Below, in pieces: positions 1-64,000 of a stretch of DNA of 64,000 nt. Numbering within the stretch: position 1 is the stretch's first letter; each line of letters opens with the position of its first letter. The DNA lies in assembly GCA_963969345.1 (NCBI GenBank), contig OZ017766.1, positions 7,750,001 to 7,814,000 on the forward strand. Reading direction: 5' to 3'. This stretch comes from Turbatrix aceti. Lineage: Eukaryota; Nematoda; Chromadorea; Rhabditida; Panagrolaimidae. The notes under the pieces are model-generated. The model worked only from the letters and a program-made list of their open reading frames with translations. It was not told the origin of the DNA and did no database searches. The position numbers were made by a program, and so were the translations under genes.

Positions 1-3000
1 AAGCATAGCAGTGCCGACTTTGAGGCTTCGTTGATCGGTATTGATGAGATTGACTCCGCTGATGGAGAGAACAGGTGGCGTCTGTTTGGCAAAAATACGG
101 ATAACCTTCGGCTCAGAAACCAGTTCACGCTCGGATTCACAGATCTGCTTAACCTCAACCTTGACCTTGGAATCAAAAATTTTGCCTCTCGCGTGGAATG
201 ACACCTTGCGGATGAGACGCGTAAATTCTGGCTTTGTATCTGCGTTGATTTTGACAAGAGAATGGTCTCTCGACACGACAATTGAATCACCGGATCGAAG
301 TTGTTTATCCGTGTCAAGGAGAAGTTTTTGCGCGGGTTGTTGCGCGCATTCGATAGCCTTGGTATCTTCGACGGCACCGGTCAGGAGGCGGAGACTCGCG
401 ATCTGGCCCTTGAAAAACTGTACCATCGAGTTGGAACGCGCGTGGAAGCATGCACCGATCGAGAGCTTGGTCTTGACGTCCTTGGTCTGGTGAAGCGGCC
501 AGTCATCGAGGATCTCTGGATTTCGACCATCGCTCGTGAACGCAGCGCCATCAACGATGAGCTGGACATTTTCGAGGTCAGTGAAGGAGACGGCATACGA
601 GTGCCATTGATTGTCACAGACTTCGGGAAGCGTCCAGCGCCATTCAGCAGCCCGGAACTCGGCGGTTGCGTGTTCGGCTTCGCGGCGAAGCAATAATTCG
701 AGTTTGCAGTGCCGGATGTAGACGCCAAAGTGGTGGCGGTTGAGTTCTGGAAAAATTGAGGGGTCAATGAGCTGATTTTGAAATTCTTAGAGAGTTTTGA
801 AAAAAATTTGGTAATCGTAAAAGTCTCAAAAAAAATATTTTAACGCCGGTTAATGAGTTAATTAGAAACTTCCAGAAAATCCAAAAAATTGGAATCATCA
901 AAAAGTTTTTTGTTTTGCACGTCAGATTACAAATGCATGTTTACAACCGACCGCCTAAGGCGATTTGTGATTTTGCGATTCATTTTTTTTGTTAAATTAA
1001 TCCAATGTTTTCGTCATCCTGTTTACGAATAAACTCAAAAGTTTCTGAAACGTCAGCAGATTGCACATGCATGCAGACACCGCAGCCGACGGCTTATCAG
1101 CTTGTTTACGGTAGCACAAAAAAAAGAGAGAGCTTTCAAGCGAAACCCCTGACTGCTGTCGCTACCAAAGGTGCGCGCTGATGTCAGCGAACGAACAAAC
1201 GAACAAACGAGCAGGCAAGAAAAATGAGTTCGTGGGATTAATCAGAACCCTAGCAAAAATGCCGAGAAAAAAAGAGCACTGCTTGCTCGCTGTGTGTTCC
1301 TTCGTTTCTTCGTTCGTTGGCACAACATTTCCTCTACTATGTTGTGTAACATCTAACGATGGCATTTTTGCTTTCGCTTTCACGTGACTTTTCGAGAAAA
1401 AAAAAAGAATTCTTTTTTTTTCCTGCCCGAGGTGAAAAAAGAAAAAAAAAAGATGCATTAAAGCAAAACTCACGGCTTTCATCGGATTCGCAGAGGATGT
1501 TCTGCTTGACAGACTGCTCTTCCTTGCTGCCTCTGGCATGCTTCATTCTGAAGCTAAGCGAGAAGCGCTCGGGAATCGGCATTGCAATGACATTTTCGGG
1601 TACCACAATCTGGAATTATTATTAAAATTAATATGCAAATAAAATGAAAAATTCATAATCCGGAAGTATATTTTATAGGAAACAGCGCTTTTTTTAATTC
1701 CATTTGTTTTGCCACTTTTTTTTTCATCGTCCCACTCAACAAAAAAAGGGAAGTCAGAAGGAGGCCTTCCGTGATTGCACGTCGTTCTCAAGTGCAAGCA
1801 ATTTTTTTTTTCTTCAAATTCATTCGTCGTGTCCCCCGTCTTGGCTCTTGAATATACTACATACGTACGCCGAATAGGGACCAAAATCGATGTATGACGT
1901 GACGTGAGCGAATGAATACGACACGTCCACTGCTACTGCCATTGCCACCGGCACCGGCACGGACACGAACACGAACACCGGCCCCGGAGCGTGTGCGCAG
2001 GCAGACAGGCAAAGCATGCACTTGGTTACGGTAGTCCGTGTCAGAAGCTAGAGCTACGGCAACAGCAGTGTGCCGAGATAATTGGACTCTCGGTTCACTA
2101 TTTTTTTTTTTGCAGTTGTTGTTGTTGTGGTTGTTTGAGCGCTCAAAGGCACAGAAAAAATACAAAAAAAAGTTTGTTTGACGAACGCTATTTACGGCTA
2201 ACACACTTTTTTCAGGTGTTGCAAATCCGAAAAAAAACAAACAAAGGTGCAGCGAACCACGCATTTAAAAAAAAATGTCTTGACACGAATTGCACCAAAA
2301 TGGGCGCGCAAAATTAATGAAATCCAAAATCCAAAAAAAAACTCACCGAAGTAGTTTTTCCGTCAAACGTCACTTTTTGTTCCTTGGACGCGGTTTGCGT
2401 TTGTTCCGTCGTCGAATTTCCACTGGATTCAGAATCCTCGAGGAATTCATCATCGTCGTCGTCGTCGTCCTCATCTTCGTCTTCAGGCGACGGTGGAGGT
2501 TCCTTCTCCAGAGCCTGGGTCAGAAGTTCGATGCCATCCTTGTTCAGTCCACAATCTCGAACCACGTCTTCGAGCGTCGAAGAAGCTTCCAGCGAAAACG
2601 TGGCCTCATAAGAACGAACGATACAAACTTTTTCTTCATCTCTGCAAAATTTGAGATCCGCAGAAGGCAAAATTTCGGTTGGTTCAGAAATTCCAGGCAC
2701 AATTGAAACTTCGGAAGAAGAATTTTCGATTCGTGAAATGCATTTTGGAAGAACGTTGACGGTGATAAGCGTGGATTTTGATCGACGCATTCCGCAGTCG
2801 TGCGCGACGACGGTGAGAATGTGTGAGCGATTTTCGGTGTAGTTTAACGGAGCAATGTTGGACAGTATACCGTCTTCACTCAGGCGGAATGGCATTTTTT
2901 CAAGGGCATTTGTGATTTCATAACGACAGATTGTGCCGTAGGGCTCGCCGCAATCAGCGTCGGTTGCCTGGATCTTGGAGATGATTTCATAGATGTGACC

Positions 3001-3668
3001 TTCTTCGACGTCAAACGAATACCAGGGAGATTCAAATTCAGGAGCATGGTTGTTTGTGTCTTTAACGGTTACGCGCAGTGGCACGCCTTCGGATCTCGCG
3101 GAGTCATCGTGACACCTGACAGCGACAATGTGCAGGCTAAAGTCCGAACGAGCGCAGTCAAGAATCGCGCCGTCCTTGACTTTGACGATCGCGGTGCCTT
3201 CGTGCTCGCTTTGAACGATCACGTCGAATGGCACTTCTTTGCCGTCGGTGGAGATCAGCTCGTACTTGCAGACCGGTCCTGGAAGAGAAAAAAATATTTA
3301 AAAACCAAAAAAAGACGTGTTAAGCATTTAATTTCCCCTGAGGAAACTCCATCACGCAGGGCACGGCACGGCGCAGGGTCTTTAATTAAAGCAAGAAGCC
3401 GTGCCGTGCGTGTTCTGTTGTTCGAAAAAAAAATTTTTTTTGCTTTTTTTTTGGAAAGCTGGAAGCGTGAAAAATAACACTTACCGGATTCAGAGAGAAT
3501 AGCGAGTCTCGGAGCGATGGATACAACCTGTTGGTCTTCACGGATGAGGCCGATAAATTCGTCCGCGCCGTGGAGGTCGATGATTGGCGCTCGGTGACCG
3601 TGGTGCTTGGAGGCAACCAGGTCGGCGCCCAACACTGCGATCAGCAGTGTGGGTATCAGGCGAATCAT
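1..3668 (-). CDS. casy-1: calsyntenin (cadherin/LamG neuronal membrane protein), 3' end outside window
   Basis: Exons, in gene order: 3668-3485, 3278-2347, 1609-1474 and 746 to the window edge; every junction has GT/AG ends and keeps frame. Exon 1 begins with a signal peptide (MIRLIPTLLIAVLGADLVAS). Exon 2 encodes two cadherin repeats, with DTNNHAPEF and DADCGEPYG calcium-site motifs and the paired cysteines of calsyntenins, then an acidic stretch (DEDEDDDDDDDEF). Exon 3 opens the LamG domain, and exon 4 continues it: QLNRHHFGVYIRHC and EWRWTLPEVCDNQWHSYAV match the calsyntenin pattern. The transmembrane and cytoplasmic parts are not in the window. Calsyntenins are type I postsynaptic or secretory-pathway membrane proteins involved in cargo transport, learning and synapse function. 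Introns 747-1473 and 1610-2346 are A/T rich with no other gene seen. Family assignment is confident; the symbol assumes orthology with the single C. elegans gene. Confidence 0.93.
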
Positions 3669-4822
3669 GATACTGTAAATGAAATGGGAAATTTTAATTT
3701 TGGAATTTTTTTATGGTCTGGAAATTCGAAATTCGAGTTCGCGGAAAAAAAAATAAAAAAAAAATAGTGTCATCTCAATTTTTTTTTTGAGTTCTAAGAA
3801 CACCTCAAACACGATGGATAGATGGCAAAAGGCGCGCCACGCTCGAATGGTCATGAATGCCAAATGAGTTGGCGTTGGAGTTGGTATACCACGTGAAAAC
3901 AGAAAAGCAAACGCAAACGCAAACGCAAACGCGAAGGCACCCCCTGTAGCGAGGTGACACGCACCACACGTTTTCTTTTCTACATATGTATGTATTCTAC
4001 GAGTCAGCAGCCGCGCATAGATGCGAACAGAAAACGACGTCGAGAAGGCCACAAATGTTGTATAATATGACTGCGACCGAGTCCGGGGTAGAGTGCCATC
4101 CCGTGGGCACAGGGCGGTCGTTGCCTGTTGCCGGTTGTCGGCAGGGATGGTGACGGAGTGACAAGAGGCATGTGATGAGATTAATTACGCCCTGAGAAGC
4201 GCTACCGCCAGTGCTAACGCTAACGCTAACGCACACGAAAGGACAGGACAGGACGATACCCTCTACGATGTCTATGTATGTATGTAAATGCCGTAGGCTG
4301 CAGGCATACATATACTAAGATACTTGAAATGCAATTTTGTTGTTGAAAGCTTCGAAGGAGTTCAATCTCGGAGGGTAATCGCTCGCTGTGCCTACGTTCG
4401 TTCGTTCGTCTGATGACGAAGGCCTCTCCTGGTATTTAGTATCACGGAAGGCACACGTTAAATTGCCTCAATCTTTTTTTTTCTTCTTTCCAGCAAGGCA
4501 GCTGCCAGTGACAGATTCGGCGTACGTAGCGTAGCGTACGGCACGCAGGGAGAAGAAAAAATAACCAAGGCAAACAAACCAGGGGAAATTCAATACGGTA
4601 AAAAAAAAAACCAAATGATATTTAGATATTTATAAAAAAAAGAAAAAAATTGTGTGTGCCATGGTTGCGCGCCAACGGCACTCGGGAAGGGAAGGGAAGG
4701 GAAGGGGATAAACACCGGCGGCTGCCTGCCTGCTGGCGTTAAGGGTCACGTTTGTCGACGGCAACGAAAAGGAGAACGAAAACGAAAACGAAAACAAAAT
4801 GGGTGTGCGCGTGTAAAAGTGC

Positions 4823-4847
4823 CGTCGTCGTCGTCGTCGTCGTCGTC
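4823..4847. repeat. GTC trinucleotide microsatellite
   Basis: An uninterrupted run of eight GTC units within the intergenic low-complexity DNA. Confidence 0.85.
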
Positions 4848-7634
4848 CGAGGCAACCAACCAACCACCCAACGCACCAACCAACAACCTCCAATCTTGGT
4901 TGGTGGTTAGCGCTATCCTATCGCAACACCCAAGCTCCTTCGCTCCTTTCCTTCGAAGGGTTGAATACTATTTAATCTCAGCGGCCGACGCGACACACCG
5001 TTGCTGTTGCTGTCCTTTTCATGTTCATGCATGCCCATGGGCATGGAAGGAGAAAAAAAAGGGGAGAACAAACGAACATGGGAGAAAGAAACAAACGTCA
5101 CCGCACGCGCACGCGCACACCACACCTGTGCATGTGTTGCTGCCAGCCGACAGTCGTCAACTAACCAATTTGCAAGAAGAAGACAACGACCTGCACCACG
5201 CTCTTGAAAATTACAGAAATACTAATTAGATGATGTTGAAAAAAAACAAGAACCACACTGGCAAAAAAAAAACCCAAATCAGGAAAAGAAAGCAAGTAGA
5301 TCACGCGGAAGGAAGTGCGTGCGCGAGAAAGCGAGAAACAGAAAAATTAAGAAGACGACAGAGATTCTGGGGTGCTTCTCGAGTTCGTATATATGTACGA
5401 ATGTACAAACAATTTTCAATTTTCTGTATTTTTCGTCCGCGAACAGAACACGAATAAATAAATAAATAGTATAAAAAAATTTAGAGCATTGTTTCAGCGT
5501 CGTCGTCATAACATTATGTGTGCCAGCCCGTCAAAAAGAAAAAAAAAGGATGAAATAACGAGTTCGAAGAGGAGGCAACAATTCTTCCGTCGGCCGAAGA
5601 CGAAGACGAAAACGACCGAATTTATTGCGCGCAGAAAAAAAAAGTTTAGTTTTTTAGACACTCGTCAGAACACTCACAAAATTGAAGAAAACGTGTCTTG
5701 GATTGGCAACTTGGATACAACTCAATTCCCCGAGACAAGTTCATGCGCGGTGGACGCATGCTCCCGCGTTAGTCATCGATTTTGCGCCATAGGCCACGGC
5801 CACGGCCGCGGGTGCCGGGTGCCGGGCGTCGACGGCAGCCGCTACTAGCACTAGTAGTAGCTGCTAGAGCTGCCTACTCTCCTCGCCCGACAAAGCGAAG
5901 CCAAGCTGGCTGGCCGTAGGCACCGGGGCAAACGGGCGGAGCGAGAACGGAAGCAAACGCGCAGGCGCGCGCATCGCTCGCTCGCTTGCATCCATGCGCC
6001 TCGGCTTCTTCCTGTGTCGCCCGACTATGCCTGAAGGCAGTAGAGGCGCCTGCCTGCCTGGATGGCAATTTGCATAATTTTCCCGGCACACATGAGGAAT
6101 AAAAAAAATAAAATAGAGGAGGCTTCAGGCACAGACGCCCTGCCCTGGTCAGGACACGCGACAGTGCGTTCATTGTCGCACCCTACTCACGTCAACTAAC
6201 AACAACGGCAACGACGACGACGAAACTAACGGGCCGTGGTGGCGGTTGGTTGCGGTTTCCCCCGTCGTCTCCGTCTTTTTTTCACGCCTCGACACAAAAG
6301 AGGCCAAGTCAGTCACCCACCGCGAAGAAAAGTCGAGGGGCCATAATTAAAATGAACACAACACGACGACCAGAACATGCCAAACACACACAAAATTTTT
6401 TTTATGTAAAAAAAGAAAAAAAAATTTTTTTGGGCGGGGGTGACAAAAGAAGCTGGAAGCCCACAGGGCAAACAAAGATTTTTATATCCTTTTTTCCACT
6501 TCGGGAGAGCAAGTTTTTCAAAAAAACCAGGCTACAAGAAAAACTATGTATTATAGTATCAAGTGCGTACAGAGGCTCGGGGGAGTCGTTGGCACACAGA
6601 GAAAAAAAACCCGACTCGGCACAAATCCAAATTGAATGACTCCTTGAGGGCGGTGGCGGCGGCGGCAACGACGGGGAGTACATAGAAATTGGACGACGAC
6701 GACGCGTCCGATGTTGGATGCTGGGGGAGTATCAGCGGAGCTACTAAATATTTATCTACTATGAGTAACTAACTACGCGCGCGTGCTCAACTCATCCAGC
6801 TCGATACAGCACACGTCGATTCACTTAGACTCGTCCGACCGGTAAGCAGGGGTGCAGCCAACAGCCAGCAGCACGAGTCAGAGTCCAATGTACATAACTC
6901 TTTGACAATCAAACCGTAAAAACCTCAAAAACCGATCGAAGCTACAAACATATATTTATTTATTATGTGAGCTAGCGCACAGATTCGATTTGCTAGATAG
7001 CTGAATTGAGTTGAGTCGAGTCGAGTCATCTTCCCGCGTGGACTTTGACCGAGGACACAAGCAAGCGCGTGCGTGAGCCAAGCCAGGAAGCTTGCTCCCG
7101 TTCGGCATCAAAAACGAAAACGAAAGACGAAAACGAAGCCAAAAACAAAAAAAAAACGAAGATAAAAACCCCCGTGTGCATCACATCTCAAATTATGATA
7201 ATTGACGCCAACTACGGTAGTAGATGCCGCGGACGAATGAAAATAGGGAGGAATAAACAAAGAAAACCGAGATGCAAAAAAATATACATAAGAGGCGTAC
7301 ACGATTAATATAAGCGGGAAAAAAGGAATTGGAGGAGATCCGGACATGCATGCAAGAAAGCAAAAAAGCGACTTTAGTAATAAATATTATAAAAAATGAA
7401 AGAAAAAATGGGGGTGTTTGACGATACCGGGAATAAGCCATAGCCCATAGAAAATATAATCCGAAGCAAAACAAGACTTTAATTTAAGCAAGAGACATAC
7501 ATACATAAATTAAGTATGCAACGGCGCAGAATCAGAAAAAAAAACGAGAAAACTCAAAAAGTATCGTACTTGATGTCATATTGTAACGTATTTACTAACC
7601 ACGCATTGGATCAAAAAAAGATTGTCATCAAAAA

Positions 7635-7703
7635 GCATGCAAAAGTGCATGCACTGTGTAATTTTTTTTCAGAAGTGTAAAAAAACTCACGCCTTCGGGC
7701 GTG
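7635..7703. other. two adjacent short perfect hairpins
   Basis: The first hairpin pairs GCATGC at 7635-7640 with GCATGC at 7647-7652. The second pairs CACGCC (7688-7693) with GGCGTG (7698-7703) around a TTCG loop, the stable UUCG tetraloop if transcribed. No gene frame is attached. Function is unknown and chance is possible. Confidence 0.35.
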
Positions 7704-8745
7704 TCTATTGAAAAAGGTCAGGGAGCCAAGTCTATCAAAAATCAAACATTGAAGAAAAAAATGGATGTGAAAATGAATGATGAGCTGAATATGTACAAAC
7801 AAGGCTTGTTTTGTTGTCGGTTGGTTCACAGGGCAGAGGGCAGGCAGGCTTCATGAGTCAGAGTTGGTCTTTATTGAACTCTTGTCGCGCTGAGTTGCGT
7901 CTGATGTATAAGAAGCGTAAATAAATAAGAAATTAGCACGCTTTTTTGGATTTTTTGGAACCAGACTGAATAAATGCTTTGACCCCAGAATTGAAAATTA
8001 TGCAAACGTTCGTGGTGGACCTGTTGACATAAATACAGGTGAAGGTGACAAAGATGAATCACAACAATCTTTGTTTTTGCGATTGCTCATTTTCCGGAAA
8101 AAAACAGACAGGCCACCAAAAAAAGGTTGGCACGATTCTTTCTTCATTGTCGACCACTTTTTTTACAACCGGAAGTTCCAAGTTGGTGTTTTTTTGCCAA
8201 GGCAACGAAAAAAAGCAAAATAATATTTGGAAACCCCAAAATTTCTGCTTTCCCGTAAAACAAAGAAAAAACAGAAAACCTTTCCTCTTTTTTCTTTTCC
8301 TGTCTCCCGGTCATGAAAAATGGACGAACGATAAAATCGACCGCAAAAATGGACAACAATGATGAGAACATGGACCAGAAGACAAATGACGAGTAAATGA
8401 GCGAACAAAGGAAAAAAAGATGAGAGAACGCACTCAATGCATGTGCGCGCTGTTTCTGCCGTCGCCGGCGGCAATCAGAGCCAGGCCCCAGTCCGACGGT
8501 CTCCGACCCCAACCCAAAGCTCATCATGAGTCATCTCCAAGACAGCTGTCGTCTGTCCGACCGGAAAGTTAATCGTCTTTATGCCAAAATGACTTTGCCG
8601 GCAGACAAATGTATGTATGTATTTAGATGTCCATGTTGTCCGACGAGCAAGCAAACAACAAACCCAGTGAGTAAGTGAGTGGGTAACGTTCCCACCCTCC
8701 CTCGCCCCTGGAAAAAAGTTACATCAAAGCATGGAAAGAGCAAAA

Positions 8746-11700
8746 TTAGGCAGTAGGCCGGTGATTAGCCGCAGCGAGTTGCTGGAAGCCGGCTGTGAGA
8801 GCCTCGGTGGTCGTAGGAAGACCCGGACAGAGTCGGGAAAGCTTCGAAGCATCGAGAGCGCAGTTTCCCTTCGTCGCGAGGAGTTCTCTTCCTTTTTCCG
8901 TATCAGCACCGACGACTTCGTAGGGCGCGAGGTCGGGATCAACGAGGGCACGGTAGAGCGAGAGTATGTCATGCAGACTGACAGGACCAGGGTTGACGAC
9001 GTTGATCGAGCCACCGAAGCGACGGGCCATGAGGTCGAGGAGAGCGTCGAAGCATGGCTCGACGACCGTCAACGAGACGGGAATGTCGAAGATCTGTCTG
9101 AAAGAATTTAAATCAAAAGTTGTCAGAATGATCACTAAATATGATATTTATTTGACACCTGCGCGCACGCACGCAAATATGTATGATCCCGGTTATTGAC
9201 CGGAATATGTATACATAAATGTATTCATTCTTCGAAAAAAAATGTAATGTAATAGATATTATACGCTTTGACTTTTGACATCAACCACACGACGCGTCCG
9301 GCCCACAATCATCATCATCATCATCATCCGTCGCTCACAGGCGTCATTAATTCCTAATGGATGGCGTCAAACTTTACGCAAGGATGGATGCATGCCTGCA
9401 CGGGCACGAGCGAGCCCCGACCGCAACCTAACGGGGTCGTTGAAATTAATACATTGAAATTATAAATAAATATGTATTAATTTCATGAGCTCAAAATTTT
9501 TTTGTAAACGAATGATTTGTTCAAGTGCACCAAAAAAATTATTTTTGTAAGAATGACATTTTGACATTTTTTTTAAAAGAAATTTTTAAAAAACGCAAGA
9601 TTCTTTTCTTACGTGAAAAATGCAAGAAAAATTTACAGAAGAACGTAAAATTTATTTTTACATTTGAAAATGTAAAAAAACCAAAAATGCATTTTAGCAA
9701 AAATTTTCTTTTTTTTATAATTTATCTTCATAAATTTTTTTTTGTAAAATTTTGATCCGAAAAAAAATGAAATATTTTTCAATACAAAAAAATAAAAAAA
9801 AAACAGATTTTTGGAGGAAAGAAACGACCAGATTTTTCAAAAAAAGTTTTTGAACTTTCGCAACAAATTTTAATTTTCTAAGACCGACAAACAGTCATTT
9901 TTTGTTACTCGACGTTTTTTACACAAACATCAAAATTTTGTTCCAGAAAATTAAACAAATTGAAAATAGAAGCCGATTGGATTTTTTTCGGTCTAAAAAG
10001 TATCGAACAATGTCAAAAATTGAGACATTTTCTAAATCGATAATAACGTTAAAAAACAGATTTTTGATTCAAAATTTTTTTCTCAACGTGCCAACAAACC
10101 ATCCAGGATCCTTCCTCGTCATCAGACAACATGCCCTAAGGCATAAATAAATAAATAGTACTTTAGTGCCCCCGACTGCCGGTTTGCCTTGTAAATAATT
10201 TCCTGCTGCCAAACAAAATGCTCATTCATCTCTTCCGGTCCCTCAGGTGAGCCATAGTCTCCTTCCTGCCTGTCTGCCAACGACGTCCGATAAAATTGTT
10301 CTCCACTTTCCTTTCAATTTTTGTTTTCAATTTTTTGCCAGCAGCTAACGGCCCTTTTTTTTACAACGGCATTTGTGTATGTAGAAAAAGTAGAGAAAAA
10401 AAGTGGCTTAGCCAGGCTAAATCAGGCTTATTTAGCGACGCCGCGGACACAAGCAACGCCGGCGACGGCGTCGGCGTCGGCGTCGGCGTGTTTGTAGGAC
10501 AGGACATTTAACGGCACTTTTTTTTTCTTTTTTGCGGTCTCTTTCGTCCTACCACTATTTTTTTAATTTTATTTATTTATTTAGTAGTTAAAAACCACTG
10601 ATCAACATTTATGTATTTATTTGCATTTGTATATTTGTATGTGTGTGTGTGAGCGCTACTTGCAAAAAGGCGTAATAAATCTTCTCAACATCGCCATTAG
10701 CTTACTTCAGATTAAAGAAGCAAAGAAACAAAAAAGCAAAAAAAAATTGTGTTCGTAAGTAAGTATTTTTTTGTATCATAAAAGTCCAACTATTTATTTA
10801 ATTTGGAGAAAAGGTCGCCGCAACTCTTCTTCCTCATTTGTTTGATCACAAAAAAACTGTATTGTATCGTAAAATTTTCCGAAACCGAAAAAGAACTAAC
10901 TACGCTCGCGTGGTTTTCTGACTTTTTTCAAAAGAAAAAAAAATAAAAGACGGCATCCGCACAAAAAAAAAGATACGAGACGAGACGAGACCACTTCACC
11001 CCGGGACCCCGGCGTTCCGGATGACATGAAATGTCATCGACGACTATTGCTGTTGTTGGTTATTCAGTCGTCCAGTCATCGGTCACGGTTTGTTTCCGTG
11101 ACGCAAGAGAAGCCCTTTACCCAAAAAAAAAGGAAAGAAAAAAAACTAACTTGTAATGAATAATCTTGGCCAATAGATTACGGTCAGACTGGAGGTCAAA
11201 GTTCAGCGGAAGAGTGATCCGGGCGTTGACGGACTCCAGGTAAGGCAGAGAACGGATCATGCGGTCCGTGAAGCCCTTGACGACGGAGTACGAATTGCCA
11301 AAGAATGTTGGGAGGTCTGAAATGGAAAAATGGAAAAATCAGAAGTTGGCAACATTTTATGATAGAAACAATGCAACGAAAATCGTCATTTGATGCAAAA
11401 AAAGGTTCGACAGACCCCAAAACAAAAAAAAGGACAAAATGAGTTCAAAAACATGCAAAAAATGATTAGTTTTTTGGGTTTTTGAAAAATATTTCACCGT
11501 TTTTTTCCCAAAAATTAATTTTTTAACAAAAAAAAATTAAAAAAATATATTTTTTTTTTCGTACCTAAAACAGTCAAAAATGTTTGCATCCATAAATTAT
11601 TTCAAATAAAATAGTCACGTTTTTGCCAAAAAGTTCACAAACAAAAAAATGAATGTTCGCCATTCCAAAAAATCAAAATCAGCAAAAAAAGGTTGCTAAA

Positions 11701-14700
11701 TACATATGTTTTAGAAAAATTTGATGGTTTTTTACGCCCAAATTTTAATTTTTTTCAACTTTTTTTTTTATCAATTTTGGAAAAATTAGCTATTTTTTAC
11801 ATTTTACGGTCAATTTTCGGATACATTCTGGACCTAAAAAATCCAAGCGGCATCGTTTAAAAAAACATGGATCGACTTGACACGATCCAAAAATAAATAT
11901 TTACTGGCATTCGCTTATTTTTTAACAACATTGTCAAAATTGAAAAATTTTACTGTTGTTTACCCCAAAAATCAGTTTTTTTTTATGTTTTTTTGTATCA
12001 AATGAAAGATTTTACATTTTTTAAAACAGAAAAAGCCAAAAAAGTGCTAACCAAAATTTTTGAATACCCCAATTTTACTCACCATCATCTCCGAATCCAG
12101 GACCCCCAATTGGGTGTTGCTCGTCGTAAGCAAAAAGATATCCAGTGCCAACATAGGTGTAATGCAGTCCCAGACGATCGCAGATATGCGCCAGAGCCAC
12201 TGGACCGTAAAGGTTGTCACGGAGATTCTCAAAAGCCTTATCGGGTCCTCCTTCGAGGTACTCAATTGTTTTGATGCCTCCGCCATGGGTTCGTCCGGTG
12301 CAGCAGAGCACGTGGGTTACGCGAAGTTTGTTGAGCTCAGCGGCCACCTGGAAATACAGGTAAATCATTCTCAAAAAAAAAAAGAATGTATATTTATGCA
12401 AAAACATTCCAGAAAAAAACCGTAAAAGCCCAAATGCGCAGTTTTGTCATTTTCACTTTGTTATGAGTTTCCTCCTTGCCATTCGTAAGTTTAGATTTTT
12501 TTTGAGGGGGGGTTTGGATTTTTGTAGGATTCTGACTTTTTTTTCAGAAGTGACAGTCATCGCGTTCGCAGTGCCTCTCTGGATCGCACTCGCGTGCACG
12601 CGAGTCAAGACTGTCAAAAGCGATACATCGACGTCGACGATGGGAAAGAAGAACGTGCGTACGCCGACTCGTATCGGCGATCCGAATCAAGTTTCGCTCG
12701 ACATCACCCAGGAAGACACCGAGGAGACACAGGATGTCACCAATCCTATATCCATCAACGCGGGCATTGTACCGCATATCTCACCGTATCCCTACGAGTT
12801 GCTCAAAATTGGACGATTATTACCCCGAAAAAAGAAGATTGCTAAAAAGGTTTTTTTTTGACCTCCAAAAAAATTTTTCAACCTCGGAAAAAAATTTTTC
12901 AACACCCAAAAAAAATTTAGAACACACAAAAAATAGTAGTTTAATAAAAATTTATGATCCAAAAAAATTTTGAACCCCCAAAAACCATTTTTGAATCACA
13001 AAAAATAAATTAAACCAAAAAAATTTTTTTAGCTTCCTAAAAAATTGTAAACCCAAAAAAATTTTGTGTTTCAAAAAAATTCTATTTCTAACCCCCGGAA
13101 AAAAATTTTGAATCCTCAAAAAAAAATTATAACTCCAAAAAAATTTTTTGAACTTTCAAAAACATTTTTAACCCGAAACAAAATTTTTGCACGTCCGTAA
13201 AAAAATTTTGACACTGGCAAAAAAAAATTTTTAAACCAAAAAAAAATTTTTGAATCAAAAAAAATTTTTAAACCTTTCTAAAAATTGTTTTCAGAAGGAT
13301 AATAAATCCCCAAAACCCGCCACCCCTGGTGCAGTTAACCCGTCACCAGGAAAGGAACGCTCAGAAAAAGAAAACCTGAGACCAGCTGGAAAATCAGCCG
13401 GAAATACGATCAAATCAACCCATATGATACCACCGACTGACGCGCCACAGTCACTTATTCCGGAGCAACCGGTGGAAAAACCCTCAGAACGACCCAATTT
13501 CAGCGACGCTACGCAGCCCACAGAATCCTGCAAGACAACTATGGTCACCGCGATTGCCAAATCCTGCCAGGGACCTGTTGTTCACGGTGAAAATCGCGCG
13601 TAAAATATTATATGTACTATACAAACTCACTTCTTCGTCGGAATGAACTCCTACTCGAGTCTGTGTGATGACAAATGGGATTCCAGCTGCGGTCAAAAGT
13701 TTTTGGAACTGTTGACCGACCCAACCGTTTCCGCCGACGATGGCGACAGACATTTTGACGGGGATGTGGGGCTGCAGGGCAGAAGCGACGACGCGGCGAA
13801 GGCCTTCGTCGAAGGTTGTCGTCGGTTTCCAGCCGAGTTCGCGTTCGGCTTTTCCGATGTCGATGAGATAGCGCATGTCATTGTATGGACGGTCAGGGAT
13901 GGAGACAAATTCGACGGGAGAAGGTTCGCGGCCGAGTTGTTTGTCAACTTCGGCTTGGACTGCGTGCGCGAGTTCGAGGACTGAAAATTTGGAAATTATA
14001 ATGGAATACATATTAGTTTTTTATTGTTCCCAAATAACATCTTTTTTTTCAAATTTTATTTGAAGATTCGAACGAACGCACACGTTTTTATATTTTTGGC
14101 CGTGTTCACGAACGAAAATGAATAAAAAAGCTTTTTTTGATCGATAGTCAAAAATTTTTGTTGATATACTGTAATTTTTTACTGACAAACGTGCATTTTT
14201 TATATTATGTTCGAAAAATCAAACGAACGCGAACATTTTTTACCTTTTTTTGATTAAAAATGTATTTTTTAGCAATTTTTTTTCTAAAATCAGAAATGAT
14301 CAAAAAATTTGTCATCTTTCATATAAGACGATGACAACAAAAATTTTTTTTATGAGCTTTTTTTTTGCGCTTATTTTCAGCGTTTACGTTATTACACCGT
14401 AAAATACCTCAAAAAAGCATATTCCATCGAAGTTGCCCCGAAACTCGGATACATTTTCCATGATGCGTAATTCTGGCAAATTTACTTTTCAGACATGTTC
14501 GAGACGCTTAATTGCCTAAAATCTCTTTTTTTCTGATAACCTGAGTCGCGAACGACCTGTCGACGCTTCTTCTCTTTTTATTCGATAATTTTGAACACCT
14601 AGTCCAAACATGAACGTAAATGTTGCGTTTTTATTCAATCTGGTACACGGTGGCAGTTTGACTTAAATAAACGGTTTTTTCGCATTATTACTTTTTTTAT

Positions 14701-17700
14701 TACTTTTTTCGTGAAAACGCTTTTTATTCTCAATCAACATAAAAACAATAACAAAAACAACAACAAAGTAACGAAAAAAAGACGGTAGAGGAATAGGGGG
14801 ATCACCCTGACGCAGTAACAAAACTTGGCTACTGCGCCACCCCGACGCAGTAGTAGCAAAGTTTGGCCATTGCGCCAGCCCAACGCAGTAGCAAAGTTTG
14901 GCCATTGCGTCAAAGAAGAAAGGGAAGCACAAGACGCAAAAGCACAGGCCCGCCGCAATAACGTAACTTGGCTATTGCGTCGAGATGGGGGTTGAAAAAA
15001 TTTACACGACGAATACAATTACAAAAAGTGATACTGTATCCGTTGAAGAGCATTGTCCAAGAAAAATGATAAAAAATATCCAGAAACAAATCAAAAAAGG
15101 ATGAGATTAGAGAAACAATTACGGCGACGATGTTAGCTATTCTGGAGACGCTTTTGATTAACTTGGGTCGATTTCCACGAGCAGCGAAGAAGGTAGCCAT
15201 CCGAGTAAGCCGAATCCTGAAAAATAACACGAAATAAACGCCATAAAAAGAAAACAGACAAAAAAACCGATCAGAAAAAACTCATGTAACTCTACGAAAA
15301 ATTGGACAAACGAACAACGTTGTAGTGTGGATTGTTTGTCCGACTTTTCGTGGCAGGGCAATCAAAGATAACTGTTCTGACTTTCTTGATTACATGAGTT
15401 TTTTCTGATCGTTTTTTGAGTTTTTTTGTCTGTTTTCTTCTTCTGGCGTTTATTTCGTGTTATTTTTCAGGATTCGGCTTACTCGGATGGCTACCCTCTT
15501 CGCTGCTCGTGGAAATCGACCCAAGTTAATCAAAAGCGTCTCCAGAATAGCTAACATCGTCGCCGTAATTGTTTCTCTAATCTCATCCTTTTTTAATTTG
15601 TTTCTGGATATTTTTTTATCATTTTTCTTGGACAATGCTCTTCAACGGATACAGTATCACTTTTTGTAATTGTATTCGTCGTGTAAATTTTTTCAACCCC
15701 CATCTCGACGCAATAGCCAAGTTACGTTATTGCGGCGGGCCTGTGCTTTGCGTATTGTGCTTCCCTTTCTTCTTTGACGCAATGGCCAAACTTTGCTACT
15801 GCGTTGGGCTGGCGCAATGGCCAAACTTTGCTACTACTGCGTCGGGGTGGCGCAGTAGCCAAGTTTTGTTACTGCGTCAGGGTGATCCCCCTATTCCTCT
15901 ACCGTCTTTTTTCCGTTACTTTGTTGTTGTTTTTGTTATTATTTTTATGTTGATTGAGAATAAAACGCATCATAAAAAAATCATGGACGCAATGTGCAAA
16001 AAAATTGTAAAAATAGTTTCACAGTACAATGAAATGACAAAATTATTATAAATCAAAAATATTGCGCCTGATCACTATATTTATAAACGCTGATCGCAGT
16101 TTGAACGAAAAATACACTAAAAGAGTCATTGCAGAATTTTCCTGTGGTGTTTTCAGAAAAAGCAGTAATAGCAAGTTTTGGCTTCTGGGCCTAACTCCGG
16201 ATGCTTTTTGTTGTAAAAACGTAAAAAATGAGCTACTGTGATGTCTACTTTGAGTTTTCGAAAAACGTTAAAAAAACAGGCTGTTAAAAAAAATTTTTGT
16301 TGTCATCGTCTCATATTTTTGGTTTAGTGACACTACTCCGAAAAATTCCTCTCCGATTTTTTCCTCTCCGATTTTTTCCCAAGTTTTCCAACTCCGATTT
16401 TTTCACATTTTTGCATTTACTCCGATTTTTTCCCCCAATCCCGATTTTTTCACACTTTAATAAAAATACGAATTAGGGGGTTTTCCTGCGCGCTGAAGCT
16501 AACAGTGGCGTTGCCTAAGGCTACTGATCACTGTATCACGGGATATTATCACTTTCAGTTTTTTTGGGTTTGGCCTGTGTAAAATCACACTATTTGTAAT
16601 GCACTAAAAAAACTGTTCAGCAGCATTCTAAAACTTTTTCCAATCCTCTGAATTCCGAATGGGACTTACACCAACGCATAATTTCACCCAACAAAAGAAT
16701 TTTGAAAACCACGATATAAACAACCCCCTGATTTCTGCAAAATTCAATTTTCGTTCTAAGAAACTTCCTACTTGAAATGCATTAAAAATTAATATGCAGG
16801 ACTTTTTGAGTTTTTTACGGATATAAATACCAGATTAGTGGTAGGAAAAACAGTCAACAAGTCAGTTGGAATCATATTGTCTACGATGAAGTTCTTCCTC
16901 GTCCTCACTCTTCTCCTCGTCCTTTTCACGTCCGGTGTTGTTGGGATACAGATGCCGCCAGGATGGTTAACCTCAGTTCCTTGTTCACATGAAATTAACC
17001 CTGGTATTTTTGGTCATCGTTGCAGTCGCATTTACAGTGCTGGTAGATACTGATTTTTGACCCCAAACTTATTTGAAACAGTTGGTGGTGAAGCTTAATA
17101 AAATGCAAGCAGAAAGTGAAATTTTGAATAAAGAGGAGAGGGGGTAAACACTAGGGTTCCCCCCCCCGTTTACATTGCGGCGGGGGGGGGGGCTACGGGG
17201 AGGAGATCTTCACGGGGAGTAGAACGGGGAATTTCACGGGGAGCATATTTAAAAAAAAAACAAAATTGACTAAAATAGGCAATTTACAGGGTTTTTAGTG
17301 AGAACTTATACGGGGAGAGTGTTCCGCTCTGGCCAAAATCGACTCTCGACTCTGACTCAGAGTCGAGAGTCGAGAGTCGAAAGAGTCGACTCTTTCGACT
17401 CCGACTCATAGAATCGACTCTTTGACTCCAAGTCAAAATAGGTTCACAGAAAATGCATCAATAAAAGCCTAAAACTGCGTGCTTTCATCGTTAACGACTT
17501 TTTATTTTACAAAATCAAAAATTTGGCACCAAAAATGGCTATAAAAATGTATTTTTTTCAAAAAAATTTCATCAAAGAGTCGACTCCAAAGAGTCAAATG
17601 GTCATTTTGTAAAAATCGACTCTCGACTCTGACTCTCGACTCTCAGAGTCAGAGTCAGAGTCAAAGAGTCGACTCTGAGTCGGAGTCAGCGGAACACTGC

Positions 17701-18983
17701 TCCCAGCGGGAAATTCCCCGGGGAGCCCGCGAGGAACGGGGGGGGGGGAACGGGGACCCTAGTAAACACTACACCCAAAAAAACTGAACAGTGATCAGTA
17801 GCCTTAGGCAACGCCACTGTTAGCTTCAGCGCGCAGGAAAACCCCCTAATTCGTATTTTTTTTTAAATATTTTTTTGTTTCAAAAATCAAAATGTTCGAA
17901 AAAAATTGTCGTTTTTGATAAATATTTTTTTATCAAAAATGTTCGAAAAATTTTTTATTCACGGTGTTCGATTTTGCTGAAAAAATCTAAAATTTTTATT
18001 CATTCGTGTAAAAAAAACAAAAAAAATAGAAGTCAATTTTTGTTCGTTTTTTCTATTTTGAAAATTTATCTTTGTTTGCAAATAAACACGAACAAAAAGT
18101 TCAGAAAAATTTCTTCGCGAACGAACACGAACAAAAAAACACAAATTGCTCGCGAACAAATTCGAATGTTCGCCCATCCTTGCTAAAAGTGTAAAAAATC
18201 AGTAAACAAACCGTTTTTCTCGTAGTAAGTACCCAAGTTGTAGGTTTCCCCAACAACGCCTCGTTCAGCAGCGAGTCGAATTCCATCGGCAGCATCGTCC
18301 ACAAACAACCAAGATCGAAGCTGTTTACCTGTTCCCTGAACAGTAAATTTCCCCTTCTGTCTGGCAACGTCGATAAAACGAGGGACAAGTTTGACATCCC
18401 ACTGATTGGGACCGTAAATATTGTTGATACGCAGCAGCGTCAGTGGCAAATCATAGGTTTGCTGGAAAAAGTGCGCAAAAGCCTCCGCGGCAGCTTTTGT
18501 TGCCGCATAGGGGTTTCCCGGATACAAAAGCGCTCCTTCGTCTTTTGCAATTTCGTCGGAATCGAGTCCAGAATCACCGTAGACTTCGTCCGTGCTAATG
18601 TGGACGAATTTTCGGATTCTACCGTAATGAATGACGGTTTCGAGAAAGGAAATGTAAGAGACAACGTTGTTTTCGATGGCTTCGACGGGTTGTTCGTAGC
18701 ACCGGGTGGAAGTGCAGTCGGCAGCGAAGTGGATGATTACGTCGATGCTGTAGCGTTCGAGGACGTCGAGTACAACATCTCGATTTCGAATATCCGCGAG
18801 GACACATTCGTAGCGAGGAGAATTTCGGACTTCGGCAGAAACGTAGTTGACATCCGAGTTGAGAATCAACTTGTCGAGATTGACGATTTTGGTTTCAGGC
18901 CACGCAGCGTGGGCGAAGTTGACAAAGTTGGAACCGATGAAGCCGCAGCCTCCGGTGACGAGAACGCTCACGGGAGCTGGCAT
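8746..18983 (-). CDS. rml-2: bifunctional dTDP-glucose 4,6-dehydratase / 4-keto-sugar epimerase-reductase (RHM/RML-2 type)
   Basis: Five exons in gene order: 18983-18212, 13980-13631, 12347-12083, 11316-11151, 9097-8746; phases fit and give 634 aa. The N-terminal half is an extended short-chain dehydrogenase: NAD-binding TGGCGFIGSNF, HISTDEVYGD, and catalytic Tyr-x-x-x-Lys in YPGNPYAATK. The C-terminal half is a second Rossmann enzyme: GGNGWVGQQF, CCTGRTHGGG, YVGTGYLFAYDE, and Tyr-x-x-x-Lys in NSYSVVKGF. This order is that of plant RHM-type enzymes; the nematode homologue acts in dTDP-rhamnose synthesis. The start is the ATG at 18983, placed 32 nt after an acceptor at 19016. Intron 1 (4.2 kb) hosts three mobile elements; intron 2 hosts an opposite-strand gene. 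Exon 1 is duplicated at 30391-31162. Reaction of the C-terminal half is inferred from the family. Confidence 0.92.
9098..11150. other. rml-2 intron 4
   Basis: A 2-kb A/T-rich intron between exons ending at 11151 and starting at 9097. It contains a CAT repeat near 9308-9329, a GGCGTC repeat near 10467-10489 and long A/T runs. Open frames of 60-80 codons here are A/T-biased and have no coding character that I can see. Confidence 0.7.
11317..12082. other. rml-2 intron 3
   Basis: A/T-homopolymer-rich intron with a GT donor at 12082 and a TTTCAG acceptor at 11317 on the minus strand. No gene or element recognised. Confidence 0.7.
12463..13603 (+). CDS. unrecognised short membrane-anchored or secreted protein nested in rml-2 intron 2
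   Basis: Three exons, 12463-12484, 12548-12849 and 13295-13603, have good donors (GTAAGT, GTTTTT) and TTTCAG acceptors, and join in frame to give 210 aa. The N-terminus is hydrophobic (MSFLLAI, then VTVIAFAVPLWIALAC), so it is a signal peptide or a single membrane anchor. The rest is polar and low in cysteine, rich in Pro, Lys, Ser and Thr (NPISINAGIVPHISPYPYEL; KPATPGAVNPSPGKERSEK), probably disordered. Exons are much richer in G/C than the flanking intron, which supports coding. It lies wholly inside intron 2 of rml-2 on the opposite strand; its stop is 27 bp from rml-2 exon 2, so transcripts may overlap. I do not recognise a family. Confidence 0.68.
14325..16311. mobile_element. fold-back (long inverted repeat) transposon 1
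   Basis: The ends are inverted copies of about 27 bp (AGACGATGACAACAAAAATT and onward). They are flanked by CATAT at 14320-14324 and 16312-16316, present once at the empty site in the duplicate locus near 28422. Inside, two arms of roughly 565 bp (about 14727-15290 and 15393-15964) are reverse complements separated by about 100 bp. Each arm contains short tandem repeats of the type GCAGTAGCAAAGTTTGGCCA. The arms carry one mirrored open frame of about 100 codons with no recognised domain. No transposase is visible, so it is probably non-autonomous. The superfamily is not assigned. Confidence 0.85.
16822..16829 (+). promoter_or_regulatory. TATA box of the secreted-peptide gene
   Basis: TATAAATA lies 64 bp upstream of the ATG at 16886, a suitable distance for a short 5'UTR. 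It is repeated at the same place in the second copy (near 28926). Confidence 0.6.
16886..17053 (+). CDS. small secreted peptide precursor, copy 1
   Basis: An intronless frame of 55 aa. It opens with a strong signal peptide (MKFFLVLTLLLVLFTSGVVG), followed by a mature part of about 35 residues (IQMPPGWLTSVPCSHEINPG, then IFGHRCSRIYSAGRY) with two cysteines that could form one disulphide. A TATA box lies upstream and AATAAA at 17097-17102, so it has the parts of a self-contained gene. It sits inside an inverted-repeat element in intron 1 of rml-2 on the opposite strand. No known family comes to mind; an antimicrobial or signalling peptide is possible but unproven. Confidence 0.66.
   Translation: MKFFLVLTLLLVLFTSGVVGIQMPPGWLTSVPCSHEINPGIFGHRCSRIYSAGRY
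17097..17102 (+). terminator. polyadenylation signal of peptide gene
   Basis: AATAAA is 43 bp after the peptide stop codon and is repeated in copy 2. Confidence 0.5.
17153..17762. mobile_element. hAT-like MITE (outer of nested pair), copy 1
   Basis: The ends are AGGGTTCCCC and GGGGACCCTAG, flanked by TAAACACT on both sides (17145-17152 and 17763-17770). An 8-bp target duplication and these termini fit hAT-type elements. It has G-rich tracts near both ends and no coding capacity. A second MITE is inserted within it. Confidence 0.65.
17318..17699. mobile_element. hAT-like MITE (inner), copy 1, left end damaged
   Basis: Bounded by AGTGTTCCGCT and AGCGGAACACTG, with dense GAGTC/GACTC repeats just inside both ends. 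The left target duplication and first base are missing compared with copy 2, where a deletion of roughly 70 bp explains the difference. Confidence 0.65.
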
Positions 18984-19015
18984 TTTTGGTTTTAGTTTTG
19001 GTTTCGGTTTTTTTT

Positions 19016-19021
19016 CTGAAA
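19016..19021 (-). promoter_or_regulatory. splice acceptor ahead of rml-2 start (possible trans-splice site)
   Basis: TTTCAG on the minus strand, 32 nt upstream of the rml-2 ATG. In nematodes such acceptors close to the start often receive a spliced leader; an ordinary 5'UTR intron is equally possible. Confidence 0.45.
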
Positions 19022-19474
19022 CATTGAAAATAAATATTTTTATCAAAACAAAACGGAGCAAAAAAATCCACGTCACCAACACCGCGAGTGCGAGTGCGAG
19101 TGCGCGTGGCGGTGATGATGGGTGATGGTTCAGGGTTCTTTTCGGAAAGAAAACAGTTAGTTAGTTAGTTACCTGATGTGTTCTTATGTAAAAGAAACGG
19201 GACGTGGGTCAAGGCTCAGCCAGCCACGCACAAGAACGCTGATGTGAGCGATAACATCGATCGCCGGAAAAATATAATATGTAGAATTGACCGGGTTCTT
19301 GTTGTATCTATTTTTCTAAACAATTCAATTTGTTTGACGCAATGCAGAACGCTAGCTAACAAAATAAATCAGCTGAACCAGCATAAGCTGGTAACACGTT
19401 GCTGGAAAAAACAGCATGTACATAGCGCTTACATAGCGCTTGCGTTATTTTTGTCGGAAAACTGTTCAACTGAC

Positions 19475-19511
19475 GTTCATCTAAAAATCAAAAAAAGCTC
19501 TTTAGATGAAC
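19475..19511. other. conserved 11-bp hairpin downstream of S genes
   Basis: GTTCATCTAAA pairs perfectly with TTTAGATGAAC across a 15-nt A-rich loop. The stem is kept in each S-X(-G) copy I compared (for example near 31650, 39579 and 43389), though duplication alone explains that. Confidence 0.4.
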
Positions 19512-19963
19512 AACGTTTGTTAACAAAATATATATTATACAATTCTCAACGGGCCGGGCAGATGTTTTCAAAGGTCAGAGTCGTACAAATCGACAATGTA
19601 AAATTTTTTTTTGCAAATTTATAAATCAGGATTTTTTTTCTAAAACTTATTTTTCGAAATTTGGGATAAATCAGGATTTTTTTTCTAAAATTATTTAAAT
19701 TTTCAGGCCGAAGACGAGCTGGTCGCGGCTTCGGCCTACTAAAATCATAATATTTTGATTTCTAACAATTTATTGCTTTGACAATTTTTTTCTTTTCTTA
19801 TTGATTAAATCATCAACAACAACATAAAACATAAAACATCAAAACATTCTTATATAATAGCTTTTCACACGGGGAAAAAAATTGTCAGGGAACAAACTTC
19901 GTAGAAAACAAACGTAAATGGTCAAAATAAATTCATATTTTGACCTAAAAGCAAAAAACTTAC

Positions 19964-20334
19964 GGAAGGACCACCTGATCCGGAAAAAACGGCACGACAT
20001 TGCACGCAGACTTCGTATTTCATCGGCGGGTTATTTTTCGATTCTTCCTCACAGCCGTTTGCATCGTAGCAGAACTTTTCGTAACCATTGTAGGTTCTGT
20101 TGGAGAAAAGACAGGTAAATAGCCTTTACGCTGCAGCTCCAAATACGATTTGACATCCTTGTTGGTGAAATCCACTCGGTGAACGTCTCTGATGACTTTG
20201 GGTGGCGTGTCAAGACACACAATGTCTGCTTTCGCTGTCAAAAGCAAGAAATCCACAAAAAGAAGACATAAAAAGCAAAAAAAACACCGTATAAACTGCT
20301 TTCCGCACGAGATCCCGCATTGCGTGCGCTGCAT
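19964..20334 (-). CDS. S1: secreted cysteine-rich protein, family not recognised
   Basis: Start ATG at 20334. The signal peptide core is CFLCLLFVDFLLLTAKA, followed by DIVCLDTPPKVIRDVH. I infer exon 1 to 20147, a 50-nt intron (donor GTATTT, acceptor TCCAACAG) and exon 2 at 20096-19964. That keeps frame into a Cys-rich tail (TYNGYEKFCYDANGCEEES and KYEVCVQCRAVFSG). Read without the intron, the frame instead ends early in a Cys-free tail. A GTAAGT donor follows at 19963; the final exon is not clear. S1 differs from S2 by one base in an A run near the start, changing the first residues. It is transcribed away from X1 from a shared 112-bp interval. Function unknown. Confidence 0.5.
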
Positions 20335-20446
20335 TCAACGCGCGCTTTTTTTGTTCGGCAAACCGTCGTTCTTTTTTGTCAATATTGTTCGATATTGATT
20401 TGCTTTGTTTTTAGTTATTTATCACTTTGATATTCCAGATTTCTGC
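20335..20446. promoter_or_regulatory. divergent S/X intergenic promoter region
   Basis: About 112 bp separate the start codons of S1 (minus) and X1 (plus), so both promoters must lie here or overlap the genes. An acceptor-like TATTCCAG lies at 20431-20438, just before the X1 ATG, and may be a trans-splice site. The same arrangement recurs in every S-X unit. Confidence 0.5.
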
Positions 20447-21784
20447 ATGTCAAGTCTCGTTTCTTCCCTCCAGCACGTCAAGGATGCGATCGCCGACCTT
20501 CAATGTAGGTTTTTTCTTCAATTTTAACTTGAATCTGGGTTGCTAAGAGGGGATTCCCTGGGAGATTCCTCGATAAAATTTAAGAAAATATGTGTTTGCT
20601 TTTGTTATATAGTTTGCCTCGGGGCGACAAATGCATCTTTATGGTTAAAATTAGGTTATATTTAATTTGAATGTTTGTCAATACATAAAAAAACATAATT
20701 TTGATGTGATTTTTTATTTTTAGCATCTTGGTTAAAAATTTGATCAAAAAAGATGCGGGAGATTTTATAAACGTGGCTTGAATTTACGAATCTGTTTTAG
20801 GCCGAACTGCAAACGTAAACCCGGATTCTGATCTTTATGTTACGTTAATTGAGGAGACGCTGACTATGATCAAACGACGAAAACTGCTGGAAACGTACAA
20901 CACGGAACGAGTGGCTCAGGTGGACGAAGTGAACGCCGACATCGATGCGAGACTGAAAAAGCTGGAGGGCGAGAGGATGGAGCGTCTCGCCAATATTGAA
21001 CACGACTACGAAGACAAAATCAGGGAACTGCCTGAATTGCCCTGCGCCATTGAACGTGAATTTAGCACCAGGGTCGGAACCGGGAAATTGGTGGCTCGAT
21101 ACATGAAAAAGTACGCTGACGATTTTAAAGCGGTTACGGAAGAGAAAATTTTTTTCCACGCAGCTGCTTGCTCAAATTGGAGGAAGTATGTTTTAACAGA
21201 ATTTGATGGTAAAATCGACGAATTGAACAATGATTTATGGAAACGAGCCAACCTTCCAAACGACACCAAATATCCACTGACACTTGCCGACGTCGATCGC
21301 ATTATTCACTTGCCGAGTTACAATGAATATATTCTTGTCGTCTTGGACACATCGCTCCGAGTCATCCTGACGAATGCCGGGTACAGTAAAGAACAGCCAT
21401 ACTTTTTTCTTGTGGTTTACGACTCCATTACCCATAAATTTGCTCCTATTTCCTGGATAAACAAAAACGTGAGTTAAAAACTTGAAACTTTATAAATGAT
21501 TTTTTCCGATTTTTTAGGACAAATATTTTTGCAAAAAGTGTTTCCGTTATGAAACGTTTCCGCTTTCCTGCCAGGGCCAGTGGTGGTGCCCGATCTGTCT
21601 GCGCACAGGAGACGACTTCAAGTGCTCCAAGCCATCTTCCGAATCAAAGTTCCAAATCTGTCCAAAATGCAATGCTCACTGCCACACCGACGATTGCTTC
21701 CAGGCTCATCAAAAAATCTGTCCTTGTCCCGTTTCTGGTCTGCATGACGACATCGTGGAGCTCATCAAAAGTATTGTTGATTAA
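20447..21784 (+). CDS. X1: coiled-coil protein with C-terminal Cys/His zinc-binding region
   Basis: Exons 20447-20504, 20801-21468 and 21518-21784 join in phase to 330 aa. The N-terminus is MSSLVSSLQHVKDAIADLQ. Residues about 35-95 form a charged coiled coil (KRRKLLETYNTERVAQVDEV onward). A middle domain of about 120 residues (PNDTKYPLTLADVDRIIHLP; VVLDTSLRVILTNAGY) is well conserved among copies. The last exon has CxxC pairs and a Cys/His cluster (FCKKCFRY, CPICLRTGDDFKC, CPKCNAHCHTDDCFQAHQ) likely to bind two or more zinc ions. No transmembrane segment or signal peptide. Compared with other copies it lacks four residues (TEEL) in the coil. I do not recognise the family; the zinc part is RING-like only in a loose sense. 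Confidence 0.8.
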
Positions 21785-22185
21785 TTTGATTTTTTGAAAA
21801 CTTCTTATTTATACTGTTTGCTGTGAATTTTTTGATCCGTTTGGGATGACGTTGTTGTCAATGAATGCCGCGTACATGATTTTTGACGTTAGTTGAAAAA
21901 ACTTTGATGCCTAAAACCGGAAAAGATACGCTGACGTGAACTGTTTTGAATATAAATAAACGAGAAAAGAGTAAAAAATTATCCGTTATCAAAAGATATA
22001 AAAACTGCCGCTACAAAAACACCTGGCCGAACAGAATGGTTTTTAGCGCATTTTGGTTTTTGCACATGGAAGGGGAACATTATTATGTAAGGCCACTGCC
22101 GTTCAATTACGAAAAAAAGGCTATAATGTATTTACTTTCCTCACCTGGCTAAAAGTGTCAGTCATCATTTTCGCTTTACAAAAAA

Positions 22186-23169
22186 ATGATAGGGTTTGTT
22201 TATTGGATGTACAACTCTATAATGAGTCCCCTTGCTGTTATTTGCAACGTAATTTTTTTCTGGTTTATCAGAAACAAATGCACGCCCAGTATGCAAGGAT
22301 ATAAAAAAGTGCTCTACTACGGATGCATCCACGATTTTTCGACTTCTATTTTTAATTGCTTCGTTCTTTTTGTGCGTTTTTTTTGTTTTGGTGAATGTAA
22401 TAATTTATATTGTTTTAAAGTTTTAGGACAGTCATATAGCAGGAAGATGGTTTATACAGTATGCCAGTGGCATCCTGGGAGACTGGTCTGGAAATGCTAC
22501 GTTTATTGTTGGCATGACACATTTTGCGACCATTTTGTTGTCTATAAACTGTGTGACAATTCAATTTGTTTATCGCTTCTTTTTTGTCATGTTCGACGTA
22601 ACACTGTCTCCACTCATGATGACATGTATCGTAATCATCAGTGCTTGTCCGGTTTTTGGATTTATGGTTATCCCAGAAGTTCCTCTCCTCTGGCAACCCG
22701 AAATTCAGAAAGCATTCATGGCAGACATAAAAGAGAACTACTCCGATATCTTTGATCCAAAAGCCTTTGGCATACCCCTGGCAATCATTGAAACTACAGC
22801 GTCGACGATTATCATGTCTTATTCGTACGCTATTATAATTGTCTCCGGCATCGTTGTTTACCTTCGCCTCCGATCCATGCCGTTCACAAACAATTCACTA
22901 TCGTAATGGCAGTCGAAGCCGTCGTACCCCTGTTTGCAGTTATTTTTCCAAAAACCATTCGATATGTTAGCTTCGATGAAAAAAGTATGGCTTTTAAGGT
23001 AATCGGAGTCTGGTTCAGAATCTCTGAACCACTCATGCCAGGTGTTTATCCTTTGCTTAAGATCATGACTATCAAATCTTTTCGAAACGCTGTTACTTCT
23101 CGATTTGACAGAAAAATTAGGGTTGCATCGATTCCGTTTACTGATTTAGCACAAACTACTGTTTCATGA
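22186..23169 (+). pseudogene. G1: Str-superfamily seven-transmembrane chemoreceptor, split by a frame change
   Basis: Exon 1 22186-22371 and exon 2 from 22427 (donor GTGCGT, acceptor GTTTTAG) encode TM1-TM5: MIGFVYWMYNSIMSPLAVIC, YKKVLYYGCIHDFS, then CVTIQFVYRFFFVMF, a position often seen in nematode Str/Srd-type receptors. The frame stops at 22904-22906 (SMPFTNNSLS). The remaining TM6-TM7 part (MAVEAVVPLFAVIFPKTIRY to the stop at 23169) is in another frame, starting with an ATG that overlaps the stop as TAATG. Similarity to the family continues across the break in the second frame (HAVHKQFTIVMAVEA), so a one-base indel in the third loop is the simplest reading. All other copies share it. Predicted role if active: chemosensory receptor in neuron membranes. 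Confidence 0.75.
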
Positions 23170-23373
23170 TGATTTTTTGAAAAATGTTTGTAAAATGTAT
23201 TTAGTTGTATTTACTGGTGTTTAATATTTTGCAACAGATCATTTTCAGTAATACATATGTATATATGTACATATGTATATATGTATTATTATACATACTT
23301 TTAAGTAAAGCATTGTATGTAATGTGATACTAACCATTGAGAATGACAGTAAATAAATAAACATAATACTTAA
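23170..23373. other. 3' flank of G1 with TATG-rich simple repeat
   Basis: Short spacer containing alternating ATGTATATATG-type repeats near 23259-23290. It does not match the 3' flank of the array G genes beyond the common TTTTCAGTAATA. Confidence 0.5.
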
Positions 23374-25353
23374 AAGGGACTCTGCGAGCCGATTTGAGGT
23401 CGGCGACCCAGCTAATTTACAACTTCAAATGTTTTGTGCCCAAGTTGTAGGGGGGCCTATGGGAGACTCCAAATGGGCCATAATAGATTTTTCAGATGCC
23501 GGATTCTGGAGCTAGGGCTTCTCGAATGTTTCGACGTCAAAATTTCAAACTGCTTCTAAAAATCTGATTTTTGGCATACAGGGGTATCTTGGCACGAGAA
23601 ATCGACTGGTGTATTCAGATTTTTCAAAAAACATCTGACTTTTTTGAAAAAATTGATTTTCTTCAATTTACCTGTTTTTACCGTCAAAAATTGGCTGTGG
23701 CGTCCGAGAGAGGATCCTCCAGCGGGTTTTGACACCGGAATCTGAAAGGCCGTCTTTTTTGACGTCGATTGAGGTATTACACAAAAAAAATTATGTCCCT
23801 TTATTTGACCAACACTAGGCTTGTATGGCGCGCACTTGGTAAAAAAACACCTTTGTCGAGTTTCCGAAATGAATATTTTTATAGTTGGAAAAATCTAATT
23901 TGTGGTTTCCGGGGGTATTTTGGCACGAGAAATCGACTGGTGTATTCAGATTTCTCAAAAAACATCTGATTTTTATGAAAAACTTGATGGTTGATGTTAT
24001 ACCGTTATTTACCGTCACAAAATTGGCTGCAGCGCCCGAGGGAGAATCTTCCAGGCAGTTTTGATGCCAGAATCGGTTTCCCCATCTTTTTCGACGTCGA
24101 TTGATGTATAACACAGAAAAATTGAGGTGCCTTTCTTTGACCATAGCCAGGTTTTTATCGCGCGCACTTGGTGCAAACACCTTTTTTTGCGTCATTGACC
24201 GAAAAAGACGTGGGCGCGCGTAACAGGAGTCATGTTCAAAAAAAAGCCCTGAAGCCAATTTTTGTTTTATGTGCTCACGGTCACCTGGGTGTGTTCAGGC
24301 ATGTCCCAAATATTGTTTTTAGCGACCTGCGCTGATCATCCGATTATTTTGTGTATTGTCACTGGCATTAAAAAAACATGAAACTGAAATATCGTAATTT
24401 ACCGCTTCAATTATCTGATAAGGAGCGCAAGTCGCTAAAAACAATTTTTGGGACCTGCCTGAACACACCCAGGTGACCGTAAGCACATAAAACAAAAGCG
24501 CCCACGTCTTTTTCGGTCAATGACGCAAAAAAAGGGTGTTTGTACCTAGTGCGCGCGATAAAAACCTGGCTATGGTCAAAGAAAGGCACCTCAATTTTTC
24601 TGTGTTATACATCAATCGACGTAGAAAAAGATGGGGAAACCGATTCTGGCATCAAACCTGCCTGGAAGACCTGCCCTTGGGCGCTGCAGCCATTTTTGTG
24701 ACGGTAAATAACGGTAAAACATCAACCATCAAGTTTTTCATAAAAATCAGATGTTTTTTGAGAAATCTGAATACACCAGTCGATTTCTCGTGCCAAACTA
24801 CCCCCGGAAACCACAAATTAGATTTTTCCAACTATAAAAATATGCATTTCGGAAACTCGACAAAGGTGTTTTTTTACCAAGTGCGCGCCATACAAGCCTA
24901 GTGTTGGTCAAATAAAGGGACATAATTTTTTTTGTGTAATACCTCAATCGACGTCAAAAAATACGGCCTTTCAGATTCCGGTGTCAAAACCCGCTGGAGG
25001 ATCCTCTCTCGGACGCCACAGCCAATTTTTGACGGTAAAAACAGGTAAATTGAAGAAAATCAATTTTTTCAAAAAAGTCAGATGTTTTTTGAAAAATCTG
25101 AATACACCAGTCGATTTCTCGTGCCAAGATACCCCTGTATGCCAAAAATCAGATTTTTAGAAGCAGTTTGAAATTTTGACGTCGAAACATTCGAGAAGCC
25201 CTAGCTCCAGAATCCGGCATCTGAAAAATCTATTATGGCCCATTTGGAGTCTCCCATAGGCCCCCCTACAACTTGGGCACAAAACATTTGAAGTTGTAAA
25301 TTAGCTGGGTCGCGGCCTCCACCTTATTCCAAAATCGGCTCGCAGAGTCCCTC
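23374..25353. mobile_element. fold-back (long inverted repeat) transposon 2, TTAA-flanked
   Basis: Nearly the whole 1980-bp element is one palindrome: arms of about 960 bp (about 23374-24335 and 24420-25353) around a short unpaired centre. The ends read AAGGGACTCTGCGAGCCGAT and its complement, and TTAA lies directly outside both (23370-23373 and 25354-25357). Each arm is built from two diverged tandem repeats of several hundred bp that share GGCACGAGAAATCGACTGGT. No coding capacity is evident. TTAA flanks suggest piggyBac-type cut-and-paste insertion, but no transposase is present to prove it. Confidence 0.85.
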
Positions 25354-26201
25354 TTAAGCATCATGGGCATCGCAAAGTAGGTATTAACTCTCGCACCTGT
25401 GCGTGACTCATTACAGATCTTACTATATAGAGTGTTTCTTACAAAAGTTTTTTACGATAAATATTTACATTTAGAAAAAACGACAGAATCAACATACCGT
25501 AACCCATGTTCCGGACGCCCATTCTGTAGTTACACGTTGGAATTTGTATTTCGGTGAAAGGGTGTTCAGGATCGGTGATAAAGGTGATAAAGGAATATGA
25601 TCAGCCTGGGCTTGACGGCAGCAATTTCGAATGTACCTGTCTGAATCCCATCGAGTAAGTGTATTTTTAGCACGCAAAAACGCGGGTGACGTGTTTTTTA
25701 ATTTTGCATAATTCTTGCTGGAATTGGCATTTTGAAATTTTCTTGGCACTCAAATGAAATATGCCATTCGCTGGGAGACCACAATAAATGTTGCGCGATG
25801 CGTACGCACTGATGTGAGTGGTCTCGAAGCGAAATCTAGTTTTTTTCGTTACAGGACGACCGCGTGCGCATTTCCATTTTTGTTTTTTCTCATGCACGAA
25901 TCTGTGTATCCTCCCACAACAGAAAAGAGTATAATACACTGTCAAGTTTATAAAGTGTTCAAGGTAAACAAATGCGGCTCGTATCAGTGGTTACCGTATA
26001 ACTCGTCGAAACATGGAATAAAGGAACGAACATCGATCAACGCGGAATCAAGTTTGTCTGTGAATGAAAATACAAAATCGGAGTGGTGGTGGTGCGTAAT
26101 ATTTAGTATGGGTAGTACACGGCACAGACAGGTGATGTGAGTTGGAATGGGTCAAGTGTGAGTATATGGCAAAACGTGGCAGAAGGAAGGAAACAAACGG
26201 C
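25354..26201. other. 3' flank of truncated Rabin8 copy
   Basis: Starts at the TTAA bordering fold-back element 2 and corresponds to 57927-58870 downstream of the complete Rabin8 gene. It contains an imperfect inverted repeat: ATTCGCTGGGAGACCAC at about 25767-25783 and GTGGTCTCGAAGCGAAAT at about 25818-25835. The open frame across it (25754-26140) changes length between the two copies and is not credible as a gene. Confidence 0.55.
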
Positions 26202-28274
26202 CTACGCCGGAGATTCATCGTTGTGGAGTCCTTCGTCGAGTCCGAGACGCGCAAGTGCTATGCTCCGACGCATCGTCGTCACCATGAGAAACGAATCTGC
26301 CGGAGGCGCTTTGACGATGCCGTACTGCACGTAGCGAAGGTAGGTGAAGAGATCCGCGACTGCTGCTACCTGAAATTTGTTTTAGAAAAAAATGCACTTT
26401 TTTCGAAAAAAATTTATTTTTCTATTTTTTTTTCAGAAAAGAGTCCTTATTTTAAAAATTTTATTTAAAAAAAGAATCCTCATTTTTTTTAAAATTTAAT
26501 TTTTTGAAAAATAAAAAAAGTCGTATTTTTTCGCAAAAAATTCTATTTTTTTTTCGTGAAAAAAAGTAATAATTTTTTTTCATTAAATTTATTTTTCAAA
26601 AAATGTCCGATTTTTTTATTTTTTTCAAAAACTCCGATTTTTTCAATAATTTTTTTCTAAATGCCCTATTTTTTTAGTTTTTTTTAAAGTTTTTATTTCA
26701 TAATTACGTTTGTTTTTCAAAAAAGTACTCAATTTTTTAATTGTCTTTAAAAGAGTACTATTTTTTTTTTAAATTTTTTTTTAAATGTAAACCAACCCTA
26801 TTTCTGGCAAACATGGATACAAAAATCCACTCGCCAGCGGCACTTGTCCGCAGCCGGTAGGGACACCTGCCAAAGACGCCGGTAAGAGCGCATTCCTTGA
26901 CACTGTCGATCGGGAGAAAAGGTTCCATTTCGAGGGTATTCTCATGGATGGCGGCCAGAACGTCCTGGGCGAGGTCGGAATTGCCAAAAGAAAAGCACGG
27001 CGCCACATCCTCTGCCATGAGACGTCGGATGAAAGGATGCGTGGGCTCGCGTTTGTCGGGGGCTTCAAGCCATTGCAGGAACTCGGAAAACACGGTGGGG
27101 TCCCGGAAGTGACCGTTGAGATCCGCGGCAGTCGAAGCAAAAGGGTCGTCGACCAGTTTTTTGGAGATTCCGTTCATTGATTCACTTTTTCTTTCTGAAA
27201 TGATTTTCTGTGTGAGAAACTGTTGCCAAAGTGTAGCGGTATTTCTGTGTCCTGTTTATTCCCGGAGAGACATGTACGACTCAACACTAGCCCGATCTTC
27301 GACTCCTAATGAGAGAGTGCGGGCGCCATCGCACGAGTAGTGCGGGGCGGAGCTACGGCGTATCGCGGTCTTAAGATCTGCGTAACAAAACAAATTTTTA
27401 TAAAAAAAAAATTATTTTCGGAATTCGTAAAAAAATATAAAACACATTTTTCGGCAGAATTTTTTTTTTTCAAATTTGAAAACGAATAAAAAATGTGGTT
27501 TTTGAATTATTTATAATTTTTTATAGGTTATAAAGAAACCCCCAAAATTATTTTTGGTTTAAAAAAAAGTGCAATTTAAAAAAAAATTAAAAAAAACACA
27601 AAAAATGGAAAAAAAATATTTTTTTAGGATCTATTTTTGAATATTAAAATTGCAAAATGCGACAAAAAATCTGTTTTATAAACAAATTTTGTTTTCAGGT
27701 TTTACGCCGCTAAAAAATTGTGTTCGAAAATCCAAAAAAAGTGAGTTTTTGTACAACCATTTTCAAAAATTAAAACCAAAAAAATTACAGAATATCCAAT
27801 ATTTATTGTCTCTCGAAATTTCGAAACCTCATCATAAAAAAATACTCACGCGAGGACGAAAACCGCTCGCGAATAGTCCGCTTGGCAGGCTTTATGACTT
27901 CCTTGAGAGCCTTGACTTCGGCCTGGAGGAGGTCGACTTTGAGCAGCGCTTCTGCAAGCAGCTTTTCAGCCTGCTCTTTTCGAGATTCTGCAATGTTGGC
28001 GAGGCGATAGGCCTCCTGGAAGAGAGATTCGGTCAGGTCCTGGACCTCGTTGTCGAGGGACTTTTGCATTTTTCGCAGGTGTTCGCATTGCGCTTCTCTC
28101 TGGGCTGCGATTCTTCTCGCATCGCTGAGTTCGCGTTCGAGACGTTGGATTTGGTCTTCGGGGGTTTCGGGTGAGTGAGTAGAGCTGCAAAGTGAGGAAT
28201 TTGTGATATCGTCATTATGGGTATTTTGTGGGGCTGGGGGAGGGGTCGGGGTCGTGGTCGGAGAAGGCGTAGTT
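26202..28274 (-). pseudogene. Rabin8-like Rab guanine-nucleotide exchange factor, 5'-truncated duplicate
   Basis: Three blocks match the complete gene at 58871-60910: 28274-27850 (Sec2 coiled coil, EVQDLTESLFQEAYRLANIA), 27194-26797 (C-terminal domain, DVAPCFSFGNSDLAQDVLAA and CALTGVFGRCPYRL) and 26369-26202 (DLFTYLRYVQYGIV to the stop). Splice sites and frame are kept in these. The first 39 or so codons, including the ATG, are gone: at 28274 the gene changes abruptly into a copy of rml-2 intron 1. It lies downstream of a copy of rml-2 exon 1 in the same orientation, so a chimeric transcript is possible. The coding part looks intact, but without its own start and promoter I call it a pseudogene. 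Confidence 0.8.
27221..27387. mobile_element. probable solo LTR (167 bp) in Rabin8 intron
   Basis: An insertion absent from the other Rabin8 copy. It begins TGTTGCC and ends CGTAACA (inverted TGTT/AACA) and has AAAC on both sides (27217-27220 and 27388-27391). Size and ends fit a solo LTR; it is unlike the LTR at 54658 in its internal sequence. Confidence 0.6.
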
Positions 28275-28989
28275 TTACTGACAAACGTGCATTTTTTATA
28301 TTATGTTCGAAAAATCAAACGAACGCGAACATTTTTTACCTTTTTTTGATTAAAAATGTATTTTTTAGCAATTTTTTTTCTAAAATCAAAAATGATCAAA
28401 AAATTTGTCATCTTTCATATTTTTGGTATAGTGACACTACTCCGAAAAATTCCTCTCCGATTTTTTCCTCTCCGATTCTTTCCCAAGTTTTCCAACTCCG
28501 ATTTTTTCACATTTTTGCATTTACTCCGATTTTTTCCCCCAATCCCGATTTTTTCACACTTTAATAAAAATACGAATTAGGGGGTTTTCCTGCGCGCTGA
28601 AGCTAACAGTGGCGTTGCCTAAGGCTACTGATCACTGTATCACGGGATATTATCACTTTCAGTTTTTTTGGGTTTGGCCTGTGTAAAATCACACTATTTG
28701 TAATGCATTAAAAAAACTGTTCAGCAGCATTCTAAAACTTTTTCCAATCCTACGAATTCCGAATGGGACTTACACCAACGCATAATTTCACCCAACAAAA
28801 GAATTTTGAAAACCACGATATAAACAACCCCCTGATTTCTGCAAAATTCAATTTTCGTTCTAAGAAACTTCCTACTTGAAATGCATTAAAAATTAATATG
28901 CAGGATTTTTTGAGTTTTTTACGGATATAAATACCAGATTAGTGGTAGGAAAAACAGTCAACAAGTCAGTTGGAATCATATTGTCTACG

Positions 28990-29157
28990 ATGAAGTTCTT
29001 CCTCGTCCTCACTCTTCTCCTCGTCCTTTTCACGTCCGGTGTTGTTGGGATACAGATGCCGCCAGGATGGTTAACCTCAGTTCCTTGTTCACATGAAATT
29101 AACCCTGGTATTTTTGGTCATCGTTGCAGTCGCATTTACAGTGCTGGTAGATACTGA
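28990..29157 (+). CDS. small secreted peptide precursor, copy 2
   Basis: Encodes the same 55-aa protein as 16886-17053 with no residue change, including signal peptide and two cysteines. TATA box and AATAAA are also kept. Confidence 0.64.
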   Translation: MKFFLVLTLLLVLFTSGVVGIQMPPGWLTSVPCSHEINPGIFGHRCSRIYSAGRY

Positions 29158-29256
29158 TTTTTGACCCCAAACTTATTTGAAACAGTTGGTGGTGAAGCTT
29201 AATAAAATGCAAGCAGAAAGTGAAATTTTGAATAAAGAGGAGAGGGGGTAAACACT

Positions 29257-29938
29257 AGGGTTCCCACCCCCCCCCCCCCCGTTTACATTGCGGCGGGGGG
29301 GGGGGGGCTACGGGGAGGAGATCTTCACGGGGAGTAGAACGGGGAATTTCACGGGGAGCATATTTAAAAAAAAACAAAATTGACTAAAATAGGCAATTTA
29401 CAGGGTTTTTTAGTGAGAACTTATACGGGGAGAGTTTTTTCACGGGGAATTTCACAGGGAGGAGATCGTTGCGGGGGGAATACGGGCTCCCAGCCAGTGT
29501 TCCGCTCTGGCCAAAATCGACTCTCGACTCTGACTCAGAGTCGAGAGTCGAGAGTCGAAAGAGTCGGCTCTTTCGACTCCGACTCATAGAATCGACTCTT
29601 TGACTCCAAGTCAAAATAGGTTCACAGAAAATGCATCAATAAAAGCCTAAAACTGCGTGCTTTCATCGTTAACGACTTTTTATTTTACAAAATCAAAAAT
29701 TTGGCACCAAAAATGGCTATAAAAATGTATTTTTTTCGAAAAAATTTCATCAAAGAGTCGACTCCAAAGAGTCAAATGGTCATTTTGTAAAAATCGACTC
29801 TCGACTCTGACTCTTGACTCTCAGAGTCAGAGTCAGAGTCAAAGAGTCGACTCTGAGTCGGAGTCAGCGGAACACTGCTCCCAGCGGGAAATTCCCCGGG
29901 GAGCCCGCGAGGAACGGGGGGGGGGACGGGGACCCTAG
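29257..29938. mobile_element. hAT-like MITE (outer), copy 2
   Basis: Flanked by TAAACACT at 29249-29256 and 29939-29946, with AGGGTTCCC and GGGGACCCTAG ends and long C and G runs just inside. Interrupted by the inner MITE. Confidence 0.65.
29495..29877. mobile_element. hAT-like MITE (inner), copy 2, intact
   Basis: Starts CAGTGTTCCGCT and ends AGCGGAACACTG. A perfect 8-bp duplication CTCCCAGC flanks it (29487-29494 and 29878-29885). It is filled with GAGTC-type repeats and an A/T-rich core, and encodes nothing recognisable. Confidence 0.75.
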
Positions 29939-30390
29939 TAAACACTACACCCAAAAAAACTGAACAGTGATCAGTAGCCTTAGGCAACGCCACTGTTAGC
30001 TTCAGCGCGCAAGAAAACCCCCTAATTCGTATTTTTTTTTAAAATATTTTTTTGTTTCAAAAATCAAAATGTTCGAAAAAAATTATCGTTTTTGATAAAT
30101 ATTTTTTTATCAAAAATGTTCGAAAAATTTTTTTATTCACGGTGTTCGATTTTGCTGAAAAAATCTAAAATTTTTATTCATTCGTGTAAAAAAAACAAAA
30201 AAAAATAGAAGTCAATTTTTGTTCGTTTTTTCTATTTTGAAAATTTATCTTTGTTTGCAAACAAACACGAACAAAAAGTTCAGAAGAATTTCTTCGCCAA
30301 CGAACACGAACAAAAAAACACAAATTGCCCGCGAACAAATTCGAATGTTCGCCCATCCTTGCTAAAAGTGTAAAAAATCAGTAAACAAAC

Positions 30391-31162
30391 CGTTTTTTTC
30401 GTAGTAAGTACCCAAGTTGTAGGTTTCCCCAACAACGCCTCGTTCAGCAGCGAGTCGAATTCCATCGGCAGCATCGTCCACAAACAACCAAGATCGAAGC
30501 TGTTTGCCTGTGCCCTGAACAGTAAATTTCCCCTTCTGTCTGGCAACGTCGATAAAACGAGGGACAAGTTTGACATCCCACTGATTGGGACCGTAAATAT
30601 TGTTGATACGCAGCAGCGTCAGTGGCAAATCATAGGTTTGCTGGAAAAAGTGCGCAAAAGCCTCCGCGGCAGCTTTTGTTGCCGCATAGGGGTTTCCCGG
30701 ATACAAAAGCGCTCCTTCGTCTTTTGCAATTTCATCGGAATCGAGTCCAGAATCACCGTAGACTTCGTCCGTGCTAATGTGGACGAATTTTCGGATTCTA
30801 CCGTAATGAATGACGGTTTCGAGAAAGGAAATGTAAGAGACAACGTTGTTTTCGATGGCTTCGACGGGTTGTTCGTAGCACCGGGTGGAAGTGCAGTCGG
30901 CAGCGAAGTGGATGATTACGTCGATGCTGTAGCGTTCGAGGACGTCGAGTACAACATCTCGATTTCGAATATCCGCGAGGACACATTCGTAGCGAGGAGA
31001 ATTTCGGACTTCGGCAGAAACGTAGTTGACATCCGAGTTGAGAATCAACTTGTCGAGATTGACGATTTTGGTTTCAGGCCACGCAGCGTGGGCGAAGTTG
31101 ACAAAGTTGGAACCGATGAAGCCGCAGCCTCCGGTGACGAGAACGCTCACGGGAGCTGGCAT
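30391..31162 (-). pseudogene. rml-2 exon 1 duplicate (dehydratase domain fragment)
   Basis: Copy of 18212-18983 with the same 772-nt length, open frame and donor; the encoded dehydratase half is the same at nearly every residue, with NAD motif and Tyr-x-x-x-Lys intact. The downstream exons of rml-2 are not duplicated. Its donor is followed by the copied intron and then the truncated Rabin8 gene. If the intron is read through, the frame ends soon after the donor (GLFTDFLHF then stop), giving a dehydratase half of 265 aa that might still fold. Confidence 0.8.
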
Positions 31163-32085
31163 TTTTGGTTTTAGTTTTGGTTTCGGTTTTTTTTCTGAAA
31201 CATTGAAAATAAAAATTTTTATCAAAACAAAACGGAGCAAAAAAATCCACGTCACCAACACCGCGAGTGCGAGTGCAGTGATGATGGTGATGGTTCAGGG
31301 TTCTTTTCGGAAAGAAAACAGTTAGTTAGTTAGTTACCTGATGTGTTCTTATGTAAAAGAAACGGGACGTAGGTCAAGGCTCAGCCAGCCACGCACAACA
31401 ACGCTGATGTGAGCGATAACATCGATCGCCGGAAGAATATTATATGTAGAATTAACCGGGTTCTTGTTGTATCATTTTTCTAAACAATTCAATTTGTTTG
31501 ACGCAATGCAAAACGCTAGCTAACAAAATAAATCTGCTGAACCAACATAAGCTGGTAACACGTTGCTGGAAAAAACAGCATGTACATAGCGCTTACATAG
31601 CGCTTGCGTTATTTTTGTCGGAAAACTGTTCAACTGACGTTCATCTAAAAATCAAAAAAAGCTCTTTAGATGAACAACGTTTCTTAACAAAATATATATT
31701 ATACAATTCTCAACGGGCCGGACAGATGTTTTCAAAGGTCAGAGTCGTACAAATCGACAATGTAAAATTTTTTTTTGCAAATTTATAGATCAGGATTTTT
31801 TTTTCTAAAATTTATTTTTCGCAGAAATTTTTAGGCCGAGCTGGTCGCGGCCTCGGCATACTAAAATCATAATATTTTGATTTCTAACAATTTATTGCTT
31901 AGACAATTTTTTTCTTTTCTTATTGATTAAATCTTCAACAACAACATAAAACATAAAAGATCAAAACATTTTTATATAATAGCTTTTCACACAGGGAAAA
32001 AATTTGTCAGGGAACAAACTTCGCAGAAAATAAACGTAAATGGTCAAAATAAATTCATATTTTGACCTAAAAGCAAAAACCTTAC

Positions 32086-32443
32086 GGAAGATGACCACCT
32101 GATCCGAAAAAGACGACACGACAGTGCACGCAGACTTCGTATTTCATCGGCGGGTGATTTTTCGATTCTTCCTCACAGCCATTTGCATCGTAGCAGAACT
32201 TTTCGTAACCATTGTAGGTTCTGTTGGAGAAAAGACAGGTAAATAGCCTTTACGCTGCAGCTCCAAATACGATTTGACATCCTTGTTGGTGAAATCCTCT
32301 CGGCGAACGCCTCTGATGACTTTGGGTGGCGTGTCAAGACACACAATGTCTGCTTTCGCCGTCAAAAGCAAGAAATCCACAAAAAGAAGACGTAAAAAGC
32401 AAAAAAACACCGTATAAACTGCTTTCCGCACGAGATCCCGCAT
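32086..32443 (-). CDS. S2: secreted cysteine-rich protein
   Basis: Paralogue of S1. ATG at 32443 (MRDLVRKAVY) leads into the same signal peptide, VDFLLLTAKA. Exon 1 to 32271, 50-nt intron, exon 2 32220-32086, ending at a GTAAGG donor. The Cys-rich tail is kept in frame. It carries RGVRREDF where S1 has RDVHRVDF. Final exon not identified. Confidence 0.5.
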
Positions 32444-32569
32444 TGCGTGCGCTGCATTCAACGCGCGCTTTTTTTGTTCGGCAAACCGTCGTACTTTTTT
32501 GTCAATATTGTTCGATATTGATTTGCTTTGTTTTTAGTTGTTTATCACTTTGATATTCCAGATTTCTGC

Positions 32570-33918
32570 ATGTCAAGCCTCGTTTCTTCCCTCCAGAACG
32601 TCAAAGATGCGATCGCCGACCTTCAATGTAGGTTTTTTCTTCAATTTTAACTTGAATCTGGGTGACTAAGAGGGGATTCCCTGGCAGATTCCTCGATAAA
32701 ATTTTAGAAAAGATGTGTTTGCTTTTGTTATAGTTTGCCTCGGGGCGACAAATGCATTTTCATGGTTAAAATTAGATTTTATTTAATTTGGATGTTTGTC
32801 AATACATAAAAAACATAATTTTGATGTGTGATTTTTTTATTTTTAGCATCTTGGTTAAAAATTTGGTCAAAAAAGATGCGGGAGATTTTATAAACGTGGC
32901 TTGAATTTACGAATCTGTTTTAGGTCGAACTGCAAACGTAAACCCGGATTCTGATCTTTATGTTACGTTGATTGAAGAGACGCTGACTATGATCAAACGA
33001 CGAAAACTGCTGGAAACGTACAACACGGAACGAGTGGCTCAGGTGGACGAGGTGAACGCCGACATCGATGCGAGACTGAAAAAGTTGACCGAAGAACTGG
33101 AAGGCGAGAGGATGGAGCGTCTCGCCAATATTGAACACGACTACGAAGAAAAAATCAAGGAACTGCCTGAATTGCCCTGCGCCATTGAACGTGAATTTAG
33201 CACCAGGGTCGGACCGGGAAATTGGTAGCTCGATACATGAAAAAGTACGCTGACGATTTTAAAGCGGTTTCGGAAGTGAAAAATTTTTTCCATGCGGCTG
33301 TTTGCTCAAATTGTATGAAGTATGTTTCAACAGAATTTGATGGTAAAATCGACAAAGTGAACGATATTTTATGGAAACAAGCCAACCTTCCAAACGACAC
33401 CAAATATCCACTGACACTTGCCGACGTCGATCGCATTATTCACTTGCCGAGTTTCTACAATGAAGATATTTTTGTCGTTTTGGACACATCGCTCCGAGTC
33501 ATCCTGACGAATGCCGGGTACCGTAAAAAACAGATATTCGTCCATCTTGTGGTTTACGACTCCATTACCCATAAATTTGCTCCTATTTCCAAGAGAAACA
33601 AAAACGTGAGTTAAAAACTTGAAACTTTATAAATTATTTTTTCCGATTTTTTAGAACAAACGGTTTTGCAAAAAGTGCTTCCGTTACGTACCGAAACCTT
33701 GTCCCTGCCAGAGCCAGTTCTGCCCGATCTGTCTGCGCACAGGAGACGACTTCAAGTGCTCCAAGCCATCTTCCGAATCCAAGTTCCAAATCTGTCCAAA
33801 ATGCAATGCTCACTGCCACACCGACGATTGCTTCCAGGCTCATCAAAAAATCTGTCCTCGTCCCGTTTCTGGTCTGCATGACGACATCGTGGAGCTCATC
33901 AAAAGTATTGTTGATTAA
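32570..33918 (+). pseudogene. X2: coiled-coil/zinc protein with a one-base frameshift
   Basis: Exons 32570-32627, 32924-33605 and 33655-33918 correspond to X1. At about 33213 one A is missing (GTCGGACCGGG against GTCGGAACCGGG), so the coil runs into a stop (GPGNW). The rest of exon 2 and the zinc-binding exon are open and otherwise normal. It is followed directly by X3, not by a G gene. Confidence 0.78.
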
Positions 33919-34039
33919 TTTGATTTTTTGAAAACTTCTTATTTTTATACTGTTTGCTGTGAATTTTTTGATCCGTTTGGGATGACGTTGTTGTCAATGA
34001 ATGCCGCGTACATGATTTTGAATGTCAGTTGGAAAAAAT

Positions 34040-34190
34040 TTGAGGCCCAAAACCGGAAAAGATACGCTGACGACTTCAAAAATTCTTAGAAGAAAGGAAT
34101 ATCTTACATGCATGCGATGTTTGTTCCCTGTTTCGGAACTGCGTGACAAGATCGTGGAAATCATCAAAAGTCCTGTAGATTGATTTGTTT
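34040..34190 (+). pseudogene. relic fragments of another X gene
   Basis: AGATACGCTGACGACTTCAA resembles the X exon 2 segment for KYADDFK, and 34124-34183 resembles the X 3' end (ATCGTGGAAATCATCAAAAG against ATCGTGGAGCTCATCAAAAG). The pieces are close together and degraded. The same pair occurs 2046 bp further on. Confidence 0.45.
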
Positions 34191-34858
34191 TATTTTAAAC
34201 TGTGTTGAACCGTTTTGGAACAAAGTGTCGTACATAAGCCGCATCAAAAATGATGATTTTTGTAACAAGCATTCAAAATACAACCAAACTTTAACGGCAA
34301 AAAAATATATAATACCAAAGAGACACATTTCAATAAAAAAGAATCACATTATTTTATAATTTTTACTTTTCATAAATTTTTCGGAAGATTTTGGGGGACT
34401 TGCGCAGAGTTTTTTGCAGAACGAAGGAGTTCCCATTGCAACTCTTGTTTTCAAGAACGCACACAAACGTTACCCAATTTTGGGCTGAAATTGCTAGCAA
34501 TATTATGTATCAGTTATTGCTAATACATAACTGTCCATTTCAACCATTGTTGTCAATCACAGTTGTATCGAACTGTTTGCATGCGCACAAGCCGTGTACT
34601 GCCGTTCTTTCTTATGAACGGACATTTTATACAACCTGGGATACCTGCTTGGACATGTCTGCGCTTTTCCAAAAGGACCGCCTCCTACAAAATGAGCCAC
34701 CACGAATGATTTTTTCAAGCAATCGCGCAATCGTTCAGTTGACATTAGCAGCACTAGCTAGTTTATTGTGTTTTCTTTTTGCCGGATTTAGAGCAACTCG
34801 CGCGTTCTGTTCGCATTTTTATACTTTATCCTGAGCGTATTTTTATAGTTTATCTACA

Positions 34859-35964
34859 ATGACAAAGCTCAATTCATCCCTCCAATACATGAAGGATTCC
34901 GTGGTGGAACTTCACGGTAAATACATTTTTTTTATAATATTTGTGCTCTGATAAAATTAACTAAATTTCAGCCCGAATGGTAAACATGGACCTGGAGGAT
35001 GATCTCTACACGGCACTTATCGACGATATGGCAGTCATGGTCAAACGACGAAAACTGCTGGAAACGTACAACACAGAACGACTGGCTCAGGTGGACGAGG
35101 TGAACGCTGACATCGACGCGAGACTGAAAAAGCTGACCGAAGAACTGGAAGACGAAAGGATGGAGCGTCTGGCCAACATTAAACACGACTTCGAAGACAA
35201 AGTCAAGGAACTGCCTGAATTGCCCTGCGCCATTGAACGTGAATTTAGCACCAGGGTCGGAACCGTGAAATTGGTGGCTCGATACATGAAGAAGTACGCT
35301 GACGATAGCAAAGCAGTTCCGGATAAGAAAATTTTTTTCCACGCAGCTGCTTGTTCTAATTGGTACAAATACGTGTCAACAGAATTTGATGGCAAATTCG
35401 ACAATTTGACCAATAAATTATGGTCAAAAGCCAACCTTCCAAACGACACCAAATATCCACTGACACTTGCCGACGTCGATCGCATTATTCACCTGCCGAG
35501 TTACAATGAATGGATTTTTGTCGTCTTGGACACATCGCTCCGAGTCATCCTGACGAATGCCGGGAACAGTGAAGAACAGCCATACCCCTATCTTGTGGTT
35601 TACGACTCCAGTACCCATAAATTTGCTCCTATTTCCGAGAAAAACAAAAACGTGAGTTAAAAACTTGAAACTTTAAAAATTATTTTTTCCGATTTTTTAG
35701 AACAAACGGTTTTGCGAGAAGTGCTTCCGTTACGGACCGTATCCGTGTTCCTGCCAGAACCAGTTCTGCCCGATCTGTCTGCGCACAGGAGACGACGTCA
35801 AGTGCTCCAAGCCATCTTCCAAATCCAAGTCCCGAATCTGTCCAAAATGCAAAGCTCACTGTCACACCGACGATTGCTTCCAGGCTCATCAAAAAATCTG
35901 TCCTCGTTCCGTTTCTGGTCTGCATGACGACATCGTGGAGCTCATCAAAAGTATTGTTGATTAA
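34859..35964 (+). CDS. X3: coiled-coil/zinc protein, divergent N-terminus
   Basis: Exons 34859-34916, 34972-35651 and 35701-35964 join to 333 aa without breaks. The first 42 or so residues differ from X1 (MTKLNSSLQYMKDSVVELH; MVNMDLEDDLYTALIDDMAV), as does the upstream DNA, showing an older subtype. The coil, middle domain and zinc-binding cysteines are all present, with several unique changes (KAVPDKKIFF, GKFDNLTNKLW). Its upstream region (34191-34858) has no S gene; a 147-codon open frame there has no recognised feature. Confidence 0.8.
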
Positions 35965-36904
35965 TTTGATTTTTTGAAAACTTCTTATTTTTATACTGTT
36001 TGCTGTGAATTTTTTGATCCGTTTGGGATGACGTTGTTGTCAATGAATGCCGCGTACATGATTTTGAATGTCAGTTGGAAAAAATTTGAGGCCCAAAACC
36101 GGAAAAGATACGCTGACGACTTCAAAAATTCTTAGAAGAAAGGAATATCTTACATGCATGCGATGTTTGTTCCCTGTTTCGGAACTGCGTGACAAGATCG
36201 TGGAAATCATCAAAAGTCCTGTAGATTGATTTGTTTTATTTTAAACTGTGTTGAACCGTTTTGGAACAAAGTGTCGTACATAAGCCGCATCAAAAATGAT
36301 GATTTTTGTAACAAGCATTCAAAATACAACCAAACTTTAACGGCAAAAAAATATATAATACCAAAGAGACACATTTCAATAAAAAAGAATCACATTATTT
36401 TATAATTTTTACTTTTCATAAATTTTTCGGAAGATTTTGGGGGACTTGCGCAGAGTTTTTTGCAGAACGAAGGAGTTCCCATTGCAACTCTTGTTTTCAA
36501 GAACGCACACAAACGTTACCCAATTTTGGGCTGAAATTGCTAGCAATATTATGTATCAGTTATTGCTAATACATAACTGTCCATTTCAACCATTGTTGTC
36601 AATCACAGTTGTATCGAACTGTTTGCATGCGCACAAGCCGTGTACTGCCGTTCTTTCTTATGAACGGACATTTTATACAACCTGGGATACCTGCTTGGAC
36701 ATGTCTGCGCTTTTCCAAAAGGACCGCCTCCTACAAAATGAGCCACCACGAATGATTTTTTCAAGCAATCGCGCAATCGTTCAGTTGACATTAGCAGCAC
36801 TAGCTAGTTTATTGTGTTTTCTTTTTGCCGGATTTAGAGCAACTCGCGCGTTCTGTTCGCATTTTTATACTTTATCCTGAGCGTATTTTTATAGTTTATC
36901 TACA
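35965..36904. repeat. second copy of X3 upstream region (2046-bp tandem duplication)
   Basis: Matches 33919-34858 at a constant 2046-bp offset, including the relic X fragments (near 36086-36236). It forms the upstream region of X4. Confidence 0.8.
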
Positions 36905-38013
36905 ATGACAAAGCTCAATTCATCCCTCCAATACATGAAGGATTCCGTGGTGGAACTTCACGGTAAATACATTTTTTTTATAATATTTGTGCTCTGATAA
37001 AATTAACTAAATTTCAGCCCGAATGGTAAACATGGACCTGGAGGATGATCTCTACACGGCACTTATCGACGATATGGCAGTCATGATCAAACGACGAAAA
37101 CTGCTGGAAACGTACAACACGGAACGAGTGGCTCAGGTGGACGAGGTGAACGCCGACATCGATGCGAGACTGAAAAAGTTGACCGAAGAACTGGAAGGCG
37201 AGAGGATGGAGCGTCTCGCCAATATTGAACACGACTACGAAGAAAAAATCAAGGAACTGCCTGAATTGCCCTGCGCCATTGAACGTGAATTTAGCACCAG
37301 GGTCGGAACCGGGAAATTGGTAGCTCGATACATGAAAAAGTACGCTGACGATTTTAAAGCGGTTTCGGAAGTGAAAAATTTTTTCCATGCGGCTGTTTGC
37401 TCAAATTGTATGAAGTATGTTTCAACAGAATTTGATGGTAAAATCGACAAAGTGAACGATATTTTATGGAAACAAGCCAACCTTCCAAACGACACCAAAT
37501 ATCCACTGACACTTGCCGACGTCGATCGCATTATTCACTTGCCGAGTTTCTACAATGAAGATATTTTTGTCGTTTTGGACACATCGCTCCGAGTCATCCT
37601 GACGAATGCCGGGTACAGTACAGAACAGACTTGCCCCGAACTTGTGGTTTACGACTCCATTACCCATAAATTTGCTCCTATTTCCAAGAGAAACAAAAAC
37701 GTGAGTTAAAAACTTGAAACTTTATAAATTATTTTTTCCGATTTTTTAGAACAAACGGTTTTGCAAAAAGTGCTTCCGTTACGTACCGAAACCTTGTCCC
37801 TGCCAGAGCCAGTTCTGCCCGATCTGTCTGCGCACAGGAGACGACGTCAAGTGCTCCAAGCCATCTTCCGAATCCAAGTTCCAAATCTGTCCAAAATGCA
37901 ATGCTCACTGCCACACCGACGATTGCTTCCAGGCTCATCAAAAAATCTGTCCTCGTCCCGTTTCTGGTCTGCATGACGACATCGTGGAGCTCATCAAAAG
38001 TATTGTTGATTAA
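36905..38013 (+). CDS. X4: hybrid coiled-coil/zinc protein
   Basis: Exons 36905-36962, 37018-37700 and 37750-38013 give 334 aa. Exon 1 and the start of exon 2 are X3-type; from the ATGATCAAACG at 37083 onward the DNA matches the X5-X8 units exactly as far as compared. This makes it a crossover product at the left edge of the 3810-bp array. All coil and zinc motifs are intact (CPICLRTGDD; CPKCNAHCHTDDC). Confidence 0.82.
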
Positions 38014-38466
38014 TTTGATTTTTTGAAAACTTCTTATTTTTATACTGTTTGCTGTGAATTTTTTGATCCGTTTGGGATGACGTTGTTGTCAATGAATGCC
38101 GCGTACATACATGATTTTTGACGTTAGTTGAAAAAACTTTGATGCCTAAAACCGGAAAAGATACGCTGACAAAATTTCTAGAAGAAAAGAACATCTTACT
38201 ACATGCATGCGATGTTTGCCCCCTGTTTCCTTTGAGAACTGTTTTGAATATAAATAAACGAGAAGAGTGTAAAAAATTATCAGTTATCAAAAAATATGAA
38301 AACTGCCGCTACAAAAACACCTGGCCGAACAGAATGGTTTTTTACACATGGAAGGGGAACATTACTATGTAAGGCCACTGCCGTTCAATTACGAAAAAAA
38401 GGCTTTAATGTATTTACTTTCCTCACCTGGCTAAAGGTGCCAGTCATCATTTTCGCTTCAAGCAAA

Positions 38467-39451
38467 ATGATAGGGTTTGTTTATTGGATGTACAACTCTA
38501 TGATGAGTCCCCTTGCTGTTATTTGTAATGTATTTTTTTTCTGGTTTATCAGAAACAAATGCACGCCCAGTATGCAAGGATATAAAAAGGTGCTCTACTA
38601 CGGATGCATCCACGATTTTTCAACTTCTATTTTTAATTGCTTCGTTCTTTTTGTACGTTTTTTTTTGTTTTGATGAATGTAATAATTTATGTTGTTTTAA
38701 AGTTTTAGGACAGTCATATAGCCGGAAGATGGTTTATACAGTATGCCAGTGGCATCCTGGGAGACTGGTCTGGAAATGCTACGTTCATTGTTGGCATGAC
38801 ACATTTTGCGACCATTTTGTTGTCTATAAACTGTGTGACAATTCAATTTGTTTATCGCTTCTTTTTTGTCATGTTCGATGTAACACTGTCTCCACTCATG
38901 ATGACATGTATCGTAATCATCAGTGCTTGTCCGGTTTTTGGATTCATGGTTATCCCAGAAGTTCCTCTTCTCTGGCAACCCGAAATTCAGAAAGCATTCA
39001 TGGCAGACATAAAAGAAAACTACTCCGATATCTTTGATCCAAAATCCTTTGGCATACCCCTAGCAATTATTGAAACTACAGCGTCGACGATTATCATGTC
39101 TTATTCGTACGCTATTATAATTGTCTCCGGCATCGTTGTTTACCTTCGCCTCCGATCCATGCCGTTCACAAACAATTCACTATCGTAATGGCAGTCGAAG
39201 CCGTCGTACCCCTGTTTGCAGTTATTTTTCCAAAAACCATTCGATACGTTAGCTTTGATGAAAAAAGTATGGCTTTTAAGGTTATTGGGGTCTGGTTCAG
39301 AATCTCTAAACCACTCATGCCAGGTGTTTATCCCTTGCTCAAGATCATGACTATCAAATCTTTTCGAAATGCTGTTACTTCTCAATTTGACAGAAAAATC
39401 AGGATTGCATCGGTGCCGTTTACTGATTTAGCACAAACTACTGTTTCATGA
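38467..39451 (+). pseudogene. G4: Str-superfamily receptor, two-frame copy
   Basis: Exon 1 38467-38652, exon 2 38709-39188, then the second frame 39188-39451. Splice sites match G1 (GTACGT donor). The same stop/start overlap TAATG joins the frames. It differs from G1 at few residues (for example SMMSPLAVICNVFFF, FRISKPLMPG). Confidence 0.75.
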
Positions 39452-40016
39452 TGATTTTTTGAAAAATGTTTGTAAAATGTATTTAGTTGTATTTACTGGT
39501 GTTTAATATTTTGCAACAGATTATTTTCAGTAATATAGCGCTTGCGTTATTTTTGTCGGAAAACTGTTCAACTGACGTTCATCTAAAAATCAAAAAAAAG
39601 CTCTTTAGATGAACAGCGTTTGTTTACAAAATATATATTATACAATTCTCAACGGGCCGGACCGATGTTTTCAAAGATCCAAAGATCAGGGTCGTACAAA
39701 TCGACAATGTAAAATTTTTTTTTGCTAATTTATAAATCAGGATTTTTTTCTAAAATTTATTTTTTGCATAAATTTTCTGGCCGAGGCATACTAAAATCAT
39801 AATATTTTGATTTCTAACCATTTTTTTGCTTTGACAATTTTTTTCTTTTCTTTTTGATAAAATCATCAACAACAACACAAAACATAAAACATCAAAACAT
39901 TCTTATATAATAGCTTTTCACACAGAGAAAAAATTTGTCAGGGAACAAACTTCGCTGGAAACAAACGTAAAAGGTAAAAATAAATTCATATTTTGACCTA
40001 AAAGCAAAAAACTTAC

Positions 40017-40344
40017 GGAAGATGACAACCTGATCCGGAAAAGACGACACGACAGTGCACGCAGACTTCGTATTTCGAGCCGTTTGCATCGTAGCAAAAC
40101 TTTCGTAACCATTGTAGGTTCTGTTGGAGAAAAGGACAGGTAAATAGCATTTACGCTGCAGCTCCAAATACGATTTGACATCCTTGTTGGTGAAATCCTC
40201 TCGGTGAACGTCTCTGATGACTTTGGGTGGCGTGTCAAGACACACAATGTCTGCTTCCGCCGTCAAAAGCAAGAAATCCACAAAAATAAGACGTAAAAAG
40301 CAAAAAAACACCGTATAAACTGCTTTCCGCACGAGATCCTGCAT
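40017..40344 (-). pseudogene. S5: secreted protein copy with frameshifted Cys-rich tail
   Basis: ATG at 40344 (MQDLVRKAVY), signal peptide VDFLLLTAEA, exon 1 to 40172, a 51-nt intron, exon 2 40120-40017. One base is lost after TACGAAA and a net 30 bp are missing, so the tail reads YESFATMQTARNTKS and the ordered cysteines of S1/S2 are lost. If the intron is retained the frame stays open to 39892. Confidence 0.5.
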
Positions 40345-40473
40345 TGCATGCGCTGCATTCAACGCGCGCTTTTTTTGTTCGGCAAATCGTTGTGTTCTTT
40401 TTTTGTCAATATTGTTCGATATTGATTTGCTTTGTTTTTAGTTGTTTATCACTTTGATATTCCAGATTTCTGC

Positions 40474-41823
40474 ATGTCAAGCCTCGTTTCTTCCCTCCAG
40501 AACGTCAAAGATGCGATCGCCGACCTTCAATGTAGGTTTTTTCTTCAATTTTAACTTGAATCTGGGTGACTAAGAGGGGATTCCCTGGCAGATTCCTCGA
40601 TAAAATTTTAGAAAAGATGTGTTTGCTTTTGTTATAGTTTGCCTCGGGGCGACAAATGCATTTTCATGGTTAAAATTAGATTTTATTTAATTTGGATGTT
40701 TGTCAATACATAAAAAACATAATTTTGATGTGTGATTTTTTTATTTTTAGCATCTTGGTTAAAAATTTGGTCAAAAAAGATGCGGGAGATTTTATAAACG
40801 TGGCTTGAATTTACGAATCTGTTTTAGGTCGAACTGCAAACGTAAACCCGGATTCTGATCTTTATGTTACGTTGATTGAAGAGACGCTGACTATGATCAA
40901 ACGACGAAAACTGCTGGAAACGTACAACACGGAACGAGTGGCTCAGGTGGACGAGGTGAACGCCGACATCGATGCGAGACTGAAAAAGTTGACCGAAGAA
41001 CTGGAAGGCGAGAGGATGGAGCGTCTCGCCAATATTGAACACGACTACGAAGAAAAAATCAAGGAACTGCCTGAATTGCCCTGCGCCATTGAACGTGAAT
41101 TTAGCACCAGGGTCGGAACCGGGAAATTGGTAGCTCGATACATGAAAAAGTACGCTGACGATTTTAAAGCGGTTTCGGAAGTGAAAAATTTTTTCCATGC
41201 GGCTGTTTGCTCAAATTGTATGAAGTATGTTTCAACAGAATTTGATGGTAAAATCGACAAAGTGAACGATATTTTATGGAAACAAGCCAACCTTCCAAAC
41301 GACACCAAATATCCACTGACACTTGCCGACGTCGATCGCATTATTCACTTGCCGAGTTTCTACAATGAAGATATTTTTGTCGTTTTGGACACATCGCTCC
41401 GAGTCATCCTGACGAATGCCGGGTACAGTACAGAACAGACTTGCCCCGAACTTGTGGTTTACGACTCCATTACCCATAAATTTGCTCCTATTTCCAAGAG
41501 AAACAAAAACGTGAGTTAAAAACTTGAAACTTTATAAATTATTTTTTCCGATTTTTTAGAACAAACGGTTTTGCAAAAAGTGCTTCCGTTACGTACCGAA
41601 ACCTTGTCCCTGCCAGAGCCAGTTCTGCCCGATCTGTCTGCGCACAGGAGACGACGTCAAGTGCTCCAAGCCATCTTCCGAATCCAAGTTCCAAATCTGT
41701 CCAAAATGCAATGCTCACTGCCACACCGACGATTGCTTCCAGGCTCATCAAAAAATCTGTCCTCGTCCCGTTTCTGGTCTGCATGACGACATCGTGGAGC
41801 TCATCAAAAGTATTGTTGATTAA
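40474..41823 (+). CDS. X5: coiled-coil/zinc protein (array unit)
   Basis: Exons 40474-40531, 40828-41510 and 41560-41823; 334 aa; X1-type N-terminus (MSSLVSSLQNVKDAIADLQ). Intact coil, middle domain and zinc-binding exon. Divergent from S5 across 129 bp. Confidence 0.82.
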
Positions 41824-42276
41824 TTTGATTTTTTGAAAACTTCTTATTTTTATACTGTTTGCTGTGAATTTTTTGATCCGTTTGGGATGACGTTGTTGTC
41901 AATGAATGCCGCGTACATACATGATTTTTGACGTTAGTTGAAAAAACTTTGATGCCTAAAACCGGAAAAGATACGCTGACAAAATTTCTAGAAGAAAAGA
42001 ACATCTTACTACATGCATGCGATGTTTGCCCCCTGTTTCCTTTGAGAACTGTTTTGAATATAAATAAACGAGAAGAGTGTAAAAAATTATCAGTTATCAA
42101 AAAATATGAAAACTGCCGCTACAAAAACACCTGGCCGAACAGAATGGTTTTTTACACATGGAAGGGGAACATTACTATGTAAGGCCACTGCCGTTCAATT
42201 ACGAAAAAAAGGCTTTAATGTATTTACTTTCCTCACCTGGCTAAAGGTGCCAGTCATCATTTTCGCTTCAAGCAAA

Positions 42277-43261
42277 ATGATAGGGTTTGTTTATTGGATG
42301 TACAACTCTATGATGAGTCCCCTTGCTGTTATTTGTAATGTATTTTTTTTCTGGTTTATCAGAAACAAATGCACGCCCAGTATGCAAGGATATAAAAAGG
42401 TGCTCTACTACGGATGCATCCACGATTTTTCAACTTCTATTTTTAATTGCTTCGTTCTTTTTGTACGTTTTTTTTTGTTTTGATGAATGTAATAATTTAT
42501 GTTGTTTTAAAGTTTTAGGACAGTCATATAGCCGGAAGATGGTTTATACAGTATGCCAGTGGCATCCTGGGAGACTGGTCTGGAAATGCTACGTTCATTG
42601 TTGGCATGACACATTTTGCGACCATTTTGTTGTCTATAAACTGTGTGACAATTCAATTTGTTTATCGCTTCTTTTTTGTCATGTTCGATGTAACACTGTC
42701 TCCACTCATGATGACATGTATCGTAATCATCAGTGCTTGTCCGGTTTTTGGATTCATGGTTATCCCAGAAGTTCCTCTTCTCTGGCAACCCGAAATTCAG
42801 AAAGCATTCATGGCAGACATAAAAGAAAACTACTCCGATATCTTTGATCCAAAATCCTTTGGCATACCCCTAGCAATTATTGAAACTACAGCGTCGACGA
42901 TTATCATGTCTTATTCGTACGCTATTATAATTGTCTCCGGCATCGTTGTTTACCTTCGCCTCCGATCCATGCCGTTCACAAACAATTCACTATCGTAATG
43001 GCAGTCGAAGCCGTCGTACCCCTGTTTGCAGTTATTTTTCCAAAAACCATTCGATACGTTAGCTTTGATGAAAAAAGTATGGCTTTTAAGGTTATTGGGG
43101 TCTGGTTCAGAATCTCTAAACCACTCATGCCAGGTGTTTATCCCTTGCTCAAGATCATGACTATCAAATCTTTTCGAAATGCTGTTACTTCTCAATTTGA
43201 CAGAAAAATCAGGATTGCATCGGTGCCGTTTACTGATTTAGCACAAACTACTGTTTCATGA
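42277..43261 (+). pseudogene. G5: Str-superfamily receptor, two-frame copy
   Basis: Exons 42277-42462 and 42519-42998, second frame 42998-43261; same protein as G4 in both frames. Confidence 0.75.
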
Positions 43262-43826
43262 TGATTTTTTGAAAAATGTTTGTAAAATGTATTTAGTTGT
43301 ATTTACTGGTGTTTAATATTTTGCAACAGATTATTTTCAGTAATATAGCGCTTGCGTTATTTTTGTCGGAAAACTGTTCAACTGACGTTCATCTAAAAAT
43401 CAAAAAAAAGCTCTTTAGATGAACAGCGTTTGTTTACAAAATATATATTATACAATTCTCAACGGGCCGGACCGATGTTTTCAAAGATCCAAAGATCAGG
43501 GTCGTACAAATCGACAATGTAAAATTTTTTTTTGCTAATTTATAAATCAGGATTTTTTTCTAAAATTTATTTTTTGCATAAATTTTCTGGCCGAGGCATA
43601 CTAAAATCATAATATTTTGATTTCTAACCATTTTTTTGCTTTGACAATTTTTTTCTTTTCTTTTTGATAAAATCATCAACAACAACACAAAACATAAAAC
43701 ATCAAAACATTCTTATATAATAGCTTTTCACACAGAGAAAAAATTTGTCAGGGAACAAACTTCGCTGGAAACAAACGTAAAAGGTAAAAATAAATTCATA
43801 TTTTGACCTAAAAGCAAAAAACTTAC

Positions 43827-44154
43827 GGAAGATGACAACCTGATCCGGAAAAGACGACACGACAGTGCACGCAGACTTCGTATTTCGAGCCGTTTGCATC
43901 GTAGCAAAACTTTCGTAACCATTGTAGGTTCTGTTGGAGAAAAGGACAGGTAAATAGCATTTACGCTGCAGCTCCAAATACGATTTGACATCCTTGTTGG
44001 TGAAATCCTCTCGGTGAACGTCTCTGATGACTTTGGGTGGCGTGTCAAGACACACAATGTCTGCTTCCGCCGTCAAAAGCAAGAAATCCACAAAAATAAG
44101 ACGTAAAAAGCAAAAAAACACCGTATAAACTGCTTTCCGCACGAGATCCTGCAT
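43827..44154 (-). pseudogene. S6: frameshifted secreted protein copy
   Basis: Same sequence as S5 at a 3810-bp offset, including the lost base and the deletion. Confidence 0.5.
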
Positions 44155-44283
44155 TGCATGCGCTGCATTCAACGCGCGCTTTTTTTGTTCGGCAAATCGT
44201 TGTGTTCTTTTTTTGTCAATATTGTTCGATATTGATTTGCTTTGTTTTTAGTTGTTTATCACTTTGATATTCCAGATTTCTGC

Positions 44284-45633
44284 ATGTCAAGCCTCGTTTC
44301 TTCCCTCCAGAACGTCAAAGATGCGATCGCCGACCTTCAATGTAGGTTTTTTCTTCAATTTTAACTTGAATCTGGGTGACTAAGAGGGGATTCCCTGGCA
44401 GATTCCTCGATAAAATTTTAGAAAAGATGTGTTTGCTTTTGTTATAGTTTGCCTCGGGGCGACAAATGCATTTTCATGGTTAAAATTAGATTTTATTTAA
44501 TTTGGATGTTTGTCAATACATAAAAAACATAATTTTGATGTGTGATTTTTTTATTTTTAGCATCTTGGTTAAAAATTTGGTCAAAAAAGATGCGGGAGAT
44601 TTTATAAACGTGGCTTGAATTTACGAATCTGTTTTAGGTCGAACTGCAAACGTAAACCCGGATTCTGATCTTTATGTTACGTTGATTGAAGAGACGCTGA
44701 CTATGATCAAACGACGAAAACTGCTGGAAACGTACAACACGGAACGAGTGGCTCAGGTGGACGAGGTGAACGCCGACATCGATGCGAGACTGAAAAAGTT
44801 GACCGAAGAACTGGAAGGCGAGAGGATGGAGCGTCTCGCCAATATTGAACACGACTACGAAGAAAAAATCAAGGAACTGCCTGAATTGCCCTGCGCCATT
44901 GAACGTGAATTTAGCACCAGGGTCGGAACCGGGAAATTGGTAGCTCGATACATGAAAAAGTACGCTGACGATTTTAAAGCGGTTTCGGAAGTGAAAAATT
45001 TTTTCCATGCGGCTGTTTGCTCAAATTGTATGAAGTATGTTTCAACAGAATTTGATGGTAAAATCGACAAAGTGAACGATATTTTATGGAAACAAGCCAA
45101 CCTTCCAAACGACACCAAATATCCACTGACACTTGCCGACGTCGATCGCATTATTCACTTGCCGAGTTTCTACAATGAAGATATTTTTGTCGTTTTGGAC
45201 ACATCGCTCCGAGTCATCCTGACGAATGCCGGGTACAGTACAGAACAGACTTGCCCCGAACTTGTGGTTTACGACTCCATTACCCATAAATTTGCTCCTA
45301 TTTCCAAGAGAAACAAAAACGTGAGTTAAAAACTTGAAACTTTATAAATTATTTTTTCCGATTTTTTAGAACAAACGGTTTTGCAAAAAGTGCTTCCGTT
45401 ACGTACCGAAACCTTGTCCCTGCCAGAGCCAGTTCTGCCCGATCTGTCTGCGCACAGGAGACGACGTCAAGTGCTCCAAGCCATCTTCCGAATCCAAGTT
45501 CCAAATCTGTCCAAAATGCAATGCTCACTGCCACACCGACGATTGCTTCCAGGCTCATCAAAAAATCTGTCCTCGTCCCGTTTCTGGTCTGCATGACGAC
45601 ATCGTGGAGCTCATCAAAAGTATTGTTGATTAA
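44284..45633 (+). CDS. X6: coiled-coil/zinc protein (array unit)
   Basis: Exons 44284-44341, 44638-45320 and 45370-45633; encodes the same 334 aa as X5. Confidence 0.82.
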
Positions 45634-46086
45634 TTTGATTTTTTGAAAACTTCTTATTTTTATACTGTTTGCTGTGAATTTTTTGATCCGTTTGGGATGA
45701 CGTTGTTGTCAATGAATGCCGCGTACATACATGATTTTTGACGTTAGTTGAAAAAACTTTGATGCCTAAAACCGGAAAAGATACGCTGACAAAATTTCTA
45801 GAAGAAAAGAACATCTTACTACATGCATGCGATGTTTGCCCCCTGTTTCCTTTGAGAACTGTTTTGAATATAAATAAACGAGAAGAGTGTAAAAAATTAT
45901 CAGTTATCAAAAAATATGAAAACTGCCGCTACAAAAACACCTGGCCGAACAGAATGGTTTTTTACACATGGAAGGGGAACATTACTATGTAAGGCCACTG
46001 CCGTTCAATTACGAAAAAAAGGCTTTAATGTATTTACTTTCCTCACCTGGCTAAAGGTGCCAGTCATCATTTTCGCTTCAAGCAAA

Positions 46087-47071
46087 ATGATAGGGTTTGT
46101 TTATTGGATGTACAACTCTATGATGAGTCCCCTTGCTGTTATTTGTAATGTATTTTTTTTCTGGTTTATCAGAAACAAATGCACGCCCAGTATGCAAGGA
46201 TATAAAAAGGTGCTCTACTACGGATGCATCCACGATTTTTCAACTTCTATTTTTAATTGCTTCGTTCTTTTTGTACGTTTTTTTTTGTTTTGATGAATGT
46301 AATAATTTATGTTGTTTTAAAGTTTTAGGACAGTCATATAGCCGGAAGATGGTTTATACAGTATGCCAGTGGCATCCTGGGAGACTGGTCTGGAAATGCT
46401 ACGTTCATTGTTGGCATGACACATTTTGCGACCATTTTGTTGTCTATAAACTGTGTGACAATTCAATTTGTTTATCGCTTCTTTTTTGTCATGTTCGATG
46501 TAACACTGTCTCCACTCATGATGACATGTATCGTAATCATCAGTGCTTGTCCGGTTTTTGGATTCATGGTTATCCCAGAAGTTCCTCTTCTCTGGCAACC
46601 CGAAATTCAGAAAGCATTCATGGCAGACATAAAAGAAAACTACTCCGATATCTTTGATCCAAAATCCTTTGGCATACCCCTAGCAATTATTGAAACTACA
46701 GCGTCGACGATTATCATGTCTTATTCGTACGCTATTATAATTGTCTCCGGCATCGTTGTTTACCTTCGCCTCCGATCCATGCCGTTCACAAACAATTCAC
46801 TATCGTAATGGCAGTCGAAGCCGTCGTACCCCTGTTTGCAGTTATTTTTCCAAAAACCATTCGATACGTTAGCTTTGATGAAAAAAGTATGGCTTTTAAG
46901 GTTATTGGGGTCTGGTTCAGAATCTCTAAACCACTCATGCCAGGTGTTTATCCCTTGCTCAAGATCATGACTATCAAATCTTTTCGAAATGCTGTTACTT
47001 CTCAATTTGACAGAAAAATCAGGATTGCATCGGTGCCGTTTACTGATTTAGCACAAACTACTGTTTCATGA
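46087..47071 (+). pseudogene. G6: Str-superfamily receptor, two-frame copy
   Basis: Exons 46087-46272 and 46329-46808, second frame 46808-47071; same as G4 and G5. Confidence 0.75.
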
Positions 47072-47636
47072 TGATTTTTTGAAAAATGTTTGTAAAATGT
47101 ATTTAGTTGTATTTACTGGTGTTTAATATTTTGCAACAGATTATTTTCAGTAATATAGCGCTTGCGTTATTTTTGTCGGAAAACTGTTCAACTGACGTTC
47201 ATCTAAAAATCAAAAAAAAGCTCTTTAGATGAACAGCGTTTGTTTACAAAATATATATTATACAATTCTCAACGGGCCGGACCGATGTTTTCAAAGATCC
47301 AAAGATCAGGGTCGTACAAATCGACAATGTAAAATTTTTTTTTGCTAATTTATAAATCAGGATTTTTTTCTAAAATTTATTTTTTGCATAAATTTTCTGG
47401 CCGAGGCATACTAAAATCATAATATTTTGATTTCTAACCATTTTTTTGCTTTGACAATTTTTTTCTTTTCTTTTTGATAAAATCATCAACAACAACACAA
47501 AACATAAAACATCAAAACATTCTTATATAATAGCTTTTCACACAGAGAAAAAATTTGTCAGGGAACAAACTTCGCTGGAAACAAACGTAAAAGGTAAAAA
47601 TAAATTCATATTTTGACCTAAAAGCAAAAAACTTAC

Positions 47637-47964
47637 GGAAGATGACAACCTGATCCGGAAAAGACGACACGACAGTGCACGCAGACTTCGTATTTCGAGC
47701 CGTTTGCATCGTAGCAAAACTTTCGTAACCATTGTAGGTTCTGTTGGAGAAAAGGACAGGTAAATAGCATTTACGCTGCAGCTCCAAATACGATTTGACA
47801 TCCTTGTTGGTGAAATCCTCTCGGTGAACGTCTCTGATGACTTTGGGTGGCGTGTCAAGACACACAATGTCTGCTTCCGCCGTCAAAAGCAAGAAATCCA
47901 CAAAAATAAGACGTAAAAAGCAAAAAAACACCGTATAAACTGCTTTCCGCACGAGATCCTGCAT
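47637..47964 (-). pseudogene. S7: frameshifted secreted protein copy
   Basis: Same sequence as S5 and S6. Confidence 0.5.
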
Positions 47965-48093
47965 TGCATGCGCTGCATTCAACGCGCGCTTTTTTTGTTC
48001 GGCAAATCGTTGTGTTCTTTTTTTGTCAATATTGTTCGATATTGATTTGCTTTGTTTTTAGTTGTTTATCACTTTGATATTCCAGATTTCTGC

Positions 48094-49443
48094 ATGTCAA
48101 GCCTCGTTTCTTCCCTCCAGAACGTCAAAGATGCGATCGCCGACCTTCAATGTAGGTTTTTTCTTCAATTTTAACTTGAATCTGGGTGACTAAGAGGGGA
48201 TTCCCTGGCAGATTCCTCGATAAAATTTTAGAAAAGATGTGTTTGCTTTTGTTATAGTTTGCCTCGGGGCGACAAATGCATTTTCATGGTTAAAATTAGA
48301 TTTTATTTAATTTGGATGTTTGTCAATACATAAAAAACATAATTTTGATGTGTGATTTTTTTATTTTTAGCATCTTGGTTAAAAATTTGGTCAAAAAAGA
48401 TGCGGGAGATTTTATAAACGTGGCTTGAATTTACGAATCTGTTTTAGGTCGAACTGCAAACGTAAACCCGGATTCTGATCTTTATGTTACGTTGATTGAA
48501 GAGACGCTGACTATGATCAAACGACGAAAACTGCTGGAAACGTACAACACGGAACGAGTGGCTCAGGTGGACGAGGTGAACGCCGACATCGATGCGAGAC
48601 TGAAAAAGTTGACCGAAGAACTGGAAGGCGAGAGGATGGAGCGTCTCGCCAATATTGAACACGACTACGAAGAAAAAATCAAGGAACTGCCTGAATTGCC
48701 CTGCGCCATTGAACGTGAATTTAGCACCAGGGTCGGAACCGGGAAATTGGTAGCTCGATACATGAAAAAGTACGCTGACGATTTTAAAGCGGTTTCGGAA
48801 GTGAAAAATTTTTTCCATGCGGCTGTTTGCTCAAATTGTATGAAGTATGTTTCAACAGAATTTGATGGTAAAATCGACAAAGTGAACGATATTTTATGGA
48901 AACAAGCCAACCTTCCAAACGACACCAAATATCCACTGACACTTGCCGACGTCGATCGCATTATTCACTTGCCGAGTTTCTACAATGAAGATATTTTTGT
49001 CGTTTTGGACACATCGCTCCGAGTCATCCTGACGAATGCCGGGTACAGTACAGAACAGACTTGCCCCGAACTTGTGGTTTACGACTCCATTACCCATAAA
49101 TTTGCTCCTATTTCCAAGAGAAACAAAAACGTGAGTTAAAAACTTGAAACTTTATAAATTATTTTTTCCGATTTTTTAGAACAAACGGTTTTGCAAAAAG
49201 TGCTTCCGTTACGTACCGAAACCTTGTCCCTGCCAGAGCCAGTTCTGCCCGATCTGTCTGCGCACAGGAGACGACGTCAAGTGCTCCAAGCCATCTTCCG
49301 AATCCAAGTTCCAAATCTGTCCAAAATGCAATGCTCACTGCCACACCGACGATTGCTTCCAGGCTCATCAAAAAATCTGTCCTCGTCCCGTTTCTGGTCT
49401 GCATGACGACATCGTGGAGCTCATCAAAAGTATTGTTGATTAA
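48094..49443 (+). CDS. X7: coiled-coil/zinc protein (array unit)
   Basis: Exons 48094-48151, 48448-49130 and 49180-49443; same protein as X5. Confidence 0.82.
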
Positions 49444-49896
49444 TTTGATTTTTTGAAAACTTCTTATTTTTATACTGTTTGCTGTGAATTTTTTGATCCG
49501 TTTGGGATGACGTTGTTGTCAATGAATGCCGCGTACATACATGATTTTTGACGTTAGTTGAAAAAACTTTGATGCCTAAAACCGGAAAAGATACGCTGAC
49601 AAAATTTCTAGAAGAAAAGAACATCTTACTACATGCATGCGATGTTTGCCCCCTGTTTCCTTTGAGAACTGTTTTGAATATAAATAAACGAGAAGAGTGT
49701 AAAAAATTATCAGTTATCAAAAAATATGAAAACTGCCGCTACAAAAACACCTGGCCGAACAGAATGGTTTTTTACACATGGAAGGGGAACATTACTATGT
49801 AAGGCCACTGCCGTTCAATTACGAAAAAAAGGCTTTAATGTATTTACTTTCCTCACCTGGCTAAAGGTGCCAGTCATCATTTTCGCTTCAAGCAAA

Positions 49897-50881
49897 ATGA
49901 TAGGGTTTGTTTATTGGATGTACAACTCTATGATGAGTCCCCTTGCTGTTATTTGTAATGTATTTTTTTTCTGGTTTATCAGAAACAAATGCACGCCCAG
50001 TATGCAAGGATATAAAAAGGTGCTCTACTACGGATGCATCCACGATTTTTCAACTTCTATTTTTAATTGCTTCGTTCTTTTTGTACGTTTTTTTTTGTTT
50101 TGATGAATGTAATAATTTATGTTGTTTTAAAGTTTTAGGACAGTCATATAGCCGGAAGATGGTTTATACAGTATGCCAGTGGCATCCTGGGAGACTGGTC
50201 TGGAAATGCTACGTTCATTGTTGGCATGACACATTTTGCGACCATTTTGTTGTCTATAAACTGTGTGACAATTCAATTTGTTTATCGCTTCTTTTTTGTC
50301 ATGTTCGATGTAACACTGTCTCCACTCATGATGACATGTATCGTAATCATCAGTGCTTGTCCGGTTTTTGGATTCATGGTTATCCCAGAAGTTCCTCTTC
50401 TCTGGCAACCCGAAATTCAGAAAGCATTCATGGCAGACATAAAAGAAAACTACTCCGATATCTTTGATCCAAAATCCTTTGGCATACCCCTAGCAATTAT
50501 TGAAACTACAGCGTCGACGATTATCATGTCTTATTCGTACGCTATTATAATTGTCTCCGGCATCGTTGTTTACCTTCGCCTCCGATCCATGCCGTTCACA
50601 AACAATTCACTATCGTAATGGCAGTCGAAGCCGTCGTACCCCTGTTTGCAGTTATTTTTCCAAAAACCATTCGATACGTTAGCTTTGATGAAAAAAGTAT
50701 GGCTTTTAAGGTTATTGGGGTCTGGTTCAGAATCTCTAAACCACTCATGCCAGGTGTTTATCCCTTGCTCAAGATCATGACTATCAAATCTTTTCGAAAT
50801 GCTGTTACTTCTCAATTTGACAGAAAAATCAGGATTGCATCGGTGCCGTTTACTGATTTAGCACAAACTACTGTTTCATGA
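49897..50881 (+). pseudogene. G7: Str-superfamily receptor, two-frame copy
   Basis: Exons 49897-50082 and 50139-50618, second frame 50618-50881; same as G4-G6. Confidence 0.75.
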
Positions 50882-51446
50882 TGATTTTTTGAAAAATGTT
50901 TGTAAAATGTATTTAGTTGTATTTACTGGTGTTTAATATTTTGCAACAGATTATTTTCAGTAATATAGCGCTTGCGTTATTTTTGTCGGAAAACTGTTCA
51001 ACTGACGTTCATCTAAAAATCAAAAAAAAGCTCTTTAGATGAACAGCGTTTGTTTACAAAATATATATTATACAATTCTCAACGGGCCGGACCGATGTTT
51101 TCAAAGATCCAAAGATCAGGGTCGTACAAATCGACAATGTAAAATTTTTTTTTGCTAATTTATAAATCAGGATTTTTTTCTAAAATTTATTTTTTGCATA
51201 AATTTTCTGGCCGAGGCATACTAAAATCATAATATTTTGATTTCTAACCATTTTTTTGCTTTGACAATTTTTTTCTTTTCTTTTTGATAAAATCATCAAC
51301 AACAACACAAAACATAAAACATCAAAACATTCTTATATAATAGCTTTTCACACAGAGAAAAAATTTGTCAGGGAACAAACTTCGCTGGAAACAAACGTAA
51401 AAGGTAAAAATAAATTCATATTTTGACCTAAAAGCAAAAAACTTAC

Positions 51447-51774
51447 GGAAGATGACAACCTGATCCGGAAAAGACGACACGACAGTGCACGCAGACTTCG
51501 TATTTCGAGCCGTTTGCATCGTAGCAAAACTTTCGTAACCATTGTAGGTTCTGTTGGAGAAAAGGACAGGTAAATAGCATTTACGCTGCAGCTCCAAATA
51601 CGATTTGACATCCTTGTTGGTGAAATCCTCTCGGTGAACGTCTCTGATGACTTTGGGTGGCGTGTCAAGACACACAATGTCTGCTTCCGCCGTCAAAAGC
51701 AAGAAATCCACAAAAATAAGACGTAAAAAGCAAAAAAACACCGTATAAACTGCTTTCCGCACGAGATCCTGCAT
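51447..51774 (-). pseudogene. S8: frameshifted secreted protein copy
   Basis: Same sequence as S5-S7; divergent from the X8 fusion gene. Confidence 0.5.
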
Positions 51775-51903
51775 TGCATGCGCTGCATTCAACGCGCGCT
51801 TTTTTTGTTCGGCAAATCGTTGTGTTCTTTTTTTGTCAATATTGTTCGATATTGATTTGCTTTGTTTTTAGTTGTTTATCACTTTGATATTCCAGATTTC
51901 TGC

Positions 51904-53647
51904 ATGTCAAGCCTCGTTTCTTCCCTCCAGAACGTCAAAGATGCGATCGCCGACCTTCAATGTAGGTTTTTTCTTCAATTTTAACTTGAATCTGGGTGAC
52001 TAAGAGGGGATTCCCTGGCAGATTCCTCGATAAAATTTTAGAAAAGATGTGTTTGCTTTTGTTATAGTTTGCCTCGGGGCGACAAATGCATTTTCATGGT
52101 TAAAATTAGATTTTATTTAATTTGGATGTTTGTCAATACATAAAAAACATAATTTTGATGTGTGATTTTTTTATTTTTAGCATCTTGGTTAAAAATTTGG
52201 TCAAAAAAGATGCGGGAGATTTTATAAACGTGGCTTGAATTTACGAATCTGTTTTAGGTCGAACTGCAAACGTAAACCCGGATTCTGATCTTTATGTTAC
52301 GTTGATTGAAGAGACGCTGACTATGATCAAACGACGAAAACTGCTGGAAACGTACAACACGGAACGAGTGGCTCAGGTGGACGAGGTGAACGCCGACATC
52401 GATGCGAGACTGAAAAAGTTGACCGAAGAACTGGAAGGCGAGAGGATGGAGCGTCTCGCCAATATTGAACACGACTACGAAGAAAAAATCAAGGAACTGC
52501 CTGAATTGCCCTGCGCCATTGAACGTGAATTTAGCACCAGGGTCGGAACCGGGAAATTGGTAGCTCGATACATGAAAAAGTACGCTGACGATTTTAAAGC
52601 GGTTTCGGAAGTGAAAAATTTTTTCCATGCGGCTGTTTGCTCAAATTGTATGAAGTATGTTTCAACAGAATTTGATGGTAAAATCGACAAAGTGAACGAT
52701 ATTTTATGGAAACAAGCCAACCTTCCAAACGACACCAAATATCCACTGACACTTGCCGACGTCGATCGCATTATTCACTTGCCGAGTTTCTACAATTCAA
52801 AAAATATGAAAACTGCCGCTACAAAAACACCTGGCCGAACAGAATGGTTTTTTACACATGGAAGGGGAACATTACTATGTAAGGCCACTGCCGTTCAATT
52901 ACGAAAAAAAGGCTTTAATGTATTTACTTTCCTCACCTGGCTAAAGGTGCCAGTCATCATTTTCGCTTCAAGCAAAATGATAGGGTTTGTTTATTGGATG
53001 TACAACTCTATGATGAGTCCCCTTGCTGTTATTTGTAATGTATTTTTTTTCTGGTTTATCAGAAACAAATGCACGCCCAGTATGCAAGGATATAAAAAGG
53101 TGCTCTACTACGGATGCATCCACGATTTTTCAACTTCTATTTTTAATTGCTTCGTTCTTTTTGTACGTTTTTTTTTGTTTTGATGAATGTAATAATTTAT
53201 GTTGTTTTAAAGTTTTAGGACAGTCATATAGCCGGAAGATGGTTTATACAGTATGCCAGTGGCATCCTGGGAGACTGGTCTGGAAATGCTACGTTCATTG
53301 TTGGCATGACACATTTTGCGACCATTTTGTTGTCTATAAACTGTGTGACAATTCAATTTGTTTATCGCTTCTTTTTTGTCATGTTCGATGTAACACTGTC
53401 TCCACTCATGATGACATGTATCGTAATCATCAGTGCTTGTCCGGTTTTTGGATTCATGGTTATCCCAGAAGTTCCTCTTCTCTGGCAACCCGAAATTCAG
53501 AAAGCATTCATGGCAGACATAAAAGAAAACTACTCCGATATCTTTGATCCAAAATCCTTTGGCATACCCCTAGCAATTATTGAAACTACAGCGTCGACGA
53601 TTATCATGTCTTTTTTTATTATTATTTCACCATTACTCAGTGGTTAG
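51904..53647 (+). pseudogene. X8::G8 in-frame fusion, then broken by a LINE fragment
   Basis: Exons 51904-51961 and 52258 onward are normal X until 52795, where about 730 bp of the unit (rest of X exon 2, exon 3 and the G upstream region) are deleted. The frame passes from IIHLPSFYN directly into KNMKTAATKTPG and on into the receptor MIGFVYWMYN. With the usual G intron (53163-53218) the joined frame would give about 463 aa: coiled coil, half the middle domain, then TM1-TM5. It ends at 53647 inside the inserted LINE sequence. The zinc-binding exon is lost. Probably non-functional as a receptor, but a transcript is possible. Confidence 0.72.
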
Positions 53648-53940
53648 TTATCATTAGACCAGATGTTAGGAGGCACAAATGACGTCCACGTAGGCGTAAA
53701 TGTCTCGATTCGTTTTGGTCGCGATTTCTTCTTCCCCTCGTCGTTGTGGTCTGTTTTTCGTCTTGTTGAACACCGAGTTGAGCGAATCGGCCCATCGTAA
53801 GGAAGGGTGTCCCACGGGTCGTTTTCCTTGTGGTATCCACAAGGTCAGTCGTCGGGCCCATCTGTTTTCGTCTGCCTCCAGGAGCTTTCGCGCGTATGTC
53901 CATTTTCGGCGTTCCGCTTCCTTCACCCATTATCATGTCT
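53600..53940 (-). mobile_element. 5'-truncated non-LTR retrotransposon (LINE) fragment with 12-bp target duplications
   Basis: ATTATCATGTCT occurs at 53600-53611 and 53929-53940; the DNA between (53612-53928) is absent from the other units. On the minus strand it encodes RRKWTYARKLLEADENRW and KRPVGHPSLRWADSLN, the end of LINE reverse-transcriptase proteins, where a basic GKRPxGxPxxRW motif is common. A stop and an A-rich tail follow at the left end. Short length, target duplication and A-rich tail are typical of truncated target-primed insertion. Confidence 0.85.
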
Positions 53941-54290
53941 TATTCGTACGCTATTATAATTGTCTCCGGCATCGTTGTTTACCTTCGCCTCCGATCCATG
54001 CCGTTCACAAACAATTCACTATCGTAATGGCAGTCGAAGCCGTCGTACCCCTGTTTGCAGTTATTTTTCCAAAAACCATTCGATACGTTAGCTTTGATGA
54101 AAAAAGTATGGCTTTTAAGGTTATTGGGGTCTGGTTCAGAATCTCTAAACCACTCATGCCAGGTGTTTATCCCTTGCTCAAGATCATGACTATCAAATCT
54201 TTTCGAAATGCTGTTACTTCTCAATTTGACAGAAAAATCAGGATTGCATCGGTGCCGTTTACTGATTTAGCACAAACTACTGTTTCATGA
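53941..54290 (+). pseudogene. G8 3' remainder of Str-superfamily receptor
   Basis: Continues the receptor after the LINE: end of TM5 (SYSYAIIIVSGIVVYLRLR), stop/start TAATG at 54025-54029, and the TM6-TM7 frame to 54290. Cut off from its 5' part. Confidence 0.75.
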
Positions 54291-54657
54291 TGATTTTTTG
54301 AAAAATGTTTGTAAAATGTATTTAGTTGTATTTACTGGTGTTTAATATTTTGCAACAGATTATTTTCAGTAATATAGCGCTTGCGTTATTTTTGTCGGAA
54401 AACTGTTCAACTGACGTTCATCTAAAAATCAAAAAAAAGCTCTTTAGATGAACAGCGTTTGTTTACAAAATATATATTATACAATTCTCAACGGGCCGGA
54501 CCGATGTTTTCAAAGATCCAAAGATCAGGGTCGTACAAATCGACAATGTAAAATTTTTTTTTGCTAATTTATAAATCAGGATTTTTTTCTAAAATTTATT
54601 TTTTGCATAAATTTTCTGGCCGAGGCATACTAAAATCATAATATTTTGATTTCTAAC

Positions 54658-54968
54658 TGTAGTAGTTCTCTATGCCACTCGCGATAGATACTTTACTCAC
54701 AAGCAAAGACCTGTAACCAATACATATAATACAATATACACAGGTCCAATCATTACCTCAACAAGGGCGGAGTTCCGTCGGGTTGAGGTCTTTGGGTTGC
54801 TCTGGGCTTGCCTTCGGCCGGGCGTCGATCACGCAGCCAACGAACACGACCGCTCGCGGCGACAGACAAAACAACAACTGAGACAATAGGAAAGGGAAAT
54901 ACAGGAAACAATTATTCTACGCGAGATAAGAGTGCGCACGCGTTGCACCAACTCGTACTCGCGTAACA
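54658..54968 (-). repeat. 3' LTR
   Basis: 311-bp long terminal repeat, the downstream one given the minus orientation. Its plus-strand text runs from TGTAGTAG to GTAACA. Confidence 0.88.
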
Positions 54969-54978
54969 CTTCCCTCTC

Positions 54979-55881
54979 TCAACAGAAACGGACAATAAGG
55001 GCTGAATCATGGGACTGGGGCAAATCTCCTTCCTGAGACGTCGTCGTCGGATTCACCCTGCGACGGGCAGTCGTCGGGACACGTTTCCTTGCAAACACAC
55101 TGCGTCTGCGGCTTCTCGAAATCCGGCGTCGGTTTCGGTTGTCGTCCAAGAGTGCTTCGGCATGACTGCTGTTACCGGGAACCATCTTGCTGGGACTGGT
55201 TCGGATGCTGAGCAGCATCAGGCGGACTGCTTCCTGCAGGTCCACCACATCGGCGTTCATCTTCAGTCCATCCGTGAGCATGTGCACGTATCGCTCGGCT
55301 GGATACGGCAGGGACGGACAATGCTGGATGCTTTGAACATCTTCAATCGTAGGCAATAGTGCTGGGTGCGCTGCCTTCGCACGTGGCACGCACTTGCCTT
55401 CGGTGATAACAGGAACACTCGCTATCACCACTTTCCCCTCCTTTTTGACATTGCACTGGCTTGCAATCGTCTGGGGTACCGCTTCTGCTCGTCCTTCAAA
55501 CTTGACTTTCGAGAGCTGGTCATCGTTGGCTGCCTCTGCGATCCGCACGGCAAGGGTCCGACCGTCCTGGTCACCCTTCCGTTCATGAATGGTCGCTGCA
55601 CCGATGTGATCCTGGGCTCCTGTGACCATCTGGGTTTTCTGCTGAGTGACCCTGGCCTCCTGCGAAGTCGTCGAATTGATGGCACGTGCACTCCTTAAAC
55701 ATACAGACACGACCATCTGGGTTTTCTGCTGATTGACCCTGGCCTCCTGGATCGACGATCGCCTTGAGACTGCAACCGCTCCGATTGCTGGCCCTGCAGC
55801 TTTCGCGGCAAGCGGTTTGCTCTTCTTCGCATCCTTCTCGGGCTCGGTCGTGAGATCTGTCTTGTTCGGAGTTGCGGGCAT
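54979..55881 (-). CDS. gag-like protein of the LTR element
   Basis: 300 aa from an ATG at 55881. The N-terminus is rich in Lys, Ala and Gln and contains the segment QEARVNQQKTQMV, repeated as QEARVTQQKTQMV. The C-terminal part is strongly basic (RRRISRSRRRSVFARKR), suited to nucleic-acid binding as in nucleocapsid tails; no CCHC knuckle is visible. It almost fills the internal region. Assignment as gag rests on position between LTRs and composition, not on a recognised domain. Confidence 0.6.
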   Translation of the reverse strand: MPATPNKTDLTTEPEKDAKKSKPLAAKAAGPAIGAVAVSRRSSIQEARVNQQKTQMVVSVCLRSARAINSTTSQEARVTQQKTQMVTGAQDHIGAATIHERKGDQDGRTLAVRIAEAANDDQLSKVKFEGRAEAVPQTIASQCNVKKEGKVVIASVPVITEGKCVPRAKAAHPALLPTIEDVQSIQHCPSLPYPAERYVHMLTDGLKMNADVVDLQEAVRLMLLSIRTSPSKMVPGNSSHAEALLDDNRNRRRISRSRRRSVFARKRVPTTARRRVNPTTTSQEGDLPQSHDSALIVRFC

Positions 55882-55936
55882 GGCTTGGATCGGCTTCTCG
55901 TCACCTCTGTAGGTCGCCGAATCCTCTCGTCACCAA

Positions 55937-56247
55937 TGTAGTAGTTCTCTATGCCACTCGCGATAGATACTTTACTCACAAGCAAAGACCTGTAACCAAT
56001 ACATATAATACAATATACACAGGTCCAATCATTACCTCAACCAGGGTGGAGTTCCGTCGGGTTGAGGTCTTTGGGTTGCTCTGGGCTTGCCTTCGGCCGG
56101 GCGTCGATCACGCAGCCAACGAACACGACCGCTCGCGGCGACAGACAAAACAACAACTGAGACAATAGGAAAGGGAAATACAGGAAACAATTATTCTACG
56201 CGAGATAAGAGTGCGCACGCGTTGCACCAACTCGTACTCGCGTAACA
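55937..56247 (-). repeat. 5' LTR
   Basis: 311-bp long terminal repeat on the transcription-start side of the element. Confidence 0.88.
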
Positions 56248-56450
56248 CTAACCATTTTTTTGCTTTGACAATTTTTTTCTTTTCTTTTTGATAAAATCAT
56301 CAACAACAACACAAAACATAAAACATCAAAACATTCTTATATAATAGCTTTTCACACAGAGAAAAAATTTGTCAGGGAACAAACTTCGCTGGAAACAAAC
56401 GTAAAAGGTAAAAATAAATTCATATTTTGACCTAAAAGCAAAAAACTTAC

Positions 56451-56778
56451 GGAAGATGACAACCTGATCCGGAAAAGACGACACGACAGTGCACGCAGAC
56501 TTCGTATTTCGAGCCGTTTGCATCGTAGCAAAACTTTTGTAACCATTGTAGGTTCTGTTGGAGAAAAGGACAGGTAAATAGCATTTACGCTGCAGCTCCA
56601 AATACGATTTGACATCCTTGTTGGTGAAATCCTCTCGGCGAACGCCTCTGATGACTTTGGGTGGCGTGTCAAGACACACAATGTCTGCTTCCGCCGTCAA
56701 AAGCAAGAAATCCACAAAAATAAGACGTAAAAAGCAAAAAAACACCGTATAAACTGCTTTCCGCACGAGATCCTGCAT
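56451..56778 (-). pseudogene. S9: frameshifted secreted protein copy at the array end
   Basis: Same structure as S5-S8 with a few substitutions. RGVRREDF matches S2 and not S5-S8 (RDVHREDF), a patch that may come from gene conversion. Carries the same lost base and deletion in the tail. Confidence 0.5.
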
Positions 56779-56907
56779 TGCATGCGCTGCGTTCAACGCG
56801 CGCTTTTTTTGTTCGGCAAATCGTTGTGTTCTTTTTTTGTCAATATTGTTCGATATTGATTTGCTTTGTTTTTAGTTGTTTATCACTTTGATATTCCAGA
56901 TTTCTGC

Positions 56908-57232
56908 ATGTCAAGCCTCGTTTCTTCCCTCCAGAACGTCAAAGATGCGATCGCCGACCTTCAATGTAGGTTTTTTCTTCAATTTTAACTTGAATCTGGG
57001 TGACTAAGAGGGGATTCCCTGGCAGATTCCTCGATAAAATTTTAGAAAAGATGTGTTTGCTTTTGTTATAGTTTGCCTCGGGGCGACAAATGCATTTTCA
57101 TGGTTAAAATTAGATTTTATTTAATTTGGATGTTTGTCAATACATAAAAAACATAATTTTGATGTGTGATTTTTTTATTTTTAGCATCTTGGTTAAAAAT
57201 TTGGTCAAAAAAGATGCGGGAGATTTTATAAA
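56908..57232 (+). pseudogene. X9: exon 1 and part of intron 1 only
   Basis: Exon 1 (56908-56965) matches X5, and the intron follows it until 57232, where similarity stops a few bases after GAGATTTTATAAAC. Exons 2 and 3 are absent. This marks the right edge of the S-X-G duplications. Confidence 0.75.
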
Positions 57233-57926
57233 CCAATTCTAAAATTTTATTGTTTTACAGTTTTTTTTGAGCTTTTTACATTTTTTATATAAGAACTTTT
57301 GGATACAAAGAATAAAATATTTTATCACAGCATGATTTTTTTCAGTAAAGTGTGACAGTCACTTTTTTGTGAATAAAATCCGGCTGGCCGGCCGAAAAAG
57401 CCGCCATGACCGGCCGGCAAAAAAAATTCGTAAATCGATTTTTTTCAAAAAAATCAAAAATTGATTTTTTCAAAAAAAGTATTCTATATTTTTTTATTTT
57501 TATTTTTTTATATATTTTTCGACGTTTTTGTGTTGTTCAAATTTTTTACTTTTTACTAAATATAAGGGAATTTATTACTATGTATTTTTTACAGAACATT
57601 AGGTCGTTTCAAAAAATTTTTTTCCGAATTTGGTCAAATTTCGCTAAAATAACCCTAAAATAAATCACGAAGATTTTTACAAAAATTCAAAAATTTTATT
57701 GCCATTTTTTTGTGAAAGAAAATAATTTTTTATAGTGAAATACGGCACAAAATAACACAATTTTTCGTTCCGTCCAAACAATACGCCGGCGCGCTCTTTT
57801 GGTAGCAGTCGCTAGCTTTCAGAATGCAGGCAGGGAAAACCAGCGCGCGCGCAGCAGCAGCGTTTCATTCGCATTCAAAGTTCATTTTCACTGGGAAGCT
57901 CTGGGAAGCGATTCCGAACGCGTCCT
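57233..57926. other. non-coding junction region between S-X-G array and Rabin8 block
   Basis: A/T-rich DNA with a GC-rich palindromic patch of GGCCGGCC type at about 57380-57418, then a more G/C-rich stretch (57780-57920, GCGCGCGCAGCAGCAGCG). No gene found. Ends at a TTAA (57927-57930) that corresponds to the TTAA right of fold-back element 2. Confidence 0.5.
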
Positions 57927-58870
57927 TTAAGCATCATGGACATCGCAAAGTAGGTATCAACACTCGCACCTGTGCGTGACTAATTACATATCTTACTATA
58001 TAGAGTGTTTCTTACAAAAGTTTTTTACGATAAATATTTACATTTAGAAAAAACGACAGAATCAACATACCGTAACCCATGTTCCGGACGCCCATTCTGT
58101 AGTTACACGTTGGAGTTTGTATCTCGGTAAAAGGGTGTTCAGGATCGGTGATAAAGGTGATAAAGGAATATGATCAGCCTGGGCTTGACGGCAGCAATTT
58201 CGAATGTACCTGTCTGAATCCCATCGAGTAAGTGTATTTTTAGCACGCAAAAACGCTCATGGCGTGTTTTTTTTTATTTTGCATAATTCTTGCTGGAATT
58301 GGCATTTTGAAATTTTTCTTGGCACTCAAATTTGGCTGCGTTGTGAAATATGCCATTCGCTGGGAGACCACAACAAATGGTGCGCGTGCGCAACGGCGTA
58401 CGCACTGATGTGAGCGGTCTCCAAGCGAAATCTAATTTTTCGTTGCAGGACACTCGCATGCGCACCGGCGTACACACTGATGTGAGTGGTCTCGAAGCGA
58501 AATCTAGTTTTTTTCGTTACAGGACGACCGCGTGCGCATTTCCATTTTTGTTTTTACTCATGCACGAATCTGTGTATCCTCCCACAACAGAAAAGAGTAT
58601 AATACACTGTCAAGTTTATAAAGTGTTCAAGGTAAACAAATGCGGCTCGTATCAGTGGTTACCGTATAACTCGTCGAAACATGGAATAAAGGAACGAACA
58701 TCGATCAACGCGGAATCAAGTTTTGTCTGTGAATGAAAATACAAAATCGGAGTGGTGGTGGTGCGTAATATTTAGTATGGGTAGTACACGGCACAGACAG
58801 GTGAGGTGAGTTGGAATGGGTCAAGTGTGAGTATATGGCAAAACGTGGCGGGAGAAAGGAAACAAACGGC
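57927..58870. other. 3' flank of complete Rabin8 gene with short tandem and inverted repeats
   Basis: Copy of 25354-26201. A unit of about 70 bp containing GATGTGAGYGGTCTC and AAGCGAAATCTA is present twice here (about 58395-58530) and once in the other copy. ATTCGCTGGGAGACCAC just before it is its near inverted partner. No credible gene. Confidence 0.55.
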
Positions 58871-60089
58871 CTACGCCGGAGATTCATCGTTGTGGAGTCC
58901 TTCGTCGAGTCCGAGGCGCGCGAGTGCTATGCTCCGACGCATCGTCGTCACCATGAGAAACGAATCTGCCGGAGGCGCTTTGACGATGCCGTACTGCACG
59001 TAGCGAAGGTAGGTGAAGAGATCCGCGACTGCTGCTACCTGAAATTTGTTTTAGAAAAAAATGCACTTTTTTCGAAAAAAATTTATTTTTCTATTTTTTT
59101 TTCAGAAAAGAGTCCTTATTTTAAAAATTTTATTTAAAAAAAGAATCCTCATTTTTTTTAAAATTTAATTTTTTGAAAAATAAAAAAAGTCGTATTTTTT
59201 CGCAAAAAATTCTATTTTTTATTTTTCTTGAAAAAAGTAATAATTTTTTTCATTAAATTTATTTTTCAAAAAATGTCCGATTTTTTTATTTTTTTCTAAA
59301 ACTCCGATTTTTTCAATAATTTTTTTCTAAATGCCCTATTTTTTTTTAGTTTTTTTTTTAAAGTCTGTATTTCATAATTATGTTTTTTTTCAAAAAAGTA
59401 CTCAATTTTTTAATTGTCTTTAAAAGAGTACAATTTGTTTTTTGTTTTTTAAAATTATTTTTTTGCTTTTTTTGAAGTGTAAACCAACCCTATTTCTGGC
59501 AAACATGGATACAAAAATCCACTCGCCAGCGGTACTTGTCCGCAGCCGGTATGGACACCTTCCAAAAACGCCGGTAAGGGCGCATTCCTTGACACTGTCG
59601 ATCGGGAGAAAAGGTTCCATTTCGAGAGTATTTTCATGGATGGCAGCCAGAACGTCCTGGGCGAGGTCGGAATTGCCAAAAGAAAAGCACGGCGCCACAT
59701 CCTCAGCCATGAGACGTCGGATGAAAGGATGCGTGGGCTCGCGTTTGTCGGGGGCTTCAAGCCATTGCAGGAACTCGGAAAACACGGTGGGGTCCCGGAA
59801 GTGACCGTTGAGATCCGCGGCAGTCGAAGCAAAAGGGTCGTCGACCAGTTTTTTGGAGATTCCGTTCATTGATTCACTTTTTCTTTCTGAAAAGATTTTT
59901 CTGTGTGAAACAAAAAAATTTATAAAAAACAAATTATTTTTGGAATTCGTAAAAAAATATATAACACATTTATCGGCAGAATTTTTTTTTAAATTTGAAA
60001 ACGAATAAGAAATGTGGTTTTTGAATTATTTATAATTTTTTATAGGTTATAAAGAAACCCACAAAATTATTTTTGGATTAAAAAAAGTG

Positions 60090-60121
<32 letters not shown>

Positions 60122-60910
60122 AGATGGAAAAAAATATTTTTTTGGATCTTTTTTTGAATATTAAAATTACAAAATGTGACAAAAAATCTGTTTTATAAAC
60201 AAATTTTGTTTTCAGGTTTTACGCCGCTAAAAAATTGTGTTCGAAAATCCAAAAACAGTGAGTTTTTGTACAACCATTTTCAAAAATTAAAACCAAAAAA
60301 ATTACAGAATATCCAATATTTATTGTCTCTCAAAATTTCGAAACCTCATCATAAAAAAATACTCACGCGAGGACGAAAACCGCTCGCGAATAGTCCGCTT
60401 GGCAGGCTTTATGACTTCCTTGAGCGCCTTGACTTCGGCCTGGAGGAGGTCGACTTTGAGCAGCGCTTCTGCAAGCAGCTTTTCAGCCTGCTCTTTTCGA
60501 GATTCTGCAATGTTGGCGAGGCGATAGGCCTCCTGGAAGAGGGATTCGGTCAGGTCCTGGACCTCGTTGTCGAGGGACTTTTGCATTTTTCGCAGGTGTT
60601 CGCATTGCGCTTCTCTCTGGGCTGCGATTCTTCTCGCATCGCTGAGTTCGCGTTCGAGACGTTGGATTTGGTCTTCGGGGGTTTCGGGTGAGTGAGTAGA
60701 GCTGCAAAGTGGGGAATTTGTGATATCGTCATTATGGGTATTTTGTGGGGCTGGGGGATGGGTCGGGGTCGTGGTCGGAGAAGGCGTAGTTGGTGTAGGT
60801 GGTCGCCGTCCAAAAAATCGCCCAATCCGGGTCAGCAGGGATGGTTGTTTTTTTGCCACTGACGGCAAAGAATTATCGTAATCAGAATCCAGTCGCTGTT
60901 GTCTCGACAT
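58871..60910 (-). CDS. Rabin8/RAB3IP-like Rab guanine-nucleotide exchange factor
   Basis: Exons 60910-60367, 59886-59489 and 59038-58871 join in phase to 369 aa. A basic, proline- and threonine-rich N-terminus (RIGRFFGRRPPTPTTPSPTT) is followed by the Sec2-type coiled coil at about residues 85-160 (EVQDLTESLFQEAYRLANIA; LLQAEVKALKEVI), which in this family forms the parallel dimer that activates Rab3/Rab8-type GTPases. The C-terminal domain shows the RAB3IP pattern: DVAPCFSFGNSDLAQDVLAA, KECALTGVFGRCPYRL, DLFTYLRYVQYGIV and a conserved ARLGL end. Likely roles are exocytosis and ciliary or synaptic vesicle traffic. The start may lie further upstream if exon 61019-61500 belongs to this gene. 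A 5'-truncated copy is at 26202-28274. Confidence 0.88.
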
Positions 60911-61018
60911 CGTTAGTTCAGGGGAGGGTGGGTGAGTGCGAGTGACGGGAGAAAAAGTGAATTACGCCCGCCCGCATGCCAAAAAAAAAATCAATCCCCA
61001 AACAGAAAAAAAACTCAC

Positions 61019-61500
61019 TCGCTCGAAGGATGGTGGCAAAACTCAGCAGCAGCAGCTTCACTGCTGCCGGCAATTTCATTTTCGACGATGACCGAAGTCG
61101 TCATTCTCGTCGTCGTTGCCATTTTCTCACGAACACGCTTGCTCAGACGAAGAAAGAGTTTCTTGACACGCTTTTTTTCTTTTTCGCGCGCTTTTTCTTT
61201 TTCAAATCTTCGACGCTCTTCGTCGAGTTCGTGGCGTCGTTTTGCGTTTGACAGTAACAGGTATTGGACGTGGGATGTAGCGTTGGTTACGGTACTCGAT
61301 GGGAGATCGGTAATTTCGACGGTCCCGATCTGGAAGTCGTCGTCGTCGACGGCTGAGAGTTTGCGTTGAAGCACGACCTCTGTCTGACGATTGATTTCGT
61401 CGAGGAGACTCGAGCCAGCGTTGCTCGAGTCACAGGAACTCGACCGTTCGTGGCCGCGGGTGATGCTGGTATCTTCTGCCGGTTGGGGGTCCTCAGCCGG
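61019..61500 (-). CDS. internal coding exon, charged coiled coil (possible upstream exon of the Rabin8 gene)
   Basis: Bounded by a TTTTCAG acceptor at 61501 and a GTGAGT donor at 61018. The open frame starts in phase 0 and runs through: PAEDPQPAEDTSITRGHERS, SSLLDEINRQTEVVLQRKL, then a Lys/Glu/Arg helix (AKRRHELDEERRRFEKEKAR; KKRVKKLFLRLSKRVREK). There is no in-frame ATG near its start, so an earlier exon is needed. The donor ends in phase 2; an AG at 60903-60904 would continue in the Rabin8 frame (SSEQQRLDSDYDN), replacing its ATG, but that acceptor is weak. Otherwise the exon belongs to a gene whose other exons I cannot place. Confidence 0.6.
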
Positions 61501-64000
61501 CTGAAAAGGAAAAAAATCATTAATCCGACAAAAAAATCATAAATACCGCGACTCAAAAAAATTTTGTTTTGTGAAAAATTTAAAAAAAAACGTGCGAAAA
61601 ATTTTTATGTAACGAAAAAACCTAAGAAACATTTTTTTTCGAGGTAAAATTTCCTAACTATTTAGAATGCGAAATAAGAAATCAATTTTTGCACAAAAAA
61701 AATTCTAAAACTCAAAATTTTTGCGAATTGAAATCAGAAAACAAATTCGTTTTTTGTAGCCAAAAAAAGATGCATTTTTTGTATCCGAAAAAGTTGCGGT
61801 CTTTTTTTTATTTTTGTACAAAAAACTTTTCTGTAACAAAAATTTAAAAAAATACGATTTTTGAAATTTACAAAAAAAAATCAGATGCAAAAAGAGAACA
61901 AAAGTTTGTGAAATATGTATAAAAATTTTATTGCTCAAATGGAAAACCAAAAAGTTCAATTTTTTGGACACAAAAATTTTCCGGAACAAAAAAATACCCA
62001 AAAATTGAATTTTGAGTAAAAAAATTCGTGAACAACAAAAGTCCGATTTTAGAATCTCTACAAAATTTATCTGCCGGTTGGGGGTCTTCAGTCTTCCGAA
62101 ATCCGCCCAAAAAACCATTAAAGCCGCGGGAAAAAAAATGCCGCGGTTCAACGTGCCGGGCGAGGGCCAATAAATTTTATTTTATTTATTTTATAAAATG
62201 TTGGGGAAGAAGCCGGCTTCCAATTCGGGATTGGATTGGAATGGATTTGGCGTGACTGGCTGGCTTCGTTTTCAAAGCCACGGCTTTGGGGACCGTAAAA
62301 AAAGGTCAAAGTACCCAAGAACAAGGAAATGAGCGAGCCCAAAAAATGTTTTAAAAAAATTTTATTCGCTAAAAATAAAAAAAACAACTAGACAGTAAAA
62401 ACGAAACAAAAAATAGCCGAAAATTTTTTTGTCCGAAGCAAAAAAAATTATACAGTGAACAAAAAATTTTCTGAAACCCATTTTTTCGCAAGAAATAATA
62501 AAAAAAACAACTGTACAGCAAAAACTAAAAAATCCACTAAATCCCAAATTTTTTATTTTTTGTCTGGCATTTCCCGGGTAAATAATAAATATATAAAAAA
62601 AGAGACAGAGTCAACAACAACTGGTCGTGGTCGTCTGTCTTTGTTTCAGGTGCCGTCGCCATCGGCCAATGTTGACCTAGGCCAAAGCCCTGGGCTTCGA
62701 AAAAAATGAGAAGGTCTCCTGTCATGCCATGTGCAAGTTATCCAATTCCAGCCCCCTCCCCCCCCCTCGTCACACGAGTACTTTTTCTTTTGTTTCTGCG
62801 CCCGAAAACGAAACAAAACAAAAAAGAACAAGAACAAGGCAAAATAGAAAAAGAGAAGAGACAAACGAACGAACAAATGAACAAAAAAAGAAGAAAGCAA
62901 GCAGCACAGTTCCAATTCCAGCTCTCACGAGAGCGAGAGCGGGAGCACTGCCATCATCGTCCTCGTCCTCGTCATCGCCGACCGACGACGACAACGACGG
63001 CGACGACCACGTCGAGTCTACTCGTCGCAGTTGTCATCGGTTGTCGGTTGGCGGCATGGACATGGACACATAATTTTTCGCAAGTTGCTGACAACCCCAG
63101 TCATCTCGAGGACCGAGCATCGAGCAAAAATGAATGTCCGGGCAGCTGTTAAACCAACCGACCGACGGGAAGGCCTATCATGCATATTAAAATTTTAAAA
63201 CAGAAAAAAAAGTTCGGGTTTGTCTGTTTCGCGGAGACTGCCTGGGAACAGGGATTACCGATAGACTCCAAGCTTCAATGCACCCGTCAACTTTTCCATT
63301 GGAAGAATTTTTTTATTTTATCAAATTGGCTCGAAAAAACTAAAAAAAATTCTACATTCCTTTTTTAGAATCCAAAAATTAGCCAAACTTATAATCTAGT
63401 GAATACAAAAAAACAGGAAGAAAGAAAACTTCTCGGGCCCAAAAAAATTTCCACAGAAAAAAAAGTAAAATTGACTGGGTAAATTTTTTTGTCTGTTTGC
63501 AGCAAGCTAAGTAAGTTCTCCAAAAAAGAAAAAGGAGGGGGAAAACGACTCATCAGGCAATCCATGAAAAGGAAGAAGAGTCGAGTCGTTCTCGGTCCTG
63601 CAGGCGCCTGCCCTCCTCCTACATAGTCAGGCGCTGCATTAGTGCCAATCAGTCATGCAATTCAGCGGAGCGCGTCTTCTTCTTCTTCTTTCGGCGCAGG
63701 CTGCATGCCACACCCCTGCAGCTCTTCCAAAAAAATGTTTATCTATTTTTAAGAAGAAAAAAATAAAAATAAATTAAAAATACATCCCAGAGTTTGTTTG
63801 ATGAAGATCCGCTTGCTCGCTTACATCAGAAAAAAATGGAAATGCATAAAAACGTCAACAAACAACACGAATTTTTTTCTTTTTTATTGTTGCCAAGGTT
63901 CGATTTTTGAAGTTTGGTCGGTCCGTGATTTTGATTTAGAATCATGTTTTTTGGAGGAAAAGGGCAAAGTTGTAAAAAAGCTGCAAGTAGGGAAATGAAG
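61501..64000. other. non-coding region to window end
   Basis: A/T-rich DNA (61540-62600) followed by low-complexity sequence with GTC/GAC, TTC and AAAAC-type repeats. CTGCCGGTTGGGGGTC at 62070-62085 repeats the start of the 61019-61500 exon (61478-61493), a small local duplication. Open frames here are low in complexity; no gene is supported. Upstream exons or the promoter of the 61019 exon could lie here. Confidence 0.5.

What the first reader, a model, noticed from the sequence alone, without database searches (positions are those of the whole stretch)
37083..52795. Four-plus apparently identical 3810-bp tandem copies of an S-X-G gene cassette
Every frame repeats at exact 3810-bp spacing with no visible change, while older copies (X1, X2, G1) differ at many sites. 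This means a burst of amplification in the very recent past, strong homogenisation, or an assembly error that duplicated one unit. The end unit has its own deletion and two transposons, so at least that unit is real and distinct.
Basis: partly seen in the sequence, partly recalled or inferred. Interest (0 to 1): 0.75.

Follow-up and report, generated by a model that had tools for sequence, protein, structure and literature searches.

The report
Recent tandem amplification of nematode gene
A stretch of nematode chromosome holds about five head-to-tail copies of the same 3,810-base block, the first four letter-for-letter identical, most likely because unequal exchange between neighbouring members of a large orphan gene family copied it very recently; the copy number still needs raw reads to confirm.

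Summary
Window 37083-52796 repeats at lag 3,810 without a mismatch (11,904 bases compared): four full units plus 474 bases. A fifth unit runs to 57233 with a 730-base deletion, a LINE-like fragment, a small LTR element and four base changes. The genome is a nematode's by COX1, species unnamed. Only gene X is intact. G is a broken Str-chemoreceptor relative, S a frame-broken secreted-protein gene. X is a 334-residue coiled-coil plus cysteine-rich protein of a large family (152 matching stretches); no relative was found in two searches of a 5.8-billion-protein set. The left edge is a recombination junction inside X: 1,177 bases before it equal the X1 upstream region, then identity switches to the array type. 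I read it as very recent tandem amplification by unequal homologous exchange. A wrong number of internal units in the assembly cannot be excluded without reads. New member of a known kind; moderate-low interest.

The parts
37083..52796 (+). Perfect part of the tandem array: 4 full 3810-base units (37083-40892, 40893-44702, 44703-48512, 48513-52322) plus the first 474 bases of unit 5
   Evidence: 0 mismatches at lags 3810, 7620, 11430
52323..57233 (+). Fifth, damaged unit: 730-base deletion at 52796/52797, two insertions, 4 base changes; homology ends at unit position 3717
36905..38013 (+). X2 gene (334 aa, intact): first unit's X, with an X1-type 5' end and an array-type body; junction 37083-37085
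40474..41823 (+). X gene of the array (exons 40474-40531, 40828-41510, 41560-41823, predicted by hand from splice signals; 334 aa, intact)
44284..45633 (+). X gene, identical copy
48094..49443 (+). X gene, identical copy
51904..52796 (+). X of unit 5, truncated by the 730-base deletion
38296..39451 (+). G: relative of Str-type 7TM chemoreceptors with a frame break between TM5 and TM6 (pseudogene); repeats at +3810, +7620, +11430 and, interrupted, in unit 5
39892..40344 (-). S: small secreted-protein gene whose frame departs from a relative elsewhere that is open throughout; repeats at +3810, +7620, +11430; the unit 5 copy at 56326-56778 carries 3 of the 4 base changes
53613..53928 (-). Insertion 1 in unit 5: 316-base LINE-like fragment, poly-T at the left end, 13-base target-site duplication
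54658..56247 (.). Insertion 2 in unit 5: 1,590-base LTR element, LTRs of about 311 bases (TG...CA) with 2 differences, 5-base target-site duplication
33863..35039 (+). 1,177-base block identical to 35909-37085 (lag 2046), ending at the array's left junction
32495..34013 (+). X0: 99.2% like the array's X region (9 mismatches and 3 gaps in 1,521 columns), frame of X exon 2 broken
19433..23253 (+). Older single S-X-G cassette (91.8-95.1% to the array unit), the likely ancestral arrangement

Best explanation
This is a real, very young tandem amplification of one 3,810-base S-X-G block in a nematode gene cluster, made by unequal homologous exchange. SHOWN: an older single S-X-G cassette lies at 19.4-23.3 kb. 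The array's left edge is a recombinant X gene, with an X1-type 5' part (1,177 identical bases) and an array-type body. The internal unit boundary falls at the same base of X exon 2. Four units are identical. A fifth lost 730 bases and took two insertions from transposon families that have 99-100% identical copies elsewhere. INFERRED: misaligned sister or homologous X genes crossed over in exon 2 to make a second copy, and the long identical stretch then favoured further unequal exchanges that added units. Unit 5 dropped out of efficient exchange once it was interrupted. Only X stays intact, so the effect, if any, is extra dose of X; G and S are passengers.
For: Exact identity at lag 3810. Recombinant left junction: 100% to X1 over the 903 bases tested before 37083, then 90.6% after it; exact block of 1,177 bases at lag 2046. 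Internal junction in the same codon context as natural X genes (X0 reads through the same point with the same letters). Insertions with 13- and 5-base target-site duplications in unit 5 only. Four X genes intact (X2 and three identical internal copies). Another X-family site on C5 has 2,839 bases repeated exactly 5,015 bases apart. Published C. elegans rates: 3.4e-7 duplications per gene per generation (Lipinski et al. 2011 as told in passages of PMC3857721), and a wild-type substitution rate of about 1.84e-9 per site per generation (table passage of PMC8727991 giving 0.0184 beside 0.42 for the knock-down lines, whose rate the text gives as 4.22e-8). With that rate, zero changes in 15,714 bases bounds the age at about 104,000 generations (borrowed rate, star-tree assumption).
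Against: No reads were available. The sequencing technology is unknown and the assembly has a 200-N run 39 kb left of the window, so the number of identical internal units may be wrong. Unit 5 carries three structural changes but only 4 base changes, all within 254 bases (chance of such clustering 0.0023). That could mean ongoing conversion rather than simple youth. The LTR pair differs at 2 sites, which if clock-like suggests unit 5 is older than its near-identity implies (Fisher p = 0.10, not significant).
Confidence: 0.72

Rival explanations
1. Assembly artefact in copy number: the true locus has unit 1, perhaps one internal unit and unit 5, and the assembler (or polishing with multi-mapping reads) inserted or flattened further identical units.
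For: Perfect identity of four units; a 200-N run 39 kb left of the window shows that the assembly is not seamless; the sequencing method is unknown; a 2,839-base exact local repeat on C5 shows that exact copies recur in this assembly.
Against: Unit 1 (X1-type 5' end) and unit 5 (730-base deletion) are both distinct. Within the array, the array-type 5' end joined to a complete X body occurs only in internal units (X0 has the same arrangement but differs by 9 mismatches and 3 gaps), so having no internal unit would need a misjoin inside a 474-base shared stretch (inference). The 39 matches to a 601-base X probe, a lower bound, lie on C1 and C5 and none on a small contig.
Confidence: 0.2
2. Old array kept identical by continuing gene conversion (concerted evolution) rather than a recent burst.
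For: Unit 5 has one deletion and two insertions but only 4 base changes in about 2,990 compared bases, all in 254 bases. At two of the four sites unit 5 carries the base of the S copy at 32 kb. X0 is 99.2% like the array over 1,521 columns, above the 92.4-96.6% that one search gives for the wider 32-kb copy.
Against: Both inserted transposon families have 99-100% identical copies elsewhere, so the insertions can themselves be very recent. The cluster copies outside the array are not homogenised (82.1-96.6%).
Confidence: 0.2
3. Selected amplification: extra X dose was favoured and the array is an adaptive copy-number change.
For: X is the only intact gene of the unit. Exon 2 of the family is under constraint at depth (dN/dS 0.15-0.54 for pairs with dS above 0.4). 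The family is large.
Against: Among close copies dN/dS rises (0.52-1.30 for pairs with dS below 0.25), as relaxed constraint would give; 4 of 15 fetched family loci carry a stop in exon 2; no expression, population or fitness data.
Confidence: 0.1

Closest known systems
Tandem gene duplication by unequal crossing-over (non-allelic homologous recombination), as at Drosophila Bar and rosy or human alpha-globin (named in passages of PMC3857721; Bar only in its reference list)
   Same: Head-to-tail direct copies, junction inside a homologous gene, chimeric end gene, near-zero divergence
   Different: The crossing-over substrate is an orphan gene family; two of the three genes carried along are already broken; copy number not verified by reads
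Large lineage-restricted nematode gene families (Parapristionchus and 'ultra large gene families' papers seen only in a search listing with titles and abstract starts)
   Same: Many copies, clustered on a few chromosomes, some broken copies, local duplication (these features of such families are recalled, not read in those papers)
   Different: X has no Pfam domain over its cut-off in the array copy and no match in the protein set searched
Nematode Str chemoreceptors (PF10326)
   Same: G is 47% and 72% identical, over its main exon, to two relatives in this genome that pass the Pfam cut-off
   Different: The cluster copies have lost the frame between TM5 and TM6

Membership tests
Tandem duplication by unequal homologous exchange | Direct head-to-tail copies of constant period | tested here: met
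Tandem duplication by unequal homologous exchange | Breakpoint inside homologous sequence, giving a chimeric end copy | tested here: met
   X2: X1-type before 37083, array-type after it
Tandem duplication by unequal homologous exchange | Copy number supported by read depth or spanning reads | not testable with these tools
   No reads held
Str chemoreceptor (G) | Pfam PF10326 over its cut-off | tested here: not met
   Array piece 13 bits, unit-5 ORF 17.1 bits against a cut-off of 22.4; both are fragments. Single-exon pieces of the relatives L031 and L030 score 44.8 and 34.5. Hence filed as a pseudogene related to that family, not as a working member
Str chemoreceptor (G) | Uninterrupted reading frame through seven helices | tested here: not met
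   Frame change between TM5 and TM6 in the array and in the 22-kb copy
LTR retrotransposon (insert 2) | Direct LTRs TG...CA with a short target-site duplication | tested here: met
   about 311-base LTRs, 2 differences, 5-base duplication
LTR retrotransposon (insert 2) | Recognisable gag/pol | tested here: not met
   300-residue ORF without a Pfam match; probably a non-autonomous element
LINE-type insertion (insert 1) | 3'-end fragment with A-rich tail and target-site duplication longer than that of LTR elements | tested here: met
   poly-T at the left end (poly-A on the other strand), 13-base duplication
LINE-type insertion (insert 1) | Link to a full-length element with a reverse transcriptase | not tested
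   Only copies of the 316-base piece were searched; the LINE reading rests on the insertion hallmarks
TRIM/PML-like coiled-coil proteins (X) | PML_CC over its Pfam cut-off, or a RING/B-box | tested here: not met
   Array X: 15.6-15.7 bits against a cut-off of 23. 8 of 19 family members match PML_CC at E <= 1, best E 0.00025 (their bits were not shown), as coiled coils often do. No RING or B-box family among the listed matches for 18 C-terminal exons
C2H2/UBZ-like zinc fingers (X C-terminus) | Confident fold match | tested here: inconclusive

The most novel reading that the evidence does not exclude
X is the founder of an undescribed, lineage-restricted nematode protein family (coiled coil plus a Cys/His domain with 12 conserved candidate ligands; dozens of members with an open exon 2 on three chromosomes), and this array is a snapshot of that family expanding in real time by exchange inside X exon 2, possibly under selection for dose as in arms-race or selfish gene families.
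Probability: 0.25. Interest if true: 0.5.

Novelty: new member of a known kind. Interest (0 to 1): 0.33.

Why it matters
If the copy number is real, the locus shows each stage of tandem amplification side by side: an old single cassette, a chimeric junction gene, identical new units, and a decaying end unit marked by fresh transposons. It also points to a large gene family without known relatives. If the copy number is wrong, it is a useful test case for how assemblies treat identical multi-kilobase repeats.

Tried and rejected

Species: four paper searches did not name it. A 60.9-Mb nematode, Oscheius tipulae, was considered from passages of PMC8022731 but not tested. COX1 matched one unnamed protein (source ENA) at 96% and named nematodes at up to 87%.

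My first repeat scan asked for alignments of 98% or more and missed the 1,177-base exact block because BLAST had merged it into a 94% alignment. The exact-match scan corrected this.

Dating units 1-4 against unit 5: if the four base changes are mutations, units 1-4 look younger than unit 5 (averaged probability of no change 0.003). If they are one conversion tract the difference vanishes (0.51). Left undecided.

No Rfam match at gathering score and no tRNA in the window. Considered and set aside: dispersed transposition of the unit (the copies are in order and head to tail, with the junction inside a gene; terminal repeats of the unit were not searched for specifically) and haplotype duplication (copies are in tandem and identical; not tested with reads).
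Full report
CHECK OF THE OBSERVATION. The window (64,000 bases, no N) repeats at lag 3,810 from 37083 to 52796 without a mismatch. The identical runs are 11,904 bases at lag 3,810, 8,094 at 7,620 and 4,284 at 11,430. That is four full units and 474 bases. Using the unit as a BLAST query on the surrounding 264 kb, the four units match 3810/3810. The 12 aligned pieces outside the array match at 82.1-96.6%. The fifth unit continues to 57233.

END UNIT. Unit 5 lacks 730 bases (junction 52796/52797). It holds a 316-base insert whose left end is poly-T and which is flanked by a 13-base duplication of the target, as expected of a 5'-truncated LINE copy inserted on the minus strand. It also holds a 1,590-base element with direct LTRs beginning TG and ending CA and a 5-base target duplication. 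The LTRs differ at 2 positions. In the two genome searches only the best 40 candidates were scored (of 98 for the LTR, of 665 for the LINE fragment). 40 of 41 listed LTR matches and 36 of 40 listed LINE-fragment matches are 98-100% identical, on several chromosomes (the query's own place included). Both families therefore look recently active, and the insertions need not be old. The remaining sequence of unit 5 differs from the other units at four places, all in the S region within 254 bases. At two of these unit 5 carries the base of the S copy at 32 kb and the array that of the 20-kb copy; at the other two unit 5 is alone.

JUNCTION. The left edge at 37083 lies in exon 2 of X2. Upstream, 36180-37082 is 100% identical to 34134-35036, the region upstream of X1 (903 bases tested). 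Downstream, identity to X1 falls to 90.6% and identity to the array becomes 100%. The exact block is 1,177 bases, 33863-35039 = 35909-37085. X2 is thus a chimera: X1-type 5' end, array-type body. The internal unit boundary (40892/40893) is the same point of X exon 2 but with the other type of 5' end. X0 at 32 kb reads through that point with the same letters (32495-33213 = 40399-41117). A homologous crossover between two X genes explains this without any added sequence.

GENES. X: start 40474, three exons, 334 residues, intact, identical in the three internal copies. X2 is also intact. Unit 5's X is truncated by the deletion, and X0 is frame-broken. In 18 family members the C-terminal exon keeps 11 Cys and 2 His as invariant columns, of which 11 Cys and one His lie in the putative metal-binding part. 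Exon 2 starts with a predicted long helix in an otherwise poor model. Genome-wide, 152 stretches match exon 2: not a gene count, and a lower bound. By my hand count about 50 of the printed rows cover nearly all of exon 2 without a stop, on C1, C2 and C5; partial matches also lie on C4 and C6. For 19 distinct open exon-2 sequences (incomplete or stop-bearing copies left out), dN/dS is 0.15-0.54 for pairs with dS above 0.4 and 0.52-1.30 for pairs with dS below 0.25. X found no relative among about 5.8 billion proteins in two searches, within that tool's word-based sensitivity. G: related to Str chemoreceptors. Two relatives elsewhere in the genome run through TM5-TM6 in one frame, whereas the array copies and the 22-kb copy change frame there. 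S: a relative at C1:7365887 aligns to all 87 residues of the query (70% identity) in one open frame. The array copies match only 1-54 in one frame and about 45-86 in another, with a shortened stretch visible in the alignment. The 20-kb and 32-kb S copies are frame-split too. The query was itself put together from two copies.

AGE AND MECHANISM. No change in 15,714 bases gives an upper 95% bound of 1.9e-4 per site per lineage, about 104,000 generations if a C. elegans-like rate of 1.84e-9 holds (rate from passages of PMC8727991). This is a borrowed rate and a star tree is assumed. Gene duplication in C. elegans mutation-accumulation lines was estimated at 3.4e-7 per gene per generation, said there to be two orders of magnitude above the per-site substitution rate (passages of PMC3857721). 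Identical new tandem copies are therefore not surprising in nematodes. The mechanism, unequal homologous exchange, is inferred from the junctions. That later units were added by exchange among identical units is inferred from their identity.

ASSEMBLY. Without reads the number of internal units is unverified. My inference: unit 1 is distinct by its 5' end and unit 5 by its deletion. An internal unit (array-type 5' end plus complete X body) would have to be invented by a misjoin within a 474-base shared stretch if it did not exist. So at least one internal unit is probably real, while the figure of three is uncertain. The assembly has a 200-N run at C1:7710686. A second case of exact local repetition, 2,839 bases repeated 5,015 bases apart on C5 at X-family genes, shows that exact copies are not unique to this locus. 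It cannot tell biology from assembly.

CONCLUSION. Confirmed observation; recent tandem amplification is the best reading, with copy number to be verified. The kind is known (tandem duplication by unequal exchange). The family that is being copied has no relative in the protein set searched here; I made no literature search aimed at it.

Noticed in passing
window 18183-19082 and 30362-31261 (minus): Two uninterrupted 299-residue ORFs like dTDP-glucose 4,6-dehydratase, 12,179 bases apart, with 5 base differences and no amino-acid difference: another recent duplication, with the protein conserved.
   Followed up: partly
G000 C5:9968001-9984000 (L047-L048): 2,839 bases repeated exactly 5,015 bases apart at X-family genes, and a further 1,244-base piece 99.84% identical about 23 kb away.
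   Followed up: partly
C1, C2, C5 of G000 (partial matches on C4, C6): X family with 152 matching stretches and no relative found in public proteins.
   Followed up: partly
window 54658-56247: Small LTR element (about 1.6 kb, about 311-base LTRs) with many 98-100% identical LTR copies; its 300-residue ORF has no Pfam match.
   Followed up: partly
window 23362-25365 and 14722-15965: Inverted repeats of 869 and 587 aligned bases at about 96.6% identity, perhaps foldback or terminal-inverted-repeat elements.
   Followed up: no
   Followed up: no
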